From Halarcobacter sp. (GTDB lineage Bacteria; Campylobacterota; Campylobacteria; Campylobacterales; Arcobacteraceae), in NCBI GenBank assembly GCA_030145305.1, contig JAQYVX010000004.1, forward strand, positions 124,001 to 188,000: 64,000 nucleotides of DNA. Reading direction: 5' to 3'. Positions 1-64,000 of the stretch are shown in pieces. The translations under genes were made by a program, and so were the position numbers. How positions within the stretch are numbered: position 1 is the stretch's first letter; each line of letters begins with the position of its first letter. The notes under the pieces were generated by a model, which was given only the letters and a program-made list of their open reading frames with translations, had not been told where the DNA came from and ran no database searches.

Positions 1-354
1 ATCACTATTTCAGAAGTTGAAAGAAGAATTGAAGATAACTCAGTAATCTCTTTAAATAATATTTTTGAATTTAAAAGAGATACTAGTGATATGACAAAAA
101 CAAAAGGAAAGTTTGAAGTAATTTCAACTCCGAGTAGAACTATCACTCAAATGAATATGTTTGGAGTAGATATAGATACTACTATCTTTAATAAAGAATT
201 TGAAATGCCAAAATCAATGTTAATTGATGAATTGGAAAAAGATTTACCTAATAAAATGTGTGGCTGGCAAGATGAATTTATTGATATATTTTTACATCAA
301 GACCCACAAATATTTCATAAATGGCCACATTTTCAAAAAATAGAAAGAGATTAA
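1..354 (+). CDS. Tad pilus secretion ATPase CpaF/TadA, C-terminal end (partial)
   Basis: The frame is open from the window edge and runs about 117 codons to a TAA. The visible part begins with ITISEVERRIEDNSVISLN and continues into a short IFEFKRD segment. This fits the strand region after the nucleotide-binding core of CpaF/TadA ATPases, which power Tad (Flp) pilus assembly at the inner membrane. The catalytic Walker motifs lie outside the window, so the call rests on this C-terminal match and on tadB starting 5 bp downstream. The tail after the family-like segment (about 55 residues, acidic and aromatic) is not one I recognise. An internal ATG at 91 is in the same frame and is not the true start. 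Confidence 0.6.
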   Translation: MTISEVERRIEDNSVISLNNIFEFKRDTSDMTKTKGKFEVISTPSRTITQMNMFGVDIDTTIFNKEFEMPKSMLIDELEKDLPNKMCGWQDEFIDIFLHQDPQIFHKWPHFQKIERD

Positions 355-359
355 TAAGA

Positions 360-1292
360 ATGAATAATTATTTCATAGTTTTAGTTATTATAATACCTAT
401 TTTATTCATACTCTTAGCTGTAATGTTATATAACTTTTCTCTAAATTATAATCGCCAACATAGAATTATTAATGAATTATCAAAAGATAAAAATGAAATT
501 TTAGATGAAAATAAAAAAAGAAGTAGTTTTTCAAAAAAAGAAAGAAATTGGTTAGGTAAAAAATTGTCTTATGCAGGATACCAAACAGCATATTCAGAAA
601 TAGCTTTTATATTAATTTCAATAGCTTTTGGTTTTATAAGTGCCTCATTTATTAACTTTGCGATTCCTAATCCTATGGTATTTATCATAAGTTGGATGAT
701 ATTTTCATTCTTCCCCTTACTTGTATTAAAAAAACTTATTGATAATAGACAAGAAGAGTTTAATTTTGCTCTAAAAGTTATCATTGATAAAGTTACAAGT
801 ATGATGAAAAGTGGTGTAGGTTTTGAACAAGCCTTACAAAAATCTGTTATTACCTCAAAGTCAAAATTTACTAAAGATACTTTTAATATTTATTTGATTG
901 AAAAAGATATTATAGGTGAAGATAAAGCCTTTCAAAAAATGTTCAAATTAGTTGAATCAAAAGAGCTTAGAATTTTTTACTTAACAATCTCAATAGGTAG
1001 ACAATCAGGTGGAAAATTTTCAAATACTCTAGATAAACTTAGAAAAACACTTCATGACCAAGGTGAAATTAAACAAGAAATAACAGCTTCTACAAAAGAA
1101 GTACAAGTAGGAAGTTATATGATTATAGCCTTAGTGCTATTCATTTATAAAATGATGGATAGCTCACTTAATGGAGTACTTGATGAACATTTTTTTGGAA
1201 CCAGTGAAGGTCAAATTCAAATGTTTTTTATAGCTGCATGGGTATCTTTTGGACTTTTTATAAATAATTTATTAACAAAAGTAAAAGCATAA
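360..1292 (+). CDS. tadB: Tad pilus inner-membrane platform protein TadB
   Basis: About 310 residues. TadB is one of two polytopic inner-membrane platform proteins of the Tad pilus and works with the CpaF/TadA ATPase. The sequence has an N-terminal membrane segment (about residues 5-27), a hydrophobic pair near 85-125, a type II secretion F domain near 140-250 with the typical 'SGGKFSNTLDKLRKTL' segment, and two C-terminal membrane segments. I placed the start at the ATG at 360, just after the upstream stop. An in-frame ATG at 321 would add 13 basic residues but lies inside the previous gene. The tadC-like gene follows 2 bp downstream, so the two are almost certainly co-expressed. Confidence 0.85.
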   Translation: MNNYFIVLVIIIPILFILLAVMLYNFSLNYNRQHRIINELSKDKNEILDENKKRSSFSKKERNWLGKKLSYAGYQTAYSEIAFILISIAFGFISASFINFAIPNPMVFIISWMIFSFFPLLVLKKLIDNRQEEFNFALKVIIDKVTSMMKSGVGFEQALQKSVITSKSKFTKDTFNIYLIEKDIIGEDKAFQKMFKLVESKELRIFYLTISIGRQSGGKFSNTLDKLRKTLHDQGEIKQEITASTKEVQVGSYMIIALVLFIYKMMDSSLNGVLDEHFFGTSEGQIQMFFIAAWVSFGLFINNLLTKVKA

Positions 1293-1294
1293 CA

Positions 1295-2134
1295 ATGAAC
1301 TTATTATATTTCTCTCCAATTTTTATTGTAATTATTGTAATCATTGTATGGTATTTTTATGATTCTAAAAATCAAAAAAAACAAATTGTTATGCTTTCAA
1401 AATTGGATCCCCTTGCAATTATAGACCAACAAAAAGAAATGAAAAAGAATGATGAAGATAATTCAAACGATCTTTATTTTAAATTAATTCAAGCAGGACT
1501 TACTAAAAAAGAATACAATGAAGGTAAATTAGTTGTTGCCTTAATTGGAATAATAGTTGCTGTTGCCTTCCCAGCTTTATTTAGCCCTAATATAGGAATT
1601 ATTGGAATAGTAGTTGGTATTTTATTGATAATCTTTGGTGGCAAATTATACATATATATTTCAAAAACAGAACGTGTTGAAAAAATAAATGCTGATTTAG
1701 GTACTTTTTTAGATTTAATTAATGTAATACTAGAAGCAGGAGGAGGCTTGAAAAATGCCTTTTTTACCGTTTCAACCAGAGCAAATGGAATTTTAAATGA
1801 AGAATTACTAAAAGAAATTGCTATTTTAGAATATGAAATGACAAATTACTCTACTAAAAAAGCATACGAAAATTTGAAGAAAAGAGTTGACTCTGATGAT
1901 GTTGGAAAAATTGTAGATTTTTTAATACTTAGTGAAGAAGCAGGTATTGGAGTTAAAAATATTTTTTCAACACAATCTGATGAAATGAGACAAGAAAAGT
2001 TTTATAAGATAAAAGGTAAAGTTAATACATTAAATATGTATTTAATGCTGATAATTTTTATTTTTGTATTGCCTGCATTAGGAGCTTTTATAGTATTCCC
2101 AATGATGTCAGGGAGTTTAGAATTTGGAATGTAA
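1295..2134 (+). CDS. tadC: Tad pilus inner-membrane platform protein TadC
   Basis: 279 residues. This is the second type II secretion F-domain protein of the Tad system and the expected partner of TadB in the inner-membrane platform. It has an N-terminal membrane anchor (about residues 5-20), a long hydrophobic stretch at about 77-122, an F domain at about 133-250 including 'VILEAGGGLKNAFFTVS', and a C-terminal membrane segment ending in FPMM. It starts 2 bp after tadB stops. The TadB-then-TadC order downstream of the ATPase is the canonical tadABC arrangement. The assignment within the F-domain superfamily depends mainly on this context. Confidence 0.83.
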   Translation: MNLLYFSPIFIVIIVIIVWYFYDSKNQKKQIVMLSKLDPLAIIDQQKEMKKNDEDNSNDLYFKLIQAGLTKKEYNEGKLVVALIGIIVAVAFPALFSPNIGIIGIVVGILLIIFGGKLYIYISKTERVEKINADLGTFLDLINVILEAGGGLKNAFFTVSTRANGILNEELLKEIAILEYEMTNYSTKKAYENLKKRVDSDDVGKIVDFLILSEEAGIGVKNIFSTQSDEMRQEKFYKIKGKVNTLNMYLMLIIFIFVLPALGAFIVFPMMSGSLEFGM

Positions 2135-2149
2135 AAATAAAGGAAAACA

Positions 2150-3319
2150 ATGAAATTTAATAAACAATTAGCAATGATATTGATACTCCTCTCAATGTTA
2201 TTATCAGCAGTAGCTGTTTCTGTCTATTTTTATAATCAAAACCAAGAGGTACTTGCAAAGAAAAGTCAATTAGTTACGATTTTTATTGCTAATAAAGATA
2301 TTAAAAAAGATACTAAAATTACAAAAGAGCATATCAAACAAACAACTATTGCAAGACAATATGTATTAACAAACCCTCTTTTAAAAAATGAAATCCTAAA
2401 TAAATATGCAAAAGAAGCTATATATAAAAATGAAGTTTTTTTAAAAGAAAAATTAGCTCCTAAAATTGTAGAAAAAATTGTAGAAAAAACTTTGGAATAT
2501 AAATACAACAGCTATAATATGGCTCTAGACCTTTTCCAAAATCCAAATTTTTCATTAAAACCTGATGATATTATAAAAATAATTTCCGTTTATCCAAAAA
2601 ATGAGGATAAAAATAATTTCGTTGTTCAATATATTGCAAAAAATATCAGAGTAGTAGGATTTTTAAGAGATGGATATGAGACAAGTAAAAGTATTGAAAA
2701 GAAAAAAATCAATAGGCTTGTTAATAAAAAGCAAGTAGAAGAAATAATAGATTTTAAAGCAGATGAAATTGTATTAGATGTAAAACAAGAGGTACTTCTA
2801 TCTTTAATTAATAATTATAATAAAGGTAAACAACTTTGGATGGTTAAATCTAAAATTGAAGAAGATACAAAAGAAAATGAAAAACAAGAAAAGAAAAAAA
2901 TTAAAGAATTATTTAAAGATTCAAAGCCGAAAAAACTAGTGAAAAAAGTATATAAACCAAGATCTTATCCTGTAAAATGGTATAGACCTGAAACTTCTGT
3001 TAGCACAAAAACTGCAACAATTTCTTATGCAAATGATAAAAAATTAAATGAGATAAAGAAAGCAAAAATTACATCAAGCTTTAATAAAGAGTGTTCTAAT
3101 ACAAAAAATTTACTAATCGTAGTTTCAAATAGAACATTATTAAGGAAAAATCCTTCAAAAAGAGCAAAAATTCATAAAACAGTATACAAAAACTATGTCT
3201 TGTCATATATAAGCGCATCAAAAATAAATACAAATTGGTATGTTATCTGTGATGGAAGCTATGTTAATAGTGAAGATGTGATGCAAATTAGTTATGATGA
3301 ATATAAAAAATTAAAATAA
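2150..3319 (+). CDS. CpaB/RcpC-like Tad pilus protein with C-terminal SH3-like domain
   Basis: 389 residues. An N-terminal signal anchor (about residues 8-30) is followed by a SAF-like domain starting at 'LVTIFIANKDIKKDTKIT', the hallmark of CpaB/RcpC proteins that assist the outer-membrane secretin. After residue about 235 comes a strongly basic, low-complexity linker rich in Lys and Glu. The last 70 residues ('LLIVVSNRTLLRKNPSKRA' through 'WYVICDGSYVNSEDVM') look like a bacterial SH3 domain, of the kind that often binds peptidoglycan. A CpaB with an SH3 tail is not the textbook form. The gene lies 15 bp after tadC and has a good ribosome-binding site (AAAGGAAAAC). The SAF call is firmer than the SH3 call. 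Confidence 0.7.
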   Translation: MKFNKQLAMILILLSMLLSAVAVSVYFYNQNQEVLAKKSQLVTIFIANKDIKKDTKITKEHIKQTTIARQYVLTNPLLKNEILNKYAKEAIYKNEVFLKEKLAPKIVEKIVEKTLEYKYNSYNMALDLFQNPNFSLKPDDIIKIISVYPKNEDKNNFVVQYIAKNIRVVGFLRDGYETSKSIEKKKINRLVNKKQVEEIIDFKADEIVLDVKQEVLLSLINNYNKGKQLWMVKSKIEEDTKENEKQEKKKIKELFKDSKPKKLVKKVYKPRSYPVKWYRPETSVSTKTATISYANDKKLNEIKKAKITSSFNKECSNTKNLLIVVSNRTLLRKNPSKRAKIHKTVYKNYVLSYISASKINTNWYVICDGSYVNSEDVMQISYDEYKKLK

Positions 3320-3330
3320 AGTGAAAACTA

Positions 3331-3765
3331 ATGAACAACAGTAAAAATAAAAAAATGAGACCTGCTTACATAGAAAATATACTATTATGGATGGTTATGT
3401 TTATTGGTTTTGTTACTTTACTCTTTTTTGTTATTGATTACGCAACCATTATTCGAGTTAAAGATAATATGGATGCATTAAGTGATTATGGGGCAAGTAG
3501 AATTGCAATACAAGGTACAGGAACAGACATGATAACAGAGTTAAATGATATAAGAATAGGTACAATTGGAAATATAAAATCAAGTAATCTCGTTTGTAAT
3601 TCAACAGCAGATACTCCACCAACATTTCAAGTGATATTTATAACAGAGACAAGCAATAATTCAATAAAATTCTATACTGGTAAAATCACAAGTAAAAGAG
3701 TAGTTTTCAATGAAGTAAATTCAGAAACTGTTTCATGTAAATTAACTGTAACTTTATCTAACTAG
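3331..3765 (+). CDS. TadE-like minor pseudopilin
   Basis: 144 residues. A short basic N-terminus is followed by one long hydrophobic helix (about residues 12-36) and then an aromatic, charged amphipathic segment. The rest is a small extracytoplasmic domain with two cysteines (in LVCNST and VSCKL) that could pair. This is the architecture of TadE/TadF pseudopilins that are processed and built into or alongside the Flp pilus. No clear Glu-Tyr prepilin peptidase motif is visible, so I call it TadE-like by architecture and position between the CpaB-like and secretin genes. It is 11 bp from the former and 9 bp from the latter. Confidence 0.55.
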   Translation: MNNSKNKKMRPAYIENILLWMVMFIGFVTLLFFVIDYATIIRVKDNMDALSDYGASRIAIQGTGTDMITELNDIRIGTIGNIKSSNLVCNSTADTPPTFQVIFITETSNNSIKFYTGKITSKRVVFNEVNSETVSCKLTVTLSN

Positions 3766-3774
3766 GAGAAAAAG

Positions 3775-5316
3775 ATGCCAAAAATTTTAAACATATTTTT
3801 TATTTTCTTATTATCATATACAATAGGTTCTGCATATGAAATAAATGATAAAGTAATCTATCAAAAAGATTTTGAAAATAAGACTATATACCTTCCTCTA
3901 AATAACTACCGTACCCTACATTTTAATGAAAGAATAAAAAACATTCAATTAACTAATAGTGAGAATATTCGTGCTGAGTTCATTGAAAATGAACTTAAAC
4001 CATTGATGTTACTTAAAGTTCTTGGTAAAAATATTGGAAGCGAAAGTGCTATTGTTACTTTAGAAAGTGGCAAATCAATTCAAATTAACTTTAGTATTAT
4101 GCAAAACCTTGATACGATAATTAATATTGTAAAATCCACATATCCAGATTTAATTATTGAACAAGCAAACGATACAATTATTTTAAAAGGCTTTGTAAAA
4201 GATTATAAAGAGAAAGAATTAGTTATTGATATTTTTAAAAAATCTGGTATTGAAATTGATGAAAAATTAGTTGATATTATTGAAACTTCTACTCCTTCAA
4301 AAATGATTCGAGTGAAGCTATATGTAGTTGAAATATCTAATGATGATGGAATAGATATTAAAAATAATTGGACGCTTTCAAGCAAAAATTATTATCAATC
4401 AGTTACTGATGATGGCTTGTTTTATAATAGTGCTCTATCTAATGATAAATTTGGTTCAGTAAATAACCAAAGAATTATTGAACTCGATGATGCTGTAGAT
4501 GCAATTATGACAAGTGCTGTAAGTCTAACAGGTGGCCTTAGTGGTGCAGCAAATTACTTAGGAAAATATTTTAATACTGCATTAGTGTTAAAATATTTAG
4601 CTTCTGAAGGAGTTGCAAATGTTTTAGACGAAACAACATTAATTACCTTAGAAAACAAAGATGCAAGTTTTCACGCAGGAGGAACAATTAGACTAAAAAC
4701 ACAAACTACAACAGCAGAAGGAGTTCCTTCTACAGATGTGGAGAAAATAAAATATGGTTTACAATTAAATATAAAAGCAAAAAATGTCATGAGAAATAAT
4801 TATGTAGATTTAGAAATCACTACAAGTAATACAAAAATTGATTTTCTTAACACCGTTGATGATATACCAAGTTTTCTTGAAAATGAAGTTACAACAAATG
4901 TCTTAGCTAGAAATGGTTCAACTATTGTATTAGGAGGATTATTAAGTGATAAGAATTCATATGATGTTGAAAAAATACCATTTTTAGGTGATATTCCAAT
5001 TCTTGGTAAACTTTTTAGTAGTGAAGCCTTTAAAGAAGGGAAAAGTGAATTAGTTTTCTTTCTTACTCCTGAAGTAGTTGACCCAGCAACAAACAATCAA
5101 AGTGAACCTTTTTCTAGAATGAAAAAGAGAATTTTAGATACTTCAAAATACAAAGACAATTTCTCAGTATATGATGATAAATATAAAGATACTGCTGAAG
5201 AAGAAGAAAAAGAATCAGAAATTTTTGGAAATAAATTTAAATCAGATAAAAAAGAAAAAAAGTTAACAAATAAACAAAAACATCAGCAAAGAGTAAAAGA
5301 AATACTAGGGTATTAA
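3775..5316 (+). CDS. Tad/Flp pilus outer-membrane secretin (RcpA/CpaC family)
   Basis: 513 residues. A signal peptide (about residues 1-20, ending near GSAYE) is followed by an N-terminal pilus-assembly domain and a BON-like segment ('DTIILKGFVKDYKEKELV'). The secretin domain occupies about residues 240-440, with the family signature 'VLGGLLSDK' and 'KIPFLGDIPILGKLF'. It ends with an acidic/basic coiled tail. Secretins form the outer-membrane channel through which the Flp pilus emerges. It has a good ribosome-binding site (AGGAGAAA) and starts 9 bp after the TadE-like gene. It is the last gene of the plus-strand Tad block and is followed by a perfect 10-bp inverted repeat. Confidence 0.88.
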   Translation: MPKILNIFFIFLLSYTIGSAYEINDKVIYQKDFENKTIYLPLNNYRTLHFNERIKNIQLTNSENIRAEFIENELKPLMLLKVLGKNIGSESAIVTLESGKSIQINFSIMQNLDTIINIVKSTYPDLIIEQANDTIILKGFVKDYKEKELVIDIFKKSGIEIDEKLVDIIETSTPSKMIRVKLYVVEISNDDGIDIKNNWTLSSKNYYQSVTDDGLFYNSALSNDKFGSVNNQRIIELDDAVDAIMTSAVSLTGGLSGAANYLGKYFNTALVLKYLASEGVANVLDETTLITLENKDASFHAGGTIRLKTQTTTAEGVPSTDVEKIKYGLQLNIKAKNVMRNNYVDLEITTSNTKIDFLNTVDDIPSFLENEVTTNVLARNGSTIVLGGLLSDKNSYDVEKIPFLGDIPILGKLFSSEAFKEGKSELVFFLTPEVVDPATNNQSEPFSRMKKRILDTSKYKDNFSVYDDKYKDTAEEEEKESEIFGNKFKSDKKEKKLTNKQKHQQRVKEILGY

Positions 5317-5338
5317 TATTAGCCTAGACTAATATTAA
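5313..5338 (+). terminator. Hairpin at the end of the Tad operon
   Basis: Perfect inverted repeat TTAATATTAG / CTAATATTAA with a 6-nt loop, overlapping the secretin stop codon. The stem is 10 bp but AT-rich, and no T-tract follows, so it is a weak or factor-assisted terminator or an mRNA end stabiliser. It sits between convergent genes. Confidence 0.4.
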
Positions 5339-5350
5339 CGCCTACTTAAT

Positions 5351-5375
5351 AACTAGTTGATTTTTTCAACTAGTT
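5351..5375 (-). terminator. Hairpin overlapping the dxs stop
   Basis: Perfect inverted repeat AACTAGTTGA / TCAACTAGTT with a 5-nt T loop, beginning at the end of dxs on the minus strand. The core CAACTAGTTG recurs in the hairpin after pheA (8399-8416). No long T-tract follows on the minus strand, so terminator function is tentative. Confidence 0.35.
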
Positions 5376-7170
5376 GAAAAGGCAAAATTCCAAGATTTTC
5401 TTCTACTTTTTTTGTATCTCCATGTTGAATAAAATCATCCTCATATTCAAAAGAGTTAAGATTTATATGAATTTTCTCTTTATTTAAAAATTCCAATATT
5501 GCACTTCCTACTCCACCTTGTTTTTGTGAATCAGAGAATACATACCATTCATCATATTTCTTTGATAATTCACTTAAAAGTTTTTCATCAAGTGGTTTTA
5601 CAAATCTTAAATCTAAAATTGCCATATCATCTTTATGGAGTTTTTCTGTTTGTATTGCCCTATTAACTCCAGCTCCATATCCAATAAGTAGTTTTTTTGA
5701 AGTACCTTCTTTTAATAATTGAGCTTTACCTAATTCAAATTTATTTACCTCAAATTCACTCGATTCAAGTTCACTTTCGCTAAAAGCTCCTCTTGGATAT
5801 CTAATAGCACAAGGACTTGTTGCTTCATAGGCAAAATCTAAAACATAGGCAAGAGATTTATCATCCCGTGGAGCACATAAAATCATATTTGGAATAAATC
5901 TTAAATAAGAGATATCAAAAGCTCCTTGATGTGTTTCACCATCATTTCCAACAATTCCTGCTCTATCGATTGCAAAAACAACAGGAAGATTCATTAAACA
6001 TACATCATGAATAATTTGATCAAATCCTCTTTGCAAAAATGTTGAATAAATAGTAATAAAAGGTTTGAAACCCTCTTTTGCCATTGCTGCCATTGAAGTT
6101 ACAGCATGTTGTTCTGCAATTGCTACATCCCAAAACCTTGTTGGGAATTCTTTTATTAATTTATCAATTCCTGTTCCACTTGGCATCGCAGCAGTTACAC
6201 CTACAATATTTTCATGTTTTCTAGCTAATTCGCATAAAGCATCAGCAAAAACTACAGTAGCAGACTTAGCTGTTGCTTTTTTTACAAATTTGCCGCTATC
6301 CACATCAAAAGGTCCTACTCCATGCCAATGTTCATGTTGACCTTCAGCAATAGGATAACCCTTTCCTTTTGTAGTATGAGCATGTACAATTACAGGTTTT
6401 TTAATATTCTTTGCAAGATTTAAAGTTTCTATTATTTCTTCTAAATCATGTCCATCAATAGGTCCTATATAATCAATTCCCATCTCTTCAAATAAAATTC
6501 CTGGAGTAATTAACTTCATACTCTCTTCCATTTTTTTTGCAATATAAATTGCACCTTCTGGAAGTTTTTGAATTATATTTCTGTCAACTCTATCTCTAAA
6601 ATTTTGGTAAAATTTCCCTGCAAGGATTTTTGATAAATATTTTGAAATAGCTCCAATTGGTTTTGCAATAGACATTTCATTATCATTTAAAACTATTACA
6701 ACAGGAAGTTTTAAATCACCTAATTCATTTAATGCTTCATAAACCATTCCAGCAGACATAGAACCATCACCAATCATTACAACAGGGATTCTATCCTCTT
6801 TTTTTAGTTTAATGCTTTTTGCAGCTCCTACAGCTAAGGAAATAGATGTTGAGCTATGGCCTGCTACAAAATAATCTGCATCTGATTCTTTTGGTTTAGT
6901 AAAGCCACTTAATCCATTAAATTGTCGTATGGTTTCAAATTCATCCCATCTTCCATTTATTAGTTTATGGGGATAACATTGATGAGATACATCATAAATA
7001 AAAGGGTCTTTTTCCACATCAAATACTTTGTGCATAGCAACTGTTAGTTCAACAGCACCAAGTGTTGAGGAAAAATGTCCTCCCTTTTTTGAAACTACAT
7101 CAATAATTCTAGCTCTAATATCAGAACAGACTTCTTCTAATTCTTTTAAATTTTTGCTTTTTATTTCCAT
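5353..7170 (-). CDS. dxs: 1-deoxy-D-xylulose-5-phosphate synthase
   Basis: 605 residues, normal length for the family. Dxs condenses pyruvate and glyceraldehyde 3-phosphate to 1-deoxyxylulose 5-phosphate. This is the first step of the MEP isoprenoid pathway and also feeds thiamine and pyridoxal synthesis. The thiamine-diphosphate binding GDG motif is in 'VVMIGDGSMSAGMVYEALN' (about residues 132-150), and 'DVSHQCYPHKLINGR' and 'AEQHAVTSMAAMA' carry the conserved active-site histidines and glutamate. A transketolase C-terminal domain completes the protein. It lies 8 bp downstream of hisC on the same strand, so it is probably co-transcribed with the amino-acid genes upstream. Confidence 0.95.
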   Translation of the reverse strand: MEIKSKNLKELEEVCSDIRARIIDVVSKKGGHFSSTLGAVELTVAMHKVFDVEKDPFIYDVSHQCYPHKLINGRWDEFETIRQFNGLSGFTKPKESDADYFVAGHSSTSISLAVGAAKSIKLKKEDRIPVVMIGDGSMSAGMVYEALNELGDLKLPVVIVLNDNEMSIAKPIGAISKYLSKILAGKFYQNFRDRVDRNIIQKLPEGAIYIAKKMEESMKLITPGILFEEMGIDYIGPIDGHDLEEIIETLNLAKNIKKPVIVHAHTTKGKGYPIAEGQHEHWHGVGPFDVDSGKFVKKATAKSATVVFADALCELARKHENIVGVTAAMPSGTGIDKLIKEFPTRFWDVAIAEQHAVTSMAAMAKEGFKPFITIYSTFLQRGFDQIIHDVCLMNLPVVFAIDRAGIVGNDGETHQGAFDISYLRFIPNMILCAPRDDKSLAYVLDFAYEATSPCAIRYPRGAFSESELESSEFEVNKFELGKAQLLKEGTSKKLLIGYGAGVNRAIQTEKLHKDDMAILDLRFVKPLDEKLLSELSKKYDEWYVFSDSQKQGGVGSAILEFLNKEKIHINLNSFEYEDDFIQHGDTKKVEENLGILPFQLVEKIN

Positions 7171-7178
7171 ATTATTTT

Positions 7179-8297
7179 TTAGTTCTCTTCTTTTTTCAAG
7201 TTTTCCAATACAAAATTTAATACTTCAAAAACTTTCGTATTTTGCTCATGTGTTCCAATTGTAATTCGTATAGCATTTACTCCATATCCAGTTAAATCTC
7301 TTACAATTACTCCTTTTTTAAGAAGCTCTTGCGCTACATCTTTTGATATAAATTTATTTTCAAGTTTCAATGTAATAAAGTTTGTATAAGAATCAATATA
7401 AGAGAAACCTTTTTTTACTGCATATTCTTCATATCGTTTCATCTCTTCAAAGTTTTTTAAGATACATGAGCTTACAAATTCTTCATCTTTTAAAGCTTCA
7501 ATTCCTGCTGCTAGTGATAAAGTTGTAATATTAAAAGGAGGTCTTATTTTGTATAAAGTTTTAATAATACTTTCATCTGCAATTCCATAACCAACTCTCA
7601 TACCACCTAAGGCATAGGCTTTTGAAAAAGTTCCTAAATATATTGTATTAGGGAATTTACTTATTAAATCATTTGGATTTATTTTCTTTTTTGGATCTTT
7701 AATTGCAGCATATTCTTGATAAGCGCCATCAACAACAACTAAAGTATCTTTATCAACTTTTTCTAAAAACTTATAAACATCTTCGCTATCTAAACCTTCA
7801 CCCAAAGGATTATTTGGCAAACATAAGAAAATAATATCTGCACCATTTTCTTTATACATATCTTCAAATTGTGCTAAATTATGCTCATCATCTTTTGTTT
7901 TTAAAATTGTAGCACCCGTTTGTTTTCCATATATTTCATACATAGCAAAAGTAGTTTTACTCATTAGAATTTTAGAATTTTCATCACATTTTGCTTTTAC
8001 AACAAAATCAATAACTTGGTCACTTCCTGCACCTACGATTATATTATCACTTTTAACTAAAAATTTATTTGCTAAAGCCTCTTTTAATTCATACATAGAA
8101 TCATCAGGATATACAAACATATTTTTTGATAACTCTTGAATTTTTTTGATAACTTTTGGTGATGTACCATAAGGGTTTTCATTTGAAGCTAACTTAATAA
8201 TATCTTTTGGTTCTACTCCATATTCTCTTACTACAAGCTCAATTGGTTTTCCCGCTTCATAAATTTTACACTCATCTAATATTTTATTAAATTTCAT
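7179..8297 (-). CDS. hisC: Histidinol-phosphate aminotransferase
   Basis: 372 residues. A PLP-dependent fold-type I aminotransferase that converts imidazole acetol phosphate and glutamate to histidinol phosphate in histidine synthesis; members of this family can also transaminate aromatic keto acids. Recognisable features are '[17 protein letters not shown]' near the N-terminus, 'CLPNNPLG', and the PLP lysine in '[17 protein letters not shown]'. It sits between pheA (prephenate dehydratase) and dxs on the minus strand. A role in the last step of phenylalanine/tyrosine synthesis as well is plausible from that position, but this is inference. Confidence 0.92.
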
Positions 8298-8398
8298 TTT
8301 ATTCCTTAAAAATAATTCCCATTTTCAAGGGAACTTTTTCATTTACGACTTCTTTTAACAAGATAGCAAAGATAAGGTTAAAGAAGCAAATCCTAAAG

Positions 8399-8416
8399 AA
8401 AGCAACTAGTTGCTTT
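8399..8416 (-). terminator. Palindrome after pheA
   Basis: An 18-bp perfect palindrome (AAAGCAACTAGTTGCTTT) directly after the pheA stop, within the 118-bp pheA-hisC gap. On the minus strand it can form a hairpin ending in a short T-rich stretch. It shares the CAACTAGTTG core with the hairpin at the dxs end. It may attenuate read-through from pheA to hisC. Confidence 0.35.
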
Positions 8417-9483
8417 TAAATATCTTCTACTTCTTTTACATATGAACCTAAAAATTTTATAGATTCCCCATGCTTATCAAAAATACCTTTTACATTTTCA
8501 TCATTTCTATGTCCATTAAAATCAATAAAGAAAATAGAAACTCCTTCTACAATATGTGATTTAATTTTTGTTAAATTTATTCCTGCATTATCAAAATCAG
8601 TTAAAAACTCAACTAATGCTCCAGGAGAGTTTGGAAGCTTCACTAAAATTGAAGTTTTATCTCTTCTACTTTGTCCATTATCAAAATCACTTATTATAAA
8701 AAATCTTGTTTTATTATTATCTTTGTCTTCAATATTTTCAAATAAAATTGGTAGATTGTTTAATTTTGCACCAACATGAGGACAAATTGCAGCAGCACCT
8801 TCTTCAGTTAATGCAATTTTAGCAGCCTTTGTTGTTGATTCAACAGGAATATGCTCAACCTCATCAAGTCCAACATTTTCTAAAAATCTATGACATTGTT
8901 CAAAGGCTATATCTTTTGAATATATTCTTTTAATATCAACTATTTTATCACATGTAGTTGCAAGAGTATGATGAATATCTAAAACCACTTCTGCAATAAT
9001 TTTTAAATTATAAGTACTAAGGCATGAAATAGTATCACTTACAATTCCATTTGAAGAGTTCTCAATTGGTATAACTCCAAACTTTGCTTTTTTTGTACTT
9101 ACTTCTCTAAAAATTCCTTTTATTGAACCAATAGATAAATAAGAACTCATAGCGCCAAATCTACCCTCAGCAGCTTGATGTGTAAAACTTCCCTCAGGTC
9201 CTAGATATGCTATATTTTCTGGTAGTTCAAGATTTCTAGAAATTGCAAATATCTCTAAAAAAAGTGCTTCGATTGCAGGTCTATTTAATTTTCCACTATT
9301 TAATTCTTCTAATCTATCAATAATAGCTTTTTCTCTTTCAGGTCTATAAATTGCTCCACCACTTTGAGCTTTTAATTCTCCTACTTGATGTACAACTTCC
9401 ATTCTCTCATTAATAAGTTTTAAGACATCATTATCTATTGAATCTAATTTGTCTCTTAATTTGATTAGTCCAGTTTCATTCAT
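8416..9483 (-). CDS. pheA: Bifunctional chorismate mutase / prephenate dehydratase
   Basis: 355 residues. The N-terminal AroQ chorismate mutase helix bundle (about residues 1-85, 'LRDKLDSIDNDVLKLINER') is followed by prephenate dehydratase ('IAYLGPEGSFTHQAA' and the catalytic-Thr motif 'NKTRFFIIS') and a C-terminal ACT domain from about 275. Together these take chorismate to phenylpyruvate for phenylalanine synthesis. In the ACT domain the usual GALV motif is present (PGALVEFL), but the usual ESRP phenylalanine-binding motif reads KSHI ('NLTKIKSHIVEG'). Feedback control may therefore differ. It lies downstream of lysA on the same strand. Confidence 0.94.
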   Translation of the reverse strand: MNETGLIKLRDKLDSIDNDVLKLINERMEVVHQVGELKAQSGGAIYRPEREKAIIDRLEELNSGKLNRPAIEALFLEIFAISRNLELPENIAYLGPEGSFTHQAAEGRFGAMSSYLSIGSIKGIFREVSTKKAKFGVIPIENSSNGIVSDTISCLSTYNLKIIAEVVLDIHHTLATTCDKIVDIKRIYSKDIAFEQCHRFLENVGLDEVEHIPVESTTKAAKIALTEEGAAAICPHVGAKLNNLPILFENIEDKDNNKTRFFIISDFDNGQSRRDKTSILVKLPNSPGALVEFLTDFDNAGINLTKIKSHIVEGVSIFFIDFNGHRNDENVKGIFDKHGESIKFLGSYVKEVEDI

Positions 9484-9520
9484 ATTTTACCTTTTTAAAA
9501 AGTTCTAAAACTTCACTCAT
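9476..9520 (-). CDS. Possible 14-residue upstream ORF coupled to pheA
   Basis: In the 40-bp lysA-pheA gap an ATG at 9520 opens a 14-codon frame (MSEVLELFKKVKYE). It stops 8 nt inside pheA (ATG at 9483), giving a translational-coupling arrangement. It is not a classical pheL leader because it holds only one phenylalanine. No strong ribosome-binding site precedes it. It may be translated only to feed ribosomes into pheA, or not at all. Confidence 0.22.
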   Translation of the reverse strand: MSEVLELFKKVKYE

Positions 9521-9523
9521 ATT

Positions 9524-10729
9524 TTATAAATACTCTTCCTCTAATGCAATTAAATCTTCAAAAGTTTCTCTTCTTCTAATTAATCTATCTTCACCATTAA
9601 GAACAGCAATTTCTGCAACTTTTCCTCTACTGTTATAATTACTTGCCATTGTAAAACAATAAGCGCCAGCACTATAAATAGCTACTAAATCATTATGTTT
9701 AGTTTTAGGAAGTTCTATATTTTTTGCAAAAAAATCACCACTTTCACAAACAGGACCTACTAAATTACAATCACTAAACTCTTTATTATCATTTAATACT
9801 ACAACTTTGTGATAAGCATTATATAAAGCTGGTCTGATTAAATCATTCATAGCTCCATCAATAATAACAAATCTTTTATCACCATTTATTTTTTCATATA
9901 AAACTTTTGTAATGAAAACTCCACTGTTTCCAACTAAAAATCTTCCTGGCTCACAAACTACTGTTATATCAAGTCCAAACATTGTGTCTAAAACTGATTG
10001 AGCATATTCATTTGTATCAATTAATTTTTCATCTTCGTAAACAATAGCTAAACCACCACCAATATCCATAAAAGATAGCTCTATATTAATAGCTTTTAAA
10101 TTTCTAATTAAATCTGCTACAATTTTTACTGATTCTTTTATAGGTTCTAATTGGGTAAGTTGTGAACCAATATGACAATGAATTCCAACAGGTTCAAGAT
10201 TTTCAGAATTTTTACATTGAATAAACATTCTTTTTGCAGTATCAATATCCACTCCAAATTTATTCTCATGTAATCCTGTTGAAATATATGGATGTGTTTT
10301 TGGGTCAATATTTGGATTTACTCTAATTGAAATCCTTGCTTTTTTATCTAATTCACAAGCTATTGATTCAACTCTATTAAGTTCTGCATCACTTTCAACA
10401 TTTATCATTAAAATATCAAGTTCTAAAGCAGTTCTAATCTCAGAATCTAATTTTCCAACCCCAGAAAAGATAATCTTATAAGGAGCAATTCCAACTTTTA
10501 AAGCACGTTTAACCTCACCAATAGAAACACAATCAGCTCCCGCACCAAGATTTGCAAGATGTTTAATAACTGACAAATTAGAGTTTGCTTTAACAGCATA
10601 AGCAACTAATGATTTTCTAGCTTTAAAAGCCTCTTTTAGCTGTGTATATTGTTCTGTAATATGATCAAAATCGTATACATAATACGGAGTTTGATATTTA
10701 TTTGCTAATTCTTTAAAATTAATATTCAT
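9524..10729 (-). CDS. lysA: Diaminopimelate decarboxylase
   Basis: 401 residues. A PLP-dependent alanine-racemase-fold decarboxylase that converts meso-diaminopimelate to L-lysine. The PLP lysine is K47 in 'SLVAYAVKANSNLSV'. The glycine-rich phosphate-binding loop is 'MDIGGGLAI', the substrate-specificity segment is 'EPGRFLVGNSG', and the catalytic cysteine region is 'VGPVCESGDFFAK'. It heads the minus-strand group lysA-pheA-hisC-dxs, with 40 bp to pheA. A 221-bp gap with an ERIC-like element separates it from fabI upstream. Confidence 0.95.
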   Translation of the reverse strand: MNINFKELANKYQTPYYVYDFDHITEQYTQLKEAFKARKSLVAYAVKANSNLSVIKHLANLGAGADCVSIGEVKRALKVGIAPYKIIFSGVGKLDSEIRTALELDILMINVESDAELNRVESIACELDKKARISIRVNPNIDPKTHPYISTGLHENKFGVDIDTAKRMFIQCKNSENLEPVGIHCHIGSQLTQLEPIKESVKIVADLIRNLKAINIELSFMDIGGGLAIVYEDEKLIDTNEYAQSVLDTMFGLDITVVCEPGRFLVGNSGVFITKVLYEKINGDKRFVIIDGAMNDLIRPALYNAYHKVVVLNDNKEFSDCNLVGPVCESGDFFAKNIELPKTKHNDLVAIYSAGAYCFTMASNYNSRGKVAEIAVLNGEDRLIRRRETFEDLIALEEEYL

Positions 10730-10812
10730 TTTTTTCCTATATTGTTTTAAAATTTTAAATTAAAATTTCTATAAATTCTAAATTAAAACTTATTTATAAA
10801 TCTACACACTAA

Positions 10813-12487
<1,675 letters not shown>

Positions 12488-12490
12488 ATT

Positions 12491-13687
12491 TTAATCCTCT
12501 AGTACAAGTGCTTTAACACCTGGTAAAACTTTTCCTTCAATTAATTCTAATGAAGCTCCACCACCTGTTGAGATAAAGGTCATATCTTCTTCATCTCCTG
12601 TAATTCTAACTAAGTCAGCCGTATCCCCACCACCAACAACTGTTGTTGCAAATGATTGTGCTACAGTATTAGAAATTCGAGTACTTCCTTTTGAGAATTT
12701 TTCCATTTCATAAACACCCATTGGACCATTCCATAAAATAGTATTAGCATCTGATAATGCTAATCTAAATAATTGAGCCGTTGCAGGTCCTATATCTAGT
12801 CCCATCCACTCTGATGGAATCTCTTGTGTTGTTACATGTTTTGCAATTGCATCAGCATCAAAAGCTTCAGCTACTACAACATCAACAGGAAGATAAATCT
12901 TTACTCCAAGCTCTTTTGCTTTTTTCATAATCTCTAAAGCATCTGGAACTAAATCATCTTCAACTAAAGATTTTCCAACTTCATAACCTTGGGCTTTTAA
13001 GAAAGTAAAGGCCATCCCTCCACCAATTAAAATTTTATCTACTCTTGTGATTAGATTTAGAAGAACTTCAAGTTTTCCTGAAACTTTAGATCCCCCAATA
13101 ATTGAAACAAAAGGTCTTTTTGGATTTTCTATAATTCCATGAAAAAATTTAATCTCTTTTGCTAATAAAAATCCAGCAGCTTTATGTTCTATATCAAAAT
13201 ATTTTGTGATAGCTTCAATAGAAGCATGAGCTCTGTGGGAAACTCCAAAAGCATCATTAATATAAATATTAGCCATTGATGCTAATTTTTTTGCAAATGT
13301 TTCATCATTTGCTTTTTCAGCAGGGTTATATCTTAAATTCTCAAGAAGTAAAATTTCTCCTGCTTGTAAATTTTTTGCAGTTTCTAAAGTATCATCACCA
13401 ACAACATTATTTGCCATTTTTATTTCTTGTTTTAAAAGAGTATGAAGTCTTTTTGCAACTGGTTTTAAAGAATATTTTTCTTCTCCAGGTTCACTTGGTC
13501 TTCCAAAATGTGAAGCTAGAATAATTGAACAATCTCTATCAATACAGTATCTAATTGTATTTAATGCAGATCTAATTCTTCTATCATCTGCAATATTATT
13601 ATACTCATCCATTGGTACATTAAAATCACATCTTATAAATACTTTTTTACCATCTATATCAATATTTTTAATCTCTTGTAGTCTCAT
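12491..13687 (-). CDS. pgk: Phosphoglycerate kinase
   Basis: 398 residues, normal length. It transfers phosphate between 1,3-bisphosphoglycerate and ADP in glycolysis and gluconeogenesis. The N-terminal substrate site is '[11 protein letters not shown]' and 'ASHFGRP'. The central '[11 protein letters not shown]' hinge and the nucleotide-site '[17 protein letters not shown]' are all present. It is the first gene of the pgk-tpiA-fabI operon. In Campylobacter jejuni gapA lies directly upstream, between pgk and nadD. Here that position holds only a 320-bp gap, so gapA must be elsewhere or absent. Confidence 0.96.
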
Positions 13688-14007
13688 TTCTTCTCCCTAT
13701 TCTTGTTTATTTCAATACTCTCACTCATTACTCTTTTACATCTCTTATTGAAAAAAGTTTCGCATTTTACAATATTAAATTTTGTAAGTTACTTTAGTAT
13801 ATTAGGCTTGATAGTATTCTTTATAGCAAGTAATTGAATATCTTTTCTTTCTTCAATTCTTCTTACTATGCAGCTACTAATCCTTTAAAAACAATTAATT
13901 GAAACCTTTACAGGCAGCTTTGCCCTTTTGTTTATAATAAATTGGTAGATATTTTATCCAAAAATTGCTATAATGTAATTTAATCATAAAACGAAGGTAT
14001 TAATTAA
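13688..14007. other. 320-bp divergent intergenic region between pgk and nadD
   Basis: No open frame of note was seen. The region should hold the divergent promoters of pgk-tpiA-fabI and nadD-rsfS. The only clear element is a TATAAT at 13969-13974, about 34 bp before nadD. A short GGCA/TGCC stem is visible near 13914-13925 but is too small to interpret. The Campylobacter order would place gapA here. I saw no recognisable gapA remnant by eye. Confidence 0.6.
13969..13974 (+). promoter_or_regulatory. Candidate -10 element for nadD-rsfS
   Basis: TATAAT preceded by TGC (an extended -10 like form), 33 bp upstream of the nadD start, in an AT-rich stretch. Campylobacterota sigma-70 promoters typically depend on this -10 box and lack a conserved -35. 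Confidence 0.5.
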
Positions 14008-14559
14008 GTGCAGATTGCTATTTTTGGGGGTAGTTTTGATCCACCTCATATAGGTCATCAGGCTATTGCAAAAAAAATTCTTAAAAAGTTAGATATCGAT
14101 TTATTAGTAGTTGTTCCAGCTTACTTAAATCCTTTAAAAATTAAATCATTTTTAGATGCCAAAACACGTTTTTCTCTTCTTAAAAAACTGTTTTTAAAAA
14201 AAGATAAGATAAAGGTTTCAAAGTACGAAATAAACCAAGAAAGAGCGGTTTATTCCTTGGAAACTATAAAATATATGATTGAAAAGTATAAACCTACTAA
14301 AGTTTATTTAGTAGTTGGAGCTGACAATTATAAATCATTCCATTTATGGGATAAGCATGAAGAGATAAAAAAACTAGTTACTTTAGTTGTAGTTACTAGA
14401 AATGGTTTTAGCTATGAAAAGATAGAAGATATAAAACAGTTAAAGGTAAATATAGAAATTAGCTCAACAGAACTTAGAAATACTTTTAATCTAAATTATA
14501 TTCCAAAAAAAATAAGAAAAGATGTCCAAAAAATTTGGCATAAAAAAGGTAAAAATTGA
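14008..14559 (+). CDS. nadD: Nicotinate-nucleotide adenylyltransferase
   Basis: 183 residues. It adenylates nicotinate mononucleotide to deamido-NAD in NAD synthesis. The nucleotidyltransferase signature is at the N-terminus, 'IFGGSFDPPHIGHQAI', and the second signature 'ISSTELRNTF' is near the C-terminus. The start is a GTG (14008) with a GAAGG sequence 11 nt upstream. No usable ATG lies ahead of the conserved IFGGSFDP. The stop overlaps the TTG start of rsfS, so the two are translationally coupled, an arrangement conserved in many bacteria. Confidence 0.93.
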   Translation: MQIAIFGGSFDPPHIGHQAIAKKILKKLDIDLLVVVPAYLNPLKIKSFLDAKTRFSLLKKLFLKKDKIKVSKYEINQERAVYSLETIKYMIEKYKPTKVYLVVGADNYKSFHLWDKHEEIKKLVTLVVVTRNGFSYEKIEDIKQLKVNIEISSTELRNTFNLNYIPKKIRKDVQKIWHKKGKN

Positions 14560-14885
14560 ACGCAAGACTAGAAAAAATTAAAAATGTTTTAATTGAAAAA
14601 AAAGCAGAAGATATTGAAGTAATTGATTTAACTTCAAAAAACTACATTGTTGATTATGTTGTAATTGCAACAACATTAAATGCAAAACATGCATTTGCAT
14701 TACTTAATTACTTAAAAAATGAACTTAAGCCTGATGGAGAAGAGTTTTTAAGAGTTGATGACGATGACGAATGGACAGTTGCTGATTTAGGTGATATTTT
14801 TATTCACTTAATTAGTGAGAAATCAAGAAAGAAATACTCTCTTGAAGAATTTCTTAGTGAATTAGATACAAATACTAATATCTAA
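14556..14885 (+). CDS. rsfS: Ribosomal silencing factor RsfS
   Basis: 109 residues, typical of the RsfS/Iojap (DUF143) family. These proteins bind L14 on the large subunit and block subunit joining in starvation. Conserved parts include 'DIEVIDLTSKNYIVDYVVIA' and the C-terminal 'WTVADLGDIFIHLISEKSR'. The start is a TTG (14556) that overlaps the nadD stop codon and has AAGG 6 nt upstream. The gene is followed by a bidirectional intrinsic terminator shared with the convergent argS operon. Confidence 0.9.
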   Translation: MNARLEKIKNVLIEKKAEDIEVIDLTSKNYIVDYVVIATTLNAKHAFALLNYLKNELKPDGEEFLRVDDDDEWTVADLGDIFIHLISEKSRKKYSLEEFLSELDTNTNI

Positions 14886-14895
14886 ATATTAGAGT

Positions 14896-14935
14896 AAAAA
14901 AAAGTGATAAAAGCTATTTGCTTTATCACTTTTTT
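14896..14935 (+). terminator. Bidirectional intrinsic terminator between rsfS and the argS operon
   Basis: A-tract, then stem GTGATAAA-A-GC / GC-TTTATCAC with one bulged A and a 5-nt loop, then six Ts. With A-runs on one side and T-runs on the other it can stop transcripts in both directions. It lies 10 bp after rsfS and 6 bp beyond the convergent 38-residue ORF. Confidence 0.75.
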
Positions 14936-14940
14936 AATTG

Positions 14941-15057
14941 CTATTTTCCTGTAAATAGTTTATTATAGTTACTAGCTGCATCTCTTGCACCACCCATATA
15001 TCCCGTTGAGATAGCGATACCTATAGCAATTACTAATAATAGAATAAACCACTTCAT
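14941..15057 (-). CDS. Small single-span membrane protein, 38 residues, coupled to argS
   Basis: Reading the minus strand from ATG at 15057 gives a 38-residue protein, MKWFILLLVIAIGIAISTGY followed by MGGARDAASNYNKLFTGK. It has one hydrophobic helix (residues 3-19) and a short polar tail. The ATG overlaps the argS stop by one base (TAATG), and a strong AAGGAG lies 8 nt upstream, inside argS. These two facts make translation likely. The shape suggests a membrane-inserted microprotein. I do not recognise a family. It is the last gene of the ctp-to-argS run and ends just before a bidirectional terminator. Confidence 0.72.
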   Translation of the reverse strand: MKWFILLLVIAIGIAISTGYMGGARDAASNYNKLFTGK

Positions 15058-16646
15058 TACATAGTCTCCTTAGCCTTAATTCCTAAAACACTTAAACTAG
15101 TTTTTAATGTAAGAGCACAAAGACTTAATACTTTTAAGTATTTATCTTCATCTTCTACTCCTACAATTTTATGTTCATTATAAAATCTATGAATTGATGA
15201 AGCTAAAGAATACAAATAATCTGTTATCTTTTGCATATCTCGTTTAATAAATGCTTCATTTAATATTGAAGGCAATAATAATGACTCATATACTAAATTT
15301 AAAGCATCTTGATTCAAGTTTTCATATGAAATATCAATTACATCATCAAAAGATTTTTCTGCTTTTTTGAATACTTGGTTTATTCTAGCAAATGCATAAT
15401 TAATATAAAATATAGGATTTGAACTATCTTTATTTTTTAACATATCTAAATCAAACTCTAAATGAGTATCACTTTTCTTTGTTAAAAAGATAAATCTAAG
15501 AGCATCTGCACCAACTTCTTGGGCAACATCACTCATTAAAATTACATTTCCTGCTCTTTTACTCATTTTATAAGGTTCTCCACCTTTAAGTAATTGAACC
15601 ATTTGAGAAAGTAAAACTTCTAATTTCTCTGAAGAGTTTCCCAAAAATTCAATTGCGGCGTTAACTCTTTTTATATATCCATGGTGATCTGCACCCCAAA
15701 TATTTATATAATGATCATAGCCTCTATCAAACTTATCTTTATGATAAATAATATCTCCAGCTAAATAAGTAGGAATTCCATTTTCTCTTACAACAACCCT
15801 ATCCGAATCATCGCCATGAAGTGTTGATTTTAAATATAATTTTTCATCTTTTTCATATAAAGAACCATTTTCTAATAAAACAGCTTTCGTTTCTGGCCAA
15901 GCATCGTATAAAGATGCTTCAGAAACAAAATTATCAAACTCTATTCCGATGTCTTTTAAATCAGATGTAATAATATTAATTACAATATCTTTTGCAAAAA
16001 AAGCCATTTCTCTAAATCTAGACTCATCATGGAAAATATCTGCACCATGAAGTTCATGAATTTTTTTTGCAATATCTATTAAATAATCACCTCGATAATA
16101 AGTCTCAGGATATTCAACTTCTTCATTTAAAATAAATTCACGTCCTGCTAAAGATACTGAAAGTCCTAGCATATCCATTTGAGCACCAGCATCATTTACA
16201 TAATACTCAGTTGTGATATCATAACCTAAATGTCTTCCAACTCTTGCAATAGAATCACCTAAAACTGCACCTCTTGCATGGCCAATATGTAATGGTCCTG
16301 TAGGATTTGCACTTACGTATTCCAAAAGAATCTTTTCATTTTTAGATTCTTCTTTAGCAAGATTTGCACCTTTTAATAAAGCATCTTTTGACAGTTGCTC
16401 TAAAAATTTATTTGATAATTTGAAATTTATAAAACCTTTTACAGCTTCTATTTTTTCAAACATTTCTTCATTATCAAATTTTTTAGCTAATTCATCTGCA
16501 ATAATCATTGGAGATTTTCTAAGCTCTTTAGCTAATGAAAAAGCAAATGGAGTTGCAAAATGCCCAAGAGTAATATCTTTAGGCTTTTCTAAAACTACAT
16601 CTGCTTCCAAAATTTTTTCTATATAATCTTTTACTACTTTTTGCAA
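15057..16646 (-). CDS. argS: Arginyl-tRNA synthetase
   Basis: 529 residues, full length for the bacterial enzyme. It charges tRNA-Arg. The class I HIGH motif is in 'GPLHIGHARGAVLGDS', the KMSKS loop reads 'YKMSKRAGNVI', and the N-terminal additional domain and C-terminal DALR anticodon-binding domain are both recognisable. It lies 12 bp downstream of tatA on the minus strand, as in Campylobacter, and overlaps the small downstream ORF by one base. Confidence 0.96.
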   Translation of the reverse strand: MQKVVKDYIEKILEADVVLEKPKDITLGHFATPFAFSLAKELRKSPMIIADELAKKFDNEEMFEKIEAVKGFINFKLSNKFLEQLSKDALLKGANLAKEESKNEKILLEYVSANPTGPLHIGHARGAVLGDSIARVGRHLGYDITTEYYVNDAGAQMDMLGLSVSLAGREFILNEEVEYPETYYRGDYLIDIAKKIHELHGADIFHDESRFREMAFFAKDIVINIITSDLKDIGIEFDNFVSEASLYDAWPETKAVLLENGSLYEKDEKLYLKSTLHGDDSDRVVVRENGIPTYLAGDIIYHKDKFDRGYDHYINIWGADHHGYIKRVNAAIEFLGNSSEKLEVLLSQMVQLLKGGEPYKMSKRAGNVILMSDVAQEVGADALRFIFLTKKSDTHLEFDLDMLKNKDSSNPIFYINYAFARINQVFKKAEKSFDDVIDISYENLNQDALNLVYESLLLPSILNEAFIKRDMQKITDYLYSLASSIHRFYNEHKIVGVEDEDKYLKVLSLCALTLKTSLSVLGIKAKETM

Positions 16647-16658
16647 TATATTCTCTTA

Positions 16659-16892
16659 TTATACAGTTTTTGTTTCGTTAGGTTCTTCTGTTTTTGTTTC
16701 AGCTTTTTTTTCAATTTCATCTTTTTTGTCAGTTGAAGCTATTTCTTCTTCTTTATCTTCTTTAACTGCATTTTTGAAATTTTTAATTCCGCTTCCTAAA
16801 CCTTTAGCTAATTCTGGTATTTTCTTACCACCAAATAATAGTAATACTACTAAAGCGATTAATACCCATTCCATACCACCTGGCATACCCAT
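16659..16892 (-). CDS. tatA: Twin-arginine translocase subunit TatA
   Basis: 77 residues. A short N-terminus, one membrane helix ('[20 protein letters not shown]', residues 8-27), the [14 protein letters not shown] hinge and an amphipathic helix are the TatA/E signature. The tail is highly charged (Glu/Lys repeats). TatA oligomers form the size-fitting pore of the Tat pathway, which exports folded, cofactor-bearing proteins. tatB and tatC are not nearby. It lies between crcB (102-bp gap, which may hold its own promoter) and argS (12-bp gap). Confidence 0.93.
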
Positions 16893-16994
16893 ATTAAATC
16901 CTTATTGTTTAAATTTAGGGTTTATTATATCTTTTTGAAGCTTAAAAAAATTGATTTGAGTTAAATTAAAAGTTTGTTTATATATTTAAAAAAT

Positions 16995-17381
16995 CTATTT
17001 AAAAAAAAAGTGTAATATTTTATATCCACTAGCTGCTGCTAGTACAGTTCCAAGTACATTTAATAACATATTTGAGATACCTAATAATAATGAAGTTTGA
17101 AGCAAGAAAAAACTCTCAATTGCAAAAGTTGAATATGTTGTTAAGGCTCCTAAAAAACCTGTAGTTAAAAAAGCTTTTGTAGAATCTCCCACAGTATAAT
17201 GTGCAAAAATAGCAAATAAACTTCCAATTATAAAACTACCAATTATGTTTACTAATAAAACACCAACAGGAAACTCTAAAGGAATATATTTATTACTAAA
17301 ATGAATACTATAAGCTCTTGCAACTGCACCTAAAAAACCACCTGTTCCAATTGCAAGGATAGTTTGCCAAGAGAAAATCAT
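16995..17381 (-). CDS. crcB: Fluoride channel CrcB/Fluc
   Basis: 128 residues with four membrane helices. Family motifs are 'GTGGFLGAVARAY', 'VNIIGSFIIGSLFA' and 'TTGFLGALTTYSTFA', the last being the pore-lining Gly-rich/Thr-Ser-Thr-Phe segment. Fluc proteins form dual-topology dimers that leak fluoride out of the cell. The gene starts 2 bp after plsC, so it is co-translated with it. No fluoride riboswitch is visible upstream because the gene is buried in the operon. The plsC-crcB adjacency matches Campylobacter jejuni. Confidence 0.92.
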   Translation of the reverse strand: MIFSWQTILAIGTGGFLGAVARAYSIHFSNKYIPLEFPVGVLLVNIIGSFIIGSLFAIFAHYTVGDSTKAFLTTGFLGALTTYSTFAIESFFLLQTSLLLGISNMLLNVLGTVLAAASGYKILHFFFK

Positions 17382-17383
17382 AA

Positions 17384-18061
17384 CTATTTTTTTTCTTTGT
17401 TAAAGACTTCGTTCATATCTTTTTCAACAGTTTTAAACCAGTCGGTTTTTTTATCAGCTTGAACTGGGTCTAAAAATATTACTTTTACTGTTCCTGGTTT
17501 TGCAGTTAATTTTTTTGAATCTAGTATATTTCTTGTATTTATAATAATTGCAGGCTGAACTTTTAGATTATATTTATTTGCCACCATAGCTGCACCAGAT
17601 TTAAAACTTAGTAGATTATCTCCTGTACTTCTTGTTCCTTCAGGGAACATAGCAATGGGTCTACCTAAACTTAATCTATCTTTTACTTCTTTTAAAAGAT
17701 GAATAATTCCAGCTTTATTTTCTCTATCAATAGAGATCATTCTAGGAGCTTTTATAATATGACCAAAAAAGAAAAGGTTTGAAATCTCTTTTTTTGCAAC
17801 CCAAGCTAAATTTTTTTTATGGATATATTCCATTACAACAATATCAAGAAGGCTTTGATGATTCATTAAAATCAAATCACAAGATTCATCAAGGGTTCCT
17901 TCTATTTCAAGTTTAATACCTAATAAGTACATTTGAATTTTCATCCAACACTTGATTATCTTGTGAGTGTGTTTTCTAAAGGTATACATACCTACAACAA
18001 CAATAGCAACTGTAATTGTAAACTGTATTAATACAATAATGCCTCTAATTCTTGATAACAT
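17384..18061 (-). CDS. plsC: 1-acyl-sn-glycerol-3-phosphate acyltransferase (PlsC)
   Basis: 225 residues. It acylates lysophosphatidic acid to phosphatidic acid at the inner membrane. An N-terminal membrane segment (about residues 5-25) precedes the acyltransferase motifs 'NHQSLLDIVVME' (NHx4D, here NHQSLLD) and 'MFPEGTRSTGDNL'. It overlaps the upstream periplasmic-protein gene by 17 bp and is followed by crcB after 2 bp, so translation of the three is coupled. Confidence 0.92.
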   Translation of the reverse strand: MLSRIRGIIVLIQFTITVAIVVVGMYTFRKHTHKIIKCWMKIQMYLLGIKLEIEGTLDESCDLILMNHQSLLDIVVMEYIHKKNLAWVAKKEISNLFFFGHIIKAPRMISIDRENKAGIIHLLKEVKDRLSLGRPIAMFPEGTRSTGDNLLSFKSGAAMVANKYNLKVQPAIIINTRNILDSKKLTAKPGTVKVIFLDPVQADKKTDWFKTVEKDMNEVFNKEKK

Positions 18062-19196
18062 CTTCCTCTTTCACCCATCCAATGAAATTATTACTTCCAC
18101 TTGCAAACATTATTTTTACAAAACCATTTTTTCTTTTCATATCTTCAACTATTGCACCATTTTCGACTTTCTGGAAAATAGTAGAATTTTTTGTTGGTAA
18201 AATATAAATTACTGTCTTAGGTTTTAATTTTATAGTTTTATTTGGCATAGCAAAAAGCATAAATACAATTGCTAGAATTAAAAACAGTATTAAAAATACA
18301 TATTTTCTTTTCCAAATAAAAAGTATTAAAGCTAGTAAAGAAAGAATTCCCACTCCAATTTTTTTATAAAATTCAAAACTTGAATTATTTGGATTAAGAT
18401 CTGTTTGTGTACTTACAAGTTCATCTTCCAAAACAACTGGAACCACAATTTTTTCAAACTTATTTAAACTTGCATTATAATAATTGAAAACTATTGATTT
18501 ATTATGAATAGGGATTACTAAATAATAGATTATATGCTGAGAAGGATATTTATCTTCAATTAAAGTTATTCCTTGTTCTTCAATACCTTTTATATAAAAA
18601 TCTTCTAAGTTTGAATCATATGCTTCTATATCTAGAATAGTAAGAGCTTCAGTATTTGTATATTGTTTTGTTTTTGAATTAATTATTTTGAAATCTTTTG
18701 CAATTACGCTAGTAAATCTTTCATCACTTTTTGCAATTTCAGAGAAAGAAACATCAAGTCCTTGAATTGTTCTTTCTTCAATTAAAGTCTTCCCTTTATA
18801 AAGTCTAACTTCTATATCAGGCATTTTAAAATCACTATCGTAAGCTTTAAAATAGTATTTATTTGCATAAGTATTAGAGCTATTTGTTTTTTTCCATGAT
18901 TCTTCAGGATTTAAAGGTGTCATATTTTTGCCATCTAAAAATCTTGTTTGAATGTAATCATAATTACTTCTAGTAATTAAAGCCTTTACTTCAACTTCAA
19001 ATCTTTGATTTTTGTAAATATGTTTTGGATAATTTAAATAAGATAGGTATAAATTCTTAGATCCTACATAAGTAGTTGCAGATTTATTAATCTGCTTTTG
19101 GATTGGCGTTCCAAAAGCAGAGTTTTCTTCGCTTGTAAACTCAGCAGCAAAAAGAAAAGTTGTAAATAATAAAAATATTACTAATATTTTTTTCAC
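18045..19196 (-). CDS. Conserved periplasmic/membrane protein with C-terminal SH3-like segment
   Basis: 383 residues. It has a signal peptide (about 1-18, ending LFAAE), a large beta-rich periplasmic domain (to about residue 280), two close membrane helices (about 285-325) and a C-terminal 50-60 residue SH3-like segment ('VIYILPTKNSTIFQKVENG' to 'GWVKEEDV'). Start is a GTG overlapping the purQ stop by one base. The gene sits between purQ and plsC, where Campylobacter has an uncharacterised periplasmic protein (Cj0515 position). This looks like the orthologue. Function unknown; membrane placement and SH3 segment suggest an envelope role. Confidence 0.75.
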   Translation of the reverse strand: MKKILVIFLLFTTFLFAAEFTSEENSAFGTPIQKQINKSATTYVGSKNLYLSYLNYPKHIYKNQRFEVEVKALITRSNYDYIQTRFLDGKNMTPLNPEESWKKTNSSNTYANKYYFKAYDSDFKMPDIEVRLYKGKTLIEERTIQGLDVSFSEIAKSDERFTSVIAKDFKIINSKTKQYTNTEALTILDIEAYDSNLEDFYIKGIEEQGITLIEDKYPSQHIIYYLVIPIHNKSIVFNYYNASLNKFEKIVVPVVLEDELVSTQTDLNPNNSSFEFYKKIGVGILSLLALILFIWKRKYVFLILFLILAIVFMLFAMPNKTIKLKPKTVIYILPTKNSTIFQKVENGAIVEDMKRKNGFVKIMFASGSNNFIGWVKEEDVIKN

Positions 19197-19867
19197 TATT
19201 TTAAAAATCCTTTTAACATCATAACACCATCATCTCCACCAAGTAATTTTTCCATAGCTCTTTCAGGATGAGGCATTAGCCCAAATATGTTTTTTTCTTT
19301 ATTACAAATACCTGCAATTTGAGAAATTGAACCATTTAAGTTCTCTTCTTTTCCATCTTTATCACAATACTTTAATAAAATTTGTCCATTTTCTTCTAAC
19401 TCTTTTAAACCTTGGGCATCAATAAAATAGTTACCATCATGGTGAGCTACAGGAATATCTACAACTTCATCTTTTTTTAATTTTGATAAAAAGATATTAT
19501 CGTTATTTAGAACTTTTAAATGATTAAATTTAGAGATAAAATGTAATGAATCATTTCTTTTCATAGCTCCTGGTAATAAGCCAGCTTCTAATAAGATTTG
19601 GAAACCATTACAAATTCCTAGAACTTTCCCACCTTTAGCTGCATATTCTTGAACAGAATCCATAATATTGGCAAATCTTGCAATTGCTCCTGAACGTAAA
19701 TAATCCCCATAAGAGAATCCTCCAGGAATAACTAATAAATCAGTATCCAAAGGAAGATTTGAATCTTTATGCCATACAATTGTTACTTCACATCCAAGTT
19801 TTTCAAAGGCATATTTGGTATCATATTCGCAGTTAGTCCCTGGAAATTGTAATACAGTTACATTCAT
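19196..19867 (-). CDS. purQ: Phosphoribosylformylglycinamidine synthase, glutaminase subunit
   Basis: 223 residues. PurQ supplies ammonia from glutamine to PurL in the fourth step of purine synthesis, as part of the PurLQS complex. The N-terminal 'VLQFPGTNCEYDT', the nucleophile cysteine in 'GKVLGICNGFQIL', and the His-Glu of the catalytic triad in 'LMPHPERAME' are present. It follows purS by 4 bp. purL is not in the window. Confidence 0.95.
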   Translation of the reverse strand: MNVTVLQFPGTNCEYDTKYAFEKLGCEVTIVWHKDSNLPLDTDLLVIPGGFSYGDYLRSGAIARFANIMDSVQEYAAKGGKVLGICNGFQILLEAGLLPGAMKRNDSLHFISKFNHLKVLNNDNIFLSKLKKDEVVDIPVAHHDGNYFIDAQGLKELEENGQILLKYCDKDGKEENLNGSISQIAGICNKEKNIFGLMPHPERAMEKLLGGDDGVMMLKGFLK

Positions 19868-19871
19868 AATC

Positions 19872-20117
19872 TTAACCTATAATTTCAATATCGTAATCTT
19901 CAATTACTGTATTTGCAAGAAGTTTTTTACACATTTTTACAACTTCTTCATTAGCCTCTTCTTTATTTGTAGAGTTTAATTCTATAATAATCTGCTTACC
20001 AATTCTAACATCTTTAACAACTTCTTTAAAACCTAAAGTATCTAAAGCATGATGAGTTGCTTTACCTTGATCGTCTAATACACCTTGTTTTAATGCTACG
20101 TTTACAATTGCTTTCAT
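19872..20117 (-). CDS. purS: Phosphoribosylformylglycinamidine synthase subunit PurS
   Basis: 81 residues, the normal size. PurS dimers bridge PurQ and PurL and form the ammonia channel. The sequence 'LKQGVLDDQGKATHHALDTL' and the C-terminal 'LLANTVIEDYDIEI' are typical. It is followed by purQ after 4 bp and preceded by purC with a 63-bp gap. Confidence 0.94.
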   Translation of the reverse strand: MKAIVNVALKQGVLDDQGKATHHALDTLGFKEVVKDVRIGKQIIIELNSTNKEEANEEVVKMCKKLLANTVIEDYDIEIIG

Positions 20118-20180
20118 TTATTACCTTCTATATTATATTTTTGCGATTATATCTAAAACTGACTTATATCATTTTTTAAA

Positions 20181-21134
20181 CTATTTGCTTAATCTTTTAT
20201 TAATAGTACTATATCCATCTAAAATCTTATTTTTAATAGAATCTGGAACTTCTACATTTAATTTTTCACCTGCTTTTAACTCTTTTGCTTTCTCTTTCCA
20301 GTTTTCTTTTTTACCAAAATCACGAAGAATTTGCTTATCCATTGAAATATAATTTTGTGCTTCAAAATCCTCTTTTGAAATAAATCTTGAACTCTCAGGA
20401 GTTAAAACTTCATCACCTAAAACCCAATCACCTTTTGAATTAATGAAGATTTCAAATTTTGTATCTACTACAATAATGCCATTACCTTCGGCATATACTG
20501 TAAACTCTTTAAATAATCTTTCCATACTTGAAACAATCTCAGGAAAAATTTCTTTTACTTTTGCAGAATTAAGAGGTATATCTTTAACCCCTTTTGTTGT
20601 AGGAGTAAAAATTGGCGTATCAAATTTATGCCATTGTTTTAAATCTTTTGCCAAGTCTAAACCATATGGATCATTTCCATTTTGACAAGCATCAAATAAA
20701 GAACCTGTTAAGTAATTTCTAAAAATAAATTCAAATTGAACTACTTCCCCATCAATATTTGCTTCTAAAGGCTTACACAATTCCATAAACTGACATCTTG
20801 GTGCAATACTCAAATCTTGGTCTATAGTTTCTGGTAAAATAGCAGTTCTAATCCCAGCTTCTCTAGCATATGCAGCCCCACTATTTGAAATTGTAGTTTG
20901 AGAAATACCTTTTCCTTCAATCTCAAGATTTAATGGAATATCAAATACTGAACATCTATCACTTCTTACTAAGAGTACTTTTTGCTCCTCACCAGGACAA
21001 GTATAAAGGTCTGCATTTTTACCAATATAAAATAAATTGTACCCTAACTCTTCAAGTTCACTAATCCCTTTTAATGTTGTAGTTTTCTTTGATTTAGGCC
21101 AAAGACCAAGTGCAACAATATCACTTATTTTCAT
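20181..21134 (-). CDS. purC: Phosphoribosylaminoimidazole-succinocarboxamide synthase, long form
   Basis: 317 residues. It joins aspartate to CAIR in purine synthesis. SAICAR synthase motifs include 'LLVRSDRCSVFDIPLN', 'EFIFRNYLTGS' and 'VDTKFEIFINSKGDWVLGDE' (split here by position, with the catalytic Asp in 'LGDEVLTPESSRF'). The position between ctp and purS matches Campylobacter. However, most bacterial PurC proteins, including the Campylobacter one, are about 235-240 residues. The extra length here lies in an N-terminal extension, internal segments and a longer C-terminus. This suggests a different subfamily at the conserved locus. Confidence 0.92.
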   Translation of the reverse strand: MKISDIVALGLWPKSKKTTTLKGISELEELGYNLFYIGKNADLYTCPGEEQKVLLVRSDRCSVFDIPLNLEIEGKGISQTTISNSGAAYAREAGIRTAILPETIDQDLSIAPRCQFMELCKPLEANIDGEVVQFEFIFRNYLTGSLFDACQNGNDPYGLDLAKDLKQWHKFDTPIFTPTTKGVKDIPLNSAKVKEIFPEIVSSMERLFKEFTVYAEGNGIIVVDTKFEIFINSKGDWVLGDEVLTPESSRFISKEDFEAQNYISMDKQILRDFGKKENWKEKAKELKAGEKLNVEVPDSIKNKILDGYSTINKRLSK

Positions 21135-21148
21135 CTATATTCCTTCTA

Positions 21149-22438
21149 TTATTTGTTAATAATTATTAATGACTTTAATATCCCAATACCTGTGTTTAAT
21201 TGGTTGTCTTTTAAAATATCTTCTTTTGTAATAACTTTTTTACTTTGAGACTCTATTTTTTCTTTTTTAATACCATTATCTTTTTCTAATTCAACTTCTA
21301 AATGTTTTTTTAAATCAGCTTCTTTAATTTGAAATTCTGAATCTTTTTCACTAGTAGCTGCCCCTGAATATGCAATTACATCAGGAGTGATTCCAGTTGC
21401 TTGAATTGTTCTACCACTTGGTAAATAATATTTTGCAATAGTTAATTTTATATTTTCACTTCTATCTTGAGTAATTGGTAAAACAGCTTGAACAGAACCT
21501 TTTCCAAATGTTTTTTCTCCAATAATAATAGCTTTTTTATGATCTTGAAGTGCCCCAGCTACAATTTCAGATGCTGAAGCCGAACCACCGTTTACAAGAA
21601 CTACAAGAGGCACTTTTGCTACTGTATTTACTCTTTTTGCGATAAATTTTTCTTCATCATTTTCGTCTCTACCTTTTTGAGAAACAATTACACCTTCATC
21701 TACAAAAAGGTCAACTACTCCAATAGCTTGAGTTAAAAGTCCACCTGGATTATTTCTTAAATCTAAAATAATTCCTTTTGATGATGGTTTATTTTTAATA
21801 GCTTTTCTTAGTTCATTTGTAACTTTTCTATCAAAACTAGAAATTCTTAAATATAATAAATCTTCATCTTCAATTGTTTTAGCAAAAACAGATTCTATTT
21901 TAATTATATCTCTAATAATATCTATTTTAATAGGTTTATTTTCACCTTTTCTAACAACTGTAATTACAATTTTAGTTTTAGGTTTTCCTCTCATTAAAGA
22001 AACAGCTTCATCCAAAGTCATATTTAAAGTAGAAGTATCGTCAATCTTTAAAATAATATCTCCTGATTCTACACCAGCTTTATATGCAGGAGTATCATCA
22101 ATTGGCGAGATTACAGTTAAAGCACCATCTCTTAAACCAACGGTTATTCCTAATCCACCAAACTCACCTTTTGTTTGAATATTCATCTCTTTTGAAGATT
22201 TTTTATCCATATATGTTGAGTGTGCGTCTAATTCTTGCATAAGACCTTTTAACGCTTTGTTTACAATTTCTTCAAGTTTTACATCATCTACATAATATTT
22301 TTCAACAGTTCCAATAACTTGTGTTAACTTAGATAGAGACTCAAATCTAGTTTGATTTGACTCAGAAGCTTCTTCTTTAGCAATTATTGATTGAGACAAA
22401 CATAATATAATAGTTGTAATCCATAAAATCTTGTTCAT
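21149..22438 (-). CDS. ctpA: Carboxyl-terminal processing protease (S41A)
   Basis: 429 residues. A signal peptide (about 1-20) is followed by a helical N-domain, a PDZ domain (about 95-175, 'GGLGITVGLRDGALTVIS') and the S41 protease core. The catalytic serine is in 'NGGSASASEIVAGAL' and the catalytic lysine in 'GEKTFGKGSVQAV'. These periplasmic proteases trim or degrade envelope proteins from the C-terminus. It is the first gene of the run ctp-purC-purS-purQ, the same as in Campylobacter, and is divergent from the yfgM-like gene (113-bp shared promoter region). Confidence 0.93.
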   Translation of the reverse strand: MNKILWITTIILCLSQSIIAKEEASESNQTRFESLSKLTQVIGTVEKYYVDDVKLEEIVNKALKGLMQELDAHSTYMDKKSSKEMNIQTKGEFGGLGITVGLRDGALTVISPIDDTPAYKAGVESGDIILKIDDTSTLNMTLDEAVSLMRGKPKTKIVITVVRKGENKPIKIDIIRDIIKIESVFAKTIEDEDLLYLRISSFDRKVTNELRKAIKNKPSSKGIILDLRNNPGGLLTQAIGVVDLFVDEGVIVSQKGRDENDEEKFIAKRVNTVAKVPLVVLVNGGSASASEIVAGALQDHKKAIIIGEKTFGKGSVQAVLPITQDRSENIKLTIAKYYLPSGRTIQATGITPDVIAYSGAATSEKDSEFQIKEADLKKHLEVELEKDNGIKKEKIESQSKKVITKEDILKDNQLNTGIGILKSLIIINK

Positions 22439-22551
22439 TATTTACCTTTTATATATTATAAGTTGTAGTATTGTATAAAAGTTTATATAAAAGTAAGATT
22501 TTATGATTATTTTAGTATTATTTACTCTTAAATTTTTAAAGAAGGTTTTAA

Positions 22552-23133
22552 ATGAGTTTAAAAGAAAATGTGAACTATGTTAAAGATGAATTAAACACTG
22601 AAGAGAAGTTTTTAGAAAGCTTTGTAAAAGTAGAAAGATTTTATAAAAAATATAAATTAATTATCATAGTTGCTATTGTAATAATTATAGCTGTCATTGT
22701 TGCTTTATATACGACAAGAAGCATTCAAGATGCAAATAAGTTAGAAGCAAATATTGCCTTTAACAAGGTAATTGAAAACCCTAAAGATACTGAAGCTATG
22801 AATATTTTAAAAGAAAAAAGTGCTCAATTATTTCAAGTAGCTCAATATATTCAAGCTAATAAAGAAGGAAAGTTTTCAGATGCTCAAGTAAAATATTTAA
22901 AAGAATTAGTTGAGTACCAAAAGGCTTTAGAAGCAAAAGATGTTTTAAAACTAAATACTATTTCAATGCAAAATGATTTTTTACTAAAAGAATTTGCTAT
23001 TTTTAACAAAGCTCTTATTCTTACAAATCAAGGCAAATATGAAGATGCAAGATCAGCTTTACAGCTAATCTCAGCTGACTCAAAAGTAAATGATTTAGCA
23101 AATACATTAAAACACTTTTTAGTAACAAAATAA
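22552..23133 (+). CDS. YfgM-like single-span membrane protein with TPR-like periplasmic domain
   Basis: 193 residues. A charged cytoplasmic N-terminus ('NTEEKFLESFVKVERFYKKY') precedes one membrane helix (about residues 38-58) and a helical, TPR-like periplasmic domain. Length and layout match the tetratricopeptide-like YfgM family, which in E. coli associates with SecYEG and periplasmic chaperones. The BamB-like lipoprotein gene 12 bp downstream supports this, because yfgM and bamB are adjacent in E. coli too. The sequence match by eye is modest. It has a good ribosome-binding site (GAAGG). Confidence 0.6.
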   Translation: MSLKENVNYVKDELNTEEKFLESFVKVERFYKKYKLIIIVAIVIIIAVIVALYTTRSIQDANKLEANIAFNKVIENPKDTEAMNILKEKSAQLFQVAQYIQANKEGKFSDAQVKYLKELVEYQKALEAKDVLKLNTISMQNDFLLKEFAIFNKALILTNQGKYEDARSALQLISADSKVNDLANTLKHFLVTK

Positions 23134-23145
23134 AGAAGGAATCTT

Positions 23146-24120
23146 ATGAAAAATTTACTATTTTTATCTGCACTTATTTTTGTTCTTGCAGGTTGTGCAG
23201 GAAAAGAGTTTTATGAAGCTGAAGACACAGTTGGGGATTATGATAATACAAAAGCCTCTTTAAATGGAGATATCGTTTCTATAAATAAAGATGGAGCAAC
23301 TCTTGATAGTGGCGAAATCATTACAAAAAGAGGTGTTTCAAAATTTAAGATTCCAGAAGGATATACTTTTTTAAATATTAGTGATGATGTTGTAATTTCT
23401 TCAAACTACAAAGATAAAGTATTACTTGATAAAAAAGAGATTGAAGTTGGAGGAGTTGTTGTTGCTGCTACTTTAAAAGGAAATAAACTTGCACTACTTT
23501 TTTCAAATAACTCAATTCAATTATATGACACAGATAGTGAAAAAGTAACATTAAAAGAGTATTTCACTCACTCTTTTGTAAATGATACGAGAATAGCAAA
23601 TCCATATTTTATGAGTAACATTATTCTTTTCCCAACTTTAGATGGAAAAATTGTTGTAATCTCAGAAGCTTCTAATCAAGTAATTAGAAATATTGTTGTT
23701 GATGCAGATGGTCAATTTAACAACATCATTTTCTTAGATGTAATTAATGATACATTAGTTGCAGCAACAGGAAATAAAGTTATTTCAGTTGGAGATGGAG
23801 TTTTAAATCTTAAAGATTACAATATTAGAGATATTATCACAAAAGATAAAATAATTTATATTGCAACTGTAGATGGTCAAATTATTAAAACTGATATTTC
23901 TTTAAATATAATTGATAGAAGAAAATATAAATACGCTAAATTTTATGCTTTAGCTTATGGAACTTCACTTTATGCTTTAGAATCACAAGGATACTTAATC
24001 AATATTGCAAATGATTTTAAATCAGATACAATCTACGATTTTTCTTTTGACAATGAAAAGAAAGTGATAGCACTTGGTGATACAATTTATTATAAAGATG
24101 AATCTATTATTTTAAAATAG
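23146..24120 (+). CDS. BamB-like beta-propeller lipoprotein
   Basis: 324 residues. A lipoprotein signal peptide ends in the lipobox LAGC (Cys at about residue 17). The rest is a repeated four-strand pattern ('TDSGEIITK', 'DGKIVVISEASNQVI', 'VDGQIIKTD') like a PQQ-type beta-propeller. This is the shape of BamB, the outer-membrane-tethered scaffold lipoprotein of the BAM outer membrane protein assembly complex. The YfgM-like gene directly upstream is the same pairing as in E. coli. Campylobacterota BAM complexes are poorly described, so the BamB role is an inference. It ends in a strong intrinsic terminator. Confidence 0.6.
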   Translation: MKNLLFLSALIFVLAGCAGKEFYEAEDTVGDYDNTKASLNGDIVSINKDGATLDSGEIITKRGVSKFKIPEGYTFLNISDDVVISSNYKDKVLLDKKEIEVGGVVVAATLKGNKLALLFSNNSIQLYDTDSEKVTLKEYFTHSFVNDTRIANPYFMSNIILFPTLDGKIVVISEASNQVIRNIVVDADGQFNNIIFLDVINDTLVAATGNKVISVGDGVLNLKDYNIRDIITKDKIIYIATVDGQIIKTDISLNIIDRRKYKYAKFYALAYGTSLYALESQGYLINIANDFKSDTIYDFSFDNEKKVIALGDTIYYKDESIILK

Positions 24121-24140
24121 AAAAATTTTAATTAACAATA

Positions 24141-24174
24141 AAAAAGGGAAGAACATTAATTCTTCCCTTTTTTT
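24141..24174 (+). terminator. Strong intrinsic terminator after the BamB-like gene
   Basis: Stem GGGAAGAA / TTCTTCCC with a 6-nt loop, flanked by five As and seven Ts. It lies 20 bp after the stop of the lipoprotein gene and is the clearest rho-independent terminator in the window. Confidence 0.9.
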
Positions 24175-24238
24175 ATGTCTATAAATATTGATAAAGTCCC
24201 TTTTTGATAAACTCCTTTAGCACAAAAGGAACAAACAA

Positions 24239-24460
24239 ATGAAATACTATTTAAAAACACCCTTTGGAATTTTCTTTATCTCCTCAGCGCCATATGGTGG
24301 ATACAACTTAAACTTAGAAGAAGATACCATTAACTGGTCTAATTCAGCAGAAGAACTTGCACAACAAGTATTTGAAAGAACTTCTGGTTTTGAAGAATGG
24401 GATAAAGCAACAAATCTTGAAGCACCAAAAAATTTAGAAGAGTGGCAAGTAAAAATTTAA
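24239..24460 (+). CDS. Small acidic hypothetical protein
   Basis: 73 residues. It has a good ribosome-binding site (AAAGGAAC, 7 nt before ATG), its own terminator-isolated position, and a compact acidic composition rich in aromatics ('TPFGIFFISSAPYGGYNLNL', then 'EEWDKATNLEAPKNLEEWQV'). No signal peptide or membrane helix is convincing. I do not recognise a family. The ribosome-binding site and codon pattern support a real gene. It converges with the EamA exporter, 15 bp apart. Confidence 0.65.
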   Translation: MKYYLKTPFGIFFISSAPYGGYNLNLEEDTINWSNSAEELAQQVFERTSGFEEWDKATNLEAPKNLEEWQVKI

Positions 24461-24475
24461 TTTCTGCATTATATA

Positions 24476-25414
24476 TTAATTTTTTATTACGCTTTTATCC
24501 AAATAAACCATAAGTATTAAAGCTACAATTGTAAGAATAATTCCAAAAAGTCCTATCATATTTGGGAAAACTGCATTTAAAAACAATATTTCAAATAATA
24601 AAGTAAATATTACTTCAGCAGAAATTGTTGCATCTACTATCATAATTTTTGAAATAGTATCTGCTTTATTTCTTACATATAAAAATAATGAAGTTGCAAT
24701 GATTCCTGAAAGTATAGAAATCATTGCTACATTTATAAGTTGACTTTTACTAGGAGTTCCTACATCTATAAATATAAATAATAGTAGCCATAAAGGTGAA
24801 CTACCTAAAGTTAATAAAAAAACTTTTGCAAAGGCATTATTTAAAATAGCAGAGTCTCTTTTTTTCTTTTCTTCCCAAACTAGTTGATTACCAAATGGAA
24901 AAGCAAAGGCTGCTATTAAAACTGGCAAGACTGAGTATAAAAGAGAACTAGGGTTTGATAACTCAAAATGTGACAAATTTACAGCACTAATTCCAAGTAC
25001 AACTAAAAAGGTACAAAAGACAGTACTTTTTGAAGGTTTTTTACCAAATAACATTAAAACAAAAATCGATGCGAAAATTGTTAACTGCCATGTTGTAACT
25101 AATATCCAAGCAGGAGAATAATCTGCTGCAAAACATATCATGGCATAAAATATTCCAAAACCAATTGTTCCAGATATTGTCCAAAATTTAATATTTATTA
25201 AATATTCAGCTATTACACTTTTAAAATATTTCCATCCTTTTATTCCTGTAATTAGTAGTGCTAAAAAAAAGATAGTGTAAAAATACCTAAGACTTGCAGA
25301 ATAAAACCAATGTCCTCCATCATTTGAAATAACTTTATTGATTAAAAAAGTTGCTGAAAAAAACAACGAAGAAAGTGCTCCTAAAAGAAGCAAAAAAATG
25401 GGACTTGATTTCAC
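24476..25414 (-). CDS. Drug/metabolite exporter superfamily protein (EmrE-like multidrug resistance type)
   Basis: 312 residues with about ten predicted membrane helices in two repeated halves, the EamA/DMT fold. The stretch 'FPFGNQLVWEEKKKRD' in the middle matches the multidrug-resistance-efflux subgroup rather than the RhtA-like amino-acid exporters. The start is a GTG with AAGGATATAA directly upstream. It lies downstream of the M24 hydrolase gene of the catabolic cluster, separated by a hairpin, so co-expression with the cluster is uncertain. Substrate unknown. Confidence 0.75.
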   Translation of the reverse strand: MKSSPIFLLLLGALSSLFFSATFLINKVISNDGGHWFYSASLRYFYTIFFLALLITGIKGWKYFKSVIAEYLINIKFWTISGTIGFGIFYAMICFAADYSPAWILVTTWQLTIFASIFVLMLFGKKPSKSTVFCTFLVVLGISAVNLSHFELSNPSSLLYSVLPVLIAAFAFPFGNQLVWEEKKKRDSAILNNAFAKVFLLTLGSSPLWLLLFIFIDVGTPSKSQLINVAMISILSGIIATSLFLYVRNKADTISKIMIVDATISAEVIFTLLFEILFLNAVFPNMIGLFGIILTIVALILMVYLDKSVIKN

Positions 25415-25428
25415 TTATATCCTTGTGT

Positions 25429-25454
25429 AAAACAAGTGAAAAATCACTTGTTTT
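25429..25454 (-). terminator. Hairpin closing the diamino-acid cluster
   Basis: Perfect 11-bp inverted repeat AAAACAAGTGA / TCACTTGTTTT with a 4-nt loop. It overlaps the stop of the M24 hydrolase and ends in four Ts on the minus strand. It probably ends or reduces transcription before the EamA exporter. Confidence 0.55.
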
Positions 25455-26622
25455 ATAAAATTATTGGAAGTTCTTTTGAAGCACGTCTAGACAACCAAAC
25501 CGGGCCTTCTTTTGTAATAAGTACATTTTCTTCATGTACCATCTCTTTTCCTGGAAGATATTCCATTCCAGGTTCTAATGTTATTATAACACCTTCTTCT
25601 AAAACGGTATTATCATTTATTGTATTTGAAGGCCATTCAGTAAGTTGCATACCTAAGCCATGACCTAATCTTCCAACACTATTTCCTAAAGCTCCACCTT
25701 CTTGCATTACTTCATTCATAGCTTTAAATATATCAGTTGTAGTATTTCCTACTTTACAAGCTTCAAAGCCAGCGTCTGTAGCATTATATACTACTTCATA
25801 AGCTCTTTTTGATTCGTCGCTTGCGTAGCCAAAAGCATAATTTCTGTCAAAATCACAGAAGTAGCTATCATACACACAACCTGTATCAATGATAAAAATA
25901 TCACCATTTTCAATTATCCTTTCACTAGGCCCCATAATAATAGAGCCATAACCACCTTGTCCTGAACCAGAAATAAGATATGGAAAATCATCTACTCCGA
26001 GATTTAAAAGATGTTCTTTAAATCTTTGGCAATTTTTTCTTTCACTCTGCCCTATTTTTAAAAGAGATGGTAAATCTTCAAAACCTTGAGATACAACTTG
26101 GCAAATATACAAAATCTTTTCAATCTCAGCTGGAGATTTTACATATCTTACATATCTTAAAATATTCGTTGCATCTTTGATTTCTATGCCATCTAAATTT
26201 GATAATAATTTATTATAATCTGATATAGGCATTCGTAAAGAACTTTCATGTCCTTGTGGAATTCCCAAAGTTTTGTATTTTTGCATCAAAGACTTAATTG
26301 TATTTGTTAATAAAGAAATACCTTCATCTTCAGGATTTGGAGACACCCATGTTTGAATATCGTCAATCCAAGTGCCTTGCATACCACTTTGTCCAATTAC
26401 TGGAATAATTGCTTTTGGTTTATCATTTAAAGGAATTAAAATAAACCAAGGTCTTGTTGGACTTTCAAAGAATTGTGTTTTAAATCCTGTGTAATACTCT
26501 ATATCAACTTGCGTTGTTAATAAAATAGCATCCATTCTTTCATCAAACATTAGCTTTTGAATTTTTGCTAATCTATTTTCATATTCTGCTTCTAAAAAGC
26601 CTCTTTTTGGTGCTATTAACAT
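25453..26622 (-). CDS. M24-family metallohydrolase (Xaa-Pro peptidase / ectoine hydrolase-like)
   Basis: 389 residues. It has a creatinase N-domain and the pita-bread catalytic domain with all five metal ligands: Asp in 'FIIDTGCVYD', Asp in 'YFCDFDRNYA', His in 'LGHGLGMQL', Glu in 'TLEPGMEY' and Glu in 'VHEENVLIT'. The family includes aminopeptidase P, creatinase and the ectoine hydrolase DoeA/EutD, which opens the ectoine ring. The neighbours (TRAP transporter, racemase-like enzyme, PLP lyase, deacylase-type hydrolase) point to hydrolysis of an amidine or peptide-like bond in an imported diamino acid derivative, rather than general peptide turnover. It lies 2 bp after the M20 gene. Confidence 0.8.
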   Translation of the reverse strand: MLIAPKRGFLEAEYENRLAKIQKLMFDERMDAILLTTQVDIEYYTGFKTQFFESPTRPWFILIPLNDKPKAIIPVIGQSGMQGTWIDDIQTWVSPNPEDEGISLLTNTIKSLMQKYKTLGIPQGHESSLRMPISDYNKLLSNLDGIEIKDATNILRYVRYVKSPAEIEKILYICQVVSQGFEDLPSLLKIGQSERKNCQRFKEHLLNLGVDDFPYLISGSGQGGYGSIIMGPSERIIENGDIFIIDTGCVYDSYFCDFDRNYAFGYASDESKRAYEVVYNATDAGFEACKVGNTTTDIFKAMNEVMQEGGALGNSVGRLGHGLGMQLTEWPSNTINDNTVLEEGVIITLEPGMEYLPGKEMVHEENVLITKEGPVWLSRRASKELPIIL

Positions 26623-26624
26623 AT

Positions 26625-27857
26625 TTATTTACCTTCTAACATTCTAACGTACACAGAGGGAATAGCTGCATATAATGCCGCACATAAAATGAGATCTGCT
26701 TTTTTAACTTCTTCATTTGCAGCATGTGCAAATTTTAACTCTCCAGGTCCATATCCAATTACTGGAATATTATGCTCACCCATAATTGAAACACCATTTG
26801 TTGAAAATGGCCAAATATCAATTACTGCTTCTTTTCCAAATAAATTCTTATAAGCTTTTGCTACACTTTGTGTAACATCATGAGTTTCTTCCATTTTCCA
26901 AGGTTTAAAAGAACACTCTTGTCCATACTCTAAACCTGTATATGAAGGTTCATCATAGTTATAAATAGAAACTTCAGCATCTGCTGTTTTAACAGCTGGC
27001 AAATTTCTAATTTCTTGTAAAGCATCTTCTGGTTTTTCCCCCCAAGTTAATCTTCTATCTATAGAAATAGTACACGAATCAGATACAGCACATCTTGAAG
27101 GAGAAGTTGATTGTATTTCTGAAACTGTTAAACAACCTTTTCCAAGTAAATCATCAACTAATAAGTTTTCATTTAAAGCTCGAAGTTCTTGTAAAATTCC
27201 TGACATTTTATAAATTGCATTATCCCCTGTATGTGGAATTGAACCATGTGCGGAAGTTCCATAAGTAGAAACAGAAATTTCCATTCGCCCTTTTTGAGCT
27301 CTACAAATTTTTCCGTCACTTGGTTCCGCAAGTAATACAAACTCAGGTTTGATATTTTGTTCTTCAATCATATATTTCCAAGATAAGCCATCACAATCTT
27401 CTTCAGCAACTGAAGCAGAAACTAAAAGTGTAAAATCATCTTTAATATCTAAATCCGTAATAATTTTTGCAGCATATACAATAGAAGCAATAGCTCCTTT
27501 CATATCAGTAGTCCCTCGACCTATGATTCTATTTTCATCTTCAAAACCTTCATATGGATCATAATCCCAGTTGCTAAGATTACCAGCTCCTACTACATCT
27601 AAATGTCCATCCATTGCTATTAGATGTTTACCTGAGCCTATATAAGCTAAAATATTCCCCATTGGGTCAATATCTATTTTATTAAAACCTAGTTTTTTCA
27701 TCTCGTCAATAGTACATTTTGCTGCTTTTGATTCATCTCCTGAACCACCTGGACATCTAACTAAATCTCTTGTAAATCTATAAATATCTTCTTTATAAAA
27801 ATCTGCTCTTTGTTTAATTTCCTCAAAAGGAATACCTTCAAATATTTTTTCCATCAT
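26625..27857 (-). CDS. ygeY: YgeY-type M20 metallohydrolase
   Basis: 410 residues. An M20 peptidase/deacylase with the metal site in 'LIAMDGHLDVVG' (HxD), 'IGRGTTDMKGAIAS' (Asp), 'SVAEEDCDGLS' (Glu-Glu) and a C-terminal His in 'AHAANEEV'. Many segments, such as 'KIDIDPMGNILAYIG', 'TVSEIQSTSPSRCAVSDSC' and 'SIDRRLTWGE', match my memory of E. coli YgeY closely. In E. coli ygeY sits next to ygeX (diaminopropionate ammonia-lyase), exactly as here. The likely job is removal of an N-acyl or carbamoyl group to release a diamino acid for the lyase. Substrate not proven. Confidence 0.82.
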   Translation of the reverse strand: MMEKIFEGIPFEEIKQRADFYKEDIYRFTRDLVRCPGGSGDESKAAKCTIDEMKKLGFNKIDIDPMGNILAYIGSGKHLIAMDGHLDVVGAGNLSNWDYDPYEGFEDENRIIGRGTTDMKGAIASIVYAAKIITDLDIKDDFTLLVSASVAEEDCDGLSWKYMIEEQNIKPEFVLLAEPSDGKICRAQKGRMEISVSTYGTSAHGSIPHTGDNAIYKMSGILQELRALNENLLVDDLLGKGCLTVSEIQSTSPSRCAVSDSCTISIDRRLTWGEKPEDALQEIRNLPAVKTADAEVSIYNYDEPSYTGLEYGQECSFKPWKMEETHDVTQSVAKAYKNLFGKEAVIDIWPFSTNGVSIMGEHNIPVIGYGPGELKFAHAANEEVKKADLILCAALYAAIPSVYVRMLEGK

Positions 27858-27864
27858 TTAACCT

Positions 27865-29070
27865 TTAAGCCTTTTTTAAAACCTCAATAGAAGATTTACC
27901 CACCATTTTTTCATATACTACAGAATCAGTATCACCTTCAGTTCCTAAAAAAAGAATTTTAGACTTCTCATCAATATTTAAAACATCTCTATATCTTTTT
28001 GAATGTTGAATTATATTAAACCCAGCCAATCCAGCAACTGCTGATTCTCCAGCAACAACACCTAAACTTGCTAAATATTTCATAACTTCTGCAATTGGTT
28101 CATCAGGAATTGAAAAGAAACCTTGAGTTTTATCTTCTAAAATTTTCCAAGCTAATAATGATACTTCCCCACAAGACAAACCAGCCATCACAGTCTCTAA
28201 ATCACCATGAACAACTGTTGGTTTTCCATTTTTTGCACTTTGTAATAAACAATCTGCATTATTTGGTTCAATCATTACAAAAATTGGAGAATCAGCTCCA
28301 TATGTTTCTAAAATAAATGAAGCAACAGCTGCTGCCATTCCACCAACTCCACCTTGTAAAAATACATGTGTAGGTTTTTCGCCCATTTGTGTTAAAGCTT
28401 CATCAACCATGATTGTATAACCTTGCATCACATCTTTTGGCACAGAAGTATATCCCTCATAAGAAGTATCTGAAACTGTAAAATATCCATTTTTTTCAGC
28501 AGTAACTGCTGCAACATGTACAGAGTCATCATAATTTCCATTAACTCTATTTACATTTGCACCGTATTTTGCAATCTCTTTTTCTCTACTTACACTCACA
28601 TGATTATGAATAAATATCTCACATTTACATCCAAAAATAGATGCTCCCCAAGCTACTGATTTCCCATGATTTCCATCTGTTGCACAAGAAACTGTGATTT
28701 TATTTGTAATTTCACTATATATTCCTGCTAATAAATCATTTGAATTTGCATCAATCCCTGCTTCTTTTAATTTTTCAATTAATAAATTTGCAACAGCATA
28801 TGCTCCACCTAAAGCTTTAAAACTTTTTAGAGAAAATCTATAATGCTCATTTTTGTAATATAATTTTGCAACACCTGCTTCTTTGGCTAATTCATCTAGC
28901 TCTACTAAAGGAGTAACCTTATACTCGTTCCAAGATGTGATCTCTTTTTTTGCTTTTTCAAATGCTTCTAAACTCAAAATGTCTTGATGCTCATATTTCC
29001 CTTTTACACAATTTTTTGTATTGTCAAAAAAGTTTGTATTGTCTAAATATTTTTCATAATTTTCTATCAT
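27865..29070 (-). CDS. ygeX: Diaminopropionate ammonia-lyase (YgeX family)
   Basis: 401 residues. A fold-type II PLP enzyme with the PLP lysine in 'SLKSFKALGGAYA' (about K86). The phosphate-binding glycine loop is in 'LQGGVGGMAAAVAS', and the family-typical 'SCATDGNHGKSVAWGA' is present. Diaminopropionate ammonia-lyase converts 2,3-diaminopropionate to pyruvate and two ammonia. It is followed after 7 bp by the YgeY-type hydrolase and preceded by the TRAP permease genes. Together these indicate use of a 2,3-diaminopropionate-containing compound as carbon and nitrogen source. Confidence 0.85.
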   Translation of the reverse strand: MIENYEKYLDNTNFFDNTKNCVKGKYEHQDILSLEAFEKAKKEITSWNEYKVTPLVELDELAKEAGVAKLYYKNEHYRFSLKSFKALGGAYAVANLLIEKLKEAGIDANSNDLLAGIYSEITNKITVSCATDGNHGKSVAWGASIFGCKCEIFIHNHVSVSREKEIAKYGANVNRVNGNYDDSVHVAAVTAEKNGYFTVSDTSYEGYTSVPKDVMQGYTIMVDEALTQMGEKPTHVFLQGGVGGMAAAVASFILETYGADSPIFVMIEPNNADCLLQSAKNGKPTVVHGDLETVMAGLSCGEVSLLAWKILEDKTQGFFSIPDEPIAEVMKYLASLGVVAGESAVAGLAGFNIIQHSKRYRDVLNIDEKSKILFLGTEGDTDSVVYEKMVGKSSIEVLKKA

Positions 29071-29120
29071 TTTAAATTCCTTTATGTTTAATTTTTACTA
29101 ATTTTATTACTAATTTTTAT

Positions 29121-30458
29121 TTACTTATCAAATGCTATATCTCTTAAAAACAGAGCTGAATCAGGGAAGAATATTAAAATCGCTGACATCAACATTAAGA
29201 TTAAGAAAAATGGAAATATTCCACTAATTACTTGCATATACGATTTTTTAAATACTGCAATTGCAGTAAAAATATCACAGCCAAATGGTGGCGTAGCAGA
29301 ACCTATTGCCATTTGTAAAGTAATTACAACTCCCACTAATACTGGATCTAAACCAGAAGAATCAATAATTGGCATAAATACTGGTGTTAATACAAGTAAT
29401 ACGACAATTGAATCGACAAACATACACCCAATTACAAAAGCAACAGAGATAACAAAAAGTATAAACTCAGGGCTTGCATTTTCTAAATTTAAATTTCCCA
29501 ATAACTCTTGAGGAATCATCTCAAAAGATATATACCAAGAGAAAGCTTGCCCAGCACCAACAAGAATAAATACAACAGCAGTTATAAGACCTGTACTTAA
29601 TGAAGAATCAATTAAATCTTGGAAACCTAATTTTTTGTAAATTATTACTTCTAAAATAATTGCATATAGCACGGAAAAGGCAGCTGCTTCTGTTGGAGTA
29701 AAGGCTCCTGAATAAATTCCACCTACAATTAAAATAGGAAAACCTAATGGCAATATAGATTTTTTTATTGCACTTATTCTTTTTGGCCAATCTGCTTTTA
29801 CAGCTAAAGTAATTTCAGATTGATGAAATACAGAATATACATAACAATATAAAGAAAATAAAGCCGTTAAAATAAGACCTGGTCCAATTCCAGCAATAAA
29901 CAGTTCAGCAATATTTGCGTTTGCCAAAACTCCATATAAAATAAGTCCAATACTAGGTGGGATTAGCCAGGCAATATCACTTGCATTTATTATAAGTCCT
30001 AAAATAAAAGAGTCTTTATATCCTGCTTTTAATAGTTTTGGTCTCATTATTGTTCCAACTGAAACAACTGTTGCTTGAGTAGAACCTGAAACTGAACCAA
30101 ATAATGTACATGAAATACAAGTTGTAATTGGTAATCCACCTCTATAATGACCAATAAATACTTCAATTAAATCTAACAATCTTTTTGCTGTATGACCACG
30201 AGTCATAATATCAGCTGCAAAAATAAACATTGGAATTGCTATTAAAGCATTTGGTGTAATACCTGTAATCATTTGTTGAATAATATTTTGTAAAGGTAAA
30301 TCTGAAAAGTGTAAGAATCCAACTATTGTTGCTACAGTCAAAGGCACAACCATTGGAAAACTCAAAAATAAAAGGATTACCATTACAGATAAAAGAGTAA
30401 AAGTAATCACATAAACATCAAGTTCACCGTTTATTACATTTTGAAAGAAATCTAACAT
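29121..30458 (-). CDS. TRAP transporter large permease subunit (DctM family)
   Basis: 445 residues, about twelve membrane helices, the usual DctM length. Family segments include 'NALIAIPMFIFAADIMTRGH', 'CTLFGSVSGSTQATVVS' and 'GSATPPFGCDIFTAIAVFKK'. It forms the sodium-driven transport channel together with the small DctQ subunit, which it overlaps by 7 bp. With the DctP-type binding protein it should import an organic acid or zwitterion, here probably the substrate of the adjacent catabolic enzymes. Confidence 0.9.
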   Translation of the reverse strand: MLDFFQNVINGELDVYVITFTLLSVMVILLFLSFPMVVPLTVATIVGFLHFSDLPLQNIIQQMITGITPNALIAIPMFIFAADIMTRGHTAKRLLDLIEVFIGHYRGGLPITTCISCTLFGSVSGSTQATVVSVGTIMRPKLLKAGYKDSFILGLIINASDIAWLIPPSIGLILYGVLANANIAELFIAGIGPGLILTALFSLYCYVYSVFHQSEITLAVKADWPKRISAIKKSILPLGFPILIVGGIYSGAFTPTEAAAFSVLYAIILEVIIYKKLGFQDLIDSSLSTGLITAVVFILVGAGQAFSWYISFEMIPQELLGNLNLENASPEFILFVISVAFVIGCMFVDSIVVLLVLTPVFMPIIDSSGLDPVLVGVVITLQMAIGSATPPFGCDIFTAIAVFKKSYMQVISGIFPFFLILMLMSAILIFFPDSALFLRDIAFDK

Positions 30459-30997
30459 GCTTGATCCTTTAAGTCACAATCTTTCTCTTCAATAACATCA
30501 TAAGAAAGATAAATTTCATCGTGTAAAAGATTTTGTACAAATCTGATGAAAAATTGAATACCTGCCATAAAAAATCCAAAAGGTACAATCATATAAACTA
30601 TGTAAACTTGTATTTGTAAAGCGGGACTTTGTCTATTTATTTCTTTTAATTGCATCACATAAACCCATGCTTCATATGCTAATAAAAACATTAACATTGA
30701 GGTAGTTATTGCAATAAAAATCATTAAGACTTTTTTCTTTTTATGAGAAAGTGCATCATAAATTGCAGTCATACGAATATTTCTTCCATTTCTAACAGCA
30801 TAAGTAAGTCCTATGAAAGTTACTGAAACCATTAAAAATTGATTTAATTCTTCTGAAAAATATATACTTTGATTAAAAATATACCTTCCTAAAGCGTTTG
30901 CTGTTGTATTAATCATCATCAATAAAATAGACATTGATAAAATTATCTTTTCTATTTTGGCGGTAATTGAGTTTACTCTTGTTAATATATTTTTCAT
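30452..30997 (-). CDS. TRAP transporter small permease subunit (DctQ family)
   Basis: 181 residues with four membrane helices. 'VTFIGLTYAVRNGRNIRMT' matches the conserved DctQ segment around the second and third helices. DctQ holds the complex together with DctM, whose gene overlaps by 7 bp. It starts 2 bp after the racemase-like gene. The C-terminal 20 residues are acidic and cysteine-containing, without a recognised role. Confidence 0.87.
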   Translation of the reverse strand: MKNILTRVNSITAKIEKIILSMSILLMMINTTANALGRYIFNQSIYFSEELNQFLMVSVTFIGLTYAVRNGRNIRMTAIYDALSHKKKKVLMIFIAITTSMLMFLLAYEAWVYVMQLKEINRQSPALQIQVYIVYMIVPFGFFMAGIQFFIRFVQNLLHDEIYLSYDVIEEKDCDLKDQAC

Positions 30998-30999
30998 AA

Positions 31000-31767
31000 T
31001 TATCTCGATTTCTCTAATAGTTTACCAAAGCCTTTAATAGGTTCTTTGTAGTTTGCTAATCTTAGAATATCCCAAGCCATAACCTGATTACTTGTTAAAA
31101 TTGTTTTTCCCGTAATTTCTTCTAACTCAGCTATATATCTACAAATATTTAAATTTGTACAAGAGACAAAAATAGTTTTAATTTTTTCATCTTTTGCCAT
31201 TTCAATAACTGCATTTTTTATGGACAAAGGGGTAATACTTGGAACTAAATTATCATTTGGATTATTAAATGTAGCAGCCAAAATAGTTTTTATATCTGCT
31301 TTCATTCCATCTAATATTCCTTGGGTTACTTCTTTACTATATGGAGTAATTACTCCTAATTCTTTAATATCTAAAAACTTACATACATTTTTAATTGCAG
31401 AATAAGGATTTGTAACTTCTTTTATCTCTCTTTTTGGATCACTTTGTTTAATAATTCTTTCAACTTCATCTTCTCCAATTGTCATAGAAGCAGAAGTACA
31501 TGATAAAGCAACAACATCCAAGTTAAGACCTGGAAGAATCGTGTTTGTTGCACTTGCTAATTGGTTTTTAATAGCCATTAAAACTTTTGGAGTAAGCTCA
31601 AAAGAATCTAACATTACTCTTGAAGGAAAAAATAAAACTCCTGTATCTCTCAAAATTGCATCAAATTCATATAAGGTAACTTGATCTGTTGAAAGAAGTA
31701 TTAAACCTATTTTTCCATTGTGAGAGATTTCATTTTTCAACTCACTTTCTAAAACTTTTATTTCCAT
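31000..31767 (-). CDS. Asp/Glu racemase superfamily enzyme (maleate isomerase / EutA-like)
   Basis: 255 residues. Both catalytic cysteines of the superfamily are present, in 'VVALSCTSASMTIG' and 'IFVSCTNLNIC'. 'KIGLILLSTDQVTLYEF' and 'GVLFFPSRVML' fit the arylmalonate decarboxylase / maleate isomerase branch. Proteins of this branch occur in ectoine-utilisation clusters as EutA. Here it may epimerise the imported compound or a diamino acid intermediate before the lyase. It lies between the TRAP binding protein and DctQ genes, 32 bp after a hairpin. Confidence 0.72.
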   Translation of the reverse strand: MEIKVLESELKNEISHNGKIGLILLSTDQVTLYEFDAILRDTGVLFFPSRVMLDSFELTPKVLMAIKNQLASATNTILPGLNLDVVALSCTSASMTIGEDEVERIIKQSDPKREIKEVTNPYSAIKNVCKFLDIKELGVITPYSKEVTQGILDGMKADIKTILAATFNNPNDNLVPSITPLSIKNAVIEMAKDEKIKTIFVSCTNLNICRYIAELEEITGKTILTSNQVMAWDILRLANYKEPIKGFGKLLEKSR

Positions 31768-31779
31768 TTTTTATCCTTT

Positions 31780-31804
31780 AAAAAAGCTCAAAAAGAGCTT
31801 TTTT
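31780..31804 (-). promoter_or_regulatory. Intercistronic hairpin between dctP and the racemase-like gene
   Basis: Perfect 10-bp inverted repeat AAAAAAGCTC / GAGCTTTTTT with a 5-nt loop, directly downstream of the TRAP binding protein stop. On the minus strand it ends in a T-tract and is followed after a few bases by the AAAGGA ribosome-binding site of the next gene. This looks like a partial terminator that lets the binding protein be made in excess over permease and enzymes. Confidence 0.6.
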
Positions 31805-31806
31805 AA

Positions 31807-32859
31807 TTAGTGTCTGCTTTCAGCGTCTTTTACTTCAGTAATTAGATTGTCTAATATATTTTTAGCTTCTTTTTTGGCTTGTTCTTTTTTAGCATCTGGA
31901 TATGTGTTAGCTACTACATCTAAGAAAGTTCCATGTAAAGATTTACTTAATTCTTTAAATCTAGCTTTTTCAGAATCTGTTAGTTTAATAATTTTTAGTT
32001 CTTTATTTTCTTCTAACATTTTTGCAGTATTTTCTTTGTTAATTCTCTTTTGGTAAATAAAAGCTGCTTTATTTGCTGATTCAATAGCTTTTTTGATGAT
32101 TGCTTGTTTTTCAGGACTTTGTTTTGCATACCATTTTGCATTTGTTGAAATTGTTCCAATATATGGCTGTTGACCTGGAAACATGATGTATTTTTGTACC
32201 ATATGCCATTTTGCATTATAAATAAAATACATTGGATTTACCATACCATCAACTGTTCCTAATTGTAATGAAGAATAAACTTCTCCCCATGACAATGGAG
32301 TAGGAACTGCACCAAAGGCTTTGTATGTTTCAACTGGAATTGTAGAAGTAAATGTTCTAATTTTAAAACCTGCAAAATCTTCAGGCGATCTAATTGGTTT
32401 ATTTGCACCCCAAGCCATTTCACCTTCACTTATCATTGATAATAATTTAAGATTTGCTTTATCAAATTTTGGAGCTAAGTCATTATAAATAGTTTTGCTT
32501 GTAGTTAAAACTTCATAAGCTGCGTCTTCGTTGTTTGTTAATACATATGGAATTGAAATTGCTTGAACTTCAGGAACATATGAACCTAAATGTCCAGTTC
32601 CAACTGACACAAAGTTAATTGAACCATTTGATGTTAATTCAACAATATCATTTTCTCCGCCAAGTTGTCCATAATAATAGATTCTAACTTTTATTTTTCC
32701 ATTAGATTCTTCTTTTACTACTTTTGCAAACTCTTGAGCATAAATGTCTTGAACATCTTTTTTAGCCTCTTCACTTGCAAACTTCCATGTCTCAGCACTT
32801 AAACTAATTGCACTTAAAAGTAATGCACAAGCAGTACTTAGTAATTTATTTCTCAACAT
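31807..32859 (-). CDS. TRAP transporter substrate-binding protein (DctP family)
   Basis: 350 residues. A cleavable signal peptide (about residues 1-22, ending SLSAE) is followed by a DctP fold. The conserved ligand-carboxylate arginine is in 'FAGFKIRTFTSTIPVETY', with 'PLSWGEVYSSLQLGTVDGM' downstream. The C-terminal 45 residues are a Lys/Ala/Glu-rich helix. It is the first gene of the catabolic operon, preceded by a 194-bp region with several ATATACTT-type repeats likely bound by the GntR regulator upstream. The ligand is unknown. Confidence 0.9.
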   Translation of the reverse strand: MLRNKLLSTACALLLSAISLSAETWKFASEEAKKDVQDIYAQEFAKVVKEESNGKIKVRIYYYGQLGGENDIVELTSNGSINFVSVGTGHLGSYVPEVQAISIPYVLTNNEDAAYEVLTTSKTIYNDLAPKFDKANLKLLSMISEGEMAWGANKPIRSPEDFAGFKIRTFTSTIPVETYKAFGAVPTPLSWGEVYSSLQLGTVDGMVNPMYFIYNAKWHMVQKYIMFPGQQPYIGTISTNAKWYAKQSPEKQAIIKKAIESANKAAFIYQKRINKENTAKMLEENKELKIIKLTDSEKARFKELSKSLHGTFLDVVANTYPDAKKEQAKKEAKNILDNLITEVKDAESRH

Positions 32860-32888
32860 ATCTAATCCTTTTTTAAGTTATATATTGA

Positions 32889-32926
32889 AAGTATATATAT
32901 ATTAATCTTAAAATATACTTAAGATA
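32889..32926 (-). promoter_or_regulatory. Candidate GntR operators upstream of the dctP-type gene
   Basis: The region contains AAGTATATAT (32889-32898) and, in opposite orientation, AAATATACTT (32911-32920), followed by AAGATATATT. The same motif, AAGTATATTT/AAATATACTT, occurs twice upstream of the gntR gene (33709-33718 and 33754-33763). FadR-type GntR proteins often recognise GTATAC-like palindromic sequences. Shared motifs at both promoters suggest one regulator controlling both. Confidence 0.5.
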
Positions 32927-33021
32927 TATTCTATGTATATATCAAATATTGAAATGGATTTTTATTTAATAATGATTATATAAATTTATTTATTTAATGT
33001 ATGGATTTTTATTTTACTAAT

Positions 33022-33052
33022 GCCCTAATAAAGGTTTATTAGAGCTTTTTTT
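33022..33052 (+). terminator. Plus-strand intrinsic terminator without a plus-strand gene
   Basis: Stem CTAATAAA / TTTATTAG with a 2-nt GG apex, extended by a GC clamp, followed by seven Ts on the plus strand. Both flanking genes are on the minus strand. On that strand the hairpin follows the gntR stop but lacks a T-tract. It may terminate a small plus-strand RNA or merely protect the gntR mRNA end. Confidence 0.5.
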
Positions 33053-33053
33053 A

Positions 33054-33695
33054 TTAGATAGAATGTAATCTTGTAAATTCTTCAAGGTAGTCTAAAAGAG
33101 CATCAACTGCAATTATTGCTTTCTCTTTATCTTGTTCTAAAACAGCTTTTAAGATATGTTTATGTAAATCTTTTCCCTCTTGATGGTCTTCTTTTTTTGC
33201 ATAAAAATACCAAAATCTATGAGATAGACCTTGTACATTTCTAAGCTCTTCATATATGAATTGATTTTTTGAACACTTTGATAATACTTTATGTCTTTGT
33301 TTTAACCAATGTAAAAATTCTACATCATCTTGTTCATCAACTACATCTAATAATTCTTGAATAGCTTTCTTATCTAATTCAGTTAATCTAATAATTGCTT
33401 TTTCAACACAAAGTTTTAATATAGAACGTCTTACTTCTAACAATTGTAATTGGGTACTTCCGCTCATTTCAGGAATTAAAATACCAATTCTTGAAACATT
33501 TACCAAAGACTCATTTGCTAACATACGCAAGGCTTCTCTAACAGGAGTTCGTCCTGCTCCAACCATCTCAGATATTTCTGCTTCTGTTAAAACTGTGCCT
33601 GGTTCAATTTCACAAAAAACAATAAGATCTTCAAGTTTTTCAAAAACTTGTTCTGTCATTGTTTTATTTTTTGATTTTTTTAATTTATTTTTCAT
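33054..33695 (-). CDS. GntR-family transcriptional regulator (FCD/FadR-like)
   Basis: 213 residues. The N-terminal winged helix-turn-helix (about residues 12-75) carries the GntR signature 'EAEISEMVGAGRTPVREALR'. An all-helical FCD-type ligand domain follows. The family usually represses catabolic operons until an acidic or amino-acid-like ligand binds. Its position upstream of the TRAP/diaminopropionate cluster and shared ATATACTT motifs at both promoters suggest it controls the cluster and itself. The FCD metal-binding histidines are only partly evident. Confidence 0.85.
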   Translation of the reverse strand: MKNKLKKSKNKTMTEQVFEKLEDLIVFCEIEPGTVLTEAEISEMVGAGRTPVREALRMLANESLVNVSRIGILIPEMSGSTQLQLLEVRRSILKLCVEKAIIRLTELDKKAIQELLDVVDEQDDVEFLHWLKQRHKVLSKCSKNQFIYEELRNVQGLSHRFWYFYAKKEDHQEGKDLHKHILKAVLEQDKEKAIIAVDALLDYLEEFTRLHSI

Positions 33696-33708
33696 TTCAA
33701 TCCATTAA

Positions 33709-33763
33709 AAGTATATTTGAAATATTATAATCTAATTAATATAAATTTAATTTTAAATATACT
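33709..33763 (-). promoter_or_regulatory. Candidate autoregulatory operators upstream of gntR
   Basis: AAGTATATTT (33709-33718), 14-23 bp before the gntR start, and AAATATACTT (33754-33763) form an inverted pair about 35 bp apart, in the 106-bp gap between gntR and truD. The same words appear upstream of the TRAP binding protein gene. The region is extremely AT-rich, so chance occurrence cannot be excluded. Confidence 0.42.
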
Positions 33764-33801
33764 TTAAATATATTTCACATATATTTTATAATAAATGATT
33801 A

Positions 33802-34803
33802 CTAAGACTTTAAATTTCTATTTGCAATATTTTCAATTAAAACTGTTGCATAAGAACCTTTAGGAAGTGAGAATTTTACTTTACATTTACTTGTTTGTTT
33901 GTTGTAATTTACACTTATATCTTTAGGATATACAAGAGCATCTCGTCTATATCCTTTTTCTTGAATATAGGTATCATCGTACTTCTCTTCAATTATTCTA
34001 GCATCATGCATAGATCTAAAAGCTTGACGTCCAGGAAGTAATCCTGTTGGAATTATTTTTTTATTTTCAAAATCATTTAGAATAATCTCATTTAAATTTT
34101 TTGGTGTAAAAAGTTTTTCTGTTGAATATTCTTTAAATACATCTCCTCTTAAGACTTTAAAACTTTCACTTGAATCTTTTAATCTTTCTACTAACCACTT
34201 ATTGAAAAAATCACTTTGATAAGCAGAAACTAACATTTTTGAAATTTTTCTATCTTTTATAATCAAATCTTCATAAATATATTTTCTTGCTTTTTCTAAG
34301 TTTGCTGCACCTTCAAATCCAAATCGTTGAAAACCAAAATAATTTGGCATTCCAATTTCTGAAATTTGTTTTAAAAGTTTTTCAATTTTTCCCACATCTT
34401 CTATTTTTACTTCATGAAGATTTATTTCAAAGCTATTACCTTTTAAATCTCCAATATTTAGTTTTGAACCATGAAGTGTTGTTTCAAGAATTTCTATTTT
34501 ATTATGTCTAAAGTTTTTTAAATCTTTTGAGTATTTTTTTGGAATTGAAATATATTGTGTAGTTGTTGCATTTTTATCTTTTAATCCTGCATATCCTATT
34601 TCATTTTCATAAATTTGTAAACCTCTTCCTAAACTCTCTATTAAATCCCAAGTTCCTAATTGTCTTTTTTTTATTTTAGCAATTATAAAATTGCCACGTC
34701 CTGCAAACTTTAGTGGTAACTCTTCAACTATAAAATCATCAACATTTTGGTAAAATTTGAAATTTATTGGCTTATGTTTTTGTAGAAATTCTCTTTTTAT
34801 CAT
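33802..34803 (-). CDS. truD: tRNA pseudouridine(13) synthase TruD
   Basis: 333 residues. TruD isomerises uridine 13 of tRNA-Glu. The catalytic aspartate is in 'GYAGLKDKNATTTQYIS', and 'GMPNYFGFQRFG' and 'SAYQSDFFNKWL' are family motifs. It is unrelated in transcription to the cluster upstream: it is preceded by a divergent MazG-like gene with about 60 bp between starts. Confidence 0.94.
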   Translation of the reverse strand: MIKREFLQKHKPINFKFYQNVDDFIVEELPLKFAGRGNFIIAKIKKRQLGTWDLIESLGRGLQIYENEIGYAGLKDKNATTTQYISIPKKYSKDLKNFRHNKIEILETTLHGSKLNIGDLKGNSFEINLHEVKIEDVGKIEKLLKQISEIGMPNYFGFQRFGFEGAANLEKARKYIYEDLIIKDRKISKMLVSAYQSDFFNKWLVERLKDSSESFKVLRGDVFKEYSTEKLFTPKNLNEIILNDFENKKIIPTGLLPGRQAFRSMHDARIIEEKYDDTYIQEKGYRRDALVYPKDISVNYNKQTSKCKVKFSLPKGSYATVLIENIANRNLKS

Positions 34804-34864
34804 TATTATTCTTTATTTAAATTTTGGCTATTATATAATAATTTTTCATTCAAAGAGGTTTAAT

Positions 34865-35212
34865 ATGAATATGCAGAGAATTGAGACTCTTATAAAAGAG
34901 TTTTCTAAAAAAAGAGACTGGGAAAAGTTTCATAATCCAAAAAACTTATCAATGGCTTTAAGCGTTGAAGCATCAGAGTTAGTTGAAATATTTCAATGGC
35001 TAGATTTAGAACAGTCAGAAAATTTATCACCTGACAAAAAAGAGCATGCAAAACAAGAAATAGCTGATATTGCAGTTTATTTAATACGAATGTGTATGAG
35101 TTTTGATATAAATTTAGAAGAAGCAATTATTCAAAAAATGAAATTAAATGAAAAGAAATATCCACTTTTAGATGAAAATGGAAATAAAGTAGAATATGGT
35201 AAAAAGAACTAA
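34865..35212 (+). CDS. MazG-like nucleotide pyrophosphohydrolase (dCTPase/RS21-C6 type)
   Basis: About 115 residues. The metal-binding helices carry 'LSVEASELVEIFQWLD' (ExxE) and 'EIADIAVYLIRM' (ExxD), as in the MazG-like/dCTP pyrophosphatase family, which removes unusual or excess dNTPs. The ATG at 34865 has AGAGG 7 nt upstream and is preferred to an upstream in-frame ATG at 34757, which would add hydrophobic residues across the truD promoter. The next gene, a nucleoside deoxyribosyltransferase, follows at once, suggesting a joint role in deoxynucleotide turnover. Confidence 0.85.
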   Translation: MNMQRIETLIKEFSKKRDWEKFHNPKNLSMALSVEASELVEIFQWLDLEQSENLSPDKKEHAKQEIADIAVYLIRMCMSFDINLEEAIIQKMKLNEKKYPLLDENGNKVEYGKKN

Positions 35213-35213
35213 T

Positions 35214-35720
35214 ATGCAAAAAAATAAAATAAAGAAAATTTATATTGCAGGGCCAGATGTCTTTGAGAAAGATTCAATAGAAATTGGACAAAAGTATGTG
35301 AAGCTTTGCAAAGATTACGGTTTTGAAGGATTATATCCTTTAGATAACGTAATTAATTTTGAGCAAAATAAGCAAAAAATTGCCCAAGATATTTATAAAG
35401 CAAATAAGAACTTAATTGATGAATGTGATATTGTAATTGCTAATCTAAACTCTTTTAGAGGAAAAGAAAGTGATAGTGGAACTATTTGGGAATGTGGATA
35501 TGCAATAGCTCTTGGAAAAAAAGTTTATGGATATATAAATAGAGATACAACTTATTTACAACAATTTAAAGAAAATGAAATACTTATAAAAGAAAATGGC
35601 TTTACAGATTTAGAAGGGAAATATATAGAGGATTTTGATTATGCTGTTAATCTTATGATTGCTTGTTCTGTAGAAAAAATTATTGTAGGTGATTTTGAAG
35701 AAACTTTAAAAAAAATTTAA
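35214..35720 (+). CDS. Nucleoside 2-deoxyribosyltransferase
   Basis: About 168 residues. The N-terminal 'IYIAGPDVFEKD' and the catalytic-site segments 'DECDIVIANLNSFRGKESDS' and 'GTIWECGYAIALGKKVYGY' identify the family. It moves deoxyribose between bases or, in some members, hydrolyses deoxynucleoside monophosphates. The conserved Glu of 'TIWECGYA' is the nucleophile position. I chose ATG 35214, two bases after the upstream stop. ATG 35196, overlapping the previous gene by 17 bp, is also possible. It pairs with the MazG-like gene. Confidence 0.88.
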   Translation: MQKNKIKKIYIAGPDVFEKDSIEIGQKYVKLCKDYGFEGLYPLDNVINFEQNKQKIAQDIYKANKNLIDECDIVIANLNSFRGKESDSGTIWECGYAIALGKKVYGYINRDTTYLQQFKENEILIKENGFTDLEGKYIEDFDYAVNLMIACSVEKIIVGDFEETLKKI

Positions 35721-35768
35721 CCTTCTAAAGTATGTCATCAATCATAACAGTAGCAATTTAATTATAAA

Positions 35769-35783
35769 GGATAATTTTTATCC
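35769..35783 (+). promoter_or_regulatory. Hairpin/inverted repeat upstream of katG
   Basis: GGATAA-TTT-TTATCC, a perfect 6-bp inverted repeat about 130 bp before katG, inside a 193-bp gap. The AT-rich gap also holds several TAAAA repeats just before the gene. A peroxide-responsive regulator such as PerR commonly controls catalases in this phylum, but this repeat is not a clear PerR box. Confidence 0.3.
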
Positions 35784-35896
35784 AAGGATAAAATATATTA
35801 ATATAGCTTTAAGCTTACTCTTATTACAATCTTTTAATGATCATTTTTATTACATAAGTAAAAATGTCAATAAAATAAAATAAAATAAAAAATTAA

Positions 35897-38116
<2,220 letters not shown>

Positions 38117-38154
38117 ATAGGATTATATATTTGTTACAACTGTAAATAATCATC

Positions 38155-38192
38155 CAATCTCCCTTCAAAAAATATTGTAAGTTGGGAGATTG
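38155..38192 (+). terminator. Hairpin downstream of katG
   Basis: CAATCTCCC (38155-38163) and GGGAGATTG (38184-38192), a perfect 9-bp inverted repeat with a 20-nt loop, 39 bp after the katG stop. No T-tract follows. It could end or stabilise katG mRNA. Confidence 0.35.
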
Positions 38193-38282
38193 TTAAACTC
38201 TAGATATTCGTTGCTTGAGTTTATTTTTATTTTGCACTTCGTATTCCCATATATAAGAATTTTAATAATGAATTTTCATTTG

Positions 38283-38313
38283 AAAAGACCACTTTAAAAT
38301 GTGATCTTTTTTT
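38283..38313 (+). terminator. Intrinsic terminator between katG and tyrS
   Basis: Stem AAAAGAcCAC / GTGaTCTTTT (one mismatch) with an 8-nt loop, then a run of seven Ts on the plus strand and four on the minus strand. It sits between the convergent katG and tyrS genes and may serve both. Confidence 0.6.
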
Positions 38314-38358
38314 AATTTTCTATATCCTGTTTAATTTAGCTAAATCATAGTAATAAAA

Positions 38359-39546
38359 TTAATTTACTTTAAAATATTTTCTTTTACCAACTTTAACAAC
38401 TAAATCATTGATATGAATGATTTCATCTTTATTAGATTTCTTAATATTATCTATACTTATTGAATTTTGTTTTATTAACCTTAATATTTCACTACTACTT
38501 GTATCTACTCCAACAAGGCTCTTTAATAGTTCAAATAAGCTCATTTCTTTTTCTTCTAAACTAATTATTGCCATATCATTTTCGGATATTACTTTTTTTT
38601 GAAATTGATTTATAAAACGTTCTTTTGCTTTTAGGGCTTCGTCCTCGCCTTTCATTATTTTGGTTACTTCAAACGCCATTTTAAGTTTTGCATCTCTAGG
38701 GTGTAAAGTTAAAATTTTATCTATCTCGGTATGCTTAATTCTAGTATTGTTTATTAGGAAAACCTTTATCATTTCATCAGGTTGTGCCATTAATGCTCCA
38801 AACATATTAAAACTATCAAATTTTAAAAATATACCAGTTCCTCTACTTTTGGACATAAGTTCACCAGTTTTGGGGTTCTCCATAAGATTTACAGTTACTA
38901 CAAACTTATCTTTATTATTAATAATTTTTTGAAGTTTTCTTCCTACTAGTGCATTAAATGTTTGATCTGTTCCACATAATTCAACATCAACATTCATTGA
39001 TACACTATCATAACCTTGCATCATGGGGTACATGAACTCATGCATAAAAATAGGTTTTTCTTCATTCATTCTTTTTGTAAACATATCCCTTTCTAATAAT
39101 TGTCCCACTGTAAAATTACTCGCTAATTCTAAAATATCCTCAAAATTCAATAGACTTAACCATTCAGAGTTATATTCCACTTTAGCAGGATTTACTGGGT
39201 CATTAAAATCTAGCAAAGGTTGAATTTGCTCTAACCAGCAAGATACATTTTTTTTAACCTCTTCTTTAGTAAGTTTAGCACGAGTACTACTTTTATCTGT
39301 AGGGTCTCCAATTCTTGCAGTAAAGTCTCCAAATAAAACTATAACTTCATGTCCTAACTGTCTAAATTCTTCTAAAAGCTGATAATTTTTTGCATGACTT
39401 AAATGTAAACTGTCACTTGTTGCATCTGCACCTATATAAAACCTTAATTTATTTTTTAATAAGATTTCTATAAATTCTTCCTCTGTAGGTAAAATATTTG
39501 TTATTATTCCTCTATCAAGAATAGTTTTGATTTTTTCTTTGTTCAT
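38359..39546 (-). CDS. tyrS: Tyrosyl-tRNA synthetase, divergent copy
   Basis: 395 residues, complete. The class I core has 'FYIGADATSDSLHLSHAKNY', where the HIGH motif reads HLSH (residues 48-51), with serine in place of the usual glycine. The KMSKS loop reads 'ELMSKSRGTG', 'GTDQTFNALVGRKL' is the tyrosine/tRNA-site region, and a C-terminal S4-like domain is present. It is unlike the Campylobacter housekeeping TyrRS I remember (HLGH, different N-terminus), so it may be a second, acquired enzyme. The ribosome-binding site is good (AAAGAGG). It lies alone between the two katG 3' ends. Confidence 0.88.
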   Translation of the reverse strand: MNKEKIKTILDRGIITNILPTEEEFIEILLKNKLRFYIGADATSDSLHLSHAKNYQLLEEFRQLGHEVIVLFGDFTARIGDPTDKSSTRAKLTKEEVKKNVSCWLEQIQPLLDFNDPVNPAKVEYNSEWLSLLNFEDILELASNFTVGQLLERDMFTKRMNEEKPIFMHEFMYPMMQGYDSVSMNVDVELCGTDQTFNALVGRKLQKIINNKDKFVVTVNLMENPKTGELMSKSRGTGIFLKFDSFNMFGALMAQPDEMIKVFLINNTRIKHTEIDKILTLHPRDAKLKMAFEVTKIMKGEDEALKAKERFINQFQKKVISENDMAIISLEEKEMSLFELLKSLVGVDTSSSEILRLIKQNSISIDNIKKSNKDEIIHINDLVVKVGKRKYFKVN

Positions 39547-40043
39547 AATTCCTCTTTACTAATAAGATTAGTTTTCACCTGAATTTCTTTTATATTAAAG
39601 AAATATCTAGTTTTTGTTGAGATTTAAAGTAAGCTTTAATTCTCACATGATTTTCAATCATATTATGAAAAATAGTTAATTATCTTCAGCATTACATGAT
39701 GATAATATTTAATCTCAGAATATAATTTCCGTATAATATTTTTAACAATAAGTTTTAATTAGTTATGATTAGTTAATAGAGTAAGTTTTAATAATAATAT
39801 GAATATAGAGAAAGAGTAGACTTAATTGATGTAAGTTCTTGAGAATTGATTTTTTGTGTTTCTATTGTCGTTATTTTTAATGACATTTGTTCTCCTTTTG
39901 TTAATTAGAATTAGAACTATAATTTAAATAACATTAATAAATGCTTACGCATTAATAAATAGTTACATATTAATTGTTATTTTTAAAAATAAGCTGTAGA
40001 TTATGAAACTTTCTTTAAGTTTCATACTAAATTATTATACAAT
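39547..40043. other. Gene-poor AT-rich region upstream of the divergent tyrS
   Basis: About 500 bp without a gene of normal size. It holds the tyrS promoter region, a TATAAT-containing stretch near 39720-39740, a possible 32-codon ORF on the minus strand (39788-39886) and a small AATGC-GTAA-GCATT hairpin near 39950. Nothing else was recognised. Confidence 0.5.
39788..39886 (-). CDS. Possible 32-residue peptide with strong ribosome-binding site
   Basis: Minus-strand ATG at 39886 is preceded by AAAGGAGAAC at ideal spacing and opens a 32-codon frame: MSLKITTIETQKINSQELTS, then IKSTLSLYSYYY. It is rich in Ser, Thr and Ile and ends in a tyrosine run. No membrane helix or known family was recognised. 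The excellent ribosome-binding site is the only strong support. It could be a small regulatory or precursor peptide, or chance. Confidence 0.35.
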   Translation of the reverse strand: MSLKITTIETQKINSQELTSIKSTLSLYSYYY

Positions 40044-40385
40044 TTACTTGGCAATCAATTCTTTTATTTGGTCGAGATGTATTTTAAAATGTAACGGATA
40101 ATCTACAATCATCTCTTCTAATGTGTATTGGTCTTTTAAAGCACTTATCCATTTATTTTGTAATTTTGAAGTATCAATATTTTTAATTACATTTGTAATA
40201 TGAATATTTGCATATTTCATTAATTGTATTAAATCATTCCAATTATAGTTATTATAATCTTGTATTGCTATCCATTTGTCATTTACTCCAAGATTAGCAT
40301 AATCTGGGAAGATTAAGGGTATTGGTTGATATTGTAAATGGATAATTCTATGTATATTATTTGATGCAGAATATGATAAAGAATT
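40044..40385 (-). pseudogene. 5'-truncated DinB-superfamily fragment
   Basis: An open frame of 113 codons on the minus strand ends at TAA 40044 but has no start codon; an in-frame TAA lies just upstream. The translation contains 'YSASNNIHRIIHLQYQ', 'WNDLIQLMKYANIHITNVI' and a C-terminal 'DYPLHFKIHLDQIKELIAK', which resemble the conserved histidine helices of small DinB-like (YfiT/DinB_2) metalloproteins. About the first third of such a protein is missing. Overlapping it on the plus strand, a frame ending 'AEYDKEFYAKACGIQE' at 40416 looks like the tail of another lost gene. This is a scrapyard of gene ends. Confidence 0.55.
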
Positions 40386-40462
40386 TTATGCAAAAGCTTG
40401 TGGAATTCAAGAGTAGATTTACTGCTCTTTGTTTAAATAAAAGGATTAGTGTGAATTCTTAA

Positions 40463-40627
<165 letters not shown>

Positions 40628-40777
40628 ATAAGATAATATATTAAATTTTTCTGTAAGAGAATCAATATATTCAATAATTCTTTTGAGTTTATTGATTTCT
40701 CTTTATCTAGTTTTGTAAGAATCTTAAGTTAAATTATATTAACTATGTGATGTTATTTTTGATATGATGTTTGACTT

Positions 40778-40799
40778 CAGTGACGCTATGTGTTCACTG
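40778..40799 (-). terminator. Small hairpin at the methyltransferase 3' end
   Basis: CAGTGA (40778-40783) and TCACTG (40794-40799) form a 6-bp stem with a 10-nt loop overlapping the stop of the methyltransferase gene. No T-tract is evident on the minus strand. Terminator function is only possible. Confidence 0.3.
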
Positions 40800-42437
40800 C
40801 TGGGTTTTGTTATGTTTCTTTCCACGATTTAATCTACGACTTGATAGTTTTTTCCAAATTTGATCAGCTAATTTTATTTCACTATCTGAAAAACCAAAGT
40901 TTTCCTTTAGTATTTTTTGATTTGTAATTTGTAATATTTCAGATATATCTTTTTTATTTCTAATCATTTCATCAATAAAAGGAAGTAGTTCAGCATTATT
41001 TTCATTATAAGGTAAAAGAATTTCTTCAACTTCATTTGGCATAAGTTCTAAAACTCCTCCACCATGACTTCTTCCACAAATTTCTGAAAATGCTAAAGAG
41101 ATAGAATTATAATAACTTGCAGTGAGTGCTTTTATATTAATATTTTCTTTTATAGTAACTCTATGCATCGTATCCGTTGTATATGCATTCGCTTCATTAA
41201 TTATAAATTTGGGATATAGATTATTTCTTCTAATAAATAAAGCATCAGAAATTCTTAATGATGGTACTATTTGCCATTCATTTCTAATTCTACATTTATA
41301 TCCTTTATGAATATTTTCGCTTTCTCCAAATTTAATATACTCTTGTACACCTTTTTCATTTTTCAGTTTAGATTTTTCAGGAAAGGTTAATAAATGAGTT
41401 CTAGCTTCTAGTTCTCTATTTTCCTTCCAATCATCTGCTGTAAAAATAGCACTAGATACTTGCACACTTCTACCAACTAACGGTTTTGAATATTTTTCTA
41501 AACTATATTTTCTTACAGTGGATAAAGGAACTGTAAAAAATGGATTTGAACCAGTTGTTATACCAACTTCTACTTTTGCATAGTTGTCTAATTTAGGAAT
41601 AATTTTGTTTTCTTGAAGTCTTTCTAAAAAATCTATCTCTTCTTGGTCTAAGAAATAGAATGTCCATTTATTAGATTTAAAATCTATTTTCTTTTTAGGA
41701 CTTTTTAGTTTAGATACATCAAGTTTTTTTAGCTCTTCAGCATCTTTTAACTCTAAATGCTCTATCAAATGTGTATCTGAATTATTTTTTTCGCAAAGTA
41801 GTAAAACAACTTCTTGCTGAATTTTGGGAAAGACTAATTTTTCAAAAGATACTATATTTACTTTATTGTAATAGTGCGCCAAAAACTCTCTTAAGGGTTT
41901 TGCATATCCAACTTGAAGTATTTCGGCAGGAAGAACAAAGCCAATTTTTCCAGTTTCTTTTAAAAGTAATGAAGAACCTATTACAAACGAAACCCAAGCA
42001 TTTGTTAATTTTGAGTATTTTATATCTGCTTTATTAAATATATCAGAAGCATATTGTTGTTGTTCCTTATCAAAATATTGATATCTTATATAAGGAGGGT
42101 TACCTATAACTAAATCAAACCTTTTATTTGTATTAATGCAATATTTATGAAAATCTGTATTTATAATAATTGATTTATCTAATTTAATACTTTTAGACTT
42201 ATTGGCTTCAATCTCATCAAATTCTATTGCAGTTACTGAATTATACTCGTAAGCACCTTTTTGAATCTCTTCTAAAAATACTCCATCACCACAGCTTGGT
42301 TCAAGAATATCTAATTTTTTATTTCCATTAAATGCCCATTTTAAAATAAACGATGCTATAGGAGAAGGAGTATAAAAACCACCTCTTAATTTTTCTTCTG
42401 ATGCATCATTAATCAATCGCATAAATATCCGATACAT
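40794..42437 (-). CDS. N6-adenine DNA methyltransferase of a type IIG-like R-M system
   Basis: 547 residues. It has an AdoMet-binding motif ('LDILEPSCGDGVFLEEI', about 40-57), the amino-methyltransferase motif NPPY in 'DLVIGNPPYIRYQYF', and 'GFYTPSPIASFILKW' at the N-terminus. The C-terminal half is a target-recognition-like region. It overlaps the 992-residue enzyme by 29 bp if the ATG at 42437 is used; ATG 42422 is an alternative. A separate adenine methyltransferase beside a fused nuclease-methyltransferase resembles Eco57I-type systems, where it modifies the strand left unmodified by the fused enzyme. The recognition sequence cannot be predicted. Confidence 0.85.
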   Translation of the reverse strand: MYRIFMRLINDASEEKLRGGFYTPSPIASFILKWAFNGNKKLDILEPSCGDGVFLEEIQKGAYEYNSVTAIEFDEIEANKSKSIKLDKSIIINTDFHKYCINTNKRFDLVIGNPPYIRYQYFDKEQQQYASDIFNKADIKYSKLTNAWVSFVIGSSLLLKETGKIGFVLPAEILQVGYAKPLREFLAHYYNKVNIVSFEKLVFPKIQQEVVLLLCEKNNSDTHLIEHLELKDAEELKKLDVSKLKSPKKKIDFKSNKWTFYFLDQEEIDFLERLQENKIIPKLDNYAKVEVGITTGSNPFFTVPLSTVRKYSLEKYSKPLVGRSVQVSSAIFTADDWKENRELEARTHLLTFPEKSKLKNEKGVQEYIKFGESENIHKGYKCRIRNEWQIVPSLRISDALFIRRNNLYPKFIINEANAYTTDTMHRVTIKENINIKALTASYYNSISLAFSEICGRSHGGGVLELMPNEVEEILLPYNENNAELLPFIDEMIRNKKDISEILQITNQKILKENFGFSDSEIKLADQIWKKLSSRRLNRGKKHNKTQQ

Positions 42438-45387
42438 TTGGTATTAAGTTATCTTTGTCTTTTAAATCATATAACTCTTTTAATAAATTTTCTAGTTCTT
42501 GTTTTTTAGTTCTAAATTGCCTTTGTAGTGGTGTTTGTTTTCTTTTATCACCATTATTTTTATCTATTCTAGTTTGCAAATTATTTAAATCTTTTTGAGT
42601 ATTTGATATATTGTCATGTAGATTTTTTAAAATAGTATTTTTAAAATCAATTTTTATAATTGGAAATTCATTTAATACTTTTGTACCTCTTGCTACAAAA
42701 CTACCTCTAAAAATTTCACCATACCAATATGCAAACCATTCTAAGTATTTTGAAGATAATAGTGCTTGAATATAGTATATTGAATAATCAGAATCACTTG
42801 GAATCTTTATCATTGCATATCCTGCGGTACCTCCTGATGATACAAAAGTACTATTATAATCAATAGAATATTTGTAACCATTTGATAATACGCCTACAAC
42901 TATTTTAGATTCGCAAATTGGAGATGTTAAATGTTGACTTCTACCAAATTTATACCAATCATTTTTATTTACTTTAGGATGTATTTTTCTTTTTAACAAC
43001 TCTTTTTTATACTTTGTAAAATACTTATAAATACCACTATAATTTGTTTTTAATTCATTTAAAGGTACTAGTTTAAGTTTACCTGTAGAATCAAGTTTAT
43101 ATGGATATATAACAAAAGAATTTGCTTGTACATCCCTGTATGAATAAAATTTTGAATCTGCTTTTCCATTTGTTTGATAATATGGCTTAGTAAGTTCTTT
43201 CTCTATCTTCCATATTTTTTTATCTTTTTCTATATAATAGTAAGTCGAGTCTTCTTTTTTTAACTTTGAATATAGGTGAATGTATAAAGAATTTGAACTA
43301 GTTTGTATGCCATTAATAATATTTTCTTCTAATACTAAATCTTTTAATAAAATGCTATTACTTATAATCTTATCGTATACATTTTTTAAGTGAGGTGGAA
43401 TCAATACCCAATTATCATCTTTAATCACTTCATTTGAAACTAGATTAGAGGTAATATTTTTTTGTGCTTTCCATTCATTTAGTTTATTAACACTTACATA
43501 ATTAAATTTTTCATTCTTTTTTTTACTTAAAATTAAAATATTTGTGTATGTTGTTTTATTATTAAAAACTTGATTTGAACCAAAAGAGATTAATGAATCT
43601 AATAGGTTATTATTACTTATAAATTTTCGTAATTTTTTTCCAGATGTAACTTTGATAAATTTACTAGGAACAATATAACCAAAGTATCCATTTTCTTTTA
43701 AAAGGTTTATCCCTTGTTCTATAAAAAGAAAATATTTATCATACTGATTATATGCAGATTGATAAATTTCTTCAAAAATTGGTTTTTCTAATGGTGTAAA
43801 CTCTTTAATGTCTTCTGTTGACATATAAGGAGGATTTCCCACAATTACATCAAATTTAGTATCAACAAAATCAAATGGGTTTATTGCATCAATATTTGCA
43901 TTGTCAGTTGCATTTGAACTAATTAAGCTATTTCCAAAGTGTATGTTTTCATCTAAACTTGGCAAAGCGGGTATTGTTATAGAAGAGTTATCTTCATTTT
44001 CTAAAAGCTTAAGAAGTAATCCAAATTTAGCAGCTTCAACGGCATTGAAATCTTTATCTACTCCAAAAATACAGTTTTTTAATATTTGTTTTTTTATGTC
44101 AAAAGGTAATTTATATGTATTTATAGATATTTGTATTAGTTTATCTACATCATTTTTTATATAATAGTCAACTAAAATATCATGTAGTAACTGATAAACC
44201 TCCAATAGAAATGCCCCCGAACCACATGCAATATCAGCAAAAGTAGAATTTAATATTTCCTTATCTGATTTATCTTCACAGTGTTTAACAACAGTTTTAC
44301 GAAGAATATCTTGAATAATAAATGTTGGAGTAGTTACAATATCTCTATCTATATGTTCTGCTTTTTTTATTAGTAATACTTCATTGTCAATAATACTTAA
44401 CTGCTCTGCTAAAAATATTTCATAAATGCTTCCTAGTATATCAGAAGCAAATACAGAAAAAGAATAAGTACTTTCAGGAAAATAAAGCTGTTTTATTATT
44501 GTCCAAAAAGATGAGCTATTATTAGAAATAATTTCATCTACAAAATCAAGATTAAAGAAACCTGCATTATATTTTTTATCTGATTCTTTGAATTTATTTA
44601 TTAATGAATTAAAATCATTTTTATCTGCATAGTTTAAAAGAGTTTTATAAGTTTCTAAATCTCTATCTTCACAAACTCTTAAAAAAACTATACTATTAAT
44701 GTAGGATTGAACAATATCATTCAGTTCTTTAATAGTTAGATCTTGTTTATGTGAGTATATTTCTTTGCCTAATAATATTCTCCAATCATTAATCTGTTTT
44801 AAAAATAATTTATCGACGCTGAATCGTTCTAATTGTGCTTCAATATCTTTCCATATTTCATCAAATCCACCATTGTAAACAATTTCATAACTTAATTGTT
44901 GTTTTATCTCTTCAAAATTTTCTTCATATTCAGAGTAATGATATAATTTAATTCTTGAGTTATTAGCTAAATCCGTGTCTTCAACTTTTTGTGAACAATC
45001 ATAAATTGCTAAATATTCAAAGTTTGATAAAACTGAAATTTTTAGTTTCGCAGTAAAGCCATATCTCCTAACTTGCTTAGCTGATTTTTCATCAGAGTCA
45101 ATCTTTACACTAGGTTTTTTAGCTTCTAGAAAAAATTTTCTTTCAGAAAAAAGTCTAAATGTATAATCAGGTTTTTTTGTAGTAGAATAAGTGTCTTCTT
45201 TTAGTCCCTCTTCTAATAAAACTTCTCGTTCATTAGTAGGTTTACCTTTAGTATTTCTAATATCCCATCCAAGTAATTCAAAAAAAGGATCTAAAAAATC
45301 TGTTCTTAATTGAGTTTCATTGTATTTAGATGTTTGATAATAACTTTTATTTTCATTGTATTTTTTAATTAAGTCTTTAATATTCAT
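42409..45387 (-). CDS. Type IIG restriction-modification enzyme (fused nuclease and adenine methyltransferase)
   Basis: 992 residues. The N-terminal region carries a PD-(D/E)xK nuclease pattern: Asp74 in 'TTKKPDYTFRL' and Glu88-x-Lys90 in 'KFFLEAKKPS'. A helical linker (about 150-340) leads to the methyltransferase core with 'FADIACGSGAFLLEVY' (motif I) and 'DVIVGNPPYMSTED' (motif IV). The remainder is a recognition domain ending in a coiled-coil-like segment. Single-chain enzymes of this design cut foreign DNA at a distance from an asymmetric site and methylate self DNA. With the overlapping methyltransferase downstream it forms a complete system beside the katG duplication. Confidence 0.85.
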   Translation of the reverse strand: MNIKDLIKKYNENKSYYQTSKYNETQLRTDFLDPFFELLGWDIRNTKGKPTNEREVLLEEGLKEDTYSTTKKPDYTFRLFSERKFFLEAKKPSVKIDSDEKSAKQVRRYGFTAKLKISVLSNFEYLAIYDCSQKVEDTDLANNSRIKLYHYSEYEENFEEIKQQLSYEIVYNGGFDEIWKDIEAQLERFSVDKLFLKQINDWRILLGKEIYSHKQDLTIKELNDIVQSYINSIVFLRVCEDRDLETYKTLLNYADKNDFNSLINKFKESDKKYNAGFFNLDFVDEIISNNSSSFWTIIKQLYFPESTYSFSVFASDILGSIYEIFLAEQLSIIDNEVLLIKKAEHIDRDIVTTPTFIIQDILRKTVVKHCEDKSDKEILNSTFADIACGSGAFLLEVYQLLHDILVDYYIKNDVDKLIQISINTYKLPFDIKKQILKNCIFGVDKDFNAVEAAKFGLLLKLLENEDNSSITIPALPSLDENIHFGNSLISSNATDNANIDAINPFDFVDTKFDVIVGNPPYMSTEDIKEFTPLEKPIFEEIYQSAYNQYDKYFLFIEQGINLLKENGYFGYIVPSKFIKVTSGKKLRKFISNNNLLDSLISFGSNQVFNNKTTYTNILILSKKKNEKFNYVSVNKLNEWKAQKNITSNLVSNEVIKDDNWVLIPPHLKNVYDKIISNSILLKDLVLEENIINGIQTSSNSLYIHLYSKLKKEDSTYYYIEKDKKIWKIEKELTKPYYQTNGKADSKFYSYRDVQANSFVIYPYKLDSTGKLKLVPLNELKTNYSGIYKYFTKYKKELLKRKIHPKVNKNDWYKFGRSQHLTSPICESKIVVGVLSNGYKYSIDYNSTFVSSGGTAGYAMIKIPSDSDYSIYYIQALLSSKYLEWFAYWYGEIFRGSFVARGTKVLNEFPIIKIDFKNTILKNLHDNISNTQKDLNNLQTRIDKNNGDKRKQTPLQRQFRTKKQELENLLKELYDLKDKDNLIPNVSDIYAID

Positions 45388-45744
45388 TAAAAGTAAATCC
45401 CATATTTATAATTTAGCAATTTTATCTAAACATATTAATCAAATTGATTAAATATGTATAAGAAAGATTCTATCAAGGAAATCTATATACACAGTAAAAT
45501 ATGTCATTTTGCAATATTTTACAAAGGCAGTCCGTATTTTATATGAAACATAACTATTTATTATTTATACATTATATACAAGATAGCCTGAAAATCAACA
45601 AAGAACATACATGGAAATGTTATTTGTTGAAATAGAAACAAATACCTTAAATAAGGCAAATATAAAACTTTTTATCAAAAAATATTGTGATTTGAAATAT
45701 TTTCCAAGCAATTTTGATTTTTTACTGTACTTTTTTATATTTTT
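45388..45744. other. 357-bp intergenic region upstream of the R-M genes
   Basis: No convincing gene. It contains the presumed R-M promoter and an inverted repeat CATATTAATCAA / TTGATTAAATATG (about 45431-45456) with one unpaired base, about 45-70 bp before the R-M start, which could be a regulatory site. A 45-codon plus-strand frame (45611-45748) lacks a ribosome-binding site and is not called. Confidence 0.5.
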
Positions 45745-46620
45745 TTAATTATTCTTTATCTTTTCTTTATCATAGAGTTTCATAAAATAATAATGTAAAT
45801 ATAAAGATAATCCAAGAACTAAACTTCCTAAAAAAAGTAAAGAATAATTGCTCATTTTTTCCCAGATAATAAAATTGACAAGTAAGCCTACTGGAACTAA
45901 AGCATTATTCATAATTGCGAGTACTCCTGCATCTACTAAACAAGCTCCTTTATTCCATAAGAAGTATCCTAATCCTGATGCAATAATACCCAACCAAATT
46001 AAAACGCTCCATTGGGTTAATGATGGTGACAATTTTTCTGGATTTGCAAATAATACAAAAGATATAACACTTACAGTCAAGGCTCCAAAATGAAAATATC
46101 CAAAAACATCTTTTTGTCTAATATCTTTATGTGATTCCATCACTTTTTTATAAGAACTTTGTCCTAAAGCAAAACAAACATTTGCTGCTTGTACCATTAA
46201 AAAACCTGCGATAAAATCTTCACTTATATTATGATATCGGATTATATATGCGCCTAAGACAGCTAAACCTGTACTAATTAAGTATAGTGGCTTAAATTGT
46301 CCTTTTAGTCCATCATAAAATAGGGTTACATAAATAGGAGTAAATACAGTAAAAAGTACAACTTCTGGAACACTCAAAAATAGAAATGATTTATAAAGGA
46401 ATATATACATCATACCAATTTGTATACTTCCAATAAGCATTATTTTTAACTTTAATTTCGTTTGAATACCTCTAAACTTTGTAAATGGTAAAAAAATTAA
46501 GGAAGATAAGATAACACGAATAAGCACTGCAAAATAACTATCAACTTCTCCTGCTAATACTTCACCTATAAAACTAAAAGAAAATGCCCAAATAAAAGTT
46601 ACAAAAATTAAATACTTCAT
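45745..46620 (-). CDS. EamA-family exporter (RhtA/YddG-like DMT transporter)
   Basis: 291 residues with ten membrane helices in two EamA repeats ('FIWAFSFSFIGEVLAGEVDS' opens the first). Relatives export amino acids, amines or drugs. It lies 20 bp downstream of the PLD-helicase gene on the same strand and may be co-transcribed, though a functional link is not obvious. Substrate unknown. Unrelated in detail to the exporter at 24476-25414. Confidence 0.8.
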   Translation of the reverse strand: MKYLIFVTFIWAFSFSFIGEVLAGEVDSYFAVLIRVILSSLIFLPFTKFRGIQTKLKLKIMLIGSIQIGMMYIFLYKSFLFLSVPEVVLFTVFTPIYVTLFYDGLKGQFKPLYLISTGLAVLGAYIIRYHNISEDFIAGFLMVQAANVCFALGQSSYKKVMESHKDIRQKDVFGYFHFGALTVSVISFVLFANPEKLSPSLTQWSVLIWLGIIASGLGYFLWNKGACLVDAGVLAIMNNALVPVGLLVNFIIWEKMSNYSLLFLGSLVLGLSLYLHYYFMKLYDKEKIKNN

Positions 46621-46640
46621 GTATAATTATATCATAAGGG

Positions 46641-49412
46641 CTAAATAACTCTTGTAAACTCTTCAAAAAGCTTATCACTTAGAGGGTTTTCTAATCTTAG
46701 TTCTAAATTTATTGGTTTATTTCCTTCATACTTAGAACTATTTGCTTTTCCCAAATATATAAAACCTTGAACTTTTTTATCCACATGGGAAGATTTTCTA
46801 ACAAAAATATGAAGTTTTACTTTTTCATTTATATTTTCACATAATCTCTTACCATCACCTTTTTCTTGGGTATGGCTAGGTTTGCTTGAATAAGTAAAAA
46901 GTTCTTTTGAAAGAAAAGCATTGTGATAATTTGAAGCTTTTGAAAACTTCTCTTTTTCAATTGTTATAAATAGAAAAAAGTCATCATTATATTTTAAAAA
47001 TCCACTTCCCCTAAAAGAAGAATGTATTTTATTAAAATTACATAATTGCGCAATATTAAGCATATTGTATTTTTCATAAAGTTTAAAAAATGGTAAGCCA
47101 AAATCTTTATTTCCAAAAGATTTTTCATAAGTTAATATTCCATAATTTAAACTATCTTCAAAAATTTCTTTATACTTTTCATTTTCTAAAAGTGTTTCAA
47201 ACTCTTTTGTTTTTTTTAATTTATTTTCTTTAAATTCTACAAGTTTTAGAGATCTACTTATTTGTCCACTATCAAAATAATTTTGATTTAAATATAAAAA
47301 ACTATGTAAAATAGTCTCTTCATTTACCTTTTGTAAATACTTATTTAAAATCATTAAAGCTATTTTCTTATCACAAAAATTATTACTAAGAAGATACTTT
47401 AAAATTACAAATTCATACACTCTTTTTATAGGTAATAAAGACTGAATAAATCTTAGTGCTTTTATAAAATCTTGATTTTCTAGAAGAGTTTTTATTTCTT
47501 TTTTCTTTTCAACTTTTGATAAAAACTCTATATATGATTTTGATTCGCTTATAAAAGGAAGTGGACTTATAAGCTCATCATAATTTATAAAATCTATTAG
47601 TCTAGGAATTTTATTTCCTAAAATTGTTTTAAACTCATAATACTCTTCTTTCAAATATTTCATAGAATTAAAGTTTTCATTATCTATTTGTTCTAAAATT
47701 CTTTGTTTTGAAATTTCATCCATTGAGATAAAAGCATTATTTATATTTGCAAAATTATTTAAAAGTGATATTTTTAAACTCTCTTTATCAATTGCTTTAT
47801 TTCCTATTAGGGCAAGAGCTATTAAATAAGCCTTATTATGATTTCCTATAAAATCAAGTAAAGTCAAAAACTCTTTGTTTTTATGCTTTCGTAAACCCCT
47901 TCCTAATTGCTGTATAAAGACAATTGAAGAAGAAGTTGGTCTTAGCATTAAAACTGTGTTAATTGAAGGAATATCAACTCCTTCGTTGAAAATATCAACT
48001 GTGAAAATCACTTCTAATTTATCATTTTCATTTTCCAGTTTTTCTATTATCTCTTCTCTTTTAAAAATAGAATCCTCACTTAATAAAGAGCATGAGATTA
48101 TTCCTCTTTTGTTAAACTCCTCACTCATATATAAAGCATGTTCTTTTGAAGCACAAAAACCTAATACTTTTCTTTTATTCCCTGAAAAGGAGTAAAATTT
48201 CATCTTTTCAATTATATAATCAACTCTTCTATTCACCATCAAAAGTTTTGCTACTTCACTAATTTTTGATAAATCAATATTTTCAAAATCAATTTGTTTT
48301 ATATCACTAATTCCATAATAATGAAAAGGAGATACAAGATTATTTTCTAAGGCTTCATTTAATCTAATATCACAAGCAATATTGTCATCAAAAACTTCAT
48401 AAATAGAATTATCATCACTTCTATTTGGAGTAGCTGTTAATCCTAATAAAAATTTTGGATTAAAATATTCTAATACTTTTTTGTAAGATGGACTTGTTAT
48501 ATGATGGGCTTCATCAACAATAATATAATCAAACTGCTCTTTCGTAAAGTTTGAATAATTTGAACTTAATGTTTGAATAGTTGCAAAAATATAAACTTTC
48601 TCTTCTTCTTTTTTATTCCCTGTGTACAAGCCACAAGAAACTCCATTTATAATATCTTCAAAACTTTGTTTTGCTTTTAGTAAAATATTTTCTCTATGAA
48701 CTATAAAAAGAAGTCTTTTTGCTTTATACTTTTTTACATCAAAAGCTGCTAAAAAAGTTTTTCCTGAACCTGTTGCAGCTATTACTAGTGCTTTTTTTTC
48801 GCCTTTTAATCGCAAGAATTCTAAATTTTCTAAGGCTTTTTCTTGCATAGAGTTTATTTTAAACTCTTTTTTGTAAATAAATTGTTCGGGTTTTATCTGT
48901 TTTAAAAAGCTTTTATAGCTTTCTAAAAAAGGCTTATCTACAAAAAAAGAATCTTTCCAAAGTAAATCAAATTCGTTTAACAAAGAGTTTAAAAACTCAT
49001 CTTCTTTTTTAGAAATTGTTTTTATATTCCATTCAATATTAGTTTTAAAAGCACTTGCTGTTATATTTGAAGAACCTAATAAAATTTTGTAATCTTCTTC
49101 AAATTCAAAAATATATGCTTTGGGATGGAAGCCAATATTTTTTATAGAACAATCATAAATTTTAAGTTCTATGTTTTTAAATTCAAGAATCTTTTCCAAA
49201 GCTTTTGCTTCGGTAAAATTTAAATAAGTAGAAGTAAGTATCTTCCCTTTTATATTTTTTTCTTCAGCTAAGGCAAAAGAATCTAATAAAAGTTGAAGCC
49301 CTGAAAAGTTTATAAATGCTACATTAAAAGTAAAAGATTTACATTCACTTAAAAGTAAAATAAACTCATTATAAAAGTTTGAAACAGCACCATTTGTAAT
49401 TAGTTTATTCAA
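46641..49412 (-). CDS. PLD-like nuclease / SF2 helicase / DUF3427 protein
   Basis: 923 residues. An N-terminal phospholipase D-like domain has the H-x-K motif (H96, K98 in 'IGFHPKAYIFEF') and a downstream 'ILLGSSNITASAF', as in BfiI-type nucleases. The helicase core follows: Walker A 'AATGSGKT' (about 212-219), DEAHH (300-304), 'GLTATPNRSDD' and arginine-finger motif 'QQLGRGLRKHK'. The rest, ending near the C-terminus with 'RGSGFLKYNDDFFLFITIEK', fits DUF3427. Start is TTG. Such fusions suggest ATP-driven DNA processing, plausibly phage defence. It lies 14 bp after glucokinase, an odd partner, and about 1.3 kb from the R-M system. Confidence 0.82.
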   Translation of the reverse strand: MNKLITNGAVSNFYNEFILLLSECKSFTFNVAFINFSGLQLLLDSFALAEEKNIKGKILTSTYLNFTEAKALEKILEFKNIELKIYDCSIKNIGFHPKAYIFEFEEDYKILLGSSNITASAFKTNIEWNIKTISKKEDEFLNSLLNEFDLLWKDSFFVDKPFLESYKSFLKQIKPEQFIYKKEFKINSMQEKALENLEFLRLKGEKKALVIAATGSGKTFLAAFDVKKYKAKRLLFIVHRENILLKAKQSFEDIINGVSCGLYTGNKKEEEKVYIFATIQTLSSNYSNFTKEQFDYIIVDEAHHITSPSYKKVLEYFNPKFLLGLTATPNRSDDNSIYEVFDDNIACDIRLNEALENNLVSPFHYYGISDIKQIDFENIDLSKISEVAKLLMVNRRVDYIIEKMKFYSFSGNKRKVLGFCASKEHALYMSEEFNKRGIISCSLLSEDSIFKREEIIEKLENENDKLEVIFTVDIFNEGVDIPSINTVLMLRPTSSSIVFIQQLGRGLRKHKNKEFLTLLDFIGNHNKAYLIALALIGNKAIDKESLKISLLNNFANINNAFISMDEISKQRILEQIDNENFNSMKYLKEEYYEFKTILGNKIPRLIDFINYDELISPLPFISESKSYIEFLSKVEKKKEIKTLLENQDFIKALRFIQSLLPIKRVYEFVILKYLLSNNFCDKKIALMILNKYLQKVNEETILHSFLYLNQNYFDSGQISRSLKLVEFKENKLKKTKEFETLLENEKYKEIFEDSLNYGILTYEKSFGNKDFGLPFFKLYEKYNMLNIAQLCNFNKIHSSFRGSGFLKYNDDFFLFITIEKEKFSKASNYHNAFLSKELFTYSSKPSHTQEKGDGKRLCENINEKVKLHIFVRKSSHVDKKVQGFIYLGKANSSKYEGNKPINLELRLENPLSDKLFEEFTRVI

Positions 49413-49426
49413 ATAAAAACTCTTTT

Positions 49427-50431
49427 TTAGTCTATCTTATTTAAGTAAACTAATTTATCAAAAGCAAATCTAGCAGCACCTAATAAAGCCGTTTCTTGAT
49501 TTAAAGATACTTTTAATTTAATACCTCTTAACATCTCTTCAAATCTTCCTTTACTAAAAAAAGAGTTTAAAAAATAATCACTTTTAAGTATAGGCAAAAT
49601 CTTTGGAGCTATTCCACCACCAATATAAACCCCACCTAAAGACATACATTTTAAGGCTAAATTTCCAGCTTCTGCTGCATAAATTTCCGCAAAAAGACGT
49701 AAAGCTTCTAAACATAAAGGATCTTTATTATTTAAAGCACATTGGCTTACCATGGCACTTTTATCTTCATCTTCTTTTATATTTAACATAGCTTGAGGTT
49801 CTTTTGCAAATCCGCTTTCTAATAAAAATTCATATATTGTATAAATTCCAGCGCCTGATACTATTCTTTCATAAGAAACATGGCCGGGGTATCTTCTTCT
49901 AAGCCAAGTTAATAATTCATCTTGTGTAGAAGAGATTGGGGCAAAATCTGTATGCCCTCCTTCTGTTCCTATTGGGTGATAATCTTTTCCATCAAAAAAT
50001 AGAATTGCTTCACCCAAGCCAGTGCCTGCTGCAATTACTGCAATATTTCCTTTTGTTTCTCTTCCTGTTGGATTTAAAGAAATAAATTCATCATCTTTTA
50101 AATACAACATCCCATAAGCTGTTGCTTCTAAATCATTTAAAAGTTTTACCTTGTTTGTATTTAATTGTTCTTTTAAATCAGAGGCTTTTATATCCCAAGG
50201 TAAGTTCGTAGTTCTACATCTTTCATTTATAATAGGACCTGCAATTCCTAGGCAAAGAGCTTCTACTTTTGTGATTGAAGTTGATTTTTTAAAAGCTTCT
50301 ATTAAATCTGAAAACTTAGCATAATCTTTACTTGCGAACTGTTCTTGAGCTATGATTTTTAATTCATTTTCTTCAAGTTCATAAAGTGCCAAATTTACTT
50401 TTGTTCCACCAATATCACCAGCTAAAATCAT
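49427..50431 (-). CDS. glk: Glucokinase
   Basis: 334 residues, the length of the proteobacterial Glk family. Phosphate-binding 'LAGDIGGTKVNLALYE' is at the N-terminus, and glucose-site segments are 'NDLEATAYGM' and 'IGTEGGHTDFAP'. It phosphorylates glucose with ATP. Most Campylobacterota lack glucokinase and do not use glucose, so its presence is notable. It starts 20 bp after the phosphorylase-kinase-like gene, which may release or control release of glucose from an alpha-glucan. Confidence 0.93.
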   Translation of the reverse strand: MILAGDIGGTKVNLALYELEENELKIIAQEQFASKDYAKFSDLIEAFKKSTSITKVEALCLGIAGPIINERCRTTNLPWDIKASDLKEQLNTNKVKLLNDLEATAYGMLYLKDDEFISLNPTGRETKGNIAVIAAGTGLGEAILFFDGKDYHPIGTEGGHTDFAPISSTQDELLTWLRRRYPGHVSYERIVSGAGIYTIYEFLLESGFAKEPQAMLNIKEDEDKSAMVSQCALNNKDPLCLEALRLFAEIYAAEAGNLALKCMSLGGVYIGGGIAPKILPILKSDYFLNSFFSKGRFEEMLRGIKLKVSLNQETALLGAARFAFDKLVYLNKID

Positions 50432-50451
50432 TTTATTACCTTTTTCTATTT

Positions 50452-53400
50452 TTATTCTTCAATTTTTATCAAATTCATTAATGCTTTGATAAAAAATTCT
50501 TCAGTTTTATTTGGTGCAAGTTTATAAAAAGCACTCCAAGCTTGTCCTTTTTGTTCATCATAGTTATCCATATTATGATTTTCTTTCCATGAAATTCTAA
50601 CTGCATGCCCAATTATTACATCAAGAATTAAATCATCATCAACTTTTATATCAGGATTATTTTTAAAGAATTTAGAAAGACTTTCTAAGGCTTCTATATT
50701 TAATTTTTTATAATCAGGAGCTTCGATACTTTGAATTAAAGAATCCACTCTAAGCTCAAAAGTTCTTTCTCCAGCTGTCGTTTCTAAAGTAAATTCTGAA
50801 CCAATTCTAGAGCTTAAATTATATTTATCTCCAATTACTAAACCATTACACTGTTGCAATAAATACCAAATATTTTTACAAAAGACTGAAGATAACCTAG
50901 CTATCATCCCTGTCTCTTTTCTCCAAACAGACCAATCAGCTACTTCTTTTTCATCAAATTCTTCTTTGCTTATTTCATCTTTATTTAAAACTCCTGAAGC
51001 ATAAAGGTTTTCATGACTTATCATCTGCATTGATTTTTTTGTATAAGAGCTTAAAACTACTTTTAAAGCTTCATAAATATCATGGGGAGCAAGACTTAAT
51101 AAAACTTCATAAGAATCTGCTATTTGAAGGTTTTGTTCTTTACTTATTTTAGAAACTAATAGCTGAACAAAATACCAAGTTCTAATTGTAATTATATTTT
51201 CAAAAAGATGTGCTTGTGTTCTTAAAAGATGTCCTAAATGCAACATAATTTCTTGAGTTAATACATTTTCAGCATCATTTTTGCCACAATATTCTTTTAT
51301 TGTTTTTATTATTATTGAACTTTCCTGAGGTTTTGAAAAAGTTGCTTTTTCACTATATGCTCTTCCAACAGCTAAACGTTTTTGTCTAATTACAACTTCT
51401 AATAAAGCATCTTCTAAACGCTCATCATTTATTCCTGTTATATCTGCAATTTTCCGCACTAATGCCCAATCATGAGTTGAAGTTGCATACTCATAATAGT
51501 GTTGTGCAATTTGTGATAAACTTAAATTTTGTCCATCATAAAAAATCTCATAATCTTTACTTAAACGATTCCATAAAATTTTTAGAACATGTGTTTTTGT
51601 TTTAAAATCTACTTCATTTTGCAAAAGTTGTATCAAGTCATGGTCATTTTTAAATTCCAAATTATAAAGATTTTCAAAATTAAATTTTTCATCACTATTA
51701 CCTAAAAATGAAGAACTATAAAAAGTTTCATTTTTTAGTTTTGAAGTATAACTTTCTAATTTATATCCATGCAAATTGTCAATAGTTTCAACACCTGCTG
51801 TTTTTAATAATTGCTCTAAAGGTCCTACTTTAACACCTATATCATCGCTTTGTCCTGCTTGTAAATCATGAAGAAGTTCTACAACTTCATTTTTATTCTT
51901 ATCATTAAGCATATCTTCTCTAATTAAAAGCGGTAAAATGGGTTGTCCAGCTTGATCCCAATGTTCGGATAAAAATTTTATTGAAGATTTAAACTGTTCA
52001 ACTAAAAGTTTATTATCATAAGAAAAATAAAAACCTTTTGGATTAAAATAATATGGCAAAAATATAATATGCTCACCTGCTAAAATATGTAATCTTGCAG
52101 TTGTAATTGAACGAGGCATCCAAGAAGGTCGTCCACTTAAAAGTAATTTATCATTTTTACCAAGTTGTTCATGTACCTTTGATAATTGTGTAGCTTGCAT
52201 AATTTTAACACTATTTAATTCTTCTAAAGTTTCACTATTAAACCCTAGATTTAGTATTTTTTGTTTTACAATTTCATTTTCACTTAAAAAAGCAACCATT
52301 GGAGTTGTACTTCTTTTATGACCTATTCTTTGTCTTCTATTTAAAGGATCTATATCTCCTGGCCTTAAAATTCCTTCTAATATCATATCTGAAAGCATAT
52401 GCAAACTTTGAGCCCAAACTAAAGGTACATTTTCATTAGGAACTCTTTTTTGGCTTCCAGGATTCTCTTTTTCAGCTTTTATTAGTTCTTCTGGAACATA
52501 ATATAATTCAGGCAAAAGTTTTATTCCATCTTCTTCTATAAAAAGTGGTTCTAACTTTTTCTTCCAATATTCTATCTCATCTTTTTTCTCTCTCATTAAA
52601 GAATCAAGTAAAAAATAAGTAAAAAATAGTGGCCACTCAGATTCAATATGCTCAAACTCTTTTAGTTCACTAGACTCATAATGAAGCCTTGAACTATCTT
52701 CTATCATACTTTGGTGACCATCACGCAAGAACCTTTTACAACCATAGTTTCCTTGAAGTTTTTTTATGATTTTTTTTCTAGTTTTATTTACTATCTCATT
52801 ATTCTCAATCGCATATGCTGGGTAACCAATAATACTTAAAAGTGCTGCATCTGTCTCTTTAGAACTTGATTCTCTAGGAAGTAATCCATGTAAAGTAAAT
52901 CTTGATCTTGCTATATCACTTGGCACTACATGAATAACTGCTTCTTTGCTTAAAACATTTCCAAAGAGGTTAAAACCATCTAAGACTTCAAGTGCTGCTT
53001 TTGCCATTCCAACAGAAGAACAGTTTACTTCAGTTGAACCTGTATTAATTTTATGCCCTCTTTCCCAAATCCCAAAATCAGGAGTACAATAAGTTTTTGA
53101 AATATAATGAACTAAATTTTGTACAAAATTAACCTCATCAATTGTATAAATTAATCTCAAACCTGAAGCAGTCATTTGTGCAATCATTAAAAGAAAAAGA
53201 GAAGTTGCATCTAATTGTAAATGTCCCCATTCATCATCTTCTACAACTGGAAGTCCCGTATTTGTTCCATACTTTGCATGTAAAGAATCAATTGGCTCTA
53301 AGCTATTTTTGAATTTTTCTACTTTATTAGATTGTCTCATCATTGAAGATAAAAGACCTCTCATTAGTTTTACTACACTTTGAGAAAGCAAATAAGTTTT

Positions 53401-53622
53401 TGCATTATCTGGATTGTATTTTTTATAAGATAAAGCTAAACCCCAAACACAAAGTATGCTATAAACATTATCTCTAACCCAAGCATCAGTATAATCTCCA
53501 TGGGCTGTAATTGCAGTACTAGCAGGGAGTAATCCTGTTATTGGATCTTGTCTTGTTAAAATAATTTTATCTACTAATTTATAATATTTTTCTAATGCAG
53601 AGTTTAATTCGTCTGTCTTCAT
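50452..53622 (-). CDS. Phosphorylase kinase alpha/beta-like, GH15-related protein
   Basis: 1056 residues. The first about 400 residues form an (alpha/alpha)6 glucoamylase-like (GH15) domain with segments such as 'GDYTDAWVRDNVYSILCVWG', 'WGHLQLDATSLFLLMIAQMT', 'GIWERGHKINTGSTEVNCSS' and 'YGCKRFLRDGHQSM'. These recall the regulatory alpha/beta subunits of animal phosphorylase kinase very closely, as does 'LTQEIMLHLGHLLRTQ' further on. Nearly the whole length seems alignable. No kinase domain is present. In bacteria the role is unknown; the glucokinase gene 20 bp downstream suggests alpha-glucan hydrolysis or its control. The protein appears intact and cytoplasmic (no signal peptide). Confidence 0.85.
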   Translation of the reverse strand: MKTDELNSALEKYYKLVDKIILTRQDPITGLLPASTAITAHGDYTDAWVRDNVYSILCVWGLALSYKKYNPDNAKTYLLSQSVVKLMRGLLSSMMRQSNKVEKFKNSLEPIDSLHAKYGTNTGLPVVEDDEWGHLQLDATSLFLLMIAQMTASGLRLIYTIDEVNFVQNLVHYISKTYCTPDFGIWERGHKINTGSTEVNCSSVGMAKAALEVLDGFNLFGNVLSKEAVIHVVPSDIARSRFTLHGLLPRESSSKETDAALLSIIGYPAYAIENNEIVNKTRKKIIKKLQGNYGCKRFLRDGHQSMIEDSSRLHYESSELKEFEHIESEWPLFFTYFLLDSLMREKKDEIEYWKKKLEPLFIEEDGIKLLPELYYVPEELIKAEKENPGSQKRVPNENVPLVWAQSLHMLSDMILEGILRPGDIDPLNRRQRIGHKRSTTPMVAFLSENEIVKQKILNLGFNSETLEELNSVKIMQATQLSKVHEQLGKNDKLLLSGRPSWMPRSITTARLHILAGEHIIFLPYYFNPKGFYFSYDNKLLVEQFKSSIKFLSEHWDQAGQPILPLLIREDMLNDKNKNEVVELLHDLQAGQSDDIGVKVGPLEQLLKTAGVETIDNLHGYKLESYTSKLKNETFYSSSFLGNSDEKFNFENLYNLEFKNDHDLIQLLQNEVDFKTKTHVLKILWNRLSKDYEIFYDGQNLSLSQIAQHYYEYATSTHDWALVRKIADITGINDERLEDALLEVVIRQKRLAVGRAYSEKATFSKPQESSIIIKTIKEYCGKNDAENVLTQEIMLHLGHLLRTQAHLFENIITIRTWYFVQLLVSKISKEQNLQIADSYEVLLSLAPHDIYEALKVVLSSYTKKSMQMISHENLYASGVLNKDEISKEEFDEKEVADWSVWRKETGMIARLSSVFCKNIWYLLQQCNGLVIGDKYNLSSRIGSEFTLETTAGERTFELRVDSLIQSIEAPDYKKLNIEALESLSKFFKNNPDIKVDDDLILDVIIGHAVRISWKENHNMDNYDEQKGQAWSAFYKLAPNKTEEFFIKALMNLIKIEE

Positions 53623-53717
53623 TTAAAATGCCTTTTATTTAAAAAAATATTATACGAAACTTTTATTAATAAAGAGTTTTTAATATAAATTAACTTCTAT
53701 TAAGTAGTTCTTTTTTA

Positions 53718-53735
53718 TTCTAAATAAATTTAGAA
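53718..53735. promoter_or_regulatory. Palindrome in the hox / phosphorylase-kinase-like divergent promoter region
   Basis: A perfect 18-bp palindrome, TTCTAAAT-AA-ATTTAGAA, lies in the 219-bp region between the divergent genes. It is centred about 73 bp upstream of the hox -10 box. Symmetry suggests a binding site for a dimeric regulator. Which gene it serves is unknown. Confidence 0.4.
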
Positions 53736-53798
53736 TAGAGATTAGTAAATATTATAATTTTTATACATATTTCGAATCTATTTGTAACTTTTTCCTAG

Positions 53799-53804
53799 TA
53801 TAAT
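53799..53804 (+). promoter_or_regulatory. Candidate -10 box of the hox operon
   Basis: TATAAT in 'CCTAGTATAATTAGAG', 37 bp before the hoxE start codon, in an otherwise AT-rich stretch. It is the best sigma-70-type match in the region. Confidence 0.5.
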
Positions 53805-53841
53805 TAGAGTATGAGAATTAATACTTAAAAAGGATAGATTT

Positions 53842-54324
53842 GTGATTTCTACAGTTTTAAAAGATGACCGATATAAAATGGTCGAAAAAACAATGAAAAA
53901 ATTAAATTATGATAAAAGTGCTCTTATTGAGACTTTACATACCGCCCAAGAAACATTTGGATATTTAGAAAATGAGACTTTAAAATTTATTGCAAGACGA
54001 CTTAAACTTCCCTATTCAAAAGTTTATGGGGTTGCAACATTTTATCACTTCTTTAGATTAAAACCAAAAGGTAAACATACAGTTGTTGTTTGTATGGGGA
54101 CGGCCTGTTATATTAAGGATGCAAGTAATATTTTAAAAAAACTTGAAGAAAGATTTAATATTAAAGCAGGAGAAACTACTAAAGATGAACTTTTATCTTT
54201 AGTAAGTGCAAGATGTGTTGGCTCTTGTTCTCTTGCTCCAATAGCAATCTATGATAATAAAGCAATTGGTCATTTAGAAATTGAACAATCTGTAAAAGAA
54301 GCGGAGGAATTAGTAAAATGTTAA
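53842..54324 (+). CDS. hoxE: Bidirectional hydrogenase diaphorase subunit HoxE
   Basis: 160 residues. A NuoE-like thioredoxin-fold protein with four [2Fe-2S] cysteines: C84 and C89 ('VVVCMGTACY'), C125 and C129 ('SARCVGSCSLAP'). It passes electrons within the diaphorase module of the NAD(H)-linked [NiFe] hydrogenase. The start is a GTG with AAAAGGATAG upstream. It heads the operon hoxE-F-U-Y-H-W and overlaps hoxF by 7 bp. Confidence 0.93.
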   Translation: MISTVLKDDRYKMVEKTMKKLNYDKSALIETLHTAQETFGYLENETLKFIARRLKLPYSKVYGVATFYHFFRLKPKGKHTVVVCMGTACYIKDASNILKKLEERFNIKAGETTKDELLSLVSARCVGSCSLAPIAIYDNKAIGHLEIEQSVKEAEELVKC

Positions 54325-55937
54325 ATTCATTAGAAGAATTACAAGAATTAGCTGCCCAAAAAAGAGATTTAAAAAGAAACTCTCATGAAGAACTTAGAGT
54401 TTGTATTGGAAGTTCTTGTGCTGCTTTAAATGCAGATACTTTACTTAAAGATTTAAAAAAAGAAGTCAAAAATAATGGCTTGGATGAAAGATGTAAAGTA
54501 AAAGGTGTTGGATGTAATGGCCTTTGTTCTGAAGCTATTATGGTAGCGCATTATCATAAAGAAGGAGACAAGGAATCAATTTATAGTAAAATTGATACTT
54601 CAAATACTAAAGATTTTATAGATATGCTTAATTCTCAAACAAATATTGCACAAAAAAAGTGTGATACCTCTGTTCCTTTTTTCACAAAACAGAAAAAAAT
54701 TGTATTAGAAAACGCAGGAATAGTTGACCCTGATGATATTGATGATTATATCGCATATGATGGTTACCTTGCACTTTATAAAGCATTAGATGAAATGACT
54801 CCACAAGAAGTAATAAATGAAATAAAAACTTCAGGACTAAGAGGTCGTGGTGGAGGTGGTTATCCTACAGGATTAAAATGGGAAGCTGTTTCAAAAGTTG
54901 AAACAGAACAAAAATATATTGTATGTAATGGAGATGAAGGGGATCCAGGCGCTTTTATGGATAGAGCTATCATGGAAGCTGATCCTCATAAAATTATAGA
55001 AGGAATGGCACTTGCAGGATATTCTTGTGGAGCAACTAAAGGCTTTATTTATGTTAGAGCAGAATATCCAATTGCAGTACAAAAACTAAATAAAGCAATT
55101 AAACAAGCTAGAAAAAAAGGAATTTTAGGAAATCAAATTTCTGATAGTGGATTTTCTTTTGATTTAGAAGTAAGACTTGGTGGTGGTGCTTTTGTATGTG
55201 GAGAAGCGACTGCTTTAGTAACTTCAATTGAAGGGAATAGAGGAAATCCTAGACAAAAGCCTCCTCATTTAAGTGATTATGGTTTATGGAAATCACCTAC
55301 AGTTTTAAATAATGTTGAAACATTTGCAAATATTGCTCCTATTATTAGAAATGGGGGAGAATGGTATAACAAAATTGGAACACCTAAATCACCAGGGACA
55401 AAAGTCTTTGCTTTAACAGGACATATTAAAAATACAGGATTAGTAGAAGTTCCAATGGGTATGAGCTTAAGAGAACTTATTTTTGAAGTAGGTGGAGGTT
55501 TGCCCAAAGGAAGAAAACTAAAAGCTATTCAAACAGGAGGACCTAGTGGTGGTTGTATTCCTGAAAATCTTCTTGATGTTTCAGTTGATTATGAATCGTT
55601 AAAAGAGATTGGCTCAATTATGGGAAGTGGAGGATTAATTGTAATGGATGACACTTCTAATATGGTTGAAGTAGCACGTTTCTTTATGGAATTTTGTCAA
55701 AGTGAATCTTGTGGGAAATGTGTTCCTTGTCGGGTAGGAACAGTTGAATTAACTGATTTACTTGATAAATTTATAAATAAAATAGCTACTAAAAGTGATT
55801 TTGAATTACTAAAAAACTTATGTGAAGTTGTGCAAGATTCTTCACTTTGTGGTTTAGGACAAACCGCACCTAATCCTGTACTAAGTACTATAAAATATTT
55901 TGAAAATGAATACCTAGAAGGAATAAAAAATGCTTAA
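54318..55937 (+). CDS. hoxF: Bidirectional hydrogenase NADH-oxidising subunit HoxF
   Basis: 539 residues. The N-terminal thioredoxin-like Fe-S module has Cys29, 34, 66 and 70 ('VCIGSSCAAL', 'GVGCNGLCSEA'). The NuoF-like core follows with the NADH/FMN site 'GLRGRGGGGYPTGLKW' (173-188), and a C-terminal [4Fe-4S] site is 'ESCGKCVPCRVGT' plus 'SLCGLGQ'. It exchanges electrons with NAD(H). It overlaps hoxE by 7 bp and hoxU by 8 bp, so all are translated together. Confidence 0.95.
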   Translation: MLNSLEELQELAAQKRDLKRNSHEELRVCIGSSCAALNADTLLKDLKKEVKNNGLDERCKVKGVGCNGLCSEAIMVAHYHKEGDKESIYSKIDTSNTKDFIDMLNSQTNIAQKKCDTSVPFFTKQKKIVLENAGIVDPDDIDDYIAYDGYLALYKALDEMTPQEVINEIKTSGLRGRGGGGYPTGLKWEAVSKVETEQKYIVCNGDEGDPGAFMDRAIMEADPHKIIEGMALAGYSCGATKGFIYVRAEYPIAVQKLNKAIKQARKKGILGNQISDSGFSFDLEVRLGGGAFVCGEATALVTSIEGNRGNPRQKPPHLSDYGLWKSPTVLNNVETFANIAPIIRNGGEWYNKIGTPKSPGTKVFALTGHIKNTGLVEVPMGMSLRELIFEVGGGLPKGRKLKAIQTGGPSGGCIPENLLDVSVDYESLKEIGSIMGSGGLIVMDDTSNMVEVARFFMEFCQSESCGKCVPCRVGTVELTDLLDKFINKIATKSDFELLKNLCEVVQDSSLCGLGQTAPNPVLSTIKYFENEYLEGIKNA

Positions 55938-56649
55938 AGAAAAAGTAAGAGTTAAAACCTTTAAAATTAATGATATAGATGTAACAGCTAAATCAGATTC
56001 TTCTATTTTAGAAGTTGCGCGGGAACATGATATAGAAATTCCAACTTTATGTTATTTAGAAGGTTTATCCTGTGTAGGTGCTTGTAGAATGTGTTTAGTT
56101 GAAGTTAAAGGTAATAATAAATTAATTCCTGCTTGTACTTCAAAAATAAAAGATGGTATGGAAGTTATTACAGATTCACCAAAACTAGAAGCACATAGGA
56201 AAATGATTTTATCTATGATTTTTGCAGAAAGAACACATACTTGTAGTGTTTGTGTTTCAAATGGACATTGTGAGCTTCAAAATCAAGCAGTGGAATTAAA
56301 ATTAGAACATTCTCATGTCCCTTATATACATAAGCATTTTGATATTGATGCTTCACACAAAGATTATGTTTATGACCCAAATAGATGTATTTTATGCACA
56401 AGATGTGTTAGGGTTTGTGATGAAGTTGAAGGAGCTCATGTTTTAGATGTAGCTGGCAGAGGAATAGATGCTAGGATTGTTCATGATATGGGTGAACCTT
56501 GGGCAGATAGTGAAAGCTGTACTTCTTGTGGAAAGTGTGTACAAGTTTGTCCAACAGGTGCACTTTTTGAAAAAGGTGTGAGTGCAACGGAAATGATTAA
56601 AAAGAAAAATATTGTAACAAATCTAATTCAAATAAGGAAAAACAGATGA
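55930..56649 (+). CDS. hoxU: Bidirectional hydrogenase Fe-S subunit HoxU
   Basis: 239 residues. A NuoG-like electron relay subunit. The plant-type [2Fe-2S] cysteines are C41, C52, C55 and C69 with the usual spacing. A His/Cys [4Fe-4S] site is in 'HTCSVCVSNGHCELQ', and two ferredoxin-type clusters are in 'CILCTRCVRVCDE' and 'CTSCGKCVQVCPTGAL'. It links the HoxF diaphorase to the HoxY-HoxH hydrogenase. It overlaps hoxF by 8 bp and hoxY by 4 bp. Confidence 0.95.
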   Translation: MLKEKVRVKTFKINDIDVTAKSDSSILEVAREHDIEIPTLCYLEGLSCVGACRMCLVEVKGNNKLIPACTSKIKDGMEVITDSPKLEAHRKMILSMIFAERTHTCSVCVSNGHCELQNQAVELKLEHSHVPYIHKHFDIDASHKDYVYDPNRCILCTRCVRVCDEVEGAHVLDVAGRGIDARIVHDMGEPWADSESCTSCGKCVQVCPTGALFEKGVSATEMIKKKNIVTNLIQIRKNR

Positions 56650-57197
56650 GTACAGAAAATATTAAAAAGCTCAAAGTAGCAACTGTATGGCTAGATGGAT
56701 GTTCAGGCTGCCATATGTCTTTTCTTGATATGGATGAGAGAATTATTGAATTGGCTCAACATATGGATATAGTTTATAGTCCTTATGTTGATGCAAAAGA
56801 AATTCCTGAAGATATAGATTTATTTATTGTTGAGGGTGCATTAAGTACAGATCATGATTTAAAAATTATTCAAACTATTAGAAAAAACTCTAAAAAGATT
56901 CTAGCTTTAGGAGATTGTGCAATTACTGGAAATGTTTCATCTTTAAAAAATCTAGCAGGAACAGAAGCAGTTTTAGAAAGAGGATATTTTGATTTAGCAG
57001 ATTTTAATAAAGGAAAATATCCAGACAAAATTATTCCAAAACTTTTAGATAAAGTGATTCCGTTAAATGAGGCAATAGAGATTGACTATTTTGTTCCTGG
57101 TTGTCCAACTCCAGCAGATGCAATTTATGCAGTTTTAAAAGGTTTAGTTGATGGAGTTGAAGTTGATGTTAGTAAATATACAAGATTTGGTTTATAA
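56646..57197 (+). CDS. hoxY: [NiFe] hydrogenase small subunit HoxY
   Basis: 183 residues. It binds the proximal [4Fe-4S] cluster: 'DGCSGCHMSFLD' (C19, C22), 'ALGDCAITGNVSS' and 'VPGCPTPAD'. The short form without a C-terminal cluster domain and without a Tat signal is typical of cytoplasmic group 3d enzymes. It overlaps hoxU by 4 bp; hoxH follows after 9 bp. Confidence 0.94.
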   Translation: MSTENIKKLKVATVWLDGCSGCHMSFLDMDERIIELAQHMDIVYSPYVDAKEIPEDIDLFIVEGALSTDHDLKIIQTIRKNSKKILALGDCAITGNVSSLKNLAGTEAVLERGYFDLADFNKGKYPDKIIPKLLDKVIPLNEAIEIDYFVPGCPTPADAIYAVLKGLVDGVEVDVSKYTRFGL

Positions 57198-57206
57198 GGA
57201 AATAGT

Positions 57207-58640
57207 ATGGCAAAAAAAGAAAAAATAGTAATTAGTCCCGTAACAAGAATAGAAGGACATGCGAAAATCACTATAGACTTAGATGAAAATAAAAATGTAG
57301 AAGATGCAAGAATCCATGTAACTCAATATAGGGGCTTTGAAAAAATATGTGAAGGACGTCCTTACACAGAAATGCCTGCACTAACAGCAAGAACTTGTGG
57401 AATCTGTCCTGTAAGTCATGCAATATCTTCTACTAAAGCTTGTGATAATTTATTAGCAGTACGTCCTCCAAAGGCTGGTAGAAATTTAAGAAGAATTATA
57501 AACTTAGGACAAATTATACAATCTCACGCCCTAAATTTTTATCACTTAAGTGCTCCTGATTTTATATATGGATTTGATGCACAAGCTGAAGATAGAAATA
57601 TTTTTAAAATGATGCAAACTCATCCTCAAATGGCAAAAGAAGGTATAAGACTTAGAGCTTTTGGACAAAAAGTTATTGAAACTCTAGGTGGAAAAAGAAT
57701 TCATCCTACTTGGATAGTCCCAGGTGGAGTTAGTCATGAAATTACAGAAGAGACAAAACAAACAATTTTAGCTCAAATACCAGAAGCTTTAGAAATAGCC
57801 CAAAAAGCTTTAAAATATTACACTGATAATTTACATAAATTTCAAAAAGAGATTAATTCTTTCGCAAACTTTCCTTCACTATTTATGAGTCTTGTAAATA
57901 AAAAAGGGAACTTAGAGCATTATGATGGATTTTTAAAATTTATCGATAGTGAAGGAAAAGTTTTAGAAGAAGGAATTGATCCTAGATTTTATAAAGAGTA
58001 CATAGGCGAAGCAGTAGAAGAAGATTCTTATTTAAAATCTCCTTACTATAAACCTCTTGGATATCCACAAGGAATGTATAGAGTTGGACCATTAGCACGT
58101 TTAAATATTGCAAATGCTTGTGGAACACCATTAGCAGATATTGAATTTGAGAAATTTAAAAATTTAAATAATGGGAAACCTGTATTAAACTCCTTTTATT
58201 ATCACTATGCAAGACTAATTGAAATTATTTATGGAATAGAAAGAATTGAACAACTTCTAAATGAACCAGAAACTTTAGACTCACAAGTAAGAGCGCATGC
58301 TACAATAAATAGAAATAGAGGAGTTGGTTGTTCTGAAGCTCCAAGAGGAACCTTATTTCATGATTATGAAGTGTCAAATACTGGGATTATTACAGGAGTA
58401 AATCTAATTATTGCTACAGGAAACAATAATTTAGCTATGAATGCAGGAGTTAAACAAGTAGCTCAAGCTTTTGTAGATGGAAATGATATAAAAGATGGAG
58501 CTTTAAATAGAGTTGAAGCTGTTATTAGATGTTTTGATCCATGTTTAAGCTGTTCTACTCATGCATTAGGTACTGTTTCTTCAAAAATAGAGATTAGAGA
58601 TTCTAAAAAAAATATTATACAAGTTTTAAATAGAAACTAA
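57207..58640 (+). CDS. hoxH: [NiFe] hydrogenase large subunit HoxH
   Basis: 477 residues. The Ni-Fe active-site cysteines are C64 and C67 ('ARTCGICPVSH') and C446 and C449 ('DPCLSCSTH'). After His452 comes a 25-residue tail that a maturation protease should remove. Other family segments are 'SPVTRIEGHAKI' at the N-terminus and 'EAPRGTLFHDYE'. This is the catalytic subunit, oxidising or producing hydrogen coupled to NAD(H). The probable protease gene is 5 bp downstream. hyp genes for cofactor assembly are not in the window. Confidence 0.96.
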   Translation: MAKKEKIVISPVTRIEGHAKITIDLDENKNVEDARIHVTQYRGFEKICEGRPYTEMPALTARTCGICPVSHAISSTKACDNLLAVRPPKAGRNLRRIINLGQIIQSHALNFYHLSAPDFIYGFDAQAEDRNIFKMMQTHPQMAKEGIRLRAFGQKVIETLGGKRIHPTWIVPGGVSHEITEETKQTILAQIPEALEIAQKALKYYTDNLHKFQKEINSFANFPSLFMSLVNKKGNLEHYDGFLKFIDSEGKVLEEGIDPRFYKEYIGEAVEEDSYLKSPYYKPLGYPQGMYRVGPLARLNIANACGTPLADIEFEKFKNLNNGKPVLNSFYYHYARLIEIIYGIERIEQLLNEPETLDSQVRAHATINRNRGVGCSEAPRGTLFHDYEVSNTGIITGVNLIIATGNNNLAMNAGVKQVAQAFVDGNDIKDGALNRVEAVIRCFDPCLSCSTHALGTVSSKIEIRDSKKNIIQVLNRN

Positions 58641-58645
58641 AATAT

Positions 58646-59098
58646 ATGAGAGTAATAATTGGCTTTGGAAATACTTTAAGAGGTGAAGATGCCTTTGGAG
58701 TTGATGTAATAAATCAACTCCAAAAATACTTTAAAGAAAAAGCTTCAGAAAATACAAAACTAATTAGTGTTTTTCAGTTAACGCCTGAGTTATGTTTAGA
58801 ACTTTTGGAGGCAAAAGAGATAATATTTATTGATGCTTTGTATTCTCTTGATTTAAAATATACCCTTGCTTGTGATATAAAACAAGATATTAAAGGAACA
58901 AATTTAAGTCATCATATCTCACCTAAAATTATAATCTCTATGTTAAAAGATTTATATAATTGCTCTTTTACTTATGAAATATTTTCTATGACAACTTGTA
59001 ACTTTGAAGAATTTGAAAAAAATGATAAAAATAAAGAGTATAAAAACTGCGTTAAAAAAGTAGCAAGTTTTATAAAAGATAATCCCTCTTTCTCTTAG
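58646..59098 (+). CDS. hoxW: Hydrogenase maturation protease (HoxW/HyaD-like)
   Basis: 150 residues. 'VIIGFGNTLRGEDAFGVDV' is the N-terminal signature of the HyaD/HycI endopeptidases; its acidic residues bind the nickel of the immature large subunit. 'IFIDALYSLDL' and 'SHHISPKIIISML' carry further metal-ligand positions. It should cut the C-terminal tail of HoxH. It is 5 bp after hoxH and ends the operon, 1 bp from the convergent YitT-family gene. Confidence 0.9.
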   Translation: MRVIIGFGNTLRGEDAFGVDVINQLQKYFKEKASENTKLISVFQLTPELCLELLEAKEIIFIDALYSLDLKYTLACDIKQDIKGTNLSHHISPKIIISMLKDLYNCSFTYEIFSMTTCNFEEFEKNDKNKEYKNCVKKVASFIKDNPSFS

Positions 59099-59099
59099 A

Positions 59100-60026
59100 T
59101 TAGTGACCTCTGCCCATTATCTCAGAAGCATCGCTAATAACAATAAAACTATCTTCATCATGTTCTTGAACTAGGTGTTTCAAATCTACTATTCTTTGAC
59201 TTTCAATTGCAAGCATAATTATTCTCTTATCATCTTTTAAATCTAACTCCATACCTGATAAAAGTGTTCCTTTTATTCCTAATTTTTCAATAATATATTG
59301 ACTTATGATTTCTGGATTTTTTGTTGAAATATGCACCATTTTATAAACAGGCCCACCTGAAATAATAATATCAAGACTTTTTAAACAAACAAATACAGTT
59401 AGTAAACTTAATAAAGTACTCTCAATATTCTCAAAAACAATTCCAGCAGAAATAACTATTATGGTATCTATTCCCATAAGAATTTTTGATTCTTTTATTT
59501 TAATCTTTAAAGATAGAAGTTTAGCAACAACAGCTGGACCGCCAGCTGAAGCATTACTCTCAATAATAAAACCAAGACCTAATCCTACAAAAACTCCTCC
59601 AAAGATACTTGCAAGTATTGGATTTATTATAAAACCATCTAACTTAAGTACAATATGTATAAAATCGACTGTAAAAGAAGTAACACAAATGGAGAAAATA
59701 GTCTTAAAAGCATAACTCTTATTTATGTACTTCATGCTTAATAAAACCATAGGAAGATTTATACAAAACATTATTAAACCTAATTGATACCCAGTAAAAT
59801 AGTTTATTAAAATCCCAATACCAAAGGTTCCTCCGGCTACTATTTGATTAGGAACTAAAAATAGTGTCACCCCAATTGATAGTAAAATTCCCCCAAGTAA
59901 AATAAAAAAGTATTCTTGGTATTTTTGTAATAAAGTAAAGTTTTTTGTCTTGATAAAATTTTCCTTGAGTATTATTTTAAAGTAATTTGAAAAGTAGAAT
60001 AAAAGAGTTAGAATATCTCTCTTCAA
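59100..60026 (-). CDS. YitT-family membrane protein (DUF161 + DUF2179)
   Basis: About 308 residues, with five or six membrane helices (from about residue 35; 'GGTFGIGILINYFTGYQLG' and 'SNASAGGPAVVAKLLSLK' are typical repeat segments). A C-terminal cytoplasmic DUF2179 domain ('VYKMVHISTKNPEIISQYI' to 'EDSFIVISDASEI') follows. Function of the family is unclear, possibly transport. The start is a TTG at 60026 with a poorly placed ribosome-binding site, so the N-terminal 30 residues are uncertain. No ATG fits better. Confidence 0.8.
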   Translation of the reverse strand: MKRDILTLLFYFSNYFKIILKENFIKTKNFTLLQKYQEYFFILLGGILLSIGVTLFLVPNQIVAGGTFGIGILINYFTGYQLGLIMFCINLPMVLLSMKYINKSYAFKTIFSICVTSFTVDFIHIVLKLDGFIINPILASIFGGVFVGLGLGFIIESNASAGGPAVVAKLLSLKIKIKESKILMGIDTIIVISAGIVFENIESTLLSLLTVFVCLKSLDIIISGGPVYKMVHISTKNPEIISQYIIEKLGIKGTLLSGMELDLKDDKRIIMLAIESQRIVDLKHLVQEHDEDSFIVISDASEIMGRGH

Positions 60027-60074
60027 GCTTAATTTTGGATAATACTCCTTGTTATATTAATTTTTTCTTAGAAC

Positions 60075-60926
60075 TTATTTTATAAGTTCTAATCTCGTTC
60101 CTAAATCTGCCATGCCACAATTATATAAGGAGCTTGTAACAATTGCGTCCACTCCTGTTTTAGCAAAAGCTTCTGCATTTTTTATATTTATTCCACCTGC
60201 TGCTATTATTCTAATATTTTCATAAAGGCATTTTTTTCTTAGTTCAAGAGCTTGATTTATTAAATCAACACTTCCTTTATCAATTTGAATAACATCAACT
60301 CCATACTCCATTAACTGTTTTATATCTTCTATATCAGAAGATTCAACAACTACTTTTTTCTCAACTGCCATATTTTTAAATTTAGAAATTTGCTCATAAA
60401 AATCTTTATTAGAACTATATAGTTTTCTATGTTGTTTGAAAAAAAGAATACTTTCACTAAGTCCTAGACGATGAGGCATTCCTCCCCCATTTAAAATAGA
60501 ATTTATACAAAATTTCTTTGCAAAAGGAAAACTTTTTCTTGTAGTTAAAAGTTCACAAGTAGGATTTACATTTTTTATAAGCTTACTCATATTATATGTA
60601 GTTGTAGCAATTTTACAAGAGTATTCTAAAAGAACTTGCAATAATTTGTAAGCTTGATGAATATTATTATAATCACCTTGAATTTCTATAAGAACCTCAT
60701 CTTTTTTTATACTTTTTTTACTTGCAACAAAAAAATTCACTTCACAAGATAAAAGTTGCGCTATTCGTGCCGCTTCTTCAGTACAAGAAACAACAATATC
60801 TTCTCTTGTAAAAATTTCAAGTTTTGCTTTTTGATTATTACTATTTTGTAAGTGTGTTGTTAAATCAAAATAAGGTAAATCTTCTTTTATATATTCAAGA
60901 AGTTCATTATCTGCTATGGTATTCAT
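60075..60926 (-). CDS. modD: Molybdenum-operon protein ModD (QPRTase paralogue)
   Basis: 283 residues, with the N-terminal and barrel domains of nicotinate-nucleotide pyrophosphorylase. ModD differs from NadC and is found with mod transport genes; its reaction is not established. Segments 'TTHLQNSNNQKAKLEIFTRE', 'TTRKSFPFAKKF', 'GGGMPHRLGLSESILFFKQH' and 'DVIQIDKGSVDLI' match ModD. It follows the second permease gene by 29 bp at the end of the mod operon. Because the QPRTase fold binds phosphoribosyl groups, a pterin or nucleotide role is conceivable, but this is speculation. Confidence 0.87.
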   Translation of the reverse strand: MNTIADNELLEYIKEDLPYFDLTTHLQNSNNQKAKLEIFTREDIVVSCTEEAARIAQLLSCEVNFFVASKKSIKKDEVLIEIQGDYNNIHQAYKLLQVLLEYSCKIATTTYNMSKLIKNVNPTCELLTTRKSFPFAKKFCINSILNGGGMPHRLGLSESILFFKQHRKLYSSNKDFYEQISKFKNMAVEKKVVVESSDIEDIKQLMEYGVDVIQIDKGSVDLINQALELRKKCLYENIRIIAAGGINIKNAEAFAKTGVDAIVTSSLYNCGMADLGTRLELIK

Positions 60927-60955
60927 TTTTTTTCCTATTAGTTAATTTATGTTTT

Positions 60956-61633
60956 TTATATTAATTTTTCTTTTTTTTGAAGTATATTCAAGGAGATGAA
61001 AAAAATCAATGATGTTATCACTAAAATTCCACTCAAAGCCATGGCTAAATCATATTCCCCATCAAAAACAGCATTATAAATTGCAAGTGAAACTGTGTCA
61101 GTTTTTCCCACAATATTTCCACCTATCATAAGTGTAATCCCAACTTCACCCAAAGCCCTAGCTGTTGCTATAAGTAAAGATACCATTAAAGAATTTTTGA
61201 TTGTGGGCAAAACAATCCATAAAAATGTTTTTATTTCACTCTTTCCGCTTACAGAAGAAGCTTCTATTATTTGCTTAGGAAATTGCTCTATTGTTGATTG
61301 AAGAGGCTTCACCATCAAAGGAAGACCAGCTATGAAGCTAGCAATTACAATTCCTGTAAAACTAAATATTAAAGAAATATCAAATTTTTGTAAATAAAAA
61401 CCTAAGAAACTATCTCTTCCTAATAATAAAAGAAGAAAAAACCCAACTGCAATAGGAGGGAAAATCAAAGGCATGGTTACTAAAGTATCAAGTATATATT
61501 TAAATCTTAGGTTCTTCTTTGAAAGCAAATATGCCAAGGGAGTACCTAAAATCAAGAATAAAATGGCGCTAACACTAATTGTTTTAAGGCTTAAAAAAAG
61601 TGGGCCTGTAATGTTAGCAAGTTCAAATTCCAT
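60956..61633 (-). CDS. Molybdate/tungstate-type ABC permease, second copy (ModB-like)
   Basis: 225 residues with five or six membrane helices. The EAA loop reads 'IIEASSVSGKSEIKTFLWIV', and 'GEVGITLMIGGNIVGKTDTV' is the ModB-family segment. It overlaps the binding-protein gene by one base (TAATG), so the two are translated together. A different ModB-type permease (63194-63895) sits at the other end of the same operon. It may pair with it as a heterodimer or form a separate importer with the shared ATPase. Confidence 0.88.
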   Translation of the reverse strand: MEFELANITGPLFLSLKTISVSAILFLILGTPLAYLLSKKNLRFKYILDTLVTMPLIFPPIAVGFFLLLLLGRDSFLGFYLQKFDISLIFSFTGIVIASFIAGLPLMVKPLQSTIEQFPKQIIEASSVSGKSEIKTFLWIVLPTIKNSLMVSLLIATARALGEVGITLMIGGNIVGKTDTVSLAIYNAVFDGEYDLAMALSGILVITSLIFFISLNILQKKEKLI

Positions 61634-62340
61634 TATAAGCCGTATTTTTTAAATATACTTTTTGATTTTTCATTTGAAAGAAAGTTTAAAAACTCTTCAC
61701 ACTGCTTTGTTTTACAAGCTTCTAATTTTCCTACAACTATTTGTATAGGAGAATAATATTTTGAAGGAACTTCTAAAAATCCACCTATTTTATTTTTATT
61801 AGCTAAAGCAGCACTTAGATTTACAATTCCTGCATCTACTTCATTTGTAATAACATACATCAAAGCATGAGGAACAGTTGAAACTATAAAAAGTTTTTCT
61901 TTTACATTTTCATATAAATTTGCATTTTGTAAAAATTCTAAGCCTGCTATTCCATAAATTGCTTTTTTACTTTGAGGCATCGATATTCTTTTAATATCTT
62001 CTTGTTTTAAATCTTCTATAGTCTTAATAACTTTATTCTTAGGATAAGCAATAACTACTTTTCCTTTCCCTAAAATAATAAACTCTTTAAAATCTAATTT
62101 GCTTTTTTTTGATAAGAAATTTTTATCTCCTATTATTAAAGAGATATCTGTTTGCTTAGCTTGTGTTGTTACTTGTTTCATATTTCCAAAAAAAGCGTCA
62201 ATTTTATTGCCACTTTTTTCATACTCTTTAATAACTTCAAGTAAAGGTTTTTTATACCCTGCTCCTGCTGCTACTTTTAAATTACTTGCATTTAAAGAAA
62301 TTACAAAAAATACAAGCACTAATAATATTTTTTTTAACAT
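61633..62340 (-). CDS. Molybdate-type ABC substrate-binding protein (ModA-like)
   Basis: 235 residues. A signal peptide (about 1-18, ending SLNASN) is followed by a periplasmic binding fold ('LKVAAGAGYKKPLLEVIKEY', 'GKVVIAYPKNKV', 'NEVDAGIVNLSAAL'). The classical ModA serine-rich anion site (AASS type) reads AAGAGYKK here, so the ligand could be molybdate, tungstate or another oxyanion. Two cysteines near the C-terminus ('LEACKTKQCEEFL') could pair. It lies between the ATPase and the second permease. Confidence 0.8.
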   Translation of the reverse strand: MLKKILLVLVFFVISLNASNLKVAAGAGYKKPLLEVIKEYEKSGNKIDAFFGNMKQVTTQAKQTDISLIIGDKNFLSKKSKLDFKEFIILGKGKVVIAYPKNKVIKTIEDLKQEDIKRISMPQSKKAIYGIAGLEFLQNANLYENVKEKLFIVSTVPHALMYVITNEVDAGIVNLSAALANKNKIGGFLEVPSKYYSPIQIVVGKLEACKTKQCEEFLNFLSNEKSKSIFKKYGL

Positions 62341-62348
62341 TTTTTTCC

Positions 62349-63197
62349 TTACTTAATTGAAGGGGCAAAAGCTTTTGTACTTACTACTACTTCTTGCCCT
62401 ACTTTTAAATCTTTTGCTTCACTTGAACTAATTGTTACTTCAACTAATTGTTGTCCAATAGCAATAATTGCCACATAAATCACATCAACTTTTATAATGT
62501 CTAATATTTTTCCATCAAAAGAGAATTTCGCACTTCCATTTGTTTTTAATAAAATATTTTTTGCAATTCCATCATCTTTAACTTTCCCATCTTTTAAAAC
62601 AATAACTCTATTACTTAGTTTATATATTTCACTAGGGTCATGACTTACCATAATAGTTGTTGTTTCAAACTCTTCATGTAATTGCAAGATTTCATTTTGC
62701 AATTTTAATCTCATAGCAGGATCAAGGGCTGATAAGGGTTCATCCATTAGAAGTAATTTTGGTTTATTCATCATAGCTCGACAAAGGCTTACTCTTTGTT
62801 TTTGCCCTCCACTTAAACTATTTGGCAATCTATCTTTTAATTCAGATAAATCTGTCATCTCCAAAAGTTTTTGTGATAATTTTTTATTTTTATTTACAAA
62901 AAGCAAGTTTTCTAATATTGTCATATTAGGAAAAAGTGCATAATCTTGGAAAACAAAGCCTATTTTTCTTTTTTGAACAGGTAAAAAAGTTTTCTCATCT
63001 TGCCAAATTTCATTATCAACTTTTACTATACCTTCTGCTTTTTCAAGTCCTGCTAAGCTTCTTAAAAGTGTTGTTTTTCCACTTCCACTAAGTCCTGTTA
63101 AGGCAACAAAATCTTTTGTTTTTATTTTTAAATCTACATCTAAATTCATAATTCCTATTGAACCATGAAGCTCTTTTTTTATATTTATTTCTATCAT
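62349..63197 (-). CDS. modC: Molybdate-type ABC transporter ATPase (ModC-like)
   Basis: 282 residues. Walker A 'GLSGSGKTTLLRSLAG', Q-loop 'GFVFQDYALFPNM', signature 'SLSGGQKQRVSLCRA', Walker B 'LLLMDEPLSALDPAM' and the switch His in 'VSHDPSEIY' are all intact. The C-terminal 60 residues form a TOBE (molybdate-sensing) domain. It energises one or both permeases in the operon. It overlaps the first permease gene by 4 bp. Confidence 0.92.
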   Translation of the reverse strand: MIEINIKKELHGSIGIMNLDVDLKIKTKDFVALTGLSGSGKTTLLRSLAGLEKAEGIVKVDNEIWQDEKTFLPVQKRKIGFVFQDYALFPNMTILENLLFVNKNKKLSQKLLEMTDLSELKDRLPNSLSGGQKQRVSLCRAMMNKPKLLLMDEPLSALDPAMRLKLQNEILQLHEEFETTTIMVSHDPSEIYKLSNRVIVLKDGKVKDDGIAKNILLKTNGSAKFSFDGKILDIIKVDVIYVAIIAIGQQLVEVTISSSEAKDLKVGQEVVVSTKAFAPSIK

Positions 63198-63895
63198 CTT
63201 TGAAATCCAGCGAATTTTTTATTGTATTTTTGATTGAAAATATAAACTGAAAGTAAAACTATAAAACTTATTATTAACATAATCGCGCTATATACATGAG
63301 CTGATTGATAATCAATAATCTCAACAAACTCATAAATTGCGACTGCTGCTACTTTTGTTTCACCTGGAATACTTCCACCTACCATTAAAACAACCCCAAA
63401 CTCTCCAACTGTATGTGCAAAAGTTACAATAATAGCTGTTATTAGTGCAGGTTTTATATTAGGAAGTGCAACTTTTAATAAAGTTTCCGTCTTACTTTTT
63501 CCTGCTATATAACTAGCCTCTAGCATATTTTTATTTATACTTTGAAAACCACTTTGCAAAGGTTGAACCATAAAAGGCAAACTATAAAAACAACTAGCAA
63601 TTACAACTCCTGTAAAATTAAATACAAGTTTTATTCCAAAAGTCTCTTCAAAAAACACTCCTATTGGAGAATTTATTGATAAAGCCCAAAGTAAATAAAA
63701 ACCAATAACAGAAGGAGGTAAAACAATAGGCAAGGCTGTAATTGCTTCAAGTATAGGTTTAATTCTTGACTTAGTTTGAGATAAATACCAAGCTAAAGGC
63801 AAGGCTAATATAAAAAGTATCATTGTCGTTATAAACGCTAATTTAAAAGATAATAAAAGAGGTCCATACTCTAAATTACTTAGTATTTCAATCAT
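63194..63895 (-). CDS. modB: Molybdate-type ABC permease, first copy (ModB-like)
   Basis: 233 residues with five or six membrane helices. The EAA loop reads 'NMLEASYIAGKSKTETLLKV', and 'GEFGVVLMVGGSIPGETKVA' is the ModB segment. It is the more canonical of the two permeases. Its ATG lies inside the end of the upstream TOBE-domain gene, and it overlaps modC by 4 bp. Confidence 0.9.
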   Translation of the reverse strand: MIEILSNLEYGPLLLSFKLAFITTMILFILALPLAWYLSQTKSRIKPILEAITALPIVLPPSVIGFYLLWALSINSPIGVFFEETFGIKLVFNFTGVVIASCFYSLPFMVQPLQSGFQSINKNMLEASYIAGKSKTETLLKVALPNIKPALITAIIVTFAHTVGEFGVVLMVGGSIPGETKVAAVAIYEFVEIIDYQSAHVYSAIMLIISFIVLLSVYIFNQKYNKKFAGFQR

Positions 63896-64000
63896 TTACA
63901 ATTTCCCTAATAGATAAATCACTTGCTTTAAATAATAAAGTTATCTCTTCATCTAAAGATAAATTCATTTGTTTTAATGAATTTGTAGTAATCATACTTT
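63888..64000 (-). CDS. C-terminal end of a molybdate-binding TOBE (Mop) domain protein (partial)
   Basis: The minus-strand frame is open from the window edge to a TGA at 63888-63890 and reads 'SMITTNSLKQMNLSLDEEIT' then 'LLFKASDLSIREIVND'. This is the molbindin/TOBE pattern with the conserved KAS motif, which binds molybdate. It overlaps the modB start by 8 bp. It is likely the end of a ModE-type regulator or a free-standing molbindin; which one cannot be told from this end. Confidence 0.75.
   Translation of the reverse strand, partial: SMITTNSLKQMNLSLDEEITLLFKASDLSIREIVND

Follow-up and report, generated by a model that had tools for sequence, protein, structure and literature searches.

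A full-length bacterial relative of the phosphorylase kinase α and β subunits, with intact GH15 catalytic residues, is encoded beside glucokinase in Halarcobacter

The large subunits of phosphorylase kinase (PhK) carry glucoamylase-like domains without observed activity, and a 2024 structure paper describes the reason for their presence as a matter for investigation (PMC10978961). A 64,000-nucleotide stretch of a Halarcobacter sp. contig (JAQYVX010000004.1, positions 124,001–188,000; the window) encodes a bacterial relative of these subunits directly upstream of a glucokinase. Does such a protein cut glucans to feed its neighbour, or does it only sense them?

Results

A PhK-like protein and a glucokinase in tandem

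Both reading frames lie on the reverse strand, with the coordinates and lengths that a sequence-only reading of the window had correctly given them (Table 1), the glucokinase frame beginning 20 nt downstream of the PhK-like one. The short gap and its AAAGG stretch suggest that the two genes may be co-transcribed. A promoter scan returned 45 promoter-like sites against 41.5 expected by shuffle, the promoter/terminator scan found no terminator, and Rfam gave no RNA feature at gathering score in the 64 kb. No signal peptide is evident by eye in the 1,056-residue protein, which we therefore take as cytosolic.

Table 1 Features of the PhK-like/glucokinase locus (window coordinates)
Feature	Position	Strand	Basis
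PhK α/β-like GH15 protein, 1,056 aa	50452..53622	−	ORF; Pfam GH15 and KPBB_C; PHKA1 650 bits; model
D1, GH15-like (α/α)6 barrel, about residues 1–430	52333..53622	−	Structural alignment to 5z3c/7c24; boundary approximate
Tyr44, α1–α2 loop	53491..53493	−	97/97 rows; likened by motif and spacing to KfIG Tyr48, the GH15 Tyr in contact with the general base (PMC12446779)
Arg50–Asp51, putative GH15 subsite −1 dyad	53470..53475	−	97/97 rows; likened to dextran dextrinase Arg542/Asp543 (excerpts of PMC12446779)
Glu187, predicted general acid (IWERG), α5–α6 loop	53062..53064	−	97/97 rows; equivalent to PHKA1 Glu185; model
Glu372, predicted general base (LLPELY), α11–α12 loop	52507..52509	−	97/97 rows; equivalent to PHKA1 Glu371; model
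KPBB_C C-terminal domain, residues 829–1055	50458..51138	−	Pfam 243.4 bits; 894–1055 against 8xyb_A
20-nt intergenic gap, AAAGG RBS-like stretch before glucokinase ATG	50432..50451	−	Sequence read directly
Glucokinase, PF02685 type, 334 aa	49427..50431	−	Pfam 341.8 bits; TIGR00749 above cut-off; tree

Pfam assigns Glyco_hydro_15 (PF00723) to residues 9–815 of the larger protein (254 bits, cut-off 22) and KPBB_C to its C terminus. Searching PDB chains with phmmer finds human PHKA1 (residues 9–609, 668–858 and 892–982) and PHKB (528.6 bits; residues 8–824 and 897–1052). An AlphaFold2 model (pLDDT 81.4, pTM 0.82; confidence below 50 at residues 184–195, which contain Glu187, and 292–316) aligns with PHKA1 over 796 residues (Z 48.7, RMSD 3.0) and with PHKB at Z 42.8, and its last residues match a PhK chain piece (residues 1051–1217, Z 18.1). 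GH15 and KPBB_C on a single chain, with likeness along its full length, place the protein in the PhK α/β family; profiles, phmmer and model agree with the original proposal that the resemblance covers nearly the entire length. A likeness confined to the GH15 domain is ruled out by the KPBB_C match, the PHKA1 and PHKB spans and the C-terminal fold match. The protein was also said to lack a kinase catalytic domain, and the Pfam search indeed matched no kinase family.

The other reading frame is a glucokinase by PF02685 (cut-off 22.1) and by TIGR00749, where its score of 263.4 exceeds the 225.45 required; with NF001415 it scores 310.3, below that model's 333.

An apparently intact GH15 pocket

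Outside PhK, the model most resembles GH15 enzymes and dextran dextrinase in fold. The profile match to GH15 is joined by an (α/α)6 barrel whose nearest GH15 counterpart is the isomaltose glucohydrolase KfIG (residues 1–419/420, Z about 26.8 with 5z3c/7c24, over 332 residues for 5z3c), followed in the model comparison by dextran dextrinase (Z 24.0) and Aspergillus glucoamylase (Z 22.2). As far as the partial descriptions go, KfIG (5z3a–e, 7c24, 7c25) and the glucoamylases share with the window protein the barrel, acid and base glutamates in the same loops and, by motif, the subsite −1 Tyr and Arg-Asp. They differ in sequence (about 15% identity by structure), and the window protein has the additional domains D2–D5.

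GH15 activity requires a pair of catalytic glutamates in the α5–α6 and α11–α12 loops (excerpts of PMC12446779). Checked in the model, as the sequence-only reading had advised, and in the alignment, Glu187 and Glu372 lie in these loops. Both are invariant in 97/97 bacterial rows, as are Tyr44, Trp48, Arg50, Asp51, Trp132, Asp138 and Trp403, and the equivalent PHKA1 numbering of Glu185 agrees with PMC10978961. Among PDB sequences, sequence profiles reached no GH15 structure other than PHKA1 and PHKB, plus one chance match (E 3.1), so the correspondence of Tyr44 to KfIG Tyr48 is drawn from motif, spacing and loop position.

The predicted base is preceded by Pro371 and followed by a leucine. In the excerpted text of PMC12446779, Pro precedes the base of the inverting enzymes AgGD and KfIG, and Ser that of TtGA; Gln follows it in all three. 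Dextran dextrinase, with a catalytic Glu pair as in GH15, has Gly before the base. A retaining transglucosidase of that kind, remodelling glycogen chains while glucokinase clears by-product glucose, would agree with the shared glutamates, the proximity in fold and the Leu in place of Gln, but the proline is that of the inverting AgGD and KfIG, and we regard this alternative as very improbable.

A GH15 hydrolase of other specificity is somewhat easier to entertain, though still unlikely: acting on the α-1,6 stubs of limit dextrins (debranching), on isomaltose or on trehalose, it would likewise pass glucose to glucokinase. KfIG does lead the GH15 folds, and no classical GH13 debrancher is seen in the window's genome, since the sole PF00128 match there is a 590-residue protein nearest sucrose phosphorylase (under that model's cut-off). 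However, KfIG may head the ranking simply as a bare barrel, three GH57 proteins of the same genome could debranch, and an archaeal-type α,α-trehalase (TreH1, NF041084) is rejected at 23.8 bits against an equivalog cut-off of 820.

Comparison with animal PhK

PHKA1 and PHKB, like the window protein, combine a GH15-like D1 with the C-terminal domain in a single polypeptide, and are 47.6% and 38.4% identical to it over D1–D2, respectively. PHKA1 also keeps both catalytic glutamates, whereas PHKB has Lys at the base position. The α1–α2 loop of PHKA1 is six residues shorter than in bacteria and further bacterial-invariant residues are altered; both human proteins have lost parts of the pocket, whose loop and residues are intact in the window protein. 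With maltose, isomaltose or glycogen as substrate, no activity of human PhK could be detected (PMC10978961), which the shorter loop and altered residues could explain. Because PHKA1 has both glutamates and yet PhK shows no such activity, their retention is not in itself proof of catalysis. A C-terminal CaaX motif for farnesylation, reported in human α and β (PMC10978961), is absent from the window protein, which ends LIKIEE and, unlike PhK α/β, is encoded next to glucokinase.

In a careful 27-row tree, PHKA1 is provisionally placed between cyanobacteria and the rest (91/46); given this placement, we claim no origin from any particular phylum. A 74-row tree, built by a quick method only, joined the two human long branches. 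The same likeness underlies the name of Escherichia coli PkgA ('phosphorylase kinase and glucoamylase'), listed in the part of a published table consulted here (PMC3977695) and encoded at a different locus, ETT2. Two E. coli plasmid-collection records, whose sequences match residues 19–334 partially and weakly (27%), may be pkgA.

Recurrent pairing with glucokinase and glycogen synthase

KPBB_C scores above cut-off in 14/397 Campylobacterota, 11/321 gammaproteobacterial and 59/244 cyanobacterial genomes drawn. The window protein is thus no lone oddity; it is one of a widespread bacterial family that was already known, with a further homologue (L088) in Methylobacter tundripaludum SV96. Its genomic context is the part without found precedent: we recognised no bacterial PhK-like/glucokinase pair in the open-licence literature searched, mostly at title and abstract level.

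In 13 of the 14 Campylobacterota draw genomes (the window and 12/13 others) the next gene downstream is glucokinase, as it is in 26/28 of the named Campylobacterota-type loci that leave 1 kb or more of room (31 such loci were named, 7 repeating draw genomes). The same holds for 4/7 named gammaproteobacterial loci, all from methanotrophs of the Methylococcaceae, and two related gamma loci (L055, L142) carry a distant glucokinase lineage divergently beside the PhK-like gene. No adjacent glucokinase was found in cyanobacterial loci with room (0/36), in Campylobacterota loci L024/L042 (one genome) and L048, or in gamma loci L062, L134 and L135; genome G327, chosen for having glucokinase alone, lacks the PhK-like gene. 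Chance pairing is rejected on the recurrent adjacency across loci and on the glucokinase tree, which comprises 18 rows from Campylobacterota (partners or orphans), 8 partners from gammaproteobacteria, 11 of 46 enzymes from two families (f2, f3) and 3 cyanobacterial sequences (L136 was dropped as too short) and carries a long-branch warning. The idea that glucokinase is rare in the phylum holds outside those two families and fails across the phylum as a whole: PF02685 occurs in 61/394 Campylobacterota genomes, 46 in f2 and f3, 2 borderline and 13 left.

Glycogen synthase is present in 14/14 Campylobacterota carriers against 60/383 others (hypergeometric 2e-11; 0.001 at genus level) and in 11/11 gamma carriers, 25/25 of those tested overall; the controls share ancestry and are not independent of it, and the non-carrier Campylobacterota sets (six; seven) were hand-picked. 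The gene is dispensable for glycogen use, as 60/74 glycogen-synthase genomes in the phylum lack it.

Only some neighbouring genes were identified. They include zwf-pgl-edd-eda at the Campylobacterota locus L023, phosphorylase at L015 and L025, and phosphoglucomutase at L015. A response-regulator/HD gene lies immediately upstream at L020, with clustered homologues near the PhK-like gene at L023 and L026.

The main rival reading is a catalytically silent sensor of glucan or glucose oligomers, whose pocket would bind glucan ends while D2–D5 relay this to glycogen synthase, phosphorylase or the glucokinase, much as PhK subunits may signal to their own kinase. The silence of PHKA1 and the reported binding of acarbose to PhK, raising kinase activity (PMC10978961), speak for it, as do the roughly 600 residues past the barrel kept in every aligned relative and the response-regulator/HD genes. 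We nevertheless think it has only a minor chance of being correct, as the bacterial pocket is identical in every row where the human ones are partly lost, and the steadiest neighbour is an enzyme using the expected product, other named neighbours being metabolic (Entner–Doudoroff genes, phosphorylase, phosphoglucomutase).

Discussion

The direct observations are homology over the full length, conservation of the catalytic residues, gene order and co-occurrence. From them we infer that the window protein is probably a cytosolic, inverting GH15-type α-glucan exo-hydrolase on a PhK α/β D2–D5 scaffold, feeding the co-encoded glucokinase. Its substrates would be maltodextrins or chains derived from glycogen, cut at their non-reducing ends to free glucose, with Glu187 as acid, Glu372 as base and inversion of the anomer, perhaps assembling through D4/D5. 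Glucokinase would convert the released glucose to glucose 6-phosphate for glycolysis or the Entner–Doudoroff pathway, a hydrolytic branch alongside the phosphorylase route. The route from α-glucan to glucose 6-phosphate first proposed from the window gains evidence from Campylobacterota and gammaproteobacterial gene order, glycogen synthase co-occurrence and the invariant residues, with hydrolysis as its presumed step.

In a methanotroph, loss of gdh/glk raises intracellular glucose and lowers glycogen; excerpts of that study (PMC8062543), from which gdh/glk mutants of Methylotuvimicrobium alcaliphilum 20Z are available, ascribe the free glucose to other enzymes including MalQ rather than to a GH15 protein. 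We count this phenotype for hydrolysis, together with Pro371 and the ranking of GH15 folds next after PhK. Against it we count the Leu after the base, low model confidence around Glu187, silent PHKA1, the MalQ account, the L020 regulator gene, glycogen-synthase genomes without the gene, cyanobacterial loci without adjacent glucokinase, and the unpaired cases (G327, L024/L042, L048, L062, L134, L135).

We tentatively suggest, as a possibility short of even chances, that the bacterial proteins represent the original working state of the PhK large subunits, a D2–D5-bearing glucan cutter selected with glucokinase. Animals would then have added the kinase while the pocket decayed into a ligand-sensing relic, the shortened loop and substitutions silencing human D1-α.

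The bacterial members, whose pocket is unspoilt and which often pair with glucokinase in a setting of glycogen metabolism, allow the ancestral function to be approached directly by experiment, and predict which human residues account for the loss of activity. A PhK-like protein is also a further candidate source of free glucose in the methanotroph blocked in glucose phosphorylation and oxidation. The window protein may thereby reveal the original role of its animal counterpart.

A full-length PhK relative in tandem with glucokinase

The sequence-only reading had paired a glucokinase with a protein resembling the phosphorylase kinase (PhK) α and β subunits over most of its length and lacking a kinase domain, a description confirmed by Pfam, PDB matches and an AlphaFold2 model. 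In a single-protein search the only PDB sequences matched were human PHKA1 (650 bits) and PHKB (528.6 bits), over stretches spanning the window protein nearly from end to end; a profile of 51 relatives raised these scores to 1,058.7 and 867.4 bits. A Pfam search of the 1,056 residues found no kinase domain. The model (51-relative alignment; pLDDT 81.4, pTM 0.82, with pLDDT below 50 at residues 184–195, 292–316, 323–326 and 631–633) aligns with the human α chain at Z 48.7 over 796 residues and with the β chain at Z 42.8 over 812; the PhK piece 8xyb_A (residues 1051–1217) matches model residues 894–1055 (Z 18.1).

Over D1–D2 (D1 being the GH15-like barrel), PHKA1 shares 47.6% identity with the window protein and at most 55.4% with cyanobacterial members; the PHKB values are 38.4% and at most 48.3%. 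PHKA1 and PHKB share only 41.9%, less than PHKA1 shares with the window protein. An unrooted tree, naming no donor, places PHKA1 between cyanobacterial and proteobacterial members on a long branch with weak support (91/46), and the PHKB branch is the longer of the two in a quick tree.

In the window sequence, a ribosome-binding-like AAAGG precedes the glucokinase ATG. The gene following glucokinase has homologues in the same position in three same-genus relatives (L020, L026 and L027), and L027 also has the divergent hydrogenase-like neighbour, which looks like a bidirectional NAD-linked hydrogenase.

Features of the cassette, its surroundings and related loci
Feature	Location	Strand	Content
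PhK-like ORF, 1056 aa	50452-53622	-	Pfam Glyco_hydro_15, 254 bits; KPBB_C, 243.4 bits
Glucokinase, 334 aa	20 nt past PhK-like ORF	same	Pfam Glucokinase, 341.8 bits
Gene 14 nt downstream of glucokinase	46641-49412	-	PLD-like, helicase and DUF3427 domains; top PADLOC match type IV methyl-directed restriction enzyme, 517.6 bits
Small island of restriction genes close to the cassette	40794-45387	-	Type IIG restriction enzyme-methyltransferase, 1176.9 bits; type II methyltransferase, 670.4 bits
Divergent five-gene set	53842-58640	+	NuoE/F/G-like; small and NiFe large hydrogenase subunits
α-Glucan locus, window's own genome, starting about 2 kb past the window	L109:2963-17414 (G000:C38)		FBPase, GH57 branching enzyme, phosphoglucomutase, α-glucan phosphorylase (short), GlgA, GalT-like protein, GH57, nucleotidyltransferase-mutase, phosphofructokinase
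Likely glucosylglycerate operon, same genome	L184:1885-6906		Glucosyl-3-phosphoglycerate-synthase-like, sucrose-phosphorylase-like GH13, MPGP-family phosphatase; G6PD-like gene adjoining
Gene just upstream of a relative's PhK-like gene	L020:7464-8504		Response regulator carrying an HD domain; L023 and L026 have clustered homologues
Lone glucokinase of genome G327	L028:4354-5340		Cassette lineage; genome has no KPBB_C match

A bacterial family already known to Pfam

Counting the window's genome, 14 of 397 Campylobacterota genomes drawn carry KPBB_C, as do 11 of 321 from Methylobacter's class and 60 of 244 cyanobacterial genomes (59 above cut-off), the centre genome being counted in each of the latter two; among 14 control genomes, Synechococcus elongatus gave the sole match. 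These matches across three groups mean that the bacterial family is already known to Pfam, and the window protein is a further member. Among named genomes, at least 583 relatives were confirmed in a single scan, from which 80 loci were kept as the named set. The literature already names a bacterial gene for its PhK likeness, E. coli pkgA, in a table of PMC3977695; two E. coli records (H1 and H2, listed as plasmids although 4.8–4.9 Mb in length) match residues 19–334 at 27% and may be this ETT2-linked gene. Similarly, the 'glycogen phosphorylase kinase' whose abundance drops in warmed, urea-grown marine Synechococcus (PMC6716455) may be a cyanobacterial member. Our search of open-licence PMC papers found no experiment on the family.

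Association with glucokinase

In the Campylobacterota draw, glucokinase lies directly downstream on the same strand in the window and in 12 of 13 relatives, the exception (L024) having 3.9 kb of downstream sequence with none. The named set agrees. Among its Campylobacterota-type loci, 28 leave at least 1 kb of room, and 26 of these have it; three others lack room (draw genomes recur in seven of the 31: L029, L030, L035, L042, L043, L053 and L054). Among seven named gammaproteobacterial loci it is downstream in four (L073, L077, L088 and L092) and absent there in L055, whose glucokinase lies divergently upstream, and in L062, with no room in L041. The 11 gammaproteobacterial draw loci include G397 (locus L088) and five others with it downstream, cut by the contig end in L136; glucokinase is absent from L134 and L135, the sequence ends too soon in L138 and L141, and in L142, which likewise lacks downstream room, a glucokinase lies divergently 309 nt upstream. 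No adjacent downstream glucokinase was found at 36 named cyanobacterial loci with room (six more lack it); three cyanobacterial carriers searched whole (G398–G400) encode one elsewhere.

Most Campylobacterota glucokinases of PF02685 come from genomes of two families, coded f2 and f3. Outside these, 12 of 13 confident examples in the phylum draw partner a PhK-like gene; the other, in G327, possibly lost its partner.

A careful 45-row glucokinase tree divides into two sides (100/100, with a long-branch warning). One holds the Campylobacterota and gammaproteobacterial downstream partners, the cyanobacterial enzymes and two non-partner gammaproteobacterial enzymes; the other holds those from f2/f3 along with the divergent partners of L055 and L142. 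In a quick tree, the PhK-like proteins of these two loci are sisters, nested in a starred 34-row group that is otherwise Campylobacterota-type except for L041, and the two arrangements may be one event. As two distant glucokinase lineages thus stand beside the PhK-like gene, a functional tie is favoured over mere inheritance as a block.

A conserved pocket, altered in the human subunits

Glu187 and Glu372, the predicted general acid and base, correspond to PHKA1 Glu185 and Glu371, our alignment reproducing the human numbering. The GH15 catalytic glutamates had been marked for checking in the sequence-only reading; all 97 bacterial rows have both (87 of 94, after removal of copies with identical last 900 residues, plus ten from the gammaproteobacterial draw; at least one repeat persists, as L041 and L138 lie on contigs of the same length, 17003). 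Because named loci were retrieved using patterns from residues 41–56, part of the conservation seen there reflects how the rows were chosen; the two glutamates lie outside these patterns, and the genome draws used none. The model places Tyr44/Arg50/Asp51 in the α1–α2 loop, Glu187 between α5 and α6 (within a low-confidence stretch) and Glu372 between α11 and α12, the same loops as in the GH15 layout of PMC12446779. Pro371, ahead of the base, is common to two of three inverting GH15 enzymes compared there, whereas the residue after the base, Leu373, is Gln in all three. Among GH15 structures, isomaltose glucohydrolase comes closest, though this may reflect no more than its being a bare barrel.

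According to PMC10978961, human D1-α retains Glu185 and Glu371, D1-β is without some catalytic residues, and no turnover of maltose, isomaltose or glycogen could be detected with either of two PhK complexes. A pocket can hence be kept without measurable turnover, and a sensor role for the bacterial protein in place of catalysis retains its standing, as an improbable alternative. Of 137 positions over residues 10–609 with at most one bacterial exception, 15 are changed in PHKA1 and 38 in PHKB, a comparison with one α and one β sequence. The PHKA1 α1–α2 loop is six residues shorter and aligns Gln to Tyr44; a Tyr two residues ahead of that Gln could stand in for it. Further PHKA1 changes (E251A, H303Y, Q304K, N398K and L401H) affect residues that we infer to line the pocket; those in PHKB include W48K, R50Q, W132Y, D138N and E372K.

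Glycogen metabolism and proposed function

Some loci place the pair among genes of sugar metabolism, in the orders zwf-pgl-edd-eda-PhK-like-glk (L023) and phosphorylase-pgk-PhK-like-glk-phosphoglucomutase (L015), and a phosphorylase gene is just upstream in L025. Genes of the same zwf, pgl and edd clusters are each found no more than six genes away at 6 of the 80 named loci (counting L043, on the same contig as L023); of the neighbours identified, some are unrelated (chaperonin, patatin, sulfite reductase and M48 peptidase). In the window's own genome, the GH57 branching enzyme of the α-glucan locus has Thermococcales and Thermus models as top NCBIfam matches, below their cut-offs, and most matches in the putative glucosylglycerate operon are likewise below cut-off.

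Strong glycogen synthase matches (PF08323, E < 1e-10; weak matches in 11 further genomes left uncounted) occur in 74 of 397 Campylobacterota draw genomes, including 14 of 14 carriers of the PhK-like gene; the hypergeometric value for this overlap is 2e-11, or 0.001 by genus (24 hand-counted glycogen-synthase genera), shared ancestry being only partly removed. Glycogen synthase is present in 11 of 11 gammaproteobacterial carriers versus 4 of 7 hand-picked non-carriers, and a phosphorylase-family gene in 14 of 14 Campylobacterota carriers versus 2 of 6 hand-chosen non-carriers.

We propose that the PhK-like protein would act as a cytosolic inverting exo-α-glucosidase on glycogen-derived chains, with a preference that may be for α-1,4 or α-1,6 links and for short or long chains, the adjacent glucokinase trapping the glucose released; D4/D5 might form dimers, extrapolating from D5-β, which does so in PhK (PMC10978961). 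For a Methylotuvimicrobium alcaliphilum gdh/glk double mutant on methane, PMC8062543 gives glucose at 7.3 versus 0.14 mg per g and glycogen falling from 138 to 0.20. That paper derives free glucose from glycogen via GlgP, GlgX and MalQ, its main text containing neither 'GH15' nor 'glycoside'; PMC6406325 likewise mentions glucose from glycogen. The α-glucan-to-glucose 6-phosphate route suggested from sequence remains a prediction, though one that seems largely right. The association with glucokinase, together with the changes to the human pocket, opens an unsettled question about phosphorylase kinase to experiment.
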